Source of the DNA: a virus
IMG/VR virus record: IMGVR_UViG_3300044712_001688
Span: 1 to 41,919 of that record
Length of the DNA: 41,919 nucleotides
Direction: 5' to 3' (one strand)
The notes below the pieces were generated by a model. The model saw only the letters and a program-made list of their open reading frames with translations. It searched no databases and was not told where the DNA came from. Every line of letters begins with the position of its first letter. Within the stretch, counting starts at the first letter, position 1. Positions 1-41,919 of the stretch are shown here, in pieces. Made by a program: the position numbers and the translations under genes.

Positions 1-191
1 CCGACGGAATGCCATCACTCGAACCTTTTATTGGCGAGGGTTGAGTTGGCGTTAACGGTTGTCGGGCTACGGGTTTCTCGAGCGCAACAGCATTAGTTTT
101 AATTCTTTCGGAAGCAGCTCTTAACATTGACTTTGCCAAGTTTAATCTGCCTTCCTCAGCTGTACGTATAATATTGGCATATTCATGTGGT
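1..191. repeat. Terminal direct repeat, left copy (same as 41729-41919)
   Basis: Bases 1-191 are the same as 41729-41919 except at one place: g at 64 against t at 41792. The repeat lies inside the scaffold gene, and the mismatch is the first base of an arginine codon on the minus strand (CGA or AGA), so it is silent. This is what is expected from a circular or circularly permuted genome assembled slightly past its own start. Confidence 0.95.
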
Positions 192-751
192 GCTCTAGTA
201 CCTAAGTCTTTTAGAACATCTACCACATTATCTACTGAATTAAATACTTCAGCTGCCACATCTGTACGCATTTGCATTAAATCTAAGTCTTTTACTATCT
301 CGATAAATTTAGGATCGTTAGTTGCAGCTTCATTAAGTTTCTGACCAAAAGCAGTTGCTCCAGTAGTGATCACGGCTTCTTGATGAACTCTAGCGAGTTC
401 CTCTCTAACCGCCTTACGCATTGGATCAGTTTCGTTAGTAGCCATCTGCGAGTACATTGCTGCCTCTTTCTTGGCTTTTTCGTAACCTTCTTCTAAGCCC
501 TTACTAAAGGAGTCTTTAGATCTCGCGTTAGCTATCTTAGCTAGCTCGTCCTTTGTATAAGTTTTTGGAGCTTGTCCTTCACTACTTTCTTTAACTTCCG
601 TTGAGTCTTCTACCTTGGGAGCTTCTGTAGGTTCAGAAGCATTTGCTGTCTGACCTTCTCCGCTCTCATGCTGCTGTACTGTTTCACCTGTATTTTCCGC
701 GTTAACAACTGGGGCTGAATTTTCAGCGCCTATATTGATTTCGTCTGCCAT
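1..751 (-). CDS. Scaffolding protein (N-terminal and central part; continues across the circle junction)
   Basis: The frame opens at the ATG at 751 and runs off the left edge. If the ends are joined through the terminal repeat it continues from 41729 to a stop at 41691-41693, giving 262 residues. The first 65 or so residues are acidic and low in complexity. The rest is charged and helical (residues about 65-220), and the tail is rich in proline, serine and threonine. Composition, length and the position directly before the coat gene match P22 gp8-type internal scaffolds, which guide coat assembly and then leave the shell. There is no sequence motif that proves it, so the call rests on context and composition. 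Confidence 0.75.
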   Translation of the reverse strand, partial: MADEINIGAENSAPVVNAENTGETVQQHESGEGQTANASEPTEAPKVEDSTEVKESSEGQAPKTYTKDELAKIANARSKDSFSKGLEEGYEKAKKEAAMYSQMATNETDPMRKAVREELARVHQEAVITTGATAFGQKLNEAATNDPKFIEIVKDLDLMQMRTDVAAEVFNSVDNVVDVLKDLGTRAPHEYANIIRTAEEGRLNLAKSMLRAASERIKTNAVALEKPVARQPLTPTQPSPIKGSSDGIPS

Positions 752-941
752 TGCAACTCCTCTTTTGACTGTAACCGGTCGGGTAAAGCTCAACTAACGC
801 ATGAGATTCGGCAGCCATAACCTGGCCTGCGTGGTAGATAGTTATTACCAGTAATAAAAATTACTGGAAATAAGCTTAGTTAATATGTAGGATATTGTCA
901 ATTAAATTTATAGGATTTTATTTACAAAACATACGATAAAT
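752..941. promoter_or_regulatory. Divergent control region between scaffold and HNH-portal genes
   Basis: No gene fits in these 190 bases. A short perfect inverted repeat lies at 848-867. On the minus strand a TTGACA hexamer at 901-896 is followed 17 bases later by a poor -10 (TAAGCT), a possible scaffold promoter. On the plus strand TTGTCA at 895-900 with TTATTT at 918-923 is an equally weak candidate for HNH and portal. Some promoter is needed here because the portal is reversed relative to the other head genes. Neither promoter is strong. Confidence 0.4.
848..867. terminator. 8-bp inverted repeat with 4-base loop
   Basis: CCAGTAAT at 848-855 and ATTACTGG at 860-867 are perfect complements around an AAAA loop. 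There is no clear T tract on either side. It could be a weak bidirectional terminator or a protein-binding dyad in the divergent region. Confidence 0.4.
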
Positions 942-1346
942 ATGAAAACATGCCCAAAATGCAAAGAAGACAAAGAAGAAGCTCTATTTAGTAAAAATAA
1001 AAATAGAAAGAATGGGCTTGGCAGTTATTGCAAGGAATGCAGAAACAATTATTCGAAACAATTAAGGATTGAGCGCCCGGGAATAGACAAAGAATATTCT
1101 AGAAAATGGGAAGCAAAGCATCCTACATCAGCAAAAGCGCATATGTTTCTTAGCAGAAAGATAAAGGTTGGAATTATTGTTAAACCGGATAAATGCTCGA
1201 TATGCGGAGAAAAAAACTATTTAGTTGGACATCATCCTTATTACAACTATACCAATCCATTAGATGTGCAATGGGTTTGTAGAAGTTGTCATAAATATGT
1301 TCATAAACAAGAAAATATCATGATTGTCAAACGTGGAACAATTTAG
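942..1346 (+). CDS. HNH endonuclease-like zinc protein
   Basis: This 134-residue protein begins with a CPKC pair and a second CKEC pair (residues about 4-33), which form a zinc ribbon. Its C-terminal half has a CSIC...GHHP...CRSCHKYVH pattern (residues about 86-121). That layout, two CxxC pairs bracketing HH and ending in CH-x3-H, is typical of small phage HNH proteins. Such enzymes nick or cut DNA, either as homing endonucleases or, in some phages, with terminase during packaging. It directly precedes the portal, whose ribosome site overlaps its stop. Its own ATG lacks an obvious Shine-Dalgarno sequence. It may be a mobile passenger that travelled with the reversed portal. Confidence 0.8.
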   Translation: MKTCPKCKEDKEEALFSKNKNRKNGLGSYCKECRNNYSKQLRIERPGIDKEYSRKWEAKHPTSAKAHMFLSRKIKVGIIVKPDKCSICGEKNYLVGHHPYYNYTNPLDVQWVCRSCHKYVHKQENIMIVKRGTI

Positions 1347-1356
1347 GAGCGTTCAA

Positions 1357-3504
1357 ATGGCACGGTCATACAAAGATGTAGATAATAAAAGGCAGAAAGA
1401 GCTAAAAAGAATCAAAGATAATATACAGACTGGCTATGATTACTTTAGGAAGAATTACGAAAGATTCAATGCTTGCAAGCGCTTCGTACATGTTAGCTCC
1501 CTAGACGATACCGATGTAAAAATCCTAAGAAAGCTCAAAAAACCTGTAATAGAATTTAATATTCTCGAAGCATATGTATCGCGTCTAAGAGGCGAATTTA
1601 GCAAACAAGAACCATCATTTGATGTAAAAGGCGAATATGGCTCTAAAGTTGATCAATCAGTCCTTGAAATGATCGAAGGCCATTTAAGGCATATAGAGTC
1701 TCAGGCTAAGAACGATAATGTAGCTTGGGAAGTCTATACCGACCTCTTGACCGGCGGATTTAGCGTAATGGAAGTAACCACCGATTATCTAAACGATAAA
1801 TCTATGCAACAAATCATAAAAAACAATCGAGCATATGATCCTTGCATGTGTGGTTTTGACCCATTGGCACGTTTCTCACACAAGGGAGATGGTCGATATT
1901 GTTTCAAGATTGTACCAAAAAGCAAGCAAGATATGGAGCAAGAATATCCGGAATTAAGCTTGGATGATCTGAAATTCAACCATTCTTCCCCTTTTGGGAA
2001 GAAAGGTGGGGCAGAAATAGGTAGTTTTAACTGGTCATATAAAGCGCAAGAAGAAGAAATACTTTTATTAGTTGAATATTACGAGAAAAAGAACAAAAGC
2101 AAGAAATTATGTAAATTATCTGATGGACAAACGATGTATAAGGATGAATATGAAAAAATGATGCAAGATAGCCAGGTAGCTGGAAGCTTATTGCAACCTC
2201 CCATTATAGTTGAAGAAAGGGAGACAAAAGTAACCACTATCTGCCGATATAAAATCATTGAATCGGAGGTAATTGAATATGTTGAAACAGATTTTGCTTA
2301 TTTCCCTCTTGTCTTTATCGATGGCAATTCCGTCATCTGTCGCGAATCAGAGAATGGTCAAGTACAACAAGTTTGCCGACCATATATCTACCACGCAATG
2401 GGTGTGCAACGACTTAAGAACTTTGCCGGCCAGACTTTAGCCAACGAACTAGAGAACATGGTACAGCACAAATATAAAGTTCCTAAGGAAGGCATCCCTG
2501 ATGCTTATAAAGAACAGTATCGCGATGTACAGCAATCAACTCTCTTGATCTACAATCAGTATAAAAATGATGATCCTAATGTACCTTTGAACCCGCCACA
2601 AGAAATTGCTAGAGTTCCTGCTCCCCCAGAAGTATCAACAGCATTTAGCGTGGCTGATCAAACATCTCAGATGATTTTAGGATCATATGATGCAAGTTTG
2701 GGGATCAATGATAATCAGCTCTCTGGGGTTGCCGTTGTTGAGGCAGCAACCCAATCCAATGCTGCTGCTATGCCGTATGTTGTAGGTTACATGAATGGCT
2801 ATAGCCGTGTCGCCCAGATAAACTTAGATCTAATTCCAAAGTATTGGACTGATGAAAGAATTGTTCCAGGTATAGATAAGGCAGGCAAAGGACAGAATTA
2901 TAACTTCCATCCGGATATGATTAAGAATGTTAAACTTAACGTTACTGTATCAGCCGGAGTAAGCTTTGCTGTACAAAAACATCGTGCATTACAACAAATC
3001 TTAGCCTTAGGTCAAACATTTCCATTGCTTCAACAGATGCTACAAACTGAGCCAGAATGCCTAAATGTTATCCTAGATAACGTTGAAATGCGTGGTATTG
3101 ATAGGTTCAAAGATATAGCCGATCGCTTTGCACAGAAATTAATGATGGCTCAACAACAGAAACAACCTAGCCCAGAAATGCTAGAACTACAACGCAAGAT
3201 GAAGAAAGATGAAGTTGATAGTGAACTAGGTTCTGCCAAAGTTATGCTGGAGGCTGAGAAGATAGCTAACACCGCTCGTGAGCTTAAACTCAAAGAAAAA
3301 GAAGTTCATGCTAACATGGAAGTACAACTAGATAAGCACCAGTCTGAGAACTTACGAAGTGCAGTTAATATGGCTGTTGAAGTCCAAAAAATGGAGCATC
3401 AGCACTTTGTCGACCATCATGATGTTGCACTCAAACATAAAGATCACGAACTTAAGAGATATATCGCTACCAAACCGCAACCTGTACAGAAGAAAATAAA
3501 ATAA
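1357..3504 (+). CDS. Portal protein (P22 gp1-like)
   Basis: This 715-residue protein has the size and composition of P22-type portals, the dodecameric ring through which DNA enters and leaves the head. The C-terminal 130 residues are glutamine- and charge-rich helix, like the barrel region of P22 gp1. I start it at the ATG at 1357 because AGGAGC lies 7 bases upstream; an in-frame TTG at 1324 is less likely. It ends one base before the last base of the terminase stop on the other strand (3505). It lies where P22 has its portal, between terL and scaffold, but points the other way and so needs its own promoter. Confidence 0.85.
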   Translation: MARSYKDVDNKRQKELKRIKDNIQTGYDYFRKNYERFNACKRFVHVSSLDDTDVKILRKLKKPVIEFNILEAYVSRLRGEFSKQEPSFDVKGEYGSKVDQSVLEMIEGHLRHIESQAKNDNVAWEVYTDLLTGGFSVMEVTTDYLNDKSMQQIIKNNRAYDPCMCGFDPLARFSHKGDGRYCFKIVPKSKQDMEQEYPELSLDDLKFNHSSPFGKKGGAEIGSFNWSYKAQEEEILLLVEYYEKKNKSKKLCKLSDGQTMYKDEYEKMMQDSQVAGSLLQPPIIVEERETKVTTICRYKIIESEVIEYVETDFAYFPLVFIDGNSVICRESENGQVQQVCRPYIYHAMGVQRLKNFAGQTLANELENMVQHKYKVPKEGIPDAYKEQYRDVQQSTLLIYNQYKNDDPNVPLNPPQEIARVPAPPEVSTAFSVADQTSQMILGSYDASLGINDNQLSGVAVVEAATQSNAAAMPYVVGYMNGYSRVAQINLDLIPKYWTDERIVPGIDKAGKGQNYNFHPDMIKNVKLNVTVSAGVSFAVQKHRALQQILALGQTFPLLQQMLQTEPECLNVILDNVEMRGIDRFKDIADRFAQKLMMAQQQKQPSPEMLELQRKMKKDEVDSELGSAKVMLEAEKIANTARELKLKEKEVHANMEVQLDKHQSENLRSAVNMAVEVQKMEHQHFVDHHDVALKHKDHELKRYIATKPQPVQKKIK

Positions 3505-5040
3505 CTACCAGGAGCGGGATTGTTTAAGCTTGCCTATCTCATCATAATGCAAGGATAAATCTTTGATCATTGTTTTGATTGGAGCTTGATTAATCATAGA
3601 TTTGATAACAGTCTTATCAATCAATGCTAACTTAATAGCGTCATAACAAGTATCTGCTATATCATCAAACCTCTGCATTCCATTAGGAGTGATCTTCTTC
3701 ATATGTTCTAAACAACGATATGTATGCTTACCATATCTAGGTAATGATACTAAATGTTGTGATATATATGGTTGCATAGAGAGGAATCTTGCTGATTTGG
3801 AACCCGCAGCTACGTTTCTATCAATCTCTAGAACTTTAATACCCTGCATGTGTTTGAGTATAGAAAGAAGTGTTGTACCTGTAGATTTCTTTTCAATAGC
3901 AGCAAATTCAGGCTTAACTCTATGGGTCATACAAGATGCCCAGAATTGCATAAATTCAGCTTCCAAGTAGGCGGGTTCAACACGCAATTCTACGCAGCTT
4001 ATCCAATGTAATGCGTAAATGTTTGTCGGTATATATTGGTTTGATACCCGATACACTCCCCAGAAGCTGAAAACCGTTGCATCATTAAAAGTCTTATCTG
4101 TTTCAGCCGTATCAGCTGTTATAAATGTAGATTCTATCTCAGGTTCTTTATCAAACAAAGGAAAATCCTCTTCCTTAAATAAGATACCTCCAGGAGGCGA
4201 GGGGTTCTGCTGATACTTAGCAGCAAAGATGTATGGATCCAATCCCTTAATAGTTAATAATTCTTCTTTTGGTATTTTTTCTGGAAAGAATGAATTGCCA
4301 TGAATGTCTAATGCCGGAATAGTAACAGTCTTCCAGTCAGGCATCTTTGATAGATTACCTGATAAATCATCTTCATGAAGCCTGTGACCAATATATAATC
4401 TAGGAGTATTAATGCTATTTACGCGATCGTATATACTAGACATGTACCATCTATTCATGCCAGATCTAACAACATCACTAAGAGCATCTTCAGGGTTCAT
4501 GATGTCATCGATAACAATTGCTCCACCAAATGTCTTGGAGCCCATTATACCAGCACCCTTTCCTGTAATTGTCCCACCCGCACCAATAGCCTCAATTGAC
4601 CCTCCTGCTGTAGTGGTGAATCTGTGCTTGCTTTGACTATCTTCTCTAAGCTCTACCCCAAAGAAAAACTTGTAGTATGGATTACGAATAATATCTCGGA
4701 TAATGATAGTAGCATCAGTGGCTAAGTTATGAGTTACAGAAATATATAACCAGCTAGACTTGGGGAATATTGCAAACATTCTAGCAATCCAGTGACATAT
4801 GATTTCAGTCTTACCAGATCTGCCAGGAGTATTAAGTATTAGGTTTTTAGTCTTCCCCTTTTCTACCAATAACAATTCATCATTAATGATTAACTGATGG
4901 CTTAATCGCCCGGGAGGATGGGATAGAATGAAGTCTTTACCAGTGCGTGCTTTATAGAAATACTGAGTGAAGAACAAGGTAGAGGAAATTAATTGCTCTT
5001 TTATACGATGTAAGTTTTGTCCTTGTTCAGCTGTAATCAT
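3505..5040 (-). CDS. terL: Terminase large subunit
   Basis: This 511-residue packaging motor has an N-terminal ATPase: a Walker A-like TPGRSGKTE at residues 71-79, a Walker B with IVIDDI at 175-180, and the coupling motif GHRLHEDDL at 218-226. A C-terminal RNase H-like nuclease follows, with acidic positions in FITADTAETD (about 307-315) and FDDIADTCYD near residue 465. It drives DNA into the prohead through the portal and cuts headfuls. Its ATG overlaps the terS stop (ATGA), so the two are translationally coupled. Its stop abuts the convergent portal stop without any room for a terminator. Confidence 0.95.
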   Translation of the reverse strand: MITAEQGQNLHRIKEQLISSTLFFTQYFYKARTGKDFILSHPPGRLSHQLIINDELLLVEKGKTKNLILNTPGRSGKTEIICHWIARMFAIFPKSSWLYISVTHNLATDATIIIRDIIRNPYYKFFFGVELREDSQSKHRFTTTAGGSIEAIGAGGTITGKGAGIMGSKTFGGAIVIDDIMNPEDALSDVVRSGMNRWYMSSIYDRVNSINTPRLYIGHRLHEDDLSGNLSKMPDWKTVTIPALDIHGNSFFPEKIPKEELLTIKGLDPYIFAAKYQQNPSPPGGILFKEEDFPLFDKEPEIESTFITADTAETDKTFNDATVFSFWGVYRVSNQYIPTNIYALHWISCVELRVEPAYLEAEFMQFWASCMTHRVKPEFAAIEKKSTGTTLLSILKHMQGIKVLEIDRNVAAGSKSARFLSMQPYISQHLVSLPRYGKHTYRCLEHMKKITPNGMQRFDDIADTCYDAIKLALIDKTVIKSMINQAPIKTMIKDLSLHYDEIGKLKQSRSW

Positions 5041-5510
5041 CCTTTATCCTCGATTACATGCTGATAGATCTCTAGAGCTCCAGTCACAAGCTGGACTAGA
5101 ACATTGTTGGTTGTTGTTGATACTTCTCCAGCCTTACCATATCCACGATCTTTAGCCTGTTGCTCTAGATGCCAGCGCAACATAGTCTCGCTCTTGCCTT
5201 CAAAGATATGTTCTAGAACCATAGATTCTTCTAGATCTATTATCTCCTCTCTAATATCCTCTACTCTAGCCTTAAATGCAGGGTCAAGCTCAACAAAGCG
5301 CATGAATAGGTTACGGGCAACCTTGCATTCTTTGCATGCTATACCAATATTACCACGATGCAGTTCTAATCTATCCAGCAGTTGAATCTTGAGCTTTCCC
5401 AATTCCGTTTGATTCGGCAAGACGCACCTTTTTGGTTCTAAAACGCCTAGTGCGTTGATCTGCAGCTCTCTTGTCGTATAACTTGCTTGCTCTAACTTTT
5501 GATCGCTCAT
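5037..5510 (-). CDS. terS: Terminase small subunit
   Basis: The 157-residue product has a helix-turn-helix-like segment with HRGNIGIACKECKVARNLFM (about residues 51-70). This is followed by the usual 'DPAFKARV' stretch and a long acidic helix. This layout is common in small terminase subunits that recognise the packaging site and load the large subunit. A good ribosome site (GGAG, 7 bases before the ATG at 5510) fixes the start. It sits directly before terL. Its first 140 bases are also covered, in another frame of the same strand, by the 3' end of the preceding gene. Confidence 0.8.
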   Translation of the reverse strand: MSDQKLEQASYTTRELQINALGVLEPKRCVLPNQTELGKLKIQLLDRLELHRGNIGIACKECKVARNLFMRFVELDPAFKARVEDIREEIIDLEESMVLEHIFEGKSETMLRWHLEQQAKDRGYGKAGEVSTTTNNVLVQLVTGALEIYQHVIEDKG

Positions 5511-5802
5511 TAATTAACTCCATTCTGCTATTTATATCACTCGTCTGCTTAGATATTGCATCCTCTTTCTCTTGTTCTTCTAGAGACATAGCAGGCAAAG
5601 GCTCAATAGGTTCTACCACGATCTCTTTCTTGACCTCTCCAGTCTCCCAATTAATATCATCTTGAGTAATCAATTCTGCTGGTTTCTCTGCCATTTCTTC
5701 GAAGTATTTCTCATATCCTGTACCATCACAGACTGTACATACAGAATGATTTACCATGTCATGTATTTGCCCATGACCTTTGCATTTATCGCATATTTTC
5801 AT
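5371..5802 (-). CDS. Zinc-finger protein overlapping terS
   Basis: The protein has 143 residues. The N-terminus carries two DnaJ-like CxxCxGxG elements (CDKCKGHGQ at residue 4 and CTVCDGTG near 22), which should bind one or two zinc ions. The middle is acidic and the C-terminus very basic with many arginines. It starts immediately after the stop of a 22-residue peptide gene. Its last 140 bases overlap terS in a different frame, so either its C-terminus is truly dual-coded or part of it is dispensable. No specific function can be named. Confidence 0.65.
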   Translation of the reverse strand: MKICDKCKGHGQIHDMVNHSVCTVCDGTGYEKYFEEMAEKPAELITQDDINWETGEVKKEIVVEPIEPLPAMSLEEQEKEDAISKQTSDINSRMELINERSKVRASKLYDKRAADQRTRRFRTKKVRLAESNGIGKAQDSTAG

Positions 5803-5871
5803 TTAGCACCCCATTGTTAAGCAAACTATTTTGTGTATGACTAGCAAGCCAATTATGATGTATATAAACAT
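5803..5871 (-). CDS. 22-residue hydrophobic peptide
   Basis: A very short frame with a strong ribosome site (AAGGAGA, 8 bases upstream). It encodes MFIYIIIGLLVIHKIVCL plus four residues, nearly all membrane-like. The stop is directly followed by the ATG of the next gene, and the previous small gene ends 12 bases upstream, so it fits the tightly packed operon. It could be a real membrane micropeptide or a translated coupling leader. Similar peptides in related phages would decide. Confidence 0.45.
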   Translation of the reverse strand: MFIYIIIGLLVIHKIVCLTMGC

Positions 5872-5883
5872 TATTTATTCTCC

Positions 5884-6015
5884 TTATTTCTCCTTCCTGC
5901 TCGGAAACATATCGCTCAATAACATTTTTATAGAAATGATACCTATTATAAAGATTGCCATAAGAAAAACGCCAAAACCCAAACAAAACAATATTTTTAA
6001 TATTAATTGCAGCAT
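5884..6015 (-). CDS. 43-residue single-pass membrane protein
   Basis: The frame starts in a TAATG overlap with the stop of the upstream gene, a common sign of translational coupling. Residues 4-30 are a long hydrophobic helix (leucine, isoleucine, phenylalanine, glycine). The tail is short and charged, ending PSRKEK. The longer frames visible in this stretch on either strand are shadows: this one alone fits the gene packing. Function unknown. Confidence 0.55.
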   Translation of the reverse strand: MLQLILKILFCLGFGVFLMAIFIIGIISIKMLLSDMFPSRKEK

Positions 6016-6380
6016 TATTTCTTCTCCACTTTAATTACACCATATCCACTGCACATGTCACATTCTGATATGCATTGACCATTAGAAAATTGACCCATGC
6101 CAGAACATTTAGGACATGTTTTATAAGTACTCATCAATTTGCGATATTTATATCCGGTTTGAACAAGTTTTGATATGCGGGTTAACTGACCAAATATAAA
6201 TTTATGATCTGGTATGATTGAAATACATTTATCAATTTTTTCATCTCTTAAAGAAAACTTATGTTCGGCATCTCTTATTGCCATTCTCCTATCAATTCTT
6301 GCATTTACTCGGATGAAGTGCTGAGGAATTTTCTTCTTCAGCAATTTATTGATAAGACGTTCTATTTCTTTAGGAGTCAT
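6015..6380 (-). CDS. Small zinc protein with DnaJ-like cysteine repeats
   Basis: This 121-residue basic protein ends in CPKCSGMGQ followed by CDMCSGYG (residues about 91-116), the CxxCxGxG pattern of the DnaJ zinc centre. The N-terminal two thirds is helical and rich in lysine, arginine and isoleucine. It overlaps its neighbours at both ends by one base (TAATG), so it is part of the same minus-strand operon. It shares the cysteine pattern with the gene at 5371-5802. Function unknown. Confidence 0.65.
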   Translation of the reverse strand: MTPKEIERLINKLLKKKIPQHFIRVNARIDRRMAIRDAEHKFSLRDEKIDKCISIIPDHKFIFGQLTRISKLVQTGYKYRKLMSTYKTCPKCSGMGQFSNGQCISECDMCSGYGVIKVEKK

Positions 6381-6595
6381 TATTTCTTTTCCTGCGACGA
6401 GTTATCAGTAACAGTGTTTACTGCAGTATCAATACCATCTTTGATCTTGTCGTTTACATCTACAACAGTATGTGCAATGTTGTCTTTCTGAGAATCTACA
6501 GTATCAACAACCTTTGTTCCTGCATCTACTACAGCATCAACTGCCTTCTTTGTTATGTCTGATACAAAACTACCAATATCATCGAATATGCTCAT
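6380..6595 (-). CDS. Small amphipathic helical protein
   Basis: This 71-residue protein is built of repeated V-D and T-V-x-D steps that would make a long amphipathic helix, with no cysteines and a charged end. GGAG lies 8 bases before the ATG. It overlaps the following gene by one base. It resembles small coiled or apolipoprotein-like phage proteins in general character only. Confidence 0.6.
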   Translation of the reverse strand: MSIFDDIGSFVSDITKKAVDAVVDAGTKVVDTVDSQKDNIAHTVVDVNDKIKDGIDTAVNTVTDNSSQEKK

Positions 6596-6598
6596 TGT

Positions 6599-6823
6599 TT
6601 ATTCTCCGCATTTGCATTTAGCTTTCCCACACTTGGAGCATCCACCTTTCATCTTCTTTAGCTTGCGTTCCATAGCTGGTAAGCCCACCTTCTCATCATA
6701 GTACAATGGAGATTCTTTAAGATGAGTCTTAGCAATCTTCTTGGCTGCCTTCTTGCTCTTTGTGTGCTCCATTTCTATCTTAGCACCACGCGCTAAATCT
6801 TTACTCTGCTTCGCCTTCTTCAT
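6599..6823 (-). CDS. DUF5661-like small basic protein with C-terminal cysteine cluster
   Basis: I take the ATG at 6823, with AAAGGAGA in front of it, rather than the upstream TTG; this gives 74 residues. The core (GAKIEMEHTKSKKAAKKIAK followed by HLKESPLYYDEK) looks like the DUF5661 family of phage and bacterial proteins as I remember it, in which E, H and YY are conserved. The C-terminus adds CSKCGKAKCKC, a compact metal-binding cluster. The role is unknown. It is the first gene downstream of the tRNA-like element. Confidence 0.65.
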   Translation of the reverse strand: MKKAKQSKDLARGAKIEMEHTKSKKAAKKIAKTHLKESPLYYDEKVGLPAMERKLKKMKGGCSKCGKAKCKCGE

Positions 6824-6868
6824 TAATCTTCTCCTTTGCAAATATATTCATTTCATTTCTTCATAATA

Positions 6869-7042
6869 GGTGGGCAAGGACGGAATCCAACCGTCTCCGT
6901 TTAAGGTTTCTCCGCATAAAGTATTGTAACATCCTATATCTTAGCCTAGTTAAGCCTCGAACACTTAAAATCTAGCATGCTAGCCGCCCCTTATAGTATA
7001 TACTCTATGGTTGGATGGTTCTAAGCATTGAACTACTTGCCC
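6869..7042 (-). ncRNA. tRNA-like RNA element with about 110-nt central insertion
   Basis: Read on the minus strand, GGGCAAG (7042-7036) pairs with CTTGCCC (6878-6872) as a 7-bp acceptor stem. Next come U8-A9 and a D arm GTTC/GAAC with an 8-base loop (7033-7018). At the 3' side a perfect T arm, GACGG/CCGTC with the 7-base loop TTGGATT (6895-6879), joins the acceptor with no gap, then A and CC. The D loop has GC where GG is usual and the T loop has G56, so a C19-G56 pair could replace the standard one. CATCC (7017-7013) can pair with GGATG (6934-6930), leaving a 78-nt loop and a 34-nt variable region. At over 170 nt it is not a normal tRNA, and no anticodon can be assigned safely. Confidence 0.5.
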
Positions 7043-7275
7043 TCATTAACGCCCATGCAGTGCTTGCAACCCCAAGTCACCTGATGAGTTACTTTATCCC
7101 CATTAATATCTATCACATTATAAAAGGGACCATATGCAATACGTACTATTTTTAATGATTTAACAAGCCGACGGCAGTTAGGGCACGCATACCAAGGATG
7201 CTCCTCAAGATAAGCTCCAACTACATCTGCCTCAAACCATTCTTTATTGCCAGTTATAAATTTCGAATCACTCAT
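7033..7275 (-). CDS. Zinc-ribbon protein
   Basis: This 80-residue protein has CPNC (about residue 31) and CKHC (about residue 70), separated by beta-rich sequence: a classical zinc ribbon. It overlaps the upstream gene in ATGA. Its stop TAG forms positions 8-10 of the tRNA-like element that follows. A protein with a similar CPNC...CEHC plan lies at 16335-16529 on the other strand. No specific function is recognised. Confidence 0.65.
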   Translation of the reverse strand: MSDSKFITGNKEWFEADVVGAYLEEHPWYACPNCRRLVKSLKIVRIAYGPFYNVIDINGDKVTHQVTWGCKHCMGVNEGK

Positions 7276-7535
7276 TTCTCTTCTTCTCCTCTATATACCC
7301 ATTCGCATATGTCCAAATCGCATTCTGGAACCCAGTTAAATTTAATTTCTCCAGGATGGTTGCTGATGTATTTTAAAGTTGGCGAACATCTATACTGACC
7401 TTTATATTCACCATCTTCAATAATATTCTCCACCATAAATTCAATCTTCTGTCCAATATTGTTCTGAGCACCATTCTGCAAGTCATCAGTTCGTTTAGGA
7501 TTGAATATTGCCCAGAACCTATCGTAATTCCTCAT
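7272..7535 (-). CDS. Hypothetical protein, 87 residues
   Basis: A soluble, acidic protein rich in aromatic residues (NYDRFWAIFNP at the start, DICEWVYRGEEE at the end). GGAGAAGG precedes the ATG, and it overlaps the next gene in ATGA, so it belongs to the minus-strand operon. I do not recognise a family. Confidence 0.6.
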   Translation of the reverse strand: MRNYDRFWAIFNPKRTDDLQNGAQNNIGQKIEFMVENIIEDGEYKGQYRCSPTLKYISNHPGEIKFNWVPECDLDICEWVYRGEEEK

Positions 7536-7570
7536 TTACCTTCTCCAAGAAATGCATACTGCCATCTACT

Positions 7571-7840
7571 TTATCGCCTAGCTTCATTAATAATCTCCCA
7601 TTTATCCCACCCGCTCCATCCTGGGTAATTTCCTTCATTAAATAGCTTAACTGGAACACACGAAAGATTTAAAATATTCTCATTATCATCAAATAGAAAT
7701 ACTTTCAAATTAGTGTGCTCAAGATCACCATATAAATCAATCGCTAGCAAGGTTCTTCCATTTCCTGTCGTTGATATAAGAACAAGCTTTTTCATAGTAA
7801 TCTTATGGAATATCTTCACAATATATTCAAAGTCTGTCAT
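7571..7840 (-). CDS. Hypothetical protein, 89 residues
   Basis: A soluble protein with alternating hydrophobic strands in the middle and a tryptophan-rich end (YPGWSGWDKWEIIN). Its ATG overlaps the stop of the upstream gene. No motif is recognised, and the placement is that of a small accessory gene ahead of the packaging genes. Confidence 0.6.
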   Translation of the reverse strand: MTDFEYIVKIFHKITMKKLVLISTTGNGRTLLAIDLYGDLEHTNLKVFLFDDNENILNLSCVPVKLFNEGNYPGWSGWDKWEIINEARR

Positions 7841-8010
7841 TTCTTCTTGCTCTTAACATGCTTGGGCAATCCCTTCTCAGGAGTCTTTGTATAATGCTTT
7901 AACTGAGTCTTGCTCATCTTAGCCAAACCTTTGTTCTTCTTTGATAGCTTTTCTGGGTGATGCTCTGCTATCGCCATTGCCTCTCTTTGTGCTTTTGATA
8001 CTGCTGGCAT
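7837..8010 (-). CDS. DUF3008-like small basic protein
   Basis: The start is the ATG at 8010, with GAGGAG before it, giving 57 residues; the longer frame to 8037 has no ribosome site. It begins MPAVSKAQREAMAIAEHHP and is lysine-rich. This resembles the short DUF3008 family common in phage and bacterial genomes (MPA-x-SKAQ start). It has no known reaction. The downstream gene overlaps its stop. Confidence 0.6.
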   Translation of the reverse strand: MPAVSKAQREAMAIAEHHPEKLSKKNKGLAKMSKTQLKHYTKTPEKGLPKHVKSKKK

Positions 8011-8063
8011 ATCGTTCTCCTCTATTGTGTGAAACATTAATTCTAAATGAGATAACCTTTTGT

Positions 8064-8432
8064 TTAAGTCTGTTCTAAATCATAAATAATATTGAGCATC
8101 TCGAGAGCCAGAGCTCTAGGCATGCGCGTATATAAAACTCTCAACCTATCAATGCAAGAATCTAAAGTAGGCTTAGGTTCCTTTTCCTTAGGTTCTGCTA
8201 ACTCTAATGCATCTATACAACCATTAGCAGATAACACTTTCTCTAAGCCATCTACTTTGCAATATAATCGCGATAAGTTATGGCTGAGGTTATCGATATG
8301 CTCCTGATGTCTAGCTACGTCATTAGACATTTGCTCTTCTACCCGCGATAAACCACAACTAAGACTTTCTATTTTCGTTTCATGTATATCTATATCATTA
8401 GCCATTTGCTCTACTTTCTCTATACAATTCAT
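8064..8432 (-). CDS. Coiled-coil protein
   Basis: This 122-residue protein starts with about 75 residues of heptad-like sequence in which the unit H-x-x-x-I-x-x-L-S-x-x-L-S-R is repeated twice (residues about 17-56). This predicts a coiled coil that probably forms a bundle. A proline-rich hinge and a short helical tail follow. It overlaps the upstream gene by four bases (ATGA). Function unknown; a structural or scaffold-like role is only a guess. Confidence 0.6.
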   Translation of the reverse strand: MNCIEKVEQMANDIDIHETKIESLSCGLSRVEEQMSNDVARHQEHIDNLSHNLSRLYCKVDGLEKVLSANGCIDALELAEPKEKEPKPTLDSCIDRLRVLYTRMPRALALEMLNIIYDLEQT

Positions 8433-8764
8433 TTAGACTTCCTCATTTTGCTTATTTTTGCTTTAACCTTAGACATTGGCAGGACTTCATCACGCTCCGC
8501 TCTTCTATGAGCTTTAGCATACTTTTCATGCTTGTATTTGATGGCAGCACTCTCTTCTTCCTCATGTTTTATAGTCTCTTCCCGTTGTTTCTTCGGCAAT
8601 CCCTTCTGTACGATGATTGAATCTTTAGGAGCACTAGTCTTTTTATACACTTTTTGCAGTGATTTAAGCTGTTTTCTTGCTTCTGGATTACCACCAATGT
8701 AGTGCATTGTTTTGCTTTTACCTGCTATCATTTTCTTTTTTGGTTCATATATTATTTTTGTCAT
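8429..8764 (-). CDS. Lysine-rich basic protein
   Basis: I start at the ATG at 8764, which has AGGA 8 bases upstream; two in-frame ATGs further out lack ribosome sites. The 111-residue product is very basic (many KK and RR pairs) with a helical glutamate-rich middle and ends SKMRKSK. A nucleic-acid binding role would suit the charge, but no family is recognised. It lies second in the minus-strand operon. Confidence 0.55.
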   Translation of the reverse strand: MTKIIYEPKKKMIAGKSKTMHYIGGNPEARKQLKSLQKVYKKTSAPKDSIIVQKGLPKKQREETIKHEEEESAAIKYKHEKYAKAHRRAERDEVLPMSKVKAKISKMRKSK

Positions 8765-8771
8765 ATAAATC

Positions 8772-8942
8772 CTATTTTCGATTTTTGTCATTATGCCCAT
8801 TTGGCAAATGAGATACATTATTTTCTTCTTTCATTGCCTGTTCCATGGTGGTTAAGATGTGTTGGAATATGAGTCGAATAGAGATGAGTTCTGAAGCTAT
8901 TTTCCCGAGGTTTTCTGATATTTTGTTCATTTCTATGCTCAT
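8772..8942 (-). CDS. Short helical protein, first gene of the minus-strand operon
   Basis: This 56-residue frame starts at 8942 (AGG 8 bases upstream) and ends 7 bases before the next start. It begins MSIEMNKISENLGKIASELI and forms an amphipathic helix, then a polar tail. The spacing, and the ribosome site of the next gene overlapping its stop, favour a real gene. Function unknown. Confidence 0.5.
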   Translation of the reverse strand: MSIEMNKISENLGKIASELISIRLIFQHILTTMEQAMKEENNVSHLPNGHNDKNRK

Positions 8943-8997
8943 ATATTTATGACCTAAATGTAGTATTTTTCCTACAAAAAAATAAGTATTTTCGCTA

Positions 8998-9027
8998 TTG
9001 ACTTTATATGTCTATTTGTCATATAGT
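8998..9027 (+). promoter_or_regulatory. Early rightward promoter with repressor operator
   Basis: TTGACT (8998-9003), an 18-base spacer and TATAGT (9022-9027) make a good sigma70-type promoter. The spacer contains TATGTCTATTTGTCAT (9007-9022), which matches 15 of 16 bases of the operator repeated at the repressor switch (14782 and 14817). RNA would start near 9034, right at the foot of the 15-bp stem. It should drive the genes from 9157 on and be blocked by the repressor at 14507-14770. Confidence 0.65.
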
Positions 9028-9034
9028 GCTTATC

Positions 9035-9127
9035 AAGCTAGCTGATATGCTTATTTTACAAGAAAAAGAAGAAGAACAAAAGAAGAACAAAAGAAGAAGT
9101 AAGTAAGTCTCCCATATTAGCTAGCTT
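9035..9127 (+). other. Leader stem: 15-bp inverted repeat enclosing a purine-rich loop
   Basis: Bases 9035-9049 (AAGCTAGCTGATATG) pair with 9113-9127, with one G-U pair in RNA. The 63-base loop is almost all purine and contains two copies of AGAAGAACAAAA. The stem begins one base after the expected transcript start, so the early mRNA would carry a 5'-terminal hairpin. The loop also holds a 19-residue charged frame (9047-9106) without a ribosome site. Confidence 0.55.
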
Positions 9128-9156
9128 AAATCAACAAGAATCTAAAGGGGAAGTAA

Positions 9157-9423
9157 ATGAACACATATATAAGCAGGCTAAAGAAATACAAAGCCAATAT
9201 AGCGGAAGGACAGAAAGTAGAGAATGAATCAAAGTCACCACATTGGCATAAAAACAAGATTTGGGTAAGAAGTGATTTTGATATAGTTAGAGATCTATTT
9301 GTTGAGAGAAAGCTGCAGTACTTTGTAAGAGGCAATATTTTAATTCACAATCACATTAATTTTTATTTTAGCGCTGAAGGCAAGCTAAATAAAATAATGC
9401 ATGTCGAAGACAATCAATCTTAA
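9157..9423 (+). CDS. Hypothetical early protein, 88 residues
   Basis: The first gene after the early promoter, with AGGGGAAG before the ATG. It is basic, soluble, with tryptophan and histidine-rich sequence (SPHWHKNKIW) and a beta-rich end. I do not recognise it. Its position as the first early gene suggests a host takeover or regulatory role, which is inference only. Confidence 0.6.
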   Translation: MNTYISRLKKYKANIAEGQKVENESKSPHWHKNKIWVRSDFDIVRDLFVERKLQYFVRGNILIHNHINFYFSAEGKLNKIMHVEDNQS

Positions 9424-9447
9424 TTAATACAATCTAAGGGGAAACTT

Positions 9448-9702
9448 ATGAACTTTATTGAAGAGATGATGAACAAGCAACATGAGGCATGGGAAACATC
9501 TTACTATACTGAATTATTCCAAAAACAAATCAAAGGCAAGTTAACACCAGAAGAGCTGGAATGGTTAATTAGCTTCCAAAAAAGAAATGATTATTATCCA
9601 TGCCCAAGACCGACTACGTGTTGGAACTGTGGGAAAGATTTGACTAGTTATGACGAAAGAATAACTGGTTGTCCTCATTGTCATGTAAGTTTTGTTGAAT
9701 AG
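9448..9702 (+). CDS. Zinc-ribbon early protein
   Basis: An 84-residue protein with a helical N-terminal half and a C-terminal zinc ribbon: CWNCGKDL and CPHCHVSF (about residues 59-82). AGGGGAAA precedes its ATG. Such ribbons often act in protein or nucleic-acid contacts; nothing more specific can be read. Confidence 0.65.
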   Translation: MNFIEEMMNKQHEAWETSYYTELFQKQIKGKLTPEELEWLISFQKRNDYYPCPRPTTCWNCGKDLTSYDERITGCPHCHVSFVE

Positions 9703-9711
9703 GAGAATAAT

Positions 9712-9870
9712 ATGAGAATTGAACATGTTTTAGTTTTTCTTGTTTTACTGACTGGGTGTGGTTTATTACTAATAATGAATTCTATGAGCAAGATTGAAAA
9801 GATTTTAGATCACATTCAAAAGATTTATGCCGGGCTAGGGGTGAATAATAAAAATAATAACCCCACCTAA
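9712..9870 (+). CDS. Small lipoprotein or membrane protein
   Basis: This 52-residue protein starts at an ATG with AGGAG 7 bases upstream. Residues 5-21 are hydrophobic and contain LLTGC at residues 12-16, a good lipobox, so cysteine 16 could be lipid-modified after signal cleavage. The rest is a short helix and an asparagine-rich tail. If it is a lipoprotein it would sit in the host envelope and could act in exclusion of other phages; that is a guess. Confidence 0.6.
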   Translation: MRIEHVLVFLVLLTGCGLLLIMNSMSKIEKILDHIQKIYAGLGVNNKNNNPT

Positions 9871-9880
9871 ATTCCCTTTA

Positions 9881-9957
9881 GAGGCCCGGCGCCTCTTTAC
9901 CAGGGTTGGTTTCCTCTTCAGGATAGTCAACAACCTCCAATAATAATCAACCCTGGT
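9881..9957 (+). terminator. Two stem-loops after the lipoprotein gene
   Basis: AGAGGC/GCCTCT forms a short hairpin at 9880-9896. Then a perfect 10-bp inverted repeat, ACCAGGGTTG (9899-9908) and CAACCCTGGT (9948-9957), encloses 39 bases and is followed by a T-rich run (GATTGTTTTATTTT). It could terminate or attenuate the early transcript ahead of the first phased array. The long loop is unusual for a simple terminator. Confidence 0.5.
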
Positions 9958-9974
9958 GATTGTTTTATTTTGAA

Positions 9975-10041
9975 GTCGTGTTGAGTAATGCAATGTAAAG
10001 TTAGGTAATGCAATGTAAAGTTAGGTACCGTAAGGTAAGGT
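9975..10041 (+). repeat. 5-nt phased GT array 1
   Basis: A G falls at every fifth base from 9975 to 10040, 14 times without a break. Twelve are followed by T and two (9990, 10010) by C. A 20-base unit, TAATGCAATGTAAAGTTAGG, occurs twice in tandem (9986-10005 and 10006-10025). The three bases between vary. Stops occur in all frames, so it is not coding. It ends 30 bases before the next ATG. Confidence 0.85.
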
Positions 10042-10070
10042 TAATTTAATAATAAAATGAGGATAAAATA

Positions 10071-10319
10071 ATGAAGAATGAGTTTTTAGTAACAATAGAT
10101 TTACGAAAAGCAAACAGAGCAGGTATGGCCGAACTAATTAGAAAGAGAAGCGTTCTGATAAGAAAACTTTCTGATAATCATACTTACAAAGAATTGATGG
10201 AAATGTTTGGGATTGGATATGCGCTTATAGCGAAATCCATAACAAGCGTTAATAATGCAAACAAAGCAAAGAAAGTAAATAAAGTACAGAAAGTAAAGAA
10301 GACTAATAAGAAGAAATAA
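10071..10319 (+). CDS. Small DNA-binding protein with lysine-rich tail
   Basis: This 82-residue protein has a likely helix-turn-helix at residues about 38-58 (YKELMEMFGIGYALIAKSIT), typical of small phage regulators. The last 20 residues are a basic tail with repeated NKV/QKV/KK units. AGGAT precedes the ATG. It lies directly after array 1, so it could regulate early genes or bind these arrays; both are inference. Confidence 0.6.
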   Translation: MKNEFLVTIDLRKANRAGMAELIRKRSVLIRKLSDNHTYKELMEMFGIGYALIAKSITSVNNANKAKKVNKVQKVKKTNKKK

Positions 10320-10320
10320 C

Positions 10321-10446
10321 ATGTTATCACATATTACAAATATATTTGATCTTTTTACCTTGGCGTTGTTCCTAGGGATGGGAGCTTTCGTGCTCTTATC
10401 CCTAACATGGTTAGGCATTTTAAGATTGATAAGGAGAAAAATATGA
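10321..10446 (+). CDS. 41-residue membrane protein
   Basis: The frame begins one base after the previous stop and ends in an ATGA overlap with the next start. Residues about 10-35 are one hydrophobic helix, followed by the basic end LRLIRRKI, so a single membrane pass with the C-terminus inside is likely. It has no ribosome site of its own apart from coupling. Function unknown. Confidence 0.5.
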   Translation: MLSHITNIFDLFTLALFLGMGAFVLLSLTWLGILRLIRRKI

Positions 10447-10661
10447 GCATTATCTTCAGAATCAGAAAAATAGAATTTGATATAATCCAATGGGAAAAAG
10501 GAGAATGCAGTAAATGCAATAATTATGCAACATCGAATAGCTGTGAAGTTGAGTTAGACCCATTAAAAAAAATTATTTACATTGATGGATTAGAATTATC
10601 TGAACCTGCATTCAACGCGATATCAAAATTATTAGATATTTCATTTAAAACAAATAACTAG
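10443..10661 (+). CDS. Hypothetical protein with three cysteines, 72 residues
   Basis: I use the ATG at 10443, with AAGGAG 7 bases upstream and an ATGA overlap, rather than the in-frame ATG at 10407. It has CSKC and a third cysteine (residues about 22-35), too few for a standard ribbon alone. The rest looks like a mixed strand and helix fold. Function unknown. Confidence 0.55.
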   Translation: MSIIFRIRKIEFDIIQWEKGECSKCNNYATSNSCEVELDPLKKIIYIDGLELSEPAFNAISKLLDISFKTNN

Positions 10662-10669
10662 GAAAATTT

Positions 10670-10912
10670 ATGAACCATCAGAAAGACAACAGAATGTGCG
10701 CAGGTTCTGGGCTTGATATTTGTGATTTACACAATGGCGATAAGGGCGAGCCTTTAGCTACTCCAATAGGCAGTTACAACCCTAATGGCAGTACTCCAAA
10801 TGCTGAGAGGCAATATGCAAAAGCTATCATAATGTTTTGCAACCATTTGCAAAAACCAGCAGAAGAATTAAAACCAGAGGTTAAACCAGTAGCTTTAGTA
10901 TCAAAATTATAA
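10670..10912 (+). CDS. Hypothetical protein, 80 residues
   Basis: A soluble protein with a glycine, asparagine and proline-rich first half and a helical second half ending in a proline-lysine-valine stretch. CTAGGA precedes the ATG. It ends just before array 2. No family is recognised. Confidence 0.55.
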   Translation: MNHQKDNRMCAGSGLDICDLHNGDKGEPLATPIGSYNPNGSTPNAERQYAKAIIMFCNHLQKPAEELKPEVKPVALVSKL

Positions 10913-10918
10913 AATGCA

Positions 10919-10970
10919 GTGAAGTCGCGTGATGCAAGGCTGAGTAACGTCATGTGAAGTAAAGTAAAGT
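10919..10970 (+). repeat. 5-nt phased GT array 2
   Basis: Eleven consecutive steps of five bases, each with a G (10919 to 10969). Nine are followed by T and two (10934, 10939) by C. AAAGT and GAAGT are the commonest units near the end. It begins just after one stop codon and ends 23 bases before the ATG of the RAMP-like gene. Confidence 0.85.
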
Positions 10971-10993
10971 TTATTAACCAAACAGAGGATAAA

Positions 10994-11575
10994 ATGAGGA
11001 TAGTAGCAACCATAGAGGGTGTAACCCCTCTTCTAATGCATAAGTTCAATCCAAGCGCATTAAATCAAAATGTTACAAAGAGCAAAAATATCACGCCAGA
11101 AGAGATAGCAGAAGAAGCTGCTTATCGTGATAAAGATGGTAATCTTATAATTCCAGGTAATAATATCTTTCAGACCATCATTAACGGCGGTAAATTTGTT
11201 AAAGATGGCAAGAGTAAAATAACTAATTCCAAATCCTCAAGAATTCCCGCTGCTGGCAATATTGTTGAGCTAGAGTTGCTATTAAATCAAGATCACTATG
11301 AGATTTTTTCAACTAGCGCTGTAAACAATGCGATTAAGGCTAGAGTCATGACCCATCGTCCAATGTTCAAAGAATGGGAGTTGACTTTTACGCTTGAAAT
11401 GGATGATAAGATTCTTAGTGCTGAGCAGATATATGAATGTTTAAAGTTTGGCGGCACTAGTATTGGCTTGGGAGCCTTTTCACCAAGATGCAAAGGCACC
11501 TTTGGCAAGTTCAAAGTTAAAAGCTTTTTAGTAGATGGTGTTGTACCTAGAATCAAAGATCTAATTAAAAAATAA
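10994..11575 (+). CDS. RAMP/Cas7-like phage protein
   Basis: This 193-residue protein starts with a strand and loop, IEGVTPLLMHKF (residues 7-18). It has a conserved-looking RPMFKEWELTF (122-132) and ends with the glycine-rich stretch GGTSIGLGAFSPRCKGTFGK (153-172). A glycine-rich loop near the C-terminus is a hallmark of RAMP-fold RNA-binding proteins of CRISPR systems, and the 'SPLLMHR' start recurs in uncharacterised phage proteins I have seen. No cas neighbours or CRISPR array exist here. It is flanked by phased arrays on both sides. The fold assignment is tentative and comes only from motif reading. Confidence 0.5.
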   Translation: MRIVATIEGVTPLLMHKFNPSALNQNVTKSKNITPEEIAEEAAYRDKDGNLIIPGNNIFQTIINGGKFVKDGKSKITNSKSSRIPAAGNIVELELLLNQDHYEIFSTSAVNNAIKARVMTHRPMFKEWELTFTLEMDDKILSAEQIYECLKFGGTSIGLGAFSPRCKGTFGKFKVKSFLVDGVVPRIKDLIKK

Positions 11576-11661
11576 GATTTTGGTAATGCAGTTTGGTAAC
11601 GCATTGTGGAGTAAAGTATCGTTTTGTTAAGTAAAGTATAGATCTAATTAAAAAATAAGAT
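11557..11661 (+). repeat. Duplicated gene end (22-bp direct repeat 83 bp apart)
   Basis: AGATCTAATTAAAAAATAAG plus two bases occurs at 11557-11578, spanning the stop of the RAMP-like gene, and again at 11640-11661 in noncoding DNA. Each copy is followed by a phased array. An 83-bp tandem duplication of gene end plus array is the simplest explanation, with the array parts since diverged. Confidence 0.8.
11583..11637 (+). repeat. 5-nt phased GT array 3
   Basis: Two steps (11583, 11588), then a phase shift of 3 bases, then ten unbroken 5-base steps from 11591 to 11636. Nine of these ten are GT and one is GC (11601). It lies just after the RAMP-like gene, in the first copy of the duplicated segment. 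Confidence 0.8.
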
Positions 11662-11664
11662 CAA

Positions 11665-11711
11665 GTAATGTTGGGTAAAGCAGCGCAATGTGAAGTAAAG
11701 TAAAGTGAGGC
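11665..11711 (+). repeat. 5-nt phased GT array 4
   Basis: Ten unbroken 5-base steps from 11665 to 11710, seven GT and three GC. The last unit is only 4 bases ahead of the ATG at 11715, so the array occupies the ribosome-binding region of that gene. Confidence 0.8.
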
Positions 11712-11714
11712 AAT

Positions 11715-12047
11715 ATGATAAAAGATACAAAGCTTAAAAAAGCCTTAGAGCTTAATAAAGCTAGAAAAGATACAGTAAAAGAAATAAGAAAAGATTTAAA
11801 GAAAATTTCACATAAATATTTAAATAATTGGCAAAATAAAGATATCAGTCCTGAACTATTTGTGCAAACAATGCTTGAGCATGTGGCTATTGATGCAACA
11901 GCTTTATTTTTTCAATTTAATAAACTTTCTCCATGCACATTTAGAGAGAAAATTAAGTTATTATTTAAGGGGTTCGAACATAAATCTTACAGATCTTACA
12001 AGCTAGTTTGGAAAAAGTTTGCAAAAGACCCAGCAGTAGAACTCTAA
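11715..12047 (+). CDS. Hypothetical basic protein, 110 residues
   Basis: A lysine-rich, helical N-terminal half followed by a mixed hydrophobic segment with aromatic residues. Its start follows array 4 with only GTGAGG as a possible ribosome site, so translation may depend on the array. It is the last gene of this plus-strand operon. No family is recognised. Confidence 0.6.
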   Translation: MIKDTKLKKALELNKARKDTVKEIRKDLKKISHKYLNNWQNKDISPELFVQTMLEHVAIDATALFFQFNKLSPCTFREKIKLLFKGFEHKSYRSYKLVWKKFAKDPAVEL

Positions 12048-12054
12048 CGAATAG

Positions 12055-12125
12055 AAGCGTGGCGAGTCCTTGTGCCAAACCTGGCTTCCTGGCCTCATAC
12101 AATCGGCACTCCTCGCCACGCTTCT
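12055..12125. terminator. 13-bp stem-loop with inner stem between convergent genes
   Basis: GAAGCGTGGCGAG (12055-12067) pairs perfectly with 12113-12125. Inside, GTGCC (12073-12077) pairs with GGCAC (12106-12110) around 28 bases. The stem is much richer in G and C than its surroundings. It lies right after the stop at 12047, so it probably terminates the early plus transcript and may stop minus-strand RNA too. The large branched loop also fits a stable small RNA. Confidence 0.65.
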
Positions 12126-12190
12126 TAATATACGCTTAAACTTTTCAATTTCCAGAATATTTTATGCAAAAATAAATTTATTTAATGAAG

Positions 12191-12242
12191 GTGAAGTTAT
12201 GTTGTGCCAGGTTACGTAAGGTAAAGTATAGTGAAGTAAAGG
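12191..12242 (+). repeat. 5-nt phased GT array 5
   Basis: Ten unbroken GT or GC steps of 5 bases from 12191 to 12236 (one GC at 12206), and a further in-phase G at 12241. Unlike the others it has no plus-strand gene directly downstream, and it lies after the stem-loop terminator. Confidence 0.8.
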
Positions 12243-12312
12243 CATTTAAAACCAATCCTATGGGCCTAGGAGACGAGATCTCCTTAAAACCATCTGAACC
12301 TACGGGTTGACA

Positions 12313-12738
12313 TTAAAAATCAAACCTTGAGGCTTTAGATGGGTTTTTGGCATATTCCTCAAAATTATCAATTTGTCCAAAATGTATAATTGCGCCAGGT
12401 GTTTCATCTGGCAGGCTTTTAATGATCATAAGTTTTTTTATTTGGCTATCGTCTTCGTAGATCAATCCGGTAAATGAATCTAGTATTATTTTTGCAACAT
12501 TGTCTATATCGCGGCGCCTATTATCTTTTGGGATAAGCTCTATGATACAGAACAAATCTTGATCTTTAACAATTTGGAAGCCAGCATAACGACGGCGGAA
12601 TTGCCATCCTAGATCGTTTTTATATCTGGTAGCTGCTTTGGATAGTATTCGCCTATTACCCACGGTTGGGTAGAGGGTATTTAGGCTAGGCGGATATGGA
12701 GCAAATATTTGCACTGATAATTCAGGTCTTGTGATCAT
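12313..12738 (-). CDS. rusA: RusA-type Holliday junction resolvase
   Basis: The 141-residue length and the motif RRRDIDNVAKIILDSFTG (residues 74-91) match RusA, a dimeric enzyme that cuts four-way DNA junctions using aspartates and a lysine. D77, D79 and K83 fit the catalytic set, with another aspartate in YEDDSQI (94-100). The N-terminal PYPPSLNTLYP also suits the family. It is last in the minus-strand replication operon and would resolve recombination or replication junctions before packaging. Confidence 0.9.
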   Translation of the reverse strand: MITRPELSVQIFAPYPPSLNTLYPTVGNRRILSKAATRYKNDLGWQFRRRYAGFQIVKDQDLFCIIELIPKDNRRRDIDNVAKIILDSFTGLIYEDDSQIKKLMIIKSLPDETPGAIIHFGQIDNFEEYAKNPSKASRFDF

Positions 12739-12880
12739 AATCCTTATCCTTTAGTCCGAACCGAAGATATGATTCATAAAATTGTTTTGCCATGATTTTA
12801 CCATATTTTCGTAATAACCAGATAAGATATTTTGAGCTTTCTGGGTAGTTACTTTCGCATTTATTGCTTATGTTTTTCAT
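12722..12880 (-). CDS. Small basic protein bridging two genes, 52 residues
   Basis: This frame starts inside the end of the upstream gene and ends inside rusA, exactly filling the gap 12739-12860. It reads MKNISNKCESNYPESSKYLI then a basic aromatic half. The fit to the gap and plausible composition support it, but there is no clear ribosome site, so translation would depend on coupling. Function unknown. Confidence 0.45.
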   Translation of the reverse strand: MKNISNKCESNYPESSKYLIWLLRKYGKIMAKQFYESYLRFGLKDKDYDHKT

Positions 12881-13082
12881 ATTTGTACTTATTTTTCGTC
12901 AAGTTGTTTTTCAACATTGTTTCAATCCGTTCTTTCGCATTTAATACATAACATTCAGGATCGGATCTATAACATTCAACTTCAGCTTTGCATTTGGCAT
13001 AATATTCTGGATATCTCCTTTTGAGCATAGCAAACCATTCTTCCGTTTCTTTTTCACTTTTCTTCAAGTAAGAATTGTTCAT
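12861..13082 (-). CDS. Hypothetical protein, 73 residues
   Basis: A charged helical protein with a tyrosine-rich middle and two cysteines. GGAGGAGG before the ATG is the best ribosome site in the operon, and the start overlaps the end of the helicase-loader-like gene by 29 bases. No family is recognised. Confidence 0.6.
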   Translation of the reverse strand: MNNSYLKKSEKETEEWFAMLKRRYPEYYAKCKAEVECYRSDPECYVLNAKERIETMLKNNLTKNKYKYEKHKQ

Positions 13083-13605
13083 TTTCCTCCTCCTTTTCTT
13101 CTATCTCGAACCGTTCTTCAATAACTTGATTGATCAGGGAAAGATAATTGTTTCTTTCAATTTTCTCTACTTCCTTTGCCGTTGAATGACCCAATATCCA
13201 TCGATCTTTTACTTTTGCTCGATCCTTGAGTGGATGTTTGTCATTTGCCTGATCGTAATCCACAAGGTTAAGCGCTAATTTAATAAATCTTGCTGGAGAT
13301 GGTGGAAAATCTTCGAAAAACAAACAAGCATCTAATCCAGCTCTAATTTCATCCATCCCGAGATTAGCCAATACCCTACGCCAACTCTGTTTTGACAAAG
13401 CAACTTGCTTAGAATCTTTGAATGAACTCAGCCAATGAGGATAAATCGCCTGCATTCTCAGAAAAAACAAATCAAGATGTTTATCCGAAAACTTCGTCGA
13501 TAGTTCCTTTGCACGAGTCCCAGATGAGGTCTGAAGCGATCTGACTTCTTGTTCTTCGTGGTTCAAATTCTCTTTTGCCATTATTGGTGTTTTTTGCTCG
13601 TCCAT
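13054..13605 (-). CDS. Lambda P-like helicase loader
   Basis: I choose the ATG at 13605 (GGGAG 7 bases upstream), giving 183 residues. The central part has FFLRMQAIYPHWLSSF, a tryptophan-containing helix, and FPPSPARFIKLAL (about residues 101-113), which resembles the W/F-P-P-S-x-x-E/R-F segment of phage replication protein P. Lambda P brings the host DnaB helicase to the O-origin complex. The gene follows the O-like gene directly, as in lambda. About 125 bases overlap that gene in another frame. Confidence 0.65.
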   Translation of the reverse strand: MDEQKTPIMAKENLNHEEQEVRSLQTSSGTRAKELSTKFSDKHLDLFFLRMQAIYPHWLSSFKDSKQVALSKQSWRRVLANLGMDEIRAGLDACLFFEDFPPSPARFIKLALNLVDYDQANDKHPLKDRAKVKDRWILGHSTAKEVEKIERNNYLSLINQVIEERFEIEEKEEENEQFLLEEK

Positions 13606-14320
13606 CAGGTATCTCCCATGCTTCATTAAAACGCAAATCCTTCCCCAAGAATGTCTGGGGCATCAACACATACTCAGTACCAATCTTGCCGGTAGCTTCA
13701 CAATGTTTCGCATATCGTTTAGCACCCTCAACCATATCATTGGCCTGAACGCCTTGCTTAATTCTAGCCTTGAATTGTTTTAAAGCACCAGCCCAATTCA
13801 AACCTCCACTTCGTTTCGGATAAATCGATTTGATTAAAGTGAAGGCGGAATCACACACGTCCCCCAAAGGGGGACATATAGGGGGTTTATTTATATCTTT
13901 TTTATTTAAATCTTGTATTTCTTTTGTGTCAGGTTTTAAACCTAATAAAACTTCGTCTTTATCAGGTGCAGAACCTAATAAATTATCCACCTTATCAGGT
14001 TTTAAACCTAATAAGACTTCCTGAGATTCGAATTTTATTTCATAATAAAAGGCTGCTGTTCTACGCTCTCCAGTCTTTTCAACTTCAATAAGATTGTTTC
14101 CTTGCAGTTCTTTAATCGCTCGATCCAATGCTTTGTTGCATTTTATTCCTGTCAATTCTAGCAATTTTGTTTTTGTAATTCGGTCAGTTTCTTTATGCCA
14201 ACCGATAGTTTTACGACAAATGATTAAGAAGACTTTTACAGCCTTAGGGGATAAAAGGGGAAGATATTTATCTAAAAATAGATTTGGAATCTGGGTATAA
14301 CTTAACCGCGGCATGGACAT
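13481..14320 (-). CDS. Lambda O-like replication initiator
   Basis: The start at 14320 has AAGGAG 5 bases upstream and gives 279 residues. The N-terminal 100 residues form a winged-helix-like domain (SPKAVKVFLIICRKTIGWHK, then a lysine-rich recognition part), as in phage replication protein O and related initiators. Residues about 102-137 hold three 11-residue repeats that correspond to DNA iterons. The C-terminal half should contact the helicase loader. Like lambda O, the gene appears to contain its own origin. It has its own promoter at 14469-14497 and a structured leader. Confidence 0.75.
   Translation of the reverse strand: MSMPRLSYTQIPNLFLDKYLPLLSPKAVKVFLIICRKTIGWHKETDRITKTKLLELTGIKCNKALDRAIKELQGNNLIEVEKTGERRTAAFYYEIKFESQEVLLGLKPDKVDNLLGSAPDKDEVLLGLKPDTKEIQDLNKKDINKPPICPPLGDVCDSAFTLIKSIYPKRSGGLNWAGALKQFKARIKQGVQANDMVEGAKRYAKHCEATGKIGTEYVLMPQTFLGKDLRFNEAWEIPDGRAKNTNNGKREFEPRRTRSQIASDLIWDSCKGTIDEVFG
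13931..14009. repeat. Three origin-like iterons inside the initiator gene
   Basis: AGGTTTTAAACCT occurs at 13931-13943 and 13997-14009, and the related AGGTGCAGAACCT at 13964-13976. They are exactly 33 bp apart, and each is flanked by TCA on the left and AATAA on the right. The AGGT/ACCT ends are symmetric in all three even though the centre changes. By analogy with lambda, this is a likely origin where the initiator binds; 33 bp puts the sites on the same DNA face. In protein the same unit reads LLGLKPDK or LLGSAPDK. Confidence 0.7.
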
Positions 14321-14337
14321 AAGCACTCCTTGTAGTT

Positions 14338-14437
14338 ATGTGCTTAGAGAGGTGCTACAGGTAATATAGAGTGCGAATCTAGACCTATCACAGGAGACAG
14401 GATTTGAAAACACCTTATAACACCTCTCTAAGCACAT
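14338..14437 (-). other. Structured leader: perfect 17-bp inverted repeat before the initiator gene
   Basis: ATGTGCTTAGAGAGGTG at 14338-14354 is exactly complementary to 14421-14437, enclosing 66 bases. The loop can form at least one more hairpin (AGGT/ACCT and TAGA/TCTA on the minus strand). It lies in the 5' leader of the initiator mRNA, with the 3' arm ending 18 bases before the ATG, so it could control initiator translation or serve as a regulatory RNA. Confidence 0.65.
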
Positions 14438-14468
14438 TGTATTTTAATTAAACTAAATTCGCGATTTA

Positions 14469-14497
14469 ATTATCATACCAAGGAATGCTCATGTCAA
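14469..14497 (-). promoter_or_regulatory. Replication operon promoter
   Basis: On the minus strand TTGACA (14497-14492), a 17-base spacer and GATAAT (14474-14469) form a near-consensus sigma70 promoter. RNA would begin near 14462 and include the 17-bp leader hairpin before the initiator start at 14320. No copy of the repressor operator overlaps it, so replication genes may be expressed independently of the switch. Confidence 0.6.
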
Positions 14498-14506
14498 CAT
14501 TAAAAA

Positions 14507-14770
14507 TTAATCTTTTTCTTTACGATAAACTATAAGATAATCCTTTGCTAAATCTTCAATATCTATTAAAATATTCTTTCGTTCAGCGAAGCTAATAAGT
14601 ACATATGCTTGCTCAACTGATAGCTTCCTTTTCCTCGATTCTAATCTGGAAATAAAGCTCTGTCCGACAGAAAATAAATGCGCCAATTCATATTGAGAAA
14701 TCTGTGTTAGCTCTCTTAATTGTCGTATAATTGATTTGTCAGATCTGTGTATTAAATGCTTGATGAACAT
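14507..14770 (-). CDS. Cro/CI-type helix-turn-helix repressor
   Basis: An 87-residue protein with a standard XRE helix-turn-helix: QYELAHLFSVGQSFISRLES at residues 26-45. It has no C-terminal oligomerisation or self-cleavage domain, so in size it is closer to Cro or a short plasmid regulator than to lambda CI. The leftward promoter places transcription start at or next to its ATG, implying a leaderless mRNA. It sits against the operators it presumably binds. It may govern lysogeny, pseudolysogeny or only timing, since no integrase is present. Confidence 0.85.
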   Translation of the reverse strand: MFIKHLIHRSDKSIIRQLRELTQISQYELAHLFSVGQSFISRLESRKRKLSVEQAYVLISFAERKNILIDIEDLAKDYLIVYRKEKD

Positions 14771-14777
14771 ATCTCAT

Positions 14778-14805
14778 ATTATATGCCTATTTGTCATTTT
14801 GTCAA
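14778..14805 (-). promoter_or_regulatory. Repressor promoter, leaderless
   Basis: On the minus strand TTGACA (14805-14800), 16 bases and TATAAT (14783-14778) are both perfect consensus hexamers. The start point would be about 14771, one base from the repressor ATG at 14770, so there is no room for a ribosome site. The operator 14782-14797 lies within the promoter spacer, so the protein could autoregulate. Confidence 0.75.
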
Positions 14806-14832
14806 ATTTCTTGACTTATGCCTATTTGTCAT
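14782..14832. promoter_or_regulatory. Repressor operators (two identical 16-bp sites and a possible middle site)
   Basis: TATGCCTATTTGTCAT occurs at 14782-14797 and again at 14817-14832, 35 bp apart. Each contains an imperfect 15-bp palindrome with 5 of 7 symmetric pairs. Midway, GTCAAATTTCTTGAC (14801-14815) is a different 5-bp-arm dyad. The three centres are 17-18 bp apart, a layout like a lambda tripartite operator, though the middle site differs in sequence. Confidence 0.7.
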
Positions 14833-14839
14833 ATAAACT
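14811..14839 (+). promoter_or_regulatory. Rightward promoter of the recombination operon
   Basis: TTGACT (14811-14816), a 17-base spacer and TAAACT (14834-14839). The spacer is filled by the second operator, so the repressor should block it. The transcript would begin near 14846 with a 6-bp hairpin GGTTTT/AAAACC (14846-14861), then the ribosome site of the gene at 14894. Confidence 0.6.
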
Positions 14840-14893
14840 ATATTTGGTTTTGTATAAAACCTTTATTTCAACAATCAATTGGAGACATTAAAA

Positions 14894-15079
14894 ATGAAGA
14901 TCGAAGTAGATGCAAATTTATTAGCAGCAGCTTTAAATTTAATTGGCATGGAATATACTACTGGTAATATCATTGCTAAATATGAGCAAGCTATGGGATT
15001 GCGTAATGAGTTTGCTAAGTTGTTAAATGAAGCTAATGAAAAAGCTAAGGCAGAAGCTGAAGCTAACGCTTCTAAGTAA
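14894..15079 (+). CDS. Small helical protein, 61 residues
   Basis: The ATG at 14894 has GGAG 9 bases upstream. The protein is alanine-, leucine- and glutamate-rich, with a helical second half ending in an EKAKAEAEA tail. It is the first product of the operator-controlled rightward promoter, a place where lambda-type phages keep early regulators, but no DNA-binding motif is seen. Confidence 0.55.
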   Translation: MKIEVDANLLAAALNLIGMEYTTGNIIAKYEQAMGLRNEFAKLLNEANEKAKAEAEANASK

Positions 15080-15080
15080 T

Positions 15081-15114
15081 AAACAAAAAGAGCCCCGTAA
15101 AGAGCTCTTTGTTT
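15081..15114 (+). terminator. Hairpin after the first gene of the operon
   Basis: AAAGAGC (15087-15093) pairs with GCTCTTT (15104-15110), and flanking AAAC/GTTT can extend the stem. Only short T runs follow. It begins two bases after a stop codon and lies between two genes of one operon, so it probably lessens rather than ends transcription into the recombination gene. Confidence 0.6.
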
Positions 15115-15135
15115 ACAACCTATAAAAGGAAAAAC

Positions 15136-15987
15136 ATGAAAACTAATCTTACCGCAGCTGATAGCGCAAATCAAGCACAAGATGAAATTGATATAATTTC
15201 TAAAATCATTCTTAAAAATGATCTTTCAGGTTTAACACCAACTCAACAAGTACAATATTATCATAAGTTCTGTGAATCATTAGGGCTAAATCCATTGACC
15301 CAACCATTTCACCTTCTTAAGTTTAATGGGAAGATAGTTTTATACGCCGCTAAAGATGCTACAGAGCAACTTCGCAAGATACATGGCGTTAGCGTCATGG
15401 AATTAGAGAAAGTCTTTCAGAACGATTTATACATCGTTACAGCTAAAGTTCAGGATAAAGCTGGAAGATATGATGCTTCTACAGGAGTCGTTTCAATTAA
15501 GGGTTTATATGGCGATAACTTAGCTAATGCAATTATGAAAGCAGAAACCAAGGCCAAAAGACGAGCTACACTTTCTATCTGTGGTTTAGGTATGCTAGAT
15601 GAATCGGAAATTGAAACTGTTGGGCCATATCAGAAAATAGATGTTAAAACTGGAGAGGTAATTGAAACCAAAGGAGAAGCTATTCAACATCAGCAACCAA
15701 AAATTAAACAAACTGAAAAAAACGAACAAACAGAATCTACATCATCAGGTGATTTTATAATGCCTATTGGTAGAAACAAAGGTCGTAAAATTTGTGAACT
15801 AGATGATAAAGATTTACAAAAAACAGTTGAATGGTGCAGAGAAAAAGAAAAGTTTCCCAATATTATTGAGGCAATAGAAAGATATCTTTTTGAGAAAGAT
15901 GTTGGGTTTCAAGCAAGTCCACCAACCTCAGATTTTAATGAAGAGCAGTTAGAGTTTATTAAACAAATGGAGGATATACCACAATGA
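15136..15987 (+). CDS. Single-strand annealing type recombination protein with ExoX-like C-terminal domain
   Basis: AAGGAA precedes the ATG at 15136; the product has 283 residues. Residues about 33-155 include GLNPLTQPFHLLKFNGK and MKAETKAKRRATLSICGLG, hallmarks of a phage family usually annotated as recombination (RecT/Erf/Rad52-type) proteins, which pair complementary single strands during replication and repair. Residues about 207-252 (IMPIGRNKGRKICELDDKDL) resemble the small ExoX C-terminal/DUF3820 domain. The tail is acidic. The exact family is uncertain, but the recombination role is likely. RusA could resolve its products. Confidence 0.7.
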   Translation: MKTNLTAADSANQAQDEIDIISKIILKNDLSGLTPTQQVQYYHKFCESLGLNPLTQPFHLLKFNGKIVLYAAKDATEQLRKIHGVSVMELEKVFQNDLYIVTAKVQDKAGRYDASTGVVSIKGLYGDNLANAIMKAETKAKRRATLSICGLGMLDESEIETVGPYQKIDVKTGEVIETKGEAIQHQQPKIKQTEKNEQTESTSSGDFIMPIGRNKGRKICELDDKDLQKTVEWCREKEKFPNIIEAIERYLFEKDVGFQASPPTSDFNEEQLEFIKQMEDIPQ

Positions 15988-16058
15988 GCGAATTTAATGA
16001 TATAGATAATTTTAACATAACCATGAAAAAGGCTTCAAAATCGGAGACAATGCAATGA
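15984..16058 (+). CDS. 24-residue peptide linking two genes
   Basis: It overlaps the upstream stop in ATGA, ends in ATGA with the next start, and has GGAGG 9 bases before its ATG. The peptide is MSEFNDIDNFNITMKKASKS plus four residues. The double overlap suggests it is translated, at least as a coupling element. Confidence 0.4.
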   Translation: MSEFNDIDNFNITMKKASKSETMQ

Positions 16059-16255
16059 AACAATATAAATGTAATAAATGCGGTAAAATGTATGGTCAAA
16101 ATAATGACCGCGTTCCCCCTCAAGACATTGATGAACACTTATCATCATGGGTAGGGCATCCTGATGATAAGCAATATTTCTGCTCATCTTGTTTATACGA
16201 TTTTCTAGATAAAATCTATACCAATGCTGGTTTTAAGCTCGAGGAAATAAAATGA
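16055..16255 (+). CDS. Zinc-ribbon protein, 66 residues
   Basis: CNKCGKMYG at residue 5 and CSSCLYDF near residue 43 form a zinc ribbon or rubredoxin-like knuckle pair. GGAG lies 9 bases upstream and it overlaps both neighbours by four bases. Function unknown. Confidence 0.6.
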   Translation: MKQYKCNKCGKMYGQNNDRVPPQDIDEHLSSWVGHPDDKQYFCSSCLYDFLDKIYTNAGFKLEEIK

Positions 16256-16347
16256 CAAATACAATATTTTTCTTAAGTGGAATCGCAGTAGCAATAATTG
16301 GTGGATTTTACATACAACATTTATGTGAAAAAAAATGGAAAAAATAA
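16252..16347 (+). CDS. 31-residue membrane peptide
   Basis: It begins in an ATGA overlap, with GAGGAA 6 bases upstream. Residues 4-20 are a hydrophobic helix, and the end is basic (EKKWKK), so a single membrane pass with the C-terminus inside is expected. It overlaps the next gene by 13 bases. Confidence 0.5.
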   Translation: MTNTIFFLSGIAVAIIGGFYIQHLCEKKWKK

Positions 16348-16529
16348 CAGGAATATACTATGCATGTCCTAATTGCCATAGAATAGTGGACAGGCTAATT
16401 ATGGATGAAGATAAAGAAGCAGATATAGATTCTTCGTATGCTAATTTTTACCAAGGTTCTACATTAAAAGCTTTTATAAAAGCACACAAATATAGAACAT
16501 ATTGTGAGCATTGTGTAACAAAAAAATAG
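16335..16529 (+). CDS. Zinc-ribbon protein, 64 residues
   Basis: CPNC (residue 11) and CEHC (residue 58) form a zinc ribbon. The plan, including YACPNCHR, recalls the protein at 7033-7275 (YACPNCRR), so the two may be distant relatives. Function unknown. Confidence 0.6.
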   Translation: MEKITGIYYACPNCHRIVDRLIMDEDKEADIDSSYANFYQGSTLKAFIKAHKYRTYCEHCVTKK

Positions 16530-16536
16530 GAGGAAC

Positions 16537-17109
16537 ATGAACACTAGAATATTGCAGTATGGAACTCGTTTTTTCCATACTCTAAATTGTAGATTGCCAA
16601 TACCTAGTTTTAAACATCCATATGTATGTAATTTTAGAGACCTTACACACAGCGAATTAAGAATTAAAGACCTTCCAAAAGAGACTATAATATATGTAGC
16701 GAGATGTAATTTAAAGAATGCACTAAGTGAATTTAATAATAATAATCTGTTGGAAACTATGATGCATGCTGGTGATGCAACCTCACACTTATACCTCGCT
16801 CTTTCTAGATATATAAAGTTTCATGAAAGGCTGAATAATTGCTCTATAGATTTTAATGCTTATAGAGAACCTCTATCTAGCAAGGAATCTATAAGTAATA
16901 AGCTGGAGTTTTTAATAAAAGACCTCAATAAGAAACACATAAATTGGGGGAAGTTTAACATCTGTACATTAAGTTACTCGGAATCATTAGATTGTATTAA
17001 AATATATAGAAGTCATCTAGTAGCTGCAATTAAAGATTTAGTACAAATCCAAAATGCAGTGGGAGATATTAATTTAACTTTAAATAAAGATAAAGCTGTT
17101 AATCCATAA
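16537..17109 (+). CDS. Hypothetical protein, 190 residues
   Basis: AGGAGGA precedes the ATG. The protein is soluble, with a beta-rich start and a helical second half. No motif is recognised. It is the largest unknown of the right-hand plus-strand operon. Confidence 0.65.
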   Translation: MNTRILQYGTRFFHTLNCRLPIPSFKHPYVCNFRDLTHSELRIKDLPKETIIYVARCNLKNALSEFNNNNLLETMMHAGDATSHLYLALSRYIKFHERLNNCSIDFNAYREPLSSKESISNKLEFLIKDLNKKHINWGKFNICTLSYSESLDCIKIYRSHLVAAIKDLVQIQNAVGDINLTLNKDKAVNP

Positions 17110-17127
17110 CTAAATGAGGAAAATACT

Positions 17128-17478
17128 ATGTTTACCAGACCAAATGAAAGATGTCTTATAGCTATACAAGCAAGAATAACAAACCTAGAAGCTGAATTAG
17201 ATTCTCTAAAAGAGCTCTTAGCTTCATTAACAAATAATACTCCAAGACCTGTTATTTCGTTTACCAATGAAACTTACATGGCAATCTTGACCAGCGATCC
17301 TGATAGTCCTCCAAAGAAAGTCGAAAAGAAGGAAGAGAAGGAAGAGAAGAAGGAAAGCAAAGAGGAAAAGAGGGAAAGCAAAACTGCTGCAGATCCACAA
17401 GTTTGCAGATCTCCAGTCAAGCCTCCGGAACCGGCTCCATCCCCTGCTCCTAGAATTGGTTACGCTAGCTTTGATTAA
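17128..17478 (+). CDS. Coiled-coil protein with charged linker and proline-rich end
   Basis: GAGGA precedes the ATG. Residues about 10-35 form a leucine-rich coiled coil. A long lysine-glutamate stretch follows (about 65-90), with tandem KEEKEEKKE-like units, then proline-rich sequence. This is an extended, disordered design suited to binding partners. Function unknown. Confidence 0.55.
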   Translation: MFTRPNERCLIAIQARITNLEAELDSLKELLASLTNNTPRPVISFTNETYMAILTSDPDSPPKKVEKKEEKEEKKESKEEKRESKTAADPQVCRSPVKPPEPAPSPAPRIGYASFD

Positions 17479-17509
17479 TAAATATAACACAAACAATTAA
17501 AGGTAATGT

Positions 17510-17905
17510 ATGAATGACAGAAATACAGAAATGTATGCAATCAACAAAGCTATTCAGAAACGCATCGATAATGGGACCGCTAATACTTTGTCTTATGCAG
17601 ATGATAAAACAATGCTCATCGCTTATAGACAACAAGTTTCATTCTTTGCTGAGCATTCTGAATATAAAATGGATGAAATTAGTAGAGCTATTAGCGCAGC
17701 TGATAGATCAGATAAATACCTGAAATATTGTTATTACGAAAAAAATTATCTGGCTCTTAACAAATTTCTTCTATTTGTTGCACATGATCTCTTGATTGAA
17801 AAAACTCCACAGGCGGTTACTCGAGGAATCAAAGCGCCGCAATCTACTCCGGAAACGGCAGCTGCAAAAGGATCTCCAGTAACAATACCAGAGTTAAAAA
17901 TATGA
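17510..17905 (+). CDS. Hypothetical protein, 131 residues
   Basis: A mainly helical soluble protein with a tyrosine-rich middle and a low-complexity end. AGGT lies before the ATG. It overlaps the next gene in ATGA. No family is recognised. Confidence 0.6.
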   Translation: MNDRNTEMYAINKAIQKRIDNGTANTLSYADDKTMLIAYRQQVSFFAEHSEYKMDEISRAISAADRSDKYLKYCYYEKNYLALNKFLLFVAHDLLIEKTPQAVTRGIKAPQSTPETAAAKGSPVTIPELKI

Positions 17906-18135
17906 AAGATATATACATGAATACTCCTTTAGGATTTTTTAAAACAAATCTTAAGGGAGAAGTAGAAGGCCAATCTGATTTAGTACATGCAAATGATATT
18001 AAAGCAATTGAAGCAAGGGCCAAGAAAATTGATGCTAAGAAATTCAATATTCGAGAACTCTTGCAATTATTTAACAGATCGGAGGGCATGACTGATGAGA
18101 ATATCGTTAAACCATCAGCACCAACCATTACTTAA
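17902..18135 (+). CDS. Hypothetical protein, 77 residues
   Basis: The last gene of the plus-strand operon, overlapping the previous one by four bases. It is helical and lysine-rich. Its stop overlaps by eight bases the stop of the convergent lysis-region gene, with no terminator between them. Confidence 0.55.
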   Translation: MKDIYMNTPLGFFKTNLKGEVEGQSDLVHANDIKAIEARAKKIDAKKFNIRELLQLFNRSEGMTDENIVKPSAPTIT

Positions 18136-18319
18136 TTTTCATTTCTAATTCTTGTATTTTTAAATATATAACTAGGATTTCATCTTCAATTTTATAAAGC
18201 TTGCTTTTATTATATATATCATTAACAAGCTTGATTATGAGCCCAAGTAATGTAAATACACTTATATAGCTTGGGCTTCCTAGCTTAATCCAGATGTTGT
18301 ACATTGTTTGCCACTCCAT
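18128..18319 (-). CDS. Single-pass membrane protein of the lysis cassette
   Basis: I choose the ATG at 18319, which follows the holin stop by one base, giving 63 residues; starts at 18331 or 18337 inside the holin gene are also possible. It has one hydrophobic helix (YISVFTLLGLIIKLV, about residues 18-32) followed by a heptad-like coiled coil. That layout, next to holin and endolysin, suits a small spanin-like or holin-accessory protein, but there is no proof. Confidence 0.5.
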   Translation of the reverse strand: MEWQTMYNIWIKLGSPSYISVFTLLGLIIKLVNDIYNKSKLYKIEDEILVIYLKIQELEMKIK

Positions 18320-18320
18320 G

Positions 18321-18773
18321 TTATTTACCATCTCCATTTACGGTCTTACATGGCGCATTAGTCTTTTCATAAGTCCTAAAGACACCAAGACCTAACATTC
18401 CAGAAGTCAGCGCGGTTAATGTCCCTGCATCTAGCTCTGGAAAGATGAAATTATACTTTGAAAGGAACCCCATAAGCAAGGGACGCGCAACTAACATATA
18501 TACAAACCCAGCACCACAAGACCACCCCATAAAAGGACGCCAGCCACTTTTAAATATACTCTCGCTAGCTGCTTCAATCTTATTTGTATCTATCTGTCCT
18601 TGAGCAAGTTGCGCGCTTATCTTATCCTCTTCCAATTGAAAGCTATTCATTGCAATTTGATAGTCTAGCTTAGCCTTTTCTTTGGCAGCAGCATCAGGAA
18701 TGAACTTATCAATAATATCTAATCCCTTTTGTATTACGCCACCACCAAATAAATCTGTAATTGAGAAACTCAT
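18321..18773 (-). CDS. Holin (three-helix type)
   Basis: The protein has 150 residues. The N-terminal half is helical with a basic and acidic mix. The second half begins SGWRPFMGWSCGAGFVYML and carries hydrophobic segments to about residue 130. The W-R-P start of the membrane part is typical of the 3TM holin family in phages and gene-transfer agents. It would form the membrane lesion that lets the endolysin reach the wall. It overlaps the endolysin stop by four bases. Confidence 0.8.
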   Translation of the reverse strand: MSFSITDLFGGGVIQKGLDIIDKFIPDAAAKEKAKLDYQIAMNSFQLEEDKISAQLAQGQIDTNKIEAASESIFKSGWRPFMGWSCGAGFVYMLVARPLLMGFLSKYNFIFPELDAGTLTALTSGMLGLGVFRTYEKTNAPCKTVNGDGK

Positions 18774-19123
18774 AGTGGTTTCCTCTCGAAATGTGGAGCA
18801 TCATTTATATGTCCACCACGTTTGGTAAAATATCCCCCCCATTGATTCTGAGGGTCTAAAGATTCCCAGTATTTCCCAAACTGCTCATAACGACTGTTAT
18901 CAGTAATAAATTCTCCTTCAGGAGTAAATAAATTTAGATCAATAGCCATGCGTTGACAATGCAGACTGTTCCTAATCCCCTTTCCTTGTTTGGCATATAT
19001 TTCTGCTTGCTCTGGGCTTCTCCACGCCTCTCCCAGAGTAACATAGAACCCTGCTGAAAGTATGTGCTGTAGAAGATTAGCCATATCTTTTGCAAATCTA
19101 GTTTGTTGCTTATACATTTCCAT
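18770..19123 (-). CDS. Endolysin, M15 L-alanyl-D-glutamate (VanY-like) peptidase
   Basis: A 117-residue enzyme of the M15 family. H55 in SLHCQRMAIDLNLF and D62, then H111 in DAPHFE, fit the zinc ligands; the IDLNLF stretch is characteristic. It cleaves peptidoglycan stem peptides at the end of infection. It has no signal peptide, so it needs the holin encoded directly downstream. AGGAG lies 5 bases before the ATG. Confidence 0.9.
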   Translation of the reverse strand: MEMYKQQTRFAKDMANLLQHILSAGFYVTLGEAWRSPEQAEIYAKQGKGIRNSLHCQRMAIDLNLFTPEGEFITDNSRYEQFGKYWESLDPQNQWGGYFTKRGGHINDAPHFERKPL

Positions 19124-19141
19124 AAATACTCCTATATTTTA

Positions 19142-20005
19142 TTATGTAAGGTTCCATGTCCAGGTGCGATTAAAAAGTGCAACTGTTCCACTATTAGGGA
19201 AAGGATTATTCATGCTATTATATATAGTTAAAACACCATTCGTTCCGATATATACAACGCCCCATCCTGGATTATAAGTAGGAGAAGCAGTGTACATAAT
19301 ATCGTAACATTGATTGGAAGGACGAAAACGAGTTGGAATAGCTGTAGCATTTGCAAAAGTCGTTGATGCAGTAGATGTACCTGAAATATTAGCTGCTATC
19401 ATTGTCATTGTCACAACTTTCCCAACTCTAATAATCTTGAAACCAACGCTGTTAATTGTACATGGGCCAGCCATGTTTGTTGTTAATGTATATTCTTCAT
19501 AATAATCTAGCAAAGTAGTGTCTGAGCCCGAAGCTCCAGAAGTAGGCAATACAACCCCTGTTCCTACGTAAACTGTTTTAGCAAACGCTGCTCCACCGGC
19601 ACTGACAACCGCTCCTGTCGTAGTAGAACTAGAATCAGTTGTTGATCCATTAATAATGGCTTTCGCGGCATAAATACCACCTGCTGAAACTAAAGAACCA
19701 GCCCCACCAGTTGTAGCTTCAGTCGTACTATCAGCATATGTCACACCTGCTGTATGCGAATCTGTCCCCACATAAAGTTTCTTTGCCACGCCTAACCCAC
19801 CGGCATTAATCACCGCCCCCGTGATTGAAGATGATGCATCAGTTTTGCTGTCTGCATATGTAACCCCAGCCACGTGAGAGTCTGTTCCTACATAGAGTTT
19901 TTTGGCAACTCCAAGCCCCCCAGCTGTAGTTGCAGATCCCGTTACTGATGAAGATGAATCGGTTGTTGATGTTGCTTGTAGATTATCTACTATATATGTC
20001 GCCAT
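19142..20005 (-). CDS. Tail fibre protein with tandem T/S-G repeats
   Basis: This 287-residue protein has about four copies of a unit like SSITGAVINAGGLGVAKKLY (residues about 15-155). It is a repeat often found in phage fibres and appendages, probably a trimeric beta shaft. The C-terminal 110 residues form a different beta-rich domain that may be the receptor-binding tip. It is the last of the fibre genes. Confidence 0.75.
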   Translation of the reverse strand: MATYIVDNLQATSTTDSSSSVTGSATTAGGLGVAKKLYVGTDSHVAGVTYADSKTDASSSITGAVINAGGLGVAKKLYVGTDSHTAGVTYADSTTEATTGGAGSLVSAGGIYAAKAIINGSTTDSSSTTTGAVVSAGGAAFAKTVYVGTGVVLPTSGASGSDTTLLDYYEEYTLTTNMAGPCTINSVGFKIIRVGKVVTMTMIAANISGTSTASTTFANATAIPTRFRPSNQCYDIMYTASPTYNPGWGVVYIGTNGVLTIYNSMNNPFPNSGTVALFNRTWTWNLT

Positions 20006-20013
20006 AATTCGCC

Positions 20014-23000
20014 TTAAGCAATTGTAAATGTTGCTACACCATTGCCATTATCATTTGGGATAAAAACAATTATTGATATTGATCCCACGCATGTACTCGT
20101 TCCATTTTTAGACGATACAGCTATTGCTACGGCATTAGTATGTGCCGATACCGTAAGCTGCGGTGCATTGTCTTCCCTTGTCTCATCTAGTTTTACAGCA
20201 GTAGGAGCGCCATTTGCATATTTAAAAGCCCAACGCGCTACAAGAACGCCGGAATCACTTATTGCTGTTGTAGTATAAGCGCTGACTCTAGCCTCAATAT
20301 ATCCAGAGACATATAAATTCGTTACAGTCGAGGGAGTTATTTCGTACATCGTAAAAAATGAACTAACACCTGAGAATGATTTAAAAGCCTCCCACGTAAA
20401 TTTTCTATTGCTAACATTATAGGTTTCTTGTGTATATACTGGTGCTGTTACATGAACTACAGGAGCTATGTGGCAATCACTCTGTTGATAATTCCCAGTT
20501 CCAGCTGTGCCAATACGCATTACATTGCTTTCGCTGGCAACTCCAACATTACTAATATAAACATTTGATGCCTCGGCCCCCGTATGATTATTCCCAGATC
20601 CAACACCCACATAAAGATTATAACTACCAGTGCTAAGTAAGCCGCCTGCACATCCTAAAAATAAATTATTATTACCAGTAGTAACCGCTGATCCTGCGTC
20701 AGCCGATGCAAATCCTATATTTCCCTCTCCTGAAGTTAAACTTCTTAATGCTCCATCTCCAAAACCCCAATTAGAAGCTCCAGTTAAAGTTGTATTTCCT
20801 GCAGTAGCACCAAAGAAATAGTTTTTAGTTCCAAAGCCATTTGCAGGGAAATGCATTATCTTTACGTTATTTACTTTAACTTGCCCAACTGTTGCTGTAG
20901 TAGTTGGCAGATTTAAATTGTCTTGCCCTACTACTGGGAGAGAGGTTGAGAAACTAGGAACACCACTCCCATTTGTGACTAATATCGCATTGTTAACACT
21001 ACTGATAAATGAAGTTGTATTTGCCCCTGTTTGATAAGGGACCTGATTTGCACCGCCTCCCGCTATGTTTGTAGCCTTTGCTGCAGTACCAGTTGTATCT
21101 TGATTCCATGTTGGAGCAGTACCAGCATTGCTATAATCACTAGCCATAATGGTTTTGCTAGTGGTTGGGAACGTCATTGTAGTGCTATCAGTTCCAGCCA
21201 AAGTAATAGAATTAGATACCGATAATGTTTTGCCAGTCGTAACAGATAATCCCGTTACTGTAGCTGCGTTTCCAGTACAAGAACCAGAACTACCACTCAC
21301 ATTACCAGTTACATTGCCGGTTACATTGCCAGACAATGGGCCTGAAAATCCAGTGGCTGTTAATATACCAGTATTAGGGACAAAAGATAATTTAGTACTA
21401 CTCACATAAGTCGCAATGTTTCCAGTATTAGCCGTATGCCATGCTGGGTAAACACTCGATGCATTAGTTGTATCATTAGTTACAGTTACATTAGAGGCAT
21501 AAGTAGCTGAACCAGCATTACCGGTACAAGTACCAGAAGACCCAGATACATTACCCGTAACATTCCCAGTGAGATTTACTGACAAGGATGTAATAGAGCC
21601 AGAGCCTGCATTTAAAGCTACTTGTGTGGTACCAATATACAGAGAACTATTACCTAAAATAGTACTAGGAATAGTTGATATTTCTTCAGTTGATCCTGCT
21701 CCAGCGCTACTTCTACCTAGCAATCTATTTGTAGCTGTTATATCTTGAATCTTTGCATATGTTACTTTTTTTGCACCTATGGTAGTAACGCCCGTGTTAT
21801 CGTTTGTTACATCACCGCTTAAAGTCACAGCAGTAGCTATATTAGAAGCATTGCCAACAAACACTTGTCCACTTGGTAAAGCACTAGGCAATGTTGTAGT
21901 AATATCTAAACCAGGAGTTGTTTGCGTAGCCCTCCAATCAATAAAATTAGCACCTGTATCGGTTGTTCTTATTCTTGCTTTAACAGCATTGCCATACGAG
22001 CTTGATGTTTCAAAAATAAATGTAGCCAGAGCTTTAAATTCTGGGAGGGGTAGTTGTCCAATTAAAGTATTAATTTCAACAACTGCTCCTGCTCTTGCTA
22101 ATGCTAATGTCGCATAATTAGCCTGGCCCATTACAGAAATACAAGTATTAACTGGGTCATTTGTAGCAAAAATGTGGTATAAGACATAATCAAGATTGCC
22201 AACCTCTGTCTGTCCCCATACACCTGCTCCACCCGCATTTATATCATTATAAGCCAACCTACCGCTTCCTGTTGTTAGAACTGAATATCCAGCGTTAACG
22301 GTTCTTCTTAAATTTCTTCCAGAACCACTATTCCAATATATGGGAAGACCTGTAGCCGCTGCGATTGAAGATATAGAATGTTGCAAGTCTTCATCTTGTA
22401 CAATGCCTGCGTCCATACCAAATTGAGCTGAAGCGTTTACATTTCCACTTCCATCTGCACTAATAGTATTTGGAGCAAGACCAGACAACCATTGAGTACG
22501 CTTATACAAATGCTCATAAACATGAGTCTGGCCATCCATTTGAATACCATGCTGCTCTACTCCACTAAGAATAGCTGCCGCATTCGTAGCATCCCAATAG
22601 ATATATCTAACCAATACCCAGTCCCTAACTAACACATATATTTGTGCTGAAGTAGGATTTACTAATTCTTGTAATGTTCCAGTATTATCATAATAAATAA
22701 AATGGTTACCTTCGGTATTTGCTATGACGATACTTTGCGCAGTCTTAGAATATTTTTTACCATCATAGAAAATCTCAAAAGTTGAACCTGTAGGGGTAAT
22801 GGTAAAAGTTCTCGTCCCATTAACAAAAGAGCCCGTTGCATCAGTTTGTAAATTCGTAAAGCCAGTAGGCTCATGCGTAGCTGTATAGATATAATCTATA
22901 TTCTTCAATGCATCGGTAACATGCGTAGTCAATATTACATTGCTACCAGTCAAATCAGTTAAGTAAGTATCTTTAAAGGTAGGATTTGCAGTACTGTCTA

Positions 23001-25221
23001 TATTCTGAGGAGCTGAAATAGTTATATTTGATGCAACAGAATTACTATTAGCACTAACATTGACTTGGTTTGTTGTTCCAGAAATAGAGCCAGTTAACGA
23101 AGCTTGATAAGTTCCGGTATCTAAGCCAAATGTTCCTGCTGCTGTCATCTTAACAAAAGAGGTCGAAGCATAAGTAAGACCTGCCAAGCTTGTTAAGTTT
23201 GTGCTTAATGGCTGCCCACCCAACCCTGCAAGAGTATATGTAGGAATGTTTAAAGTGTTGCTAGCAAATGTAGCTGATCCACTAGAACCTGTGGTTGTAA
23301 AAGTAGCTATTCTGCTTGAATAGGCAGTGTTCCAATTGGTCTCTTCAGTTGTAGTCGGTATCACATATCCAGTGGTTAAGCTAAATACTCCCGTAGCAGA
23401 AGTATATGTTAAGCCTGTAGCAGATGAGCTAATAGCAGCTCTAGCACGAGCATCTGTATAATACAAATTTGTGTTCTCAGGAACGGCTTTAGTATCTAAG
23501 GTTTGCCAGGACTTATCACCGCGCCAATACTGTAAGCTAGTTCCAGTTGAAATCGCTGGCTCTTTATTATTGAACGTTGTCCAATCAGTCGAACTCAGAT
23601 AGCCATTAGTAGATCCCGAGGATTGTGTAATAGATGCTGTCCCAGAACTATATTGCAATGGAGCTGACCAAGTTGTGACTTTTTTACTATTGGCATCGTT
23701 CCAATTGGTTTGATCTGTAGTTGATGGGACATAATAACCAGTAGTCAAGCTAACATTATGAGCAGAAAAAGTTAAATGTGTTGGCCAATTAGAAACTGAT
23801 TCAGTAAAAGCCAAATCCCAATTAGCTTGATCCACTATTGTTGGGATATAAGCCTGAGTTATGACTGGAGATGCAATCAAACAGCATTCCCCATCTACAG
23901 TATATGAACTTGAACAAAAATAAGTTAATTGATATCCCCAATAAAATTGAGCAGAAGGAAAGCCTGCCATATCAAAATTAGATGGGTTTTCTGCTTGAGC
24001 AGCCGCAATAGTGCTAAATTGATTTCTACCAGGAATAAAATAAAATGAAGTAGGAGTGTAAATAATATACCAATTACAATAATACCCATATGAAACTACG
24101 TCCATTGAACCATTATGGTCATACATAATGGTAGTAGTTCCTGGATGCTGAGATTGGACCAAATAAGGATGTGGACCAAGCCCAGTGCTCCATACTCCTA
24201 CACTATCTCTTACTGCAACATTATAAATAAAAGAAGGATAGGTTACGGGCATAATAAGTGCTGACAACGAAAACGGAGTAGTAACCGCACTAATGCCAAA
24301 ACAATTATTTAACTCTGTACTTGGTGGAGCCGGATTAATCGTTTGATTATTAATTACACCGCCTTCAATTTTTGCCGGAACATAATATCCAGGAGTTAAA
24401 CTTAATATATGATTGATAGGATTAAAGGTTAAAAATGTAGGCCATCCAGCTACACTTTCGCTATATGCTAAATTCCAATTACTTTGATCAGTAGTTGATG
24501 GAATATAATAGCCAGTAGTGAGAGACAATACCCCAGTGGTATATGTTAAAAACGTAGGCCATGTACTTACTTCTTTGCTATATGCATCGTTCCAATTAGA
24601 CTCTTGAGTGGTAGTCGGAATTACATACCCAGTAGTCAAAGAAAAAACGCCAGTAGTATTTGTATAAGTTAACCCAGTTGCTGAAGAACTAATGGCAGCC
24701 CTAGAACGCGTATCAGTATAGTATAGATTCGTATTTTCAGGAACTACACTTGTGTCTAGAGTTTGCCAGGTTTTATCTCCACGCCAATATTGCAATGCAG
24801 TACCAGCAATAATAGCTGGCTCCTTATTGTTAAATATTGACCAATCAGTTGCTTTTAAATAACCATCTGTTATCGCATCTGCAGCAGGAAGAGAAAAGTT
24901 GCCAGTTTCCGGATCATAAACTAGTGGGAAGGAAGCACTCAAACCAGCGTCAGTTAATAATTTATGATATTCCCAATCTGTCCCATGCAAAAAATTAACC
25001 ATAAGATCATTATTGGTACTATCGTATAATAATGATCCTCCAGATTGAGCCGTATTAAGGAGCTCTATAGTTTTTGCATCTTTTTGAGATATAAAAACCC
25101 CTTCTTCTTTAAAATTAGTTTGAAGGACTTGATATGTCTCCATAAGAATCTGACGCCAAGTGTCAGTTAAATAACCATTGGCGTCAGTGAATTTCTCATC
25201 TATAAAATTAGGAAATTTCAT
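20014..25221 (-). CDS. Giant tail fibre protein (1735 residues)
   Basis: The longest gene. The N-terminal 100 residues are unique, beginning MKFPNFIDEKF. Residues about 120-620 repeat a unit around TTGYYIPSTTDQSNWN and WPTFLTY, at least five times. Later come copies of LTGNVTGNVSGSSGTCTGNA (twice). Near 1500-1590 there are GN-x-N-x-x-x-G-x-x-A-G repeats as in hep/Hag-like or fibre trimer domains. Overall it is a long beta-structured shaft with mixed host-contact domains. Confidence 0.8.
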   Translation of the reverse strand: MKFPNFIDEKFTDANGYLTDTWRQILMETYQVLQTNFKEEGVFISQKDAKTIELLNTAQSGGSLLYDSTNNDLMVNFLHGTDWEYHKLLTDAGLSASFPLVYDPETGNFSLPAADAITDGYLKATDWSIFNNKEPAIIAGTALQYWRGDKTWQTLDTSVVPENTNLYYTDTRSRAAISSSATGLTYTNTTGVFSLTTGYVIPTTTQESNWNDAYSKEVSTWPTFLTYTTGVLSLTTGYYIPSTTDQSNWNLAYSESVAGWPTFLTFNPINHILSLTPGYYVPAKIEGGVINNQTINPAPPSTELNNCFGISAVTTPFSLSALIMPVTYPSFIYNVAVRDSVGVWSTGLGPHPYLVQSQHPGTTTIMYDHNGSMDVVSYGYYCNWYIIYTPTSFYFIPGRNQFSTIAAAQAENPSNFDMAGFPSAQFYWGYQLTYFCSSSYTVDGECCLIASPVITQAYIPTIVDQANWDLAFTESVSNWPTHLTFSAHNVSLTTGYYVPSTTDQTNWNDANSKKVTTWSAPLQYSSGTASITQSSGSTNGYLSSTDWTTFNNKEPAISTGTSLQYWRGDKSWQTLDTKAVPENTNLYYTDARARAAISSSATGLTYTSATGVFSLTTGYVIPTTTEETNWNTAYSSRIATFTTTGSSGSATFASNTLNIPTYTLAGLGGQPLSTNLTSLAGLTYASTSFVKMTAAGTFGLDTGTYQASLTGSISGTTNQVNVSANSNSVASNITISAPQNIDSTANPTFKDTYLTDLTGSNVILTTHVTDALKNIDYIYTATHEPTGFTNLQTDATGSFVNGTRTFTITPTGSTFEIFYDGKKYSKTAQSIVIANTEGNHFIYYDNTGTLQELVNPTSAQIYVLVRDWVLVRYIYWDATNAAAILSGVEQHGIQMDGQTHVYEHLYKRTQWLSGLAPNTISADGSGNVNASAQFGMDAGIVQDEDLQHSISSIAAATGLPIYWNSGSGRNLRRTVNAGYSVLTTGSGRLAYNDINAGGAGVWGQTEVGNLDYVLYHIFATNDPVNTCISVMGQANYATLALARAGAVVEINTLIGQLPLPEFKALATFIFETSSSYGNAVKARIRTTDTGANFIDWRATQTTPGLDITTTLPSALPSGQVFVGNASNIATAVTLSGDVTNDNTGVTTIGAKKVTYAKIQDITATNRLLGRSSAGAGSTEEISTIPSTILGNSSLYIGTTQVALNAGSGSITSLSVNLTGNVTGNVSGSSGTCTGNAGSATYASNVTVTNDTTNASSVYPAWHTANTGNIATYVSSTKLSFVPNTGILTATGFSGPLSGNVTGNVTGNVSGSSGSCTGNAATVTGLSVTTGKTLSVSNSITLAGTDSTTMTFPTTSKTIMASDYSNAGTAPTWNQDTTGTAAKATNIAGGGANQVPYQTGANTTSFISSVNNAILVTNGSGVPSFSTSLPVVGQDNLNLPTTTATVGQVKVNNVKIMHFPANGFGTKNYFFGATAGNTTLTGASNWGFGDGALRSLTSGEGNIGFASADAGSAVTTGNNNLFLGCAGGLLSTGSYNLYVGVGSGNNHTGAEASNVYISNVGVASESNVMRIGTAGTGNYQQSDCHIAPVVHVTAPVYTQETYNVSNRKFTWEAFKSFSGVSSFFTMYEITPSTVTNLYVSGYIEARVSAYTTTAISDSGVLVARWAFKYANGAPTAVKLDETREDNAPQLTVSAHTNAVAIAVSSKNGTSTCVGSISIIVFIPNDNGNGVATFTIA

Positions 25222-25233
25222 TATATTATTTGC

Positions 25234-28134
25234 CTATATATACCATCCTGCATTAGCTCCACTAGTATCGCGAAGGAATAAATCTACATGAGAAGTAGAA
25301 GTCAACTGTATTGCTGTATCTGCAGCTCCCATTAATTTTTCACCAAAATTAGACCAAACAAAAAGATCTAATCCTGAATAGTTATAGATTCTAATCATGC
25401 GTCCTTTGGCTCCTATTGGGGTTGTCCCATTAAGATATTGAGGAAGCATCACGGAATCATTAGTATGAGCTGCTGTAGTAATAACATGTATAGTTGAGAA
25501 CTCATCTAATAGATGAGCATCAGTCTGTAAAGGACCATCCCCAGCAACAATATTATCTGAAATAGATGTGGCTATATTTTTAATAGTCATTATTCCATCA
25601 TTTCTAATGGAGAATGAATCTAGACTTAATAAACCAAATGGAGTTGTACTATAATCTGTTGCAGAAGCTTGACTAACAACGTACGCAGTCAAAACATTTG
25701 GTTTATCTACGCCAGTGTTTCTTGTTAGGACAAGTCCGCTAGCAGTAGTTCCATCGCTTCTAAAAGTAAAGGCATCATGAGCTGGATTGTAAACTCCATT
25801 AAATACCCATACTGGAACTGTTTGTGTCCCCATGCCATAGGCTACAACTGGGAACAAAGCATCTGATTCTCTTGATAATTCACTTATACAAGAACTATAA
25901 GTTCCAACGGAATTTGGATTACCAAAACATGCATTGTATGAATTTGTTTTAGAATAGTATGTATAACTATCCGAAACTACATCATATTGCGATTTTAGAT
26001 TTGTTCTATAGTAATCATTGGCTGGGCTAAAGTTAGTAGTATGAAGCACTTCATTATCAATAGCTAAATTCATCATGTAAAAGTCTGACGTTACTGGATA
26101 TGTGCTTTCATAATAACTCATACCAATTAACAATTCAGCGCATGTATTAGTTCTTGTTCCAGTTTGCGTTTTTGTAGCGCCTTTCTGCAAACCATTAAGG
26201 AACAATCTTGTTGCCCCCGTGGTAATGTCAATATCAACTTCAATATTATAAGGCAGCAACAATCTAGGAGACCATGCACCAAAGTCTTCAGCAGTAAGAA
26301 TGCCAGTTCCAGTACTACTGTAAACACTCAAATATAATTTTCCATCTATATTATGAGATAGCTCAATCATATTCACAAGTGATGTATCTGCAACACGGAG
26401 ACAAACCATAGACATATAATTAGATGGAGTTCCTTCATAGTTTGGAATGTAAACAAAACTTATCGTACCTTTTTGAGTAAAGTTAGCATTTCCAGTAGCG
26501 CTCCATTGTATGCATTTCTTGGCAGAACCAGTCAAATCAGCACGACCATTTGCAATGGTTGCACTATTTCTAAGAGTTCCTGTGGCAGTACCAATAGAAT
26601 AATCAGCATCTGCGCTAGAATCTAAATAAGCAAAAAATGTTGGAGAATTATTTTCAACAAATAGTGGCAATGTATATAGGTTGGTTGCCGTAATCGTTTG
26701 GTCTGCAGTTGCGCTAGTTTTTAAATATGCATAATCATACGTACCGCCCATAGACCCAAGAAGTACATGGCCAGTTACGGTGCTTGAATCTGCGTTATAT
26801 CTGAACGTATAACTATTCGACCCAGGAACATATATGCCATTGTATAATAAAGATTGAGCAGGAGCATCAGTTATAGGACTTTGTACAAGCACTAATTCAG
26901 CATTATCTGTACTCTCTCCAATTCTATAAGAATATCCAGCGACTACAGCCCAGGAAGCATCATCTGGAGTAAGGGCGCCAGCAGCATAATTCCAGTAACC
27001 AGTTCCAGGAGTACTATGAGTATCTACATAATTCTTCGTAGCGATCTGCATTGGAGTAGTAGGATCAACTGACAAAGTACCTTGATGAACAGTAATGTTA
27101 CCAGTTGTTAAAATATTCCAAGTCGTATCATTTGGATAAAGAGTGTTTCCTACTCTAGTCCAGTAACCTGAAGCAACGCTGCCATCTACATATGCTTTAG
27201 TTGCAATATCAGTTGGGTTTACAACAGCACCCGTAATAGTACCTTGAACAGCTCCAAGACGACCAGTGGTAACAACATTCCAGGTAGAGGTAACTGGATT
27301 TAAAGTAACCCCCCCAGACAGTGTCCAGTAGTTTGAACCACTACCATGGGCATCAACATAAGCTTTATTAGCACCGTCAGTTGGGTTGGTTGGATCGTTA
27401 CTTATGGTAATATCAGGAGTAGTAATACGAGTGGTTACATTTAGATTGGCTCCAAAATAAGCATCTTTCTCAACACCTAATCCACCAGCAGTTACGAAAG
27501 AGCCGGTAGTTGCAGAAGTACTTTGTGTAGCATCAGTAGTTACAACAGTTCCGGTCATTTGAGGCAATGCCTTTCCCCAGGACGGGATGCTGTTACCATC
27601 AGTAATTAATATGCTACTTGCGGCAGAAGTTATTCCTTGCACTAAATTATTAGAAGTGGAATAAAGTATTTGATTGGCTACAGTTGTCGAAGGATATTGG
27701 GCAGTAGACCAAAAAGGAACATCACTCAATCCTGACATTAGTAATCTATTGGTTTCATCGGTCGAGGCTAGCACTGCCATCGTGGTATTGGTGCTATAAA
27801 TAATACCACCAAGATTCGGAGTTAATGCCGCACCTGTTCCACCCAGTGCCATACTAAATGGAGTGTCTAAAATACTGCTATCAATCTTTCCACCAGCAGT
27901 AATTTTAAATAAGAACATACCAGTGCGAATGAAGTTACCGCCACCAGCAGAAGGGGCAATAATATTACGCCCATCTGGAGTTAATAATGAATTAGGATCA
28001 TACTCAAATGTCCCTTGATCTGCGGTTACAAAAAATGTGCCTGCAACTGTGTTAGTAGCATCAACAGCTGCCAAAGCTGTTAAGTCTGCAACAGGTCGGT
28101 GCATGTAATATAGTTCTACGTTTTTATCAGCCAT
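25234..28134 (-). CDS. Tail fibre with LamG-like domain (966 residues)
   Basis: Starts MADKNVELYYMHRPV, identical to its upstream neighbour, and shares the first 230 residues in outline (GGTGA, YSTN and TGSFVTAGGLGV units). Residues about 290-400 repeat 'PT-x-IATKAYVD' phrases. A LamG/concanavalin-like domain lies at about residues 496-675, with GTISFVYIPNY and LFLNG. Such domains bind sugars or proteins, so a role in receptor recognition is likely. The C-terminus is a small beta knob ending GWYI. Confidence 0.8.
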   Translation of the reverse strand: MADKNVELYYMHRPVADLTALAAVDATNTVAGTFFVTADQGTFEYDPNSLLTPDGRNIIAPSAGGGNFIRTGMFLFKITAGGKIDSSILDTPFSMALGGTGAALTPNLGGIIYSTNTTMAVLASTDETNRLLMSGLSDVPFWSTAQYPSTTVANQILYSTSNNLVQGITSAASSILITDGNSIPSWGKALPQMTGTVVTTDATQSTSATTGSFVTAGGLGVEKDAYFGANLNVTTRITTPDITISNDPTNPTDGANKAYVDAHGSGSNYWTLSGGVTLNPVTSTWNVVTTGRLGAVQGTITGAVVNPTDIATKAYVDGSVASGYWTRVGNTLYPNDTTWNILTTGNITVHQGTLSVDPTTPMQIATKNYVDTHSTPGTGYWNYAAGALTPDDASWAVVAGYSYRIGESTDNAELVLVQSPITDAPAQSLLYNGIYVPGSNSYTFRYNADSSTVTGHVLLGSMGGTYDYAYLKTSATADQTITATNLYTLPLFVENNSPTFFAYLDSSADADYSIGTATGTLRNSATIANGRADLTGSAKKCIQWSATGNANFTQKGTISFVYIPNYEGTPSNYMSMVCLRVADTSLVNMIELSHNIDGKLYLSVYSSTGTGILTAEDFGAWSPRLLLPYNIEVDIDITTGATRLFLNGLQKGATKTQTGTRTNTCAELLIGMSYYESTYPVTSDFYMMNLAIDNEVLHTTNFSPANDYYRTNLKSQYDVVSDSYTYYSKTNSYNACFGNPNSVGTYSSCISELSRESDALFPVVAYGMGTQTVPVWVFNGVYNPAHDAFTFRSDGTTASGLVLTRNTGVDKPNVLTAYVVSQASATDYSTTPFGLLSLDSFSIRNDGIMTIKNIATSISDNIVAGDGPLQTDAHLLDEFSTIHVITTAAHTNDSVMLPQYLNGTTPIGAKGRMIRIYNYSGLDLFVWSNFGEKLMGAADTAIQLTSTSHVDLFLRDTSGANAGWYI
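28100..28134. repeat. 35-bp direct repeat at the start of the 966-residue fibre gene
   Basis: Bases 28100-28134 are identical to 32239-32273. Both are the first 35 bases of adjacent fibre genes. Homologous exchange between them would delete or replace the larger fibre. Confidence 0.9.
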
Positions 28135-28154
28135 AATATTTTCCTATAATTAAG

Positions 28155-31100
28155 TTAAATTCTAAACCAGTGCCCAGTTGTAGCACAGACAAAAGTAGCG
28201 CTTTGCCCGATTACATCTAAAAGTACGAATGTATTTAATACATTATCTATATATTCACCAACGACTGGATAAATTTTAAAATAATATCCAGGGCTTGTAA
28301 GCATATTTTTTACAACAATTGTTTGCCCAGGAACTAATGCCTGAGGAAGTTTTACAGCACCATTATCACCAACAACTATGTTATATTGCGCTCTTAACGG
28401 AAATGCGTCTGATTGATCGGTTCCAGATGGGTGAGCATTGCCATCAACTGACCCCCCAATAGATGCATTAAAAAGATATGTATTGGTATTAGTATCATAT
28501 TGAGTAATCAAGTTAGAATGTAATTGTGGACTCTCAGAAGTACCATAATCTGCCGTATGCAATACCTTGTTGTAAACCTGCAAATCTTTCAAATAAAAGT
28601 TATTACGATAAGGTGTTGGAGCAGATAATATCTGATTCATGATATGGAAATTTTTGTATTTGGCATCTGCATGATATGGAGCAAGATCTGTGTTCTTGCC
28701 AATTACTAAAATTTCCGCTGTATCAGTTCTTGTCCCCGTTTCAACAAGAGTGCTACCTTGCTGAACGTTATTTATAAATAATTTCGTTGCCCCAGCGTAT
28801 ATATCTATTTCCAATTTGAATATATATCTTGTAGCAGGAGTAGGGTTCCATGCTCCCAAATCAGCTGAATTTATTATTGGGTTTGAGTCTGAACCATAAA
28901 CAAAGAGATATAAGTGGCCATCACTTTGTTGATGTCTTAATTCGATATAGTTTTCATCTGAAGAATAGTCCTTAGAAATGCCAAATATACTGAAATCAGT
29001 AGTTTCTGGAGCATCTGTATAGTTTGGATATAATTCAAATATGATTGTTCCCAGCTGAGTGAAATTCGCATTATCAATAGCTGAATAACTAACATATCTA
29101 TTATCATCGTGAGCTAAATCTAAGAAACCACTAGAAATTGCTGCTCCATCATGTGGTGTACCGAAATTATCTCCAATAGAAAAATCTGCATTTAATGATG
29201 TGTCGTAAGATGCGTAGAAAGTTAATCCAGGGATTGGGAATGGATAAGCATAGTTACCTACATAAGCAATTCCGGGTGACGTTCTTGTGCAGGTTCCGGT
29301 CTCGGTAGTCCCCTGCTGCTCCCCATCGATAAATAATCTATGAGCATTATTTACCATATCGATATTTAATTCGACATCATAAAATCTTGCCTGAGAAGCG
29401 TCCCAATTACCAAATGACAAATGCAATTTTTTATTGCCTGCCCAATCAAATACATCAAGAAAGAACTCCGAAAAACTACCATTTTTAACACTATAAAATG
29501 CTAAACCACTACGCCCAGGAATTGTCATTTCGCTATTATCATAACTATAGAAATAACATTGAGGGTCTTCAGGAACTACGGTAGTAGTCCAATTTGGGAA
29601 CAAACTAAACTTGATTGTACCTTGGGTTAAAAAATCAGCGTTGAGATAAGCTGCATAAGATACATTTCTATAATCATTATGAGCTAAGTCCAATCTTCCA
29701 TTCACAACAGAAGCATCGCCATAAGAAACCCCTGCAGGACTGTTTAAATAATAATTTGCATCAATACTGCTGTCATAACTGCAGAAAAAAGTACACCCAT
29801 CAGGAACCTGAAAGCCAGCGTATAAATCTTTAGCAAAAACACTATTATAATTAGCTATAGATGACGAAGAATATGAATATTCATATTTCTTGCCATTAGA
29901 GAATAAAGTTACATATCCTCTAGCAACACCAAAAAAATCAGTCTTAAATATATAAGAGGATGTCAAATTATCATAATAACCATTTAATATTAATGCTGAT
30001 GCAGGATAAGAAATGCCGTCCGGACTAGTTACCTGCGTTGAAAGACTTGCAGTAGCAATTCCGCTTATTGTATCACCAACTAAAACATTACTATTCAATG
30101 TTGCGGCATGAAACACATATCTGTCTGGATAAATCTGATATTCAAGTTTTTTATATGAAGTTTGTAATGTATATCCAGGCGTATAATTAGCTGTATGCAT
30201 TACTTGGCTAAATGCAACAAAATTTCTTATATAAAAATTGGACTCTAATATATCTTGAGCCGTGACCAAACTTCCAATAAATAAGGAATTTACTTGCGTT
30301 CTTGTCCCAGTTCCAATCATATCTGGTCCAAACTTATGGCCATCAATAAATAATCTACTAACTCCGGCATTTAAATCAATGTTAAGTTCAAATTCATATA
30401 GTTGCCTTAAATGTGGATGCCAACCCCCAAGGTTTTGCTGCATAATATAATTGCCAGCATTATCAACCATAATGACATGTAAATCCCCTTGAGCATCATG
30501 AGTTATATAAATTGCATTGCGAAGTGGACTTGCAGTAAATATCGAAAAGAAACAATAGAAATACCCGTATTCTTCGGGGGGTTTATATTCATAATTTGGA
30601 ACTATTTGGAATCTTATTGCACCCGTTTGAGTAAAGGTAATATTATTTGTGGCGTCATAAGATACCCAACGAATATCATTATGAGCCAAATCCAACATTT
30701 CATTCGCTATTGCAGCCCCACCAACAGCAATACCAGTTAATGTACCGGCTCCAAAGTTAGCATTAATACTAGAATTATAAGTAATATAAAATGTGGTATT
30801 TGGAAGTGGAATATAATCGTTGTATAAATGATCAGCAGAAATTGAAACATCTATTGCAGATTCAGTATTGTAAGCATAAGTATATAGATTACCCGCCGAA
30901 TTTACATCTACATTACCAACAGCATGACCATCTTCATTTGCTCGGAATGTATAAATATCACCAGTTGGATTATAAAGACCATTATGTATTACACCTTGAG
31001 CGTAATAACCTTCACCTAATGGGCTTAATACTGGGGTAAAAGTAATATTATTCTCTAATTCACCAACAACTAAGCTAGCCCCAACAGTAACCGACCACTC

Positions 31101-32273
31101 TGGTTCATTAGGATATATAGAACCAGTTCCTGGATTAAAATACCATAGTGAAGTACCTGGAGAACGGGTATCTACATAAAATTTTGTAGCCATATCGGTT
31201 GGCAAAGTAGGCTCAGAAAGCAAGGTCCCCTGTGTAGCAGAAATGCGACCAAGAGTCTTTATATTATAGGTGTGATCTATTGGGTAAAGGTCTGTATCAA
31301 TTAACTCCCAAAACCCAGTCACTATTTGATCTACATATTTTTTATTAGCAATGTCAGTAGCTGTGGTTGGGTCTGCAGTTACGGTTCCATTAGCCATGGT
31401 TACTCGGCCTAATGTACTAATATTCCAAGTGTCTGTTTTTGGCACTAAAGTATTAGTTTGTAAATTCCAATAATTAGCACCTACGATGCCATCTACATAG
31501 GCTTTGTTAGCACCATCAGTCGACGCAGATGGAGCATTTGGAAGCGTAATGTAAGTACAGGATAATCTTCCTGCAAAACTTCCAAGACCACCAAAATAAG
31601 CGTCTTTAGCAACACCCAGCCCTCCAGCAGTTATAAACGAGCCAGTTGTGACCGAAGTAGATTGAGTTGCATCAAGAGTAACAACAGGGCTAGTTAACGT
31701 TGGGATTGCAGTACTAAATGCAGGAACTCCACTAGAATTACTTATTAGAATGCTACTATTTGCCGTGTTAATACCTGTAACATTATTATTAGTATTTGAA
31801 TATAGAATTTGATTAATGGTCGTAGTAGCTGGAAAAACAGCAGTTGACCAGCTAGGAGCTCCACTTGTGCCTGATCGCAATACTTGTCCTGCCGTTGCCG
31901 TCCCAGACAATATCGCAGCCGCACTCCCAGTGCTGTAAAAAATACCACCATTGCTTGCCGTTAAATTAGCTCCAGTGCCACCATATTGCAAAGCAATAGG
32001 AGTTACTAGATTAGAAATATCAATCTTTCTATCGCCGTCTAATATAAGTTTATACATGCCAGCACGGATAAATCTTCCGGGTCCAACAGTTGGCTGGATC
32101 ACATTAATTCCATCATCTGCATCTGTAGATGTATCATGAAATAAAAAAGGACCTTCATGAGTAACATCAGTCAACATACCGCCCACTGTATTTGTTGTGT
32201 CAATAGCTTTTAATGCAGCCAAGTCCAAAACAGGACGATGCATGTAATATAGTTCTACGTTTTTATCAGCCAT
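28155..32273 (-). CDS. Tail fibre with three LamG-like domains (1372 residues)
   Basis: A paralogue of the 966-residue fibre, with a shared N-terminus that probably docks on the same site. It carries three LamG-like copies at about residues 494-700, 828-1018 and 1019-1250. Each opens with a TFY-x-SYDSS-x-NA motif and has LDLAHND and RLFIDG. The C-terminal knob differs from the shorter paralogue. Internal duplication best explains the larger size. GGAG lies 7 bases before its ATG. Confidence 0.8.
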   Translation of the reverse strand: MADKNVELYYMHRPVLDLAALKAIDTTNTVGGMLTDVTHEGPFLFHDTSTDADDGINVIQPTVGPGRFIRAGMYKLILDGDRKIDISNLVTPIALQYGGTGANLTASNGGIFYSTGSAAAILSGTATAGQVLRSGTSGAPSWSTAVFPATTTINQILYSNTNNNVTGINTANSSILISNSSGVPAFSTAIPTLTSPVVTLDATQSTSVTTGSFITAGGLGVAKDAYFGGLGSFAGRLSCTYITLPNAPSASTDGANKAYVDGIVGANYWNLQTNTLVPKTDTWNISTLGRVTMANGTVTADPTTATDIANKKYVDQIVTGFWELIDTDLYPIDHTYNIKTLGRISATQGTLLSEPTLPTDMATKFYVDTRSPGTSLWYFNPGTGSIYPNEPEWSVTVGASLVVGELENNITFTPVLSPLGEGYYAQGVIHNGLYNPTGDIYTFRANEDGHAVGNVDVNSAGNLYTYAYNTESAIDVSISADHLYNDYIPLPNTTFYITYNSSINANFGAGTLTGIAVGGAAIANEMLDLAHNDIRWVSYDATNNITFTQTGAIRFQIVPNYEYKPPEEYGYFYCFFSIFTASPLRNAIYITHDAQGDLHVIMVDNAGNYIMQQNLGGWHPHLRQLYEFELNIDLNAGVSRLFIDGHKFGPDMIGTGTRTQVNSLFIGSLVTAQDILESNFYIRNFVAFSQVMHTANYTPGYTLQTSYKKLEYQIYPDRYVFHAATLNSNVLVGDTISGIATASLSTQVTSPDGISYPASALILNGYYDNLTSSYIFKTDFFGVARGYVTLFSNGKKYEYSYSSSSIANYNSVFAKDLYAGFQVPDGCTFFCSYDSSIDANYYLNSPAGVSYGDASVVNGRLDLAHNDYRNVSYAAYLNADFLTQGTIKFSLFPNWTTTVVPEDPQCYFYSYDNSEMTIPGRSGLAFYSVKNGSFSEFFLDVFDWAGNKKLHLSFGNWDASQARFYDVELNIDMVNNAHRLFIDGEQQGTTETGTCTRTSPGIAYVGNYAYPFPIPGLTFYASYDTSLNADFSIGDNFGTPHDGAAISSGFLDLAHDDNRYVSYSAIDNANFTQLGTIIFELYPNYTDAPETTDFSIFGISKDYSSDENYIELRHQQSDGHLYLFVYGSDSNPIINSADLGAWNPTPATRYIFKLEIDIYAGATKLFINNVQQGSTLVETGTRTDTAEILVIGKNTDLAPYHADAKYKNFHIMNQILSAPTPYRNNFYLKDLQVYNKVLHTADYGTSESPQLHSNLITQYDTNTNTYLFNASIGGSVDGNAHPSGTDQSDAFPLRAQYNIVVGDNGAVKLPQALVPGQTIVVKNMLTSPGYYFKIYPVVGEYIDNVLNTFVLLDVIGQSATFVCATTGHWFRI
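32239..32273. repeat. 35-bp direct repeat at the start of the 1372-residue fibre gene
   Basis: The second copy of the 35-bp identity described at 28100-28134; the two lie 4139 bp apart in the same orientation. Confidence 0.9.
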
Positions 32274-32285
32274 GTATAAACTCCG

Positions 32286-32486
32286 TTATGCTGGTAGTGG
32301 CGGAATAGGAATAGCAACACTTCCAGATTCAACTAATTGATTCCCATCTGAGTCAACTAGATTAGTCGCAACACCATTATTAATTTCAACAAGATTGTAA
32401 TGATCCGGATGTGGCGGTATCAAACCGCTCGCTTTATCATTATCATTTACAAATACTGATCCAAAATTACTCGTGTTGTATGCCAT
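32286..32486 (-). CDS. Small structural-region protein, 66 residues
   Basis: I use the ATG at 32486 (GGGGGTG 7 bases upstream); it overlaps the upstream gene by 20 bases. The product is asparagine- and proline-rich with no cysteine and ends PIPPLPA. It may be a small tail or head decoration protein by position only. Confidence 0.55.
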   Translation of the reverse strand: MAYNTSNFGSVFVNDNDKASGLIPPHPDHYNLVEINNGVATNLVDSDGNQLVESGSVAIPIPPLPA

Positions 32487-32811
32487 AGAAAGACACCCCC
32501 ATCTCTGCAGCTTCATCAGCGCAGATAAATTTAAGAATCGATCCGCCTTTTACACGCCTTACAGTTGGGCGACCCTGAGCGTAAGTCTTTGCAAATGATG
32601 CTCCAGGTAGCGCAAGATTCGGACCATTGGAAACATATATGGTTGATCCTGGTTGAAAGAAAAAAACAGCTTCATACCAAGCATATTCGGTAGGTACCGT
32701 TAATGTTTGCACAACACCTTGAGCTAAAGTTGTTAAATAGTTATCCTCGCAAAAAGGTAATGCATACGTATCGCGCCCTTTAACATCTTTACCCATATTC
32801 ATTACTGACAT
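32467..32811 (-). CDS. Small beta-rich structural protein, 114 residues
   Basis: AGGAG precedes the ATG. The sequence has alternating strands (VVQTLTVPTEYAWYEAVFFF) and no membrane segment, with the look of a small decoration or adaptor protein. It lies between the first spike and the fibre genes. No family is recognised. Confidence 0.55.
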   Translation of the reverse strand: MSVMNMGKDVKGRDTYALPFCEDNYLTTLAQGVVQTLTVPTEYAWYEAVFFFQPGSTIYVSNGPNLALPGASFAKTYAQGRPTVRRVKGGSILKFICADEAAEMGVSFYGIQHE

Positions 32812-32820
32812 AAATTTCTC

Positions 32821-35199
32821 CTAATATTTAATTAATAAGTTTACAGAAATATTGCGAGGCCTAGTTTCTTTCCATCCCGGATAAGAAGCATATCCATTAT
32901 TCCTTGCTGAAATATAATTACCAATCGGCGTTTCTGGCGGAACAGTTGTTGTGCTATCATTGTATGGATTTTGACCACTAACAGGCGGTTCAATTTTAGT
33001 TGCATCACTATATTTAATTAAATTAGCTAAAACTGCATCTAATTGAGTGCTACCAACCTCATCCCCACTAGCAGGAATTCCACCTTCGGCTGCAATACGC
33101 CACGCAGAATCAGGATCATTGCCAGAGTTTTTATTCGTAGCTCTAAGGAAGAGACCATTAACTGATTTTGGAAGAGTAAAAGAATACATGTTCAAGGCAG
33201 TTAAAGTTTTAGTTGCAACTTGAGCTGCTGTATCGCCACTTAGAATATCAATTGCAATAGGTGTGTTGCTTGTAGGAGCAGTTCCAGCACCATTTACTCT
33301 ATAATAAGGTTTATAATGATCATTGTTAGCTCCGTAAACCTCAAAATACATTCCACCTGTAATAGAAGAAGCAGCAGGTAACGTAATATAAGAAGCAGCG
33401 CGACTATTAATAGCTGCTATTAATGCCTGATACACCCCTGCAATTCCAGCAGTAGTCCGAATATCTACTTCAACATTAGTGCCACCTACTGATGGCGCTG
33501 TTCCGACATCATCTACCTTAAACCAAAAATTATAATGATTACTAATATTTGAATCAGACCAAAGCTGTATATAATCACCTGCAGCTGGAATCGATACTAC
33601 TTGAATAGAAGATATTTCATAAACATAATCAGTTGATGCGTATTCATCACCATATATAAAAGTGCCTGTTACTATATGGGTACCGCTTGACCCAGCATGG
33701 CTAGCCAAAACACCTGCCGTATGATTCTGTATATGTAAATAACCATAAGCCACAGAAGGAGACATATAAGCTGTAAATGGATATAAAGCAGCAGCATTAC
33801 AACAGGCATTAATAGTAAAGCCGCTTGTCCCAGCTGTAATTGCGCTTACTCCGGTTGCAGCTTTATTTGTTGCAATAAATATTTTAGTAGCATCTGCACT
33901 TACCTGTGATGTTACATAATTCTGACCAGTGCCGAATAATGGAAGCTTGGTGGCAGTACGCCATAATAAAGCTTGTAAACGAGCATATGGAATATGAGTA
34001 GTTGCATTATAATCAGTAGTAACATAGGTTGTATCATCAAATGGTAACCAACCGGCTGGCACTGTATCATCAAATCTTAGCTGAATACTGCAAATAGTTG
34101 AATGATCATAAACAAGGCCGCTAGAAGTTTTCATTAGATAACAATATTCGTCGAATCCATCAGGATCGGGGATAGGCGCAGGCAAACTCTGGTAACAAAA
34201 TTCTGAATCAGTTGTTGTTGGAAATTCTGTTATAATAGGATTATCAGGAGCTAAAACAAAGTCAGTTAATTCTATTTGATTTGCCCCAGATACAGGCAAT
34301 CCAATTATAATCTTCACATAATTTCCTGCTCCGTTGTTCAATCCAGTATTGTTACCAAAATCAACTGAATTTTGGTAAAAGGCAAATCCACTTGTAACAA
34401 TAGTAGGAGAAAATATTGGAATAGAAACAGGGGCAGCTCCTCCAGCACCAAAATATTTATATGCGGTTATAGTTAAAGGAACATTCGATCCAATAGCTTT
34501 AGCAGAAAATGCTAGCTTATAAGTTTTATTAACTGAATCTGGAGTAGTGAATTTATTAACATCTGTAAAAGTAATACATAGATTCTTATATGTAGCAGCA
34601 GTAGCAGCTGTTGCAATTCTCATTACATAAGCAGGGCTTGTTGCGGGCGCCTCACTATATCCATTAATAGCCCTAAAGGTTATGACATCTAATGAATCGT
34701 TTGTTCTCTCGTAAGTCCATCCACCAGGAGCGACTGCAGTAATGTCTTGAGACACTACGCCACTATTAGGGATGTTGTTATGAAGCAAGAATTGTCCATT
34801 AGGAATATAATTGGTTAATACCACATCGCCACTAGATCCCGATTCCAGCGAAGGAACAGCTTCTCTAACAAATTCAGCAGTTGTATCAGCCGAAGTTACT
34901 GTAATATAATATCTGTCTACAGTTCCATCGGCATTATATGGATATAAATAAACTGCAATATCATTACCATCACCATCAACAAAAGTACCAGAAGAACTTA
35001 AGATTAACGGATTGTCCAGCTGAACATAAGTGTAATCAGGGAAGGTACCCTGTAATTGAAATACTGGTTTTAATGTAGTGCGCGCGCTATCTTGATAGAA
35101 TGTAACAATACCAGCAGCCAAAGGGAAGCCGGTAGCTAAGTCTACAAAGTATTGTTGCAAAGTATTTATTGGTATATATTTTGGATCTATGCCTGCCAT
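32821..35199 (-). CDS. Tail spike or fibre protein (792 residues)
   Basis: The N-terminal 120 residues include LATGFPLAAGIVTFYQDSAR followed by TLKPVFQL, a segment found at the start of many tail proteins and probably the tail-attachment domain. The rest is beta-rich with repeated TAAQVATKTL-like elements and no visible glycosidase motif. It follows the gp16-like gene, where P22-type phages place tail proteins. AGGAG lies 9 bases upstream of the ATG. Confidence 0.7.
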   Translation of the reverse strand: MAGIDPKYIPINTLQQYFVDLATGFPLAAGIVTFYQDSARTTLKPVFQLQGTFPDYTYVQLDNPLILSSSGTFVDGDGNDIAVYLYPYNADGTVDRYYITVTSADTTAEFVREAVPSLESGSSGDVVLTNYIPNGQFLLHNNIPNSGVVSQDITAVAPGGWTYERTNDSLDVITFRAINGYSEAPATSPAYVMRIATAATAATYKNLCITFTDVNKFTTPDSVNKTYKLAFSAKAIGSNVPLTITAYKYFGAGGAAPVSIPIFSPTIVTSGFAFYQNSVDFGNNTGLNNGAGNYVKIIIGLPVSGANQIELTDFVLAPDNPIITEFPTTTDSEFCYQSLPAPIPDPDGFDEYCYLMKTSSGLVYDHSTICSIQLRFDDTVPAGWLPFDDTTYVTTDYNATTHIPYARLQALLWRTATKLPLFGTGQNYVTSQVSADATKIFIATNKAATGVSAITAGTSGFTINACCNAAALYPFTAYMSPSVAYGYLHIQNHTAGVLASHAGSSGTHIVTGTFIYGDEYASTDYVYEISSIQVVSIPAAGDYIQLWSDSNISNHYNFWFKVDDVGTAPSVGGTNVEVDIRTTAGIAGVYQALIAAINSRAASYITLPAASSITGGMYFEVYGANNDHYKPYYRVNGAGTAPTSNTPIAIDILSGDTAAQVATKTLTALNMYSFTLPKSVNGLFLRATNKNSGNDPDSAWRIAAEGGIPASGDEVGSTQLDAVLANLIKYSDATKIEPPVSGQNPYNDSTTTVPPETPIGNYISARNNGYASYPGWKETRPRNISVNLLIKY

Positions 35200-35209
35200 T
35201 TTATTTCTC

Positions 35210-36358
35210 CTAATACCCTATTCTTTTCATAAATCTGCTCAAAGGATTAATACCCGATATATTTCTAGCTATATCTCTGTTTCTCGTTCTCTTTTGCAAG
35301 GTCTCTAGATCTTCAGCTGCTTCTTTAGGTAATCTTGATTTGTATGGCTCTTTCCCTACTTCTGGGTAATCTGGCTTCCCTTTAACAGCCTGCCTTTCTA
35401 ATCTGCTTGATACAGCTTCTGGCTTAATTTTATCCTTTGGAAGATTCACAGCATGCGCCGTTTCTTCCCATGGTTTTACAGCCTCTTTATGGAACTGAAC
35501 CGCCTCTTTATATGCCCTAGTTCCTTTCTCGCCCAAGCCTTTGTAAATAAGTCCCTCTAATTCTTTATATAATTTCTTATATCTGAAACCTTCATTTACA
35601 CTCTGTAATGTGTCTGCGCCTCTCTTCAATTTACTGATGACATCTCCAACATGAGATTTCAGCCAATGAAAATTTTCTGCTGTTGGGGTTTCAAAAACTT
35701 TATCAACAAACTCATTCTTACCAACGTTTTCATGAATGTATTTTTGCAGATCTGTAGATAGATCTTTGTATTTAAACTTTCCACCTTCAAAAGGACTTCC
35801 ATTAAATTCTTTAAATGTGTTCTGGAATGCTTGCTTTCCTTGCTCAGCTACTTGGGCCGCCTTCCCTGGTATTTTTGTTTCCACCAACTCTTTTGCAAAC
35901 TTGGCTGGTCTTACTAAATCAGCTAATCTACTGGCTCCTTTAGCTGCTGCAGGAACCGCTTTAGCAGCTGCCTTTGCAATTCCAGGAAGATTTCTTGCAG
36001 CTAGATTTGTTAATCCAACTGCTGGTAACATACCAGGAAGCCATTTACCTCTTTCTGTTGGGCCACTTTCATCCATATATGGAATAGTAGGAGCAGGAAT
36101 GCCAAGTAAATTCATTAATTCGGATGGAGTATTTAGTATAGATGTCCCTGCTGCTAAACCGAATTTTCCTAAATCACCAAGATTTTGAGCACGAGCTGGT
36201 CCTCTATTTTGCATTTGTTGTGCAAATTCATTGAGAGTAGGAACCTGTCGCTTCTCTTCTTGAGGAGGTTGTTGCTTCTTGGCTTCCAAACGACGTAATT
36301 TTTCAATCTTTAATCGTCTTAATTCTTCTTGAGGATTTCCAGCTGGCTGATTATTCAT
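35210..36358 (-). CDS. Ejection protein, gp16-like by position
   Basis: A 382-residue protein with a basic, coiled N-terminus, an alanine-rich amphipathic stretch (about residues 120-150, AAKAVPAAAKGA) and a helical charged end. P22 gp16 is injected into the host with the DNA; the position as third of three consecutive genes (7, 20, 16) suggests the same role. It is shorter than P22 gp16 and has no clear lytic domain. It overlaps the upstream stop in TAATG. Confidence 0.6.
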   Translation of the reverse strand: MNNQPAGNPQEELRRLKIEKLRRLEAKKQQPPQEEKRQVPTLNEFAQQMQNRGPARAQNLGDLGKFGLAAGTSILNTPSELMNLLGIPAPTIPYMDESGPTERGKWLPGMLPAVGLTNLAARNLPGIAKAAAKAVPAAAKGASRLADLVRPAKFAKELVETKIPGKAAQVAEQGKQAFQNTFKEFNGSPFEGGKFKYKDLSTDLQKYIHENVGKNEFVDKVFETPTAENFHWLKSHVGDVISKLKRGADTLQSVNEGFRYKKLYKELEGLIYKGLGEKGTRAYKEAVQFHKEAVKPWEETAHAVNLPKDKIKPEAVSSRLERQAVKGKPDYPEVGKEPYKSRLPKEAAEDLETLQKRTRNRDIARNISGINPLSRFMKRIGY

Positions 36359-37464
36359 TAATCCCCCTCTAATGCCGCAATTTTGGCATCTAATTCTTCA
36401 TCTGATAGCGCTGAATATGGATCTTGTGATGATTGACTTCCATTCCCAGCCAAATCCCCTATTGTTTGAGAAGAGCTTTTTGCTAGATTTTTATTAATCA
36501 CATCTTTGTACATATGCATTAAATAATTATACTGATCCATAGCTTGCTGTGGGTTTGAATCCCAGAAATCCGGGTTAGCTATTTCATCCATCTCTTTCGA
36601 TTGCTGATCGGTTGCATTCTTTCCAAGTGCTCGCAGCATTTCATTTGCCTGAAGTTTTACATTGACTCTAGTAAATTTAAGATAATCACTATATTCTTTA
36701 GAGGTGCTTCCGAATGTAGATTTCATGGCATCTAAACCTTTTTTGCCTTTTCTGGCTAATCCAACATATTGCGAAACAGCAGGCATTAATTTGGCGCCTT
36801 CATCGAATATCCCATCTAGAAGAGCTGCATAGTGTCTTTGGTTTTGTATGTTTGCTGTTGTGCCTTTTTTAAGAGAAATATTAGCAAGCGTATCTCCTAA
36901 TGCTGCATAATCTTTTTCATTTAATACAGGAGCCTCTTTGTTTCCAGCTGCTCTTGCAGTTGCTGCGGAAAGAATGTTTCCAATGTTCTTTCGTACATCT
37001 GGATTTGTGGCAACTAATGATTGCAATGCTGGATTATTGAGAATGCGCGATATCTGTGTTCCTGGATTATTATAATAATTAGATATTCCTTCTCTAGCTT
37101 TAGCCGCAATTAACTTAGCCTCAGTTTCTTTTGGAAGCTCTTGTGTTTGTGCTGCCCTATAATCAATATCAGATTTTGCGGTAGGACCAAACCATTTTGC
37201 TTGTTCTCTCAATAAACCCGAATGAGCATATGATTCTGTATCTTGCGCTTTCATGTGAGGAGCTTTTGCAGCTTCTGTTGCTAGCTCTGCTAGACTTTTC
37301 TTTTCATAATATTTTGTATCAATAGCTCCTTGCTGAGTCTTCTGTTGTTGCTGAGCAAGAGCTTCTTTAAACTTCTGCATCTCCATAAGCTGATCCATAA
37401 GCTGTTTGCCTGGTTGCATCGTTTCCGCTGAAGTTGCTGGCATTGTAAATGGCTGAAATGGCAT
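36358..37464 (-). CDS. Ejection protein, gp20-like by position
   Basis: A 368-residue protein rich in glutamine, alanine and lysine, almost entirely helical, starting with a glutamine-rich coil (about residues 20-50). Its size and composition resemble phage DNA-transfer proteins such as P22 gp20. It would be carried in the virion and enter the cell with the genome. AGGTGA precedes the ATG. Confidence 0.6.
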   Translation of the reverse strand: MPFQPFTMPATSAETMQPGKQLMDQLMEMQKFKEALAQQQQKTQQGAIDTKYYEKKSLAELATEAAKAPHMKAQDTESYAHSGLLREQAKWFGPTAKSDIDYRAAQTQELPKETEAKLIAAKAREGISNYYNNPGTQISRILNNPALQSLVATNPDVRKNIGNILSAATARAAGNKEAPVLNEKDYAALGDTLANISLKKGTTANIQNQRHYAALLDGIFDEGAKLMPAVSQYVGLARKGKKGLDAMKSTFGSTSKEYSDYLKFTRVNVKLQANEMLRALGKNATDQQSKEMDEIANPDFWDSNPQQAMDQYNYLMHMYKDVINKNLAKSSSQTIGDLAGNGSQSSQDPYSALSDEELDAKIAALEGD

Positions 37465-37477
37465 AGATCACCTATAG

Positions 37478-38125
37478 TTAAAATATATTGCTTAAAAATT
37501 TACCAAATCCTTTGTTTTTATCTAAACCGCCTAAAAACTGTCCGAGACTTCCAAACATTCCGCCCATAGCTTGATTTCCAGATTCTGCACCTCTATAAGC
37601 CATACCTGCCTGCGTCCCCAAAACATTTGCCAAGTTATCGCTCAAGCTAGTGGCTCCTTTAAATCCTGTATCGTATAACCCTTGTTTTCCTTCAAGTCCT
37701 TGAGTATGCAACCCCAATGCTTGTGATAAATAATTCTGATAATTTTGATCTGCTAAATGTGAAGCAAGAGTTGCAGCTTGTTGTCCGGCTTGCGGCGTAC
37801 CGCCCATTCCACCAGCAGCGTTAGAAGCATTTATAGCTCTAGTCCCTTCGTTTACGTTCCATCTATAACCAGGATCTTCTTGAAATCCAGCGCCGAATTT
37901 CTTTAGTAATGCTGCTGGATCGTTAGTCATTTGGCCATATTCACTTTCAAGCCCTGGTAATTGGCTTTGCCCAGCTTGAATATATGGGTTCATATATTGT
38001 TTGAGCATTGGTGCAATCTGATCTAGATACTTCATGCCAGCATCTGCTGGATTGGAACCAAACATATTGCCAAGTCCGCTCATTAAGCTTCCTAATCCTC
38101 CCACTCCTCCAATTGCTGCCATCAT
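37478..38125 (-). CDS. Ejection protein, gp7-like
   Basis: This 215-residue protein has a glycine-rich hydrophobic start (AAIGGVGGLGSLMSGLGNMF). Next come the YMNPYIQAGQSQLPGLESEY stretch and the DPGYRWNVNEGTRAINASNA element near residue 84. These are the features of phage DNA-transfer protein p7 and relatives, which form the first part of the injected channel. It starts the ejection gene cluster. Confidence 0.75.
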   Translation of the reverse strand: MMAAIGGVGGLGSLMSGLGNMFGSNPADAGMKYLDQIAPMLKQYMNPYIQAGQSQLPGLESEYGQMTNDPAALLKKFGAGFQEDPGYRWNVNEGTRAINASNAAGGMGGTPQAGQQAATLASHLADQNYQNYLSQALGLHTQGLEGKQGLYDTGFKGATSLSDNLANVLGTQAGMAYRGAESGNQAMGGMFGSLGQFLGGLDKNKGFGKFLSNIF

Positions 38126-38135
38126 AAAAGTACCC

Positions 38136-39593
38136 TCACTGATATATGTTTAATATTCCACCAGAGACAACAAATCTCCCATTACCCCAAAAATCAAATC
38201 TATATGTTCTTTCGTTTGCACTGCCTTGACTGAATAACAATACTTTGTTTTTTCTATGCGCAACTGGATTCATCTCATAATGCAGTGGATTGCCAAAAGT
38301 TGCTCCACCATCATTAGACGCCCTTATTTCTATCTTTGGATTAGTTTGCACTGCTGGATCAAATTCATCTGAGGGCTCGCCCTGTTCTGCAGTAAGGCTG
38401 AGTGAATTAATTATAAAACGCGAATTCCCAGGAAGCCTGACGGTATCAGTTATTCTTCTTCTAGGAATAGTTATTCCATTAAATGTTGTATATTTACTGT
38501 TCAATTCATATACATGACCATCGTTAAAACCCAAGAAATAGTAACTATTATTAAAATACGTTACTCTCTTGGCTATATGACATTCTCCTTGTTCATCACA
38601 TAGGTTAAAAATAGCCTTAGTGTTGAAGTCATATATGAGCGTGAAATTGTCTGCTGGATCAGGAAAAGTTAATTGATAAAACAAGTGACCGTCTTGTTTG
38701 AACAAAAAACCATAAGCTAATGAAGGATTTTTTAATTGTGATAATCTAAAGTTAATTCCATCACTTGCTATTTGTTCAGCTTGACCGCCATTGCTTACTA
38801 TTATGGTTGGACCAGATTTTTCGTTAATTCCCAACCAAATTACGAATGTATCACCAACAGCTATAGTAGAAGGACTCAAACAACCATAATCTATATTAAA
38901 TCCACTAGCACGTTGATATGGAAACAATTGTAAACCTAAATTACTCCATGCCTCTGTAACTATATCCCCAAAAACAAATAGCAATCCTAATTTACCAGGA
39001 ACTGGCATGCATGCTACGCATGAATTTGGCTTAGATGTAAAACCACCTTGATATGCAGCACTTTCAGATGGTGTAGGCCAAAACTGTCCCTGATTTAATT
39101 TGGACAATCTCCAAATAGGTTGATTAGCAACTGCACATATAAAATAACCATCTTGAAAACAAACATGGTTAGGAATGAAATCTGTATTTATTTTACTAAA
39201 TGTATTATCATGATAATCGTAGATGTATATATTTTTTTGATCGCATATAGCTATTTGGCTTCCATTATTCTCTGCTATAGATACATCTCCTGTTGATGTC
39301 TCAAGCTCTCCAATCTTTGCTGAGCCATTACTTCCTTGTTGAGAGTTAATCAAATAAACCGAATTATTTACTACAGCAATACGGGCATCAAGCCTAGTAC
39401 TCCCATAAATATCGCGACCTTCTGCAATATTTTCTAGTAATACAACTCTTTTGTGCCCAGCATATGGAACCAGCCAATCATCACTCATAAACATATTATA
39501 AGTTTGCTCAACAGATATCTTTGGATAGCGTCCAAACTTAGTAGAGCCTACTATTCCCAAGGGTAACTGTTGTGTCCCAGCTGGTAATTCCAT
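38136..39593 (-). CDS. Packaged-DNA stabilization protein (P22 gp10-like tail hub)
   Basis: I start at the ATG at 39593, with GGGAG 7 bases upstream and one base after the gp4-like stop; the product has 485 residues. It is a beta-rich protein with repeated short propeller-like strands, the usual length of P22 gp10, which seals the portal channel after packaging and holds the needle. Gene order (4 then 10) agrees. Confidence 0.8.
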   Translation of the reverse strand: MELPAGTQQLPLGIVGSTKFGRYPKISVEQTYNMFMSDDWLVPYAGHKRVVLLENIAEGRDIYGSTRLDARIAVVNNSVYLINSQQGSNGSAKIGELETSTGDVSIAENNGSQIAICDQKNIYIYDYHDNTFSKINTDFIPNHVCFQDGYFICAVANQPIWRLSKLNQGQFWPTPSESAAYQGGFTSKPNSCVACMPVPGKLGLLFVFGDIVTEAWSNLGLQLFPYQRASGFNIDYGCLSPSTIAVGDTFVIWLGINEKSGPTIIVSNGGQAEQIASDGINFRLSQLKNPSLAYGFLFKQDGHLFYQLTFPDPADNFTLIYDFNTKAIFNLCDEQGECHIAKRVTYFNNSYYFLGFNDGHVYELNSKYTTFNGITIPRRRITDTVRLPGNSRFIINSLSLTAEQGEPSDEFDPAVQTNPKIEIRASNDGGATFGNPLHYEMNPVAHRKNKVLLFSQGSANERTYRFDFWGNGRFVVSGGILNIYQ

Positions 39594-39594
39594 A

Positions 39595-40305
39595 TTATGG
39601 CTCCCAACCAAGCGCTAGATTAGCCTGCAAATAAACATCCCCTGTCTGTCCTGAAGACCCATTAAGAGTAGAAACCTTTCTTATTGTATAATCAGTAGGA
39701 CTGACATCAGTAATTTTAGCTTCTAATGACTTAAGGTATTGCAAAGTCATTGGTTGCATTGTTACGCCATTTCTTACACATATTTGGCGTGCTAAATCAA
39801 AGGTTAAATATTCTCTATAATAATGATCCAGGGTAGTAGATAAATCTTGATCTAAAGTCACCTCTGCAAGAAAAAACTTTCCCCAGATTTTCATTGTATA
39901 AGCTTGGTTTGAAGTAAATTGTATATATATATTTGCTCCACCCTTTAATCTTTCTAAGTGATATTGATAAGGAAGGGCTTTAATGCCGTCAACACGTGGA
40001 GTGCCGAAATATTCTTCTCGACCAACTTCAATCATAGCAAACCTTACAGTTCCTATATTGAAAGTTCCTGTCTCTATTGATATCAAGCCAGGAACATTAT
40101 AAATTTCCTGACCTATTACTAAAGGAATTGATAACTCCCTATAATAGGAAATATGCTTAGCATCTATAGCTTTAAGTTCGAGAAGAGAATTGAGCATATG
40201 CAGACCACTAGTGAGTTGATACCCACTAATGGTTTGCAATTGATCAGCCACGATTCCAGAAATCACATAAGCTTCTGTTATCATCTCTCGTGCTGTCTGC
40301 GCCAT
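39595..40305 (-). CDS. Tail accessory factor (P22 gp4-like)
   Basis: 236 residues beginning MAQTAREMITEAYVISGIVA, a helical start followed by mixed sequence; this is typical of gp4-type head-completion factors (GISxAxx, L-N-x-L-L-E around residue 35). It attaches below the portal and may have muramidase activity in P22; no catalytic motif is claimed here. GGGAGGG precedes the ATG. Confidence 0.8.
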   Translation of the reverse strand: MAQTAREMITEAYVISGIVADQLQTISGYQLTSGLHMLNSLLELKAIDAKHISYYRELSIPLVIGQEIYNVPGLISIETGTFNIGTVRFAMIEVGREEYFGTPRVDGIKALPYQYHLERLKGGANIYIQFTSNQAYTMKIWGKFFLAEVTLDQDLSTTLDHYYREYLTFDLARQICVRNGVTMQPMTLQYLKSLEAKITDVSPTDYTIRKVSTLNGSSGQTGDVYLQANLALGWEP

Positions 40306-40341
40306 ATACCCTCCCTTATCTAATTAGCTTATCGAGTTCAC

Positions 40342-41610
40342 TTATTGAGTAACAGGGAACAAGAGAGCCATTGAATATTCACCCATCAAAGTTCCACCAT
40401 AGATTGCATCGTGTACAAATCCACGTTGGTTTTGACCAAAAAGTGATCCGTAATACATACGCATAGATACACCAGTATCTGCATCAGCTTCATTCGCTGT
40501 TGGGAATGGAACTTCTTCAGGTAATTGTGGCATACCTAGGAATAATGCATCGCCAGAATAGATCATTCCAACTCTGTGAGATGGCATAATCTTGATTTTC
40601 ATGCCGGCAGCAATAGGAACGCTCAAATTGCAGTTTGCATTTGCAGCAACCCAACATAAGGTTGGATCAACGCTAAGCACTACGGTAGTTCCTGAAGCAG
40701 CAGCCGATGAGGTCATGCGAATTTGCACTGGATTTGAAGATACAACATCACTATTTGCGACTAAGTAACGGATATTGCTTTGGCCTGCGACACCATCTAA
40801 GAACACGCCACGATCATGAGCAAGAATTGCAGTAGCTGAGCCAGATAAAGAAGCATCACAAGTACAAGTAATCTGAGTTACAGCATTGCCAGTTGCATCA
40901 TCAACACTAACTACAGTTAATGTTTGGATCGCAGCAGTCGCACCATTACCAACAGTCCCAGAAACGTGTAATGGTAAGAAGCTTGTTTCTCTCCATTCGC
41001 ATTTACCAAATCGTCCTAATTTCCAGCTAGAGGCCATTTGTTCATTACGATCAATAACGAATTGGCTCAAGCCAGTATTAACGATAGTTGGAACTACGGT
41101 CGTTGGAAGATATCCACGAATATTAGAGTCTGCATAACCAGCGTCTCTAAAATAGGCTAGAGCTGAGCCTAATTGACCAAAGCTATTAATTGCGGTTACA
41201 CCATCACCATAGAAACGATAAGGTTTGGTTTCGCAAAAGCCAGCCATGTAAGCTTCAACTTTGTTACCTAAGCGAATAACAGCTGCCTTACCAAATACAG
41301 ACATGTATTCTTTTACATTAAAAATGAATTGCTGAACATTGAACGCATACGAAACACTGACTGGTTGATCAACTGTTAAAGTTGCAATTCTTTGAGTAGA
41401 TGGCTGAAAGCTAGCTACTAAAGATGCAGTTGTCGTATAACGTGGGGGCAAATCCCAAGAAACTGTATCGCCCAAATTGCCAGTCATTTTTTCGAAGTTT
41501 TTGAATTTTTTATTAGCATCACTAATAAAAGCATAGGAAGTACGTAAAAAAGCAAGATTACTTCTTTGATAAGTAATTACTTGAGTTAAAACATTTGTTG
41601 GCATAACCAT
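40342..41610 (-). CDS. Major coat protein (P22 gp5-like)
   Basis: A 422-residue protein (P22 coat has 430). The N-terminus has NVLTQVITYQRSNLAFL, and later DTVSWDLPPRYT and YMAGFCETKPYRFYGDG, as in P22-like coat proteins of the HK97 fold. The central insertion-like stretch is beta-rich. It builds the T=7 head around the scaffold encoded just before it. GGAG lies 7 bases before the ATG at 41610. Confidence 0.9.
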   Translation of the reverse strand: MVMPTNVLTQVITYQRSNLAFLRTSYAFISDANKKFKNFEKMTGNLGDTVSWDLPPRYTTTASLVASFQPSTQRIATLTVDQPVSVSYAFNVQQFIFNVKEYMSVFGKAAVIRLGNKVEAYMAGFCETKPYRFYGDGVTAINSFGQLGSALAYFRDAGYADSNIRGYLPTTVVPTIVNTGLSQFVIDRNEQMASSWKLGRFGKCEWRETSFLPLHVSGTVGNGATAAIQTLTVVSVDDATGNAVTQITCTCDASLSGSATAILAHDRGVFLDGVAGQSNIRYLVANSDVVSSNPVQIRMTSSAAASGTTVVLSVDPTLCWVAANANCNLSVPIAAGMKIKIMPSHRVGMIYSGDALFLGMPQLPEEVPFPTANEADADTGVSMRMYYGSLFGQNQRGFVHDAIYGGTLMGEYSMALLFPVTQ

Positions 41611-41690
41611 TATATATCTCCGGATAGAGTAGTATTGTTTCCGAGATAATGGCTATTCAATTATGTGCTATTGGTGCTGACTTCGGTCTC

Positions 41691-41919
41691 TTAACTCCAA
41701 AGCCAAGATTCCTTCGTGAAATCAGTTACCGACGGAATGCCATCACTCGAACCTTTTATTGGCGAGGGTTGAGTTGGCGTTAACGGTTGTCTGGCTACGG
41801 GTTTCTCGAGCGCAACAGCATTAGTTTTAATTCTTTCGGAAGCAGCTCTTAACATTGACTTTGCCAAGTTTAATCTGCCTTCCTCAGCTGTACGTATAAT
41901 ATTGGCATATTCATGTGGT
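41691..41919 (-). CDS. Scaffolding protein, C-terminal part (same gene as 1-751)
   Basis: The right edge carries the 3' end of the scaffold gene; bases 41729-41919 duplicate 1-191 in the same frame, and 41691-41728 are the part missing at the left. The protein ends PSVTDFTKESWLWS. The basic C-terminal helix of P22 scaffold binds coat; this end is short, mixed and aromatic instead. The stop is 80 bases before the coat start. Confidence 0.8.
   Translation of the reverse strand, partial: PHEYANIIRTAEEGRLNLAKSMLRAASERIKTNAVALEKPVARQPLTPTQPSPIKGSSDGIPSVTDFTKESWLWS
41729..41919. repeat. Terminal direct repeat, right copy (same as 1-191)
   Basis: The second copy of the 191-base end repeat; it differs from the left only at 41792. 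The two copies define a unique genome of 41,728 bases if joined. Confidence 0.95.

Follow-up and report, generated by a model that had tools for sequence, protein, structure and literature searches.

Organization of the locus

The window, that is, the whole 41,919-nucleotide stretch of viral DNA that was analysed (IMG/VR record IMGVR_UViG_3300044712_001688), carries on its plus strand five short arrays in which a G followed by T or C recurs every five bases. A script run over the whole window recovered five GT/GC runs with an exact lag of 5, comprising 14, 11, 10, 10 and 10 steps, at positions 9975-10041, 10919-10970, 11591-11637, 11665-11711 and 12191-12237, respectively. An earlier note on this DNA had claimed arrays at these five plus-strand places and extended the fifth to 12242; the run actually ends at 12237, as the base after the G at 12241 is another G and not a pyrimidine. 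Apart from these arrays, no lag-5 GY run of at least five steps was found on either strand of the window. The comparison with shuffled controls that the note had proposed was carried out on 200 Markov shuffles of the window, in which the longest lag-5 run was of 3-7 steps, so that the array lengths of 10-14 exceed the shuffle maximum of 7. Across the window, the lag-5 GY count was at expectation (400 observed vs. 392 expected); the signal is therefore limited to the five arrays and is neither genome-wide nor coding.

When written in the register x-G-Y-N-N, the arrays occupy 9974-10043 (array 1, 14 units), 10918-10972 (array 2, 11 units), 11590-11639 (array 3, 10 units), 11664-11713 (array 4, 10 units) and 12190-12239 (array 5, 10 units), all on the plus strand. 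GY is kept in 55/55 units of the five arrays, with Y being T in 46 of the 55, while the remaining bases drift, which bears out the proposal that constraint acts on the phase of GY and not on a fixed repeat. Array 2 lies directly 5' and array 3 directly 3' of a gene at 10994-11575 (plus strand), described below as vipr. Four arrays had been said to lie just upstream of start codons. This is correct for array 1, which precedes the start at 10071, for array 2, which precedes that at 10994, and for array 4, which abuts that at 11715 (distances of about 1-27 nt), and does not hold for the fourth case: array 3 is followed by array 4, and array 5 by no gene on the plus strand. The statement that stops occur in every frame applies to the three plus frames of arrays 1-4, whereas array 5 has one plus frame open, and a stop scan left several minus-strand frames open across the arrays. 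The claim that the arrays are noncoding was upheld.

Two small genes complete the locus, both on the plus strand. That at 10071-10319, between array 1 and vipr, encodes an 82-aa lysine-rich protein without a usable family match, a possible product of vap (see below); that at 11715-12047, between arrays 4 and 5, encodes a 110-aa basic protein without a family match and occupies a candidate vap position.

The product of 10994-11575 is related to Vipr

A CRISPR-like system with which phages silence genes, VIPR, was first reported in a bioRxiv preprint of April 2026 (PMC13142463); CRISPR RAMP systems are proposed to descend from it. Its protein Vipr, a small Cas7-like RAMP of about 20 kD with a single RRM and a glycine-rich loop, binds DNA by means of guide RNAs (vrRNAs) that consist of 9-16 GGY/NN pentamers; in the repeat, YNNGG, the NN bases recognise DNA and one base is skipped per unit, and the targets are competing mobile elements matched at NN with 1-nt skips (PMC13142463). 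As far as the main text of the preprint goes, there are seven types, and the consensus is GGY/NN "or a related consensus" (PMC13142463). In the locus of SUSP1, whose Vipr is the experimentally studied one and which belongs to type II, one array lies 5' and three lie 3' of vipr; each of these arrays is an RNA of its own, about 100 nt long, and is recovered together with purified Vipr. In type II, a conserved structured 3' tail follows the repeats and vap1 lies beside vipr (PMC13142463).

The 193-aa product of 10994-11575, encoded between arrays 2 and 3, matched phrog_4652 (E 6.6e-19), as SUSP1 Vipr also does (E 1.4e-96). By tblastn it is 26.9% identical to SUSP1 Vipr (E 1e-6), and PDB entry 36pp, "SUSP1 Vipr protein", was matched with E 1.3e-7 by the window protein alone and with E 6e-72 by the family profile, which includes the SUSP1 sequence itself. 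The top matches of an AlphaFold2 model of the protein (mean pLDDT 66, pTM 0.65) were Cas7-like chains, Csm3 among them, from type III, IV and VII complexes, with a Foldseek E of 8.8e-6 and a VIA-align Z of 10.4 against Csm3/Cas7. The reading frame is intact, and the RP/F/W and glycine-loop residues are conserved, the loop being GLGAFSP as compared to the consensus GxGDWRP. The protein departs from the family at the near-invariant sites R120T, D161A and R163S. The tree places it with L006-L010 (100/99 support); as its branch is long, its exact position among them is unsure. A small RAMP protein with a glycine-rich loop, a hallmark of VIPR, is present in the window, and on homology and predicted fold the product of 10994-11575 is a Vipr. 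The choice of this product as a protein to test, made in the earlier note, was therefore apt, and a Cas7-like filament protein as the partner of the arrays, also suggested there, is likely.

Duplications and flanks of the arrays

In array 1, 20 bp (4 units) are duplicated exactly and in phase. The two out-of-phase GY steps previously noticed near array 3 are real; they start at 11583 and 11588, within 11582-11589 (plus strand), and stem from a 13-nt duplication. A 22-nt direct repeat is present on the plus strand in two copies that are 100% identical, one at 11557-11578, which comprises the end of vipr and the leader of array 3, and the other at 11640-11661, in the leader of array 4. The NN bases of arrays 3 and 4 agree in at most 56% of cases at any shift. 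On these alignments, the pair reads as a duplicated array in which the guide has diverged and the flank has remained unchanged. The NN bases of the window arrays are A-rich, which would lower target specificity.

A long stem-loop lies 5' of array 1 (9897-9960, plus strand; 9875-9975 folds at z -3.7), and a 14-bp stem-loop, without a match in Rfam, separates the vipr operon from array 5 (12053-12125, plus strand; 12048-12135 folds at z -5.6, -38 kcal/mol). Both are putative terminators or processing sites. No structured 3' tail was detected when the arrays were folded with their flanks, which gave z -0.7 to 0.3, at shuffle level, as compared to z -1.9 for the SUSP1 control, and the window arrays have no SUSP1-like tail in common. 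The Rfam scan returned a single sub-threshold, biologically irrelevant match, and therefore no known ribozyme; promoter and terminator scans were at shuffle level. Neither a tandem-repeat scan of the window nor a direct-repeat scan of the locus revealed a CRISPR repeat-spacer array.

Arrays beside vipr in other phages

We fetched 76 viral loci encoding Vipr relatives, which together with four named-phage loci and the window gave 81 loci to scan; in some cases the same phage is represented more than once. In 56 of the 81 loci, arrays with a minimum of 8 units were found near vipr on the plus strand (137 arrays vs. 0.2 in shuffles); minus-strand matches were mainly the shadow of GC-rich arrays. 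Applied to the SUSP1 locus, the same script gave one array 5' and three 3' of vipr, matching the published layout. Additional arrays came from genome relatives, among which L083 has a 30-unit GGTNN array, and from phages LESphi2, LittleE, phiHSIC, UmaThurman and Ecliptus. In the relatives, arrays lie mostly 3' of vipr or in intergenic clusters. Their recurrence across distant loci indicates that the GY phase is conserved and that the remaining bases vary. The prediction of a fixed GY phase with changing N bases in related phages thus holds across very distant systems; close relatives of this particular phage were not found. A search of plasmids with the Vipr of L008 gave no match.

Some further features of these loci were observed. 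A hairpin resembling a tRNA T-arm, e.g. CAGGTTCGATTCCTG, lies about 30-100 nt after an array in several VIPR loci (L003 3635-3691, L004 2890-2951, L018 5046 and 5153, L026, L038, L088, L091, L203), and in L018 it is also enclosed by a 7-bp acceptor-like stem. Such hairpins occur in 11/148 array tails vs. 10/1900 control stretches, which suggests tRNA-like tails processed by RNase P/Z; the main text of the VIPR preprint (PMC13142463) does not mention them. The Gordonia phages UmaThurman (L205, 3088-3395) and Ecliptus (L206, 3058-3192) have back-to-back arrays of about 8-11 units each, with successive arrays shifted in phase, so that phase breaks mark array boundaries. Two arrays of L006 (4531-4612 and 4701-4772) have the 3' units and the start of the tail in common and differ in the 5' units, and represent another array duplication in which the guide changed. 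In phiHSIC (L204), unannotated vrRNA-like arrays at 3151-3187 and 3340-3391 lie over ORF21, 3' of the Vipr homolog ORF22.

The first base of the unit and residue 120 of Vipr

In most relatives the first base of the unit (x) is G. In the window it is A in 24, C in 7, G in 11 and T in 13 units, so that a full GGY occurs in 11/55, and x is indistinguishable from base composition (p 0.16). The entropy of x, 1.86 bits, is the highest of the 43 loci with at least 15 units (median 0.53), L008 being second with 1.55.

We scanned the window Vipr for departures from near-invariant residues of the family and noted residue 120, which is Thr also in L008 and Ser in SUSP1. This idea was recorded before phiHSIC, LESphi2, LittleE, UmaThurman and Ecliptus were fetched, and is partly post hoc overall. 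Of the phages fetched afterwards, phiHSIC has Lys at this position and a non-G x in 16/18 units, while LESphi2, LittleE, UmaThurman and Ecliptus have Arg and an x that is almost strictly G. Among the 42 Vipr clusters with arrays, residue 120 is Arg in 38 and Thr, Thr, Lys and Ser in the four others, two of which come from one clade. The mean fraction of non-G x was 0.63 in these four non-Arg clusters vs. 0.10 in the 38 Arg clusters, and column 120 ranked first of 152 testable columns for association with non-G x, with a nominal Mann-Whitney p of 0.0012, which becomes about 0.17 when corrected for the 152 columns. An exception is L077, which has Arg and yet a non-G x in 9/10 units of a single array at a contig end.

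On this covariation, the first G of GGY is most likely freed in the window because residue 120 is Thr and not the usual Arg, and residue 120 presumably contacts that base. A further-reaching idea, to which we give only a small chance, is that loss of Arg120 frees the first base of every unit and that this base then pairs with the skipped base of the target; if so, the interrupted NN code would become a contiguous code of three bases per unit.

Targets, accessory genes and the phage

Under the published skip rule, no targets above chance were found in the viral contigs and the window, which is a weak negative. The ten NN units of array 2, read with 1-nt skips, had one exact match, at L096 18-46, across a phage start codon; it was dismissed because unit 11 is mismatched and 0.2-1 such matches are expected by chance according to our estimate. 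The NN pattern of array 5 had no match in the viral contigs. Eight-unit seeds hit 36 and 69 contigs, in which both the extension of the match and the agreement at skipped bases were as expected by chance, and a seed from an L008 array hit 22 contigs, none of which extended. A contiguous NNx reading gave nothing significant by BLAST in phages. Within the phage's own 42 kb, self-targets were at shuffle level at skips 0-2, and the sole excess at skip 3 was each array matching itself.

The search for vap gave no family match for the window neighbours and no tblastn match for them in the VIPR loci; none of them matched phrog_5926, the family of SUSP1 vap1, and the neighbours tested gave no cas match. 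A 292-aa early protein (15109-15987) has a weak RecT-like signal (Pfam E 0.025) and is possibly a diverged annealing protein. Three very large proteins, of 1735, 966 and 1372 aa, are encoded at 20014-32273; those of 1735 and 966 aa had no Pfam match, that of 1735 aa had no PHROG match, and that of 1372 aa had no match by tblastn against phages. No match was found for the MCP of the phage, and its TerL is at most 35% identical to its best match, that of Pseudomonas phage MR14.

Proposed function of the arrays and alternative explanations

The analysis established a protein with Vipr homology and fold, co-oriented arrays on both sides of its gene, the same association in dozens of relatives, a constant GY phase amid drifting bases, and an array duplicated from 3 to 4 with an unchanged flank and altered guide bases. 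By sequence and by analogy with SUSP1, the five arrays are almost certainly the guide RNAs (vrRNAs) of a divergent VIPR system, and we consider it highly probable that the locus as a whole is a VIPR locus in which the first G has been freed, most likely by Thr at residue 120. The five arrays would be transcribed from the plus strand as vrRNAs, and Vipr subunits would line each of them, one per 5-nt unit, gripping the invariant GY and exposing the variable NN to DNA. Following the rule of the preprint, each unit would read two target bases with its NN and skip one, so that an array would specify about 20-28 bases, and the complex would keep a competing phage or prophage from being transcribed. 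We infer transcription, binding, DNA targeting and repression from the published work on SUSP1, and the guide function of the window arrays from homology. The earlier note knew of no described element of this kind; the arrays match the vrRNAs of VIPR (PMC13142463), and the drifting bases would be guide sequence. A guide RNA is more likely than the generic loading site for an annealing protein considered in that note.

The closeness of arrays 1, 2 and 4 to start codons (about 1-27 nt) would also be expected if the arrays, instead of being guides, were bound in mRNA leaders by Vipr, or by a TRAP-like ring protein, to regulate how vipr and its neighbours are translated. We hold this to be highly improbable: arrays 3 and 5 directly precede no gene, the arrays of the relatives lie mostly 3' of vipr or in intergenic clusters, the variable bases diverge between duplicated arrays, which a plain operator would not need, and in SUSP1 the arrays exist as individual RNAs, about 100 nt in length, which co-purify with Vipr (PMC13142463). 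That all this is functionless 5-nt slippage has next to no probability. Exact duplications exist (20 bp in phase in array 1, 13 nt at array 3), but beyond GY the units are unlike one another, and such arrays accompany vipr in dozens of unrelated phages and are absent from the rest of the window.

A VIPR in decay, with the degenerate first G and the A-rich NN resulting from lost constraint and not from a working variant, is improbable. The long branch of the protein and the changes R120T, D161A and R163S at near-invariant sites agree with decay, as does the fact that no vap, tail or target was found. Erosion would, however, hit GY too, which is kept in 55/55 units, and the vipr frame is intact with its RP/F/W and glycine-loop residues conserved; moreover, L008 and phiHSIC have the same relaxed first base.

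A working guide system with a freed first G remains our preferred reading. VIPR itself has been known since 2026; with respect to the main text of its description, the novelty of the present locus lies in a divergent copy whose first G is freed and in a candidate protein determinant, residue 120, of that freedom. The variant suggests that what the scaffold strictly requires is GY rather than GGY, and the covariation points to one position of Vipr from which guide reading might be learned; should the freed base take part in target reading, the guide code would have more flexibility than has been published. The analysis is also an independent recovery of VIPR from raw sequence, in a phage without a near relative in the annotated phage collection.

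Comparison with known systems

The array hallmark of VIPR, 5-nt units with GY on the coding strand flanking vipr, is found in the window in five arrays of 10-14 units. Like the window, SUSP1 (type II, Escherichia phage; L002/L039; PDB 36pp) has a phage-borne, homologous phrog_4652 Vipr and, on either side of its gene, coding-strand arrays of 9-16 GY units with a period of 5. The two differ in the first G, present in about 76% of SUSP1 units vs. 20% of window units, in residue 120, Ser in SUSP1 and Thr in the window, and in the vap (phrog_5926) and structured 3' tail of SUSP1, neither of which was seen in the window. Because it lacks the structured tail, the window VIPR is not filed as type II.

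The VIPR-like locus L008 (IMGVR_UViG_3300032069_000001) shares with the window the Vipr clade (100/99), Thr at residue 120 and the absence of a recognisable vap adjoining vipr. Its first base is A, G or T and never C, whereas the window has C; its arrays, one of 27 units, lie only 3' of vipr, and its glycine loop, GIGDWRP, is intact, as compared to GLGAFSP in the window. The ORF22 locus of Listonella phage phiHSIC (L204) also has a Vipr homolog and a free first base, but only about 18 units, with GC rather than GT, and has Lys at residue 120 with Ala replacing the next Arg.

The Cas7/Csm3 filaments of class 1 CRISPR have in common with the window the fold of the backbone subunit and regular steps along a guide RNA; the window has a 5-nt unit and, as predicted, interrupted pairing, without CRISPR repeats, spacers or cas genes. 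TRAP binds RNA sites with a period of about 5 nt and about 11 units, and needs NAG triplets, (G/U)AG spaced by 2-3 nt. TRAP-type sites were rejected for the arrays, as the base before GY is A in only 24/55 units. The parallel with TRAP drawn in the earlier note thus extends to period and unit number, whereas the invariant of the window arrays is GY and not NAG, and their putative partner is a RAMP.
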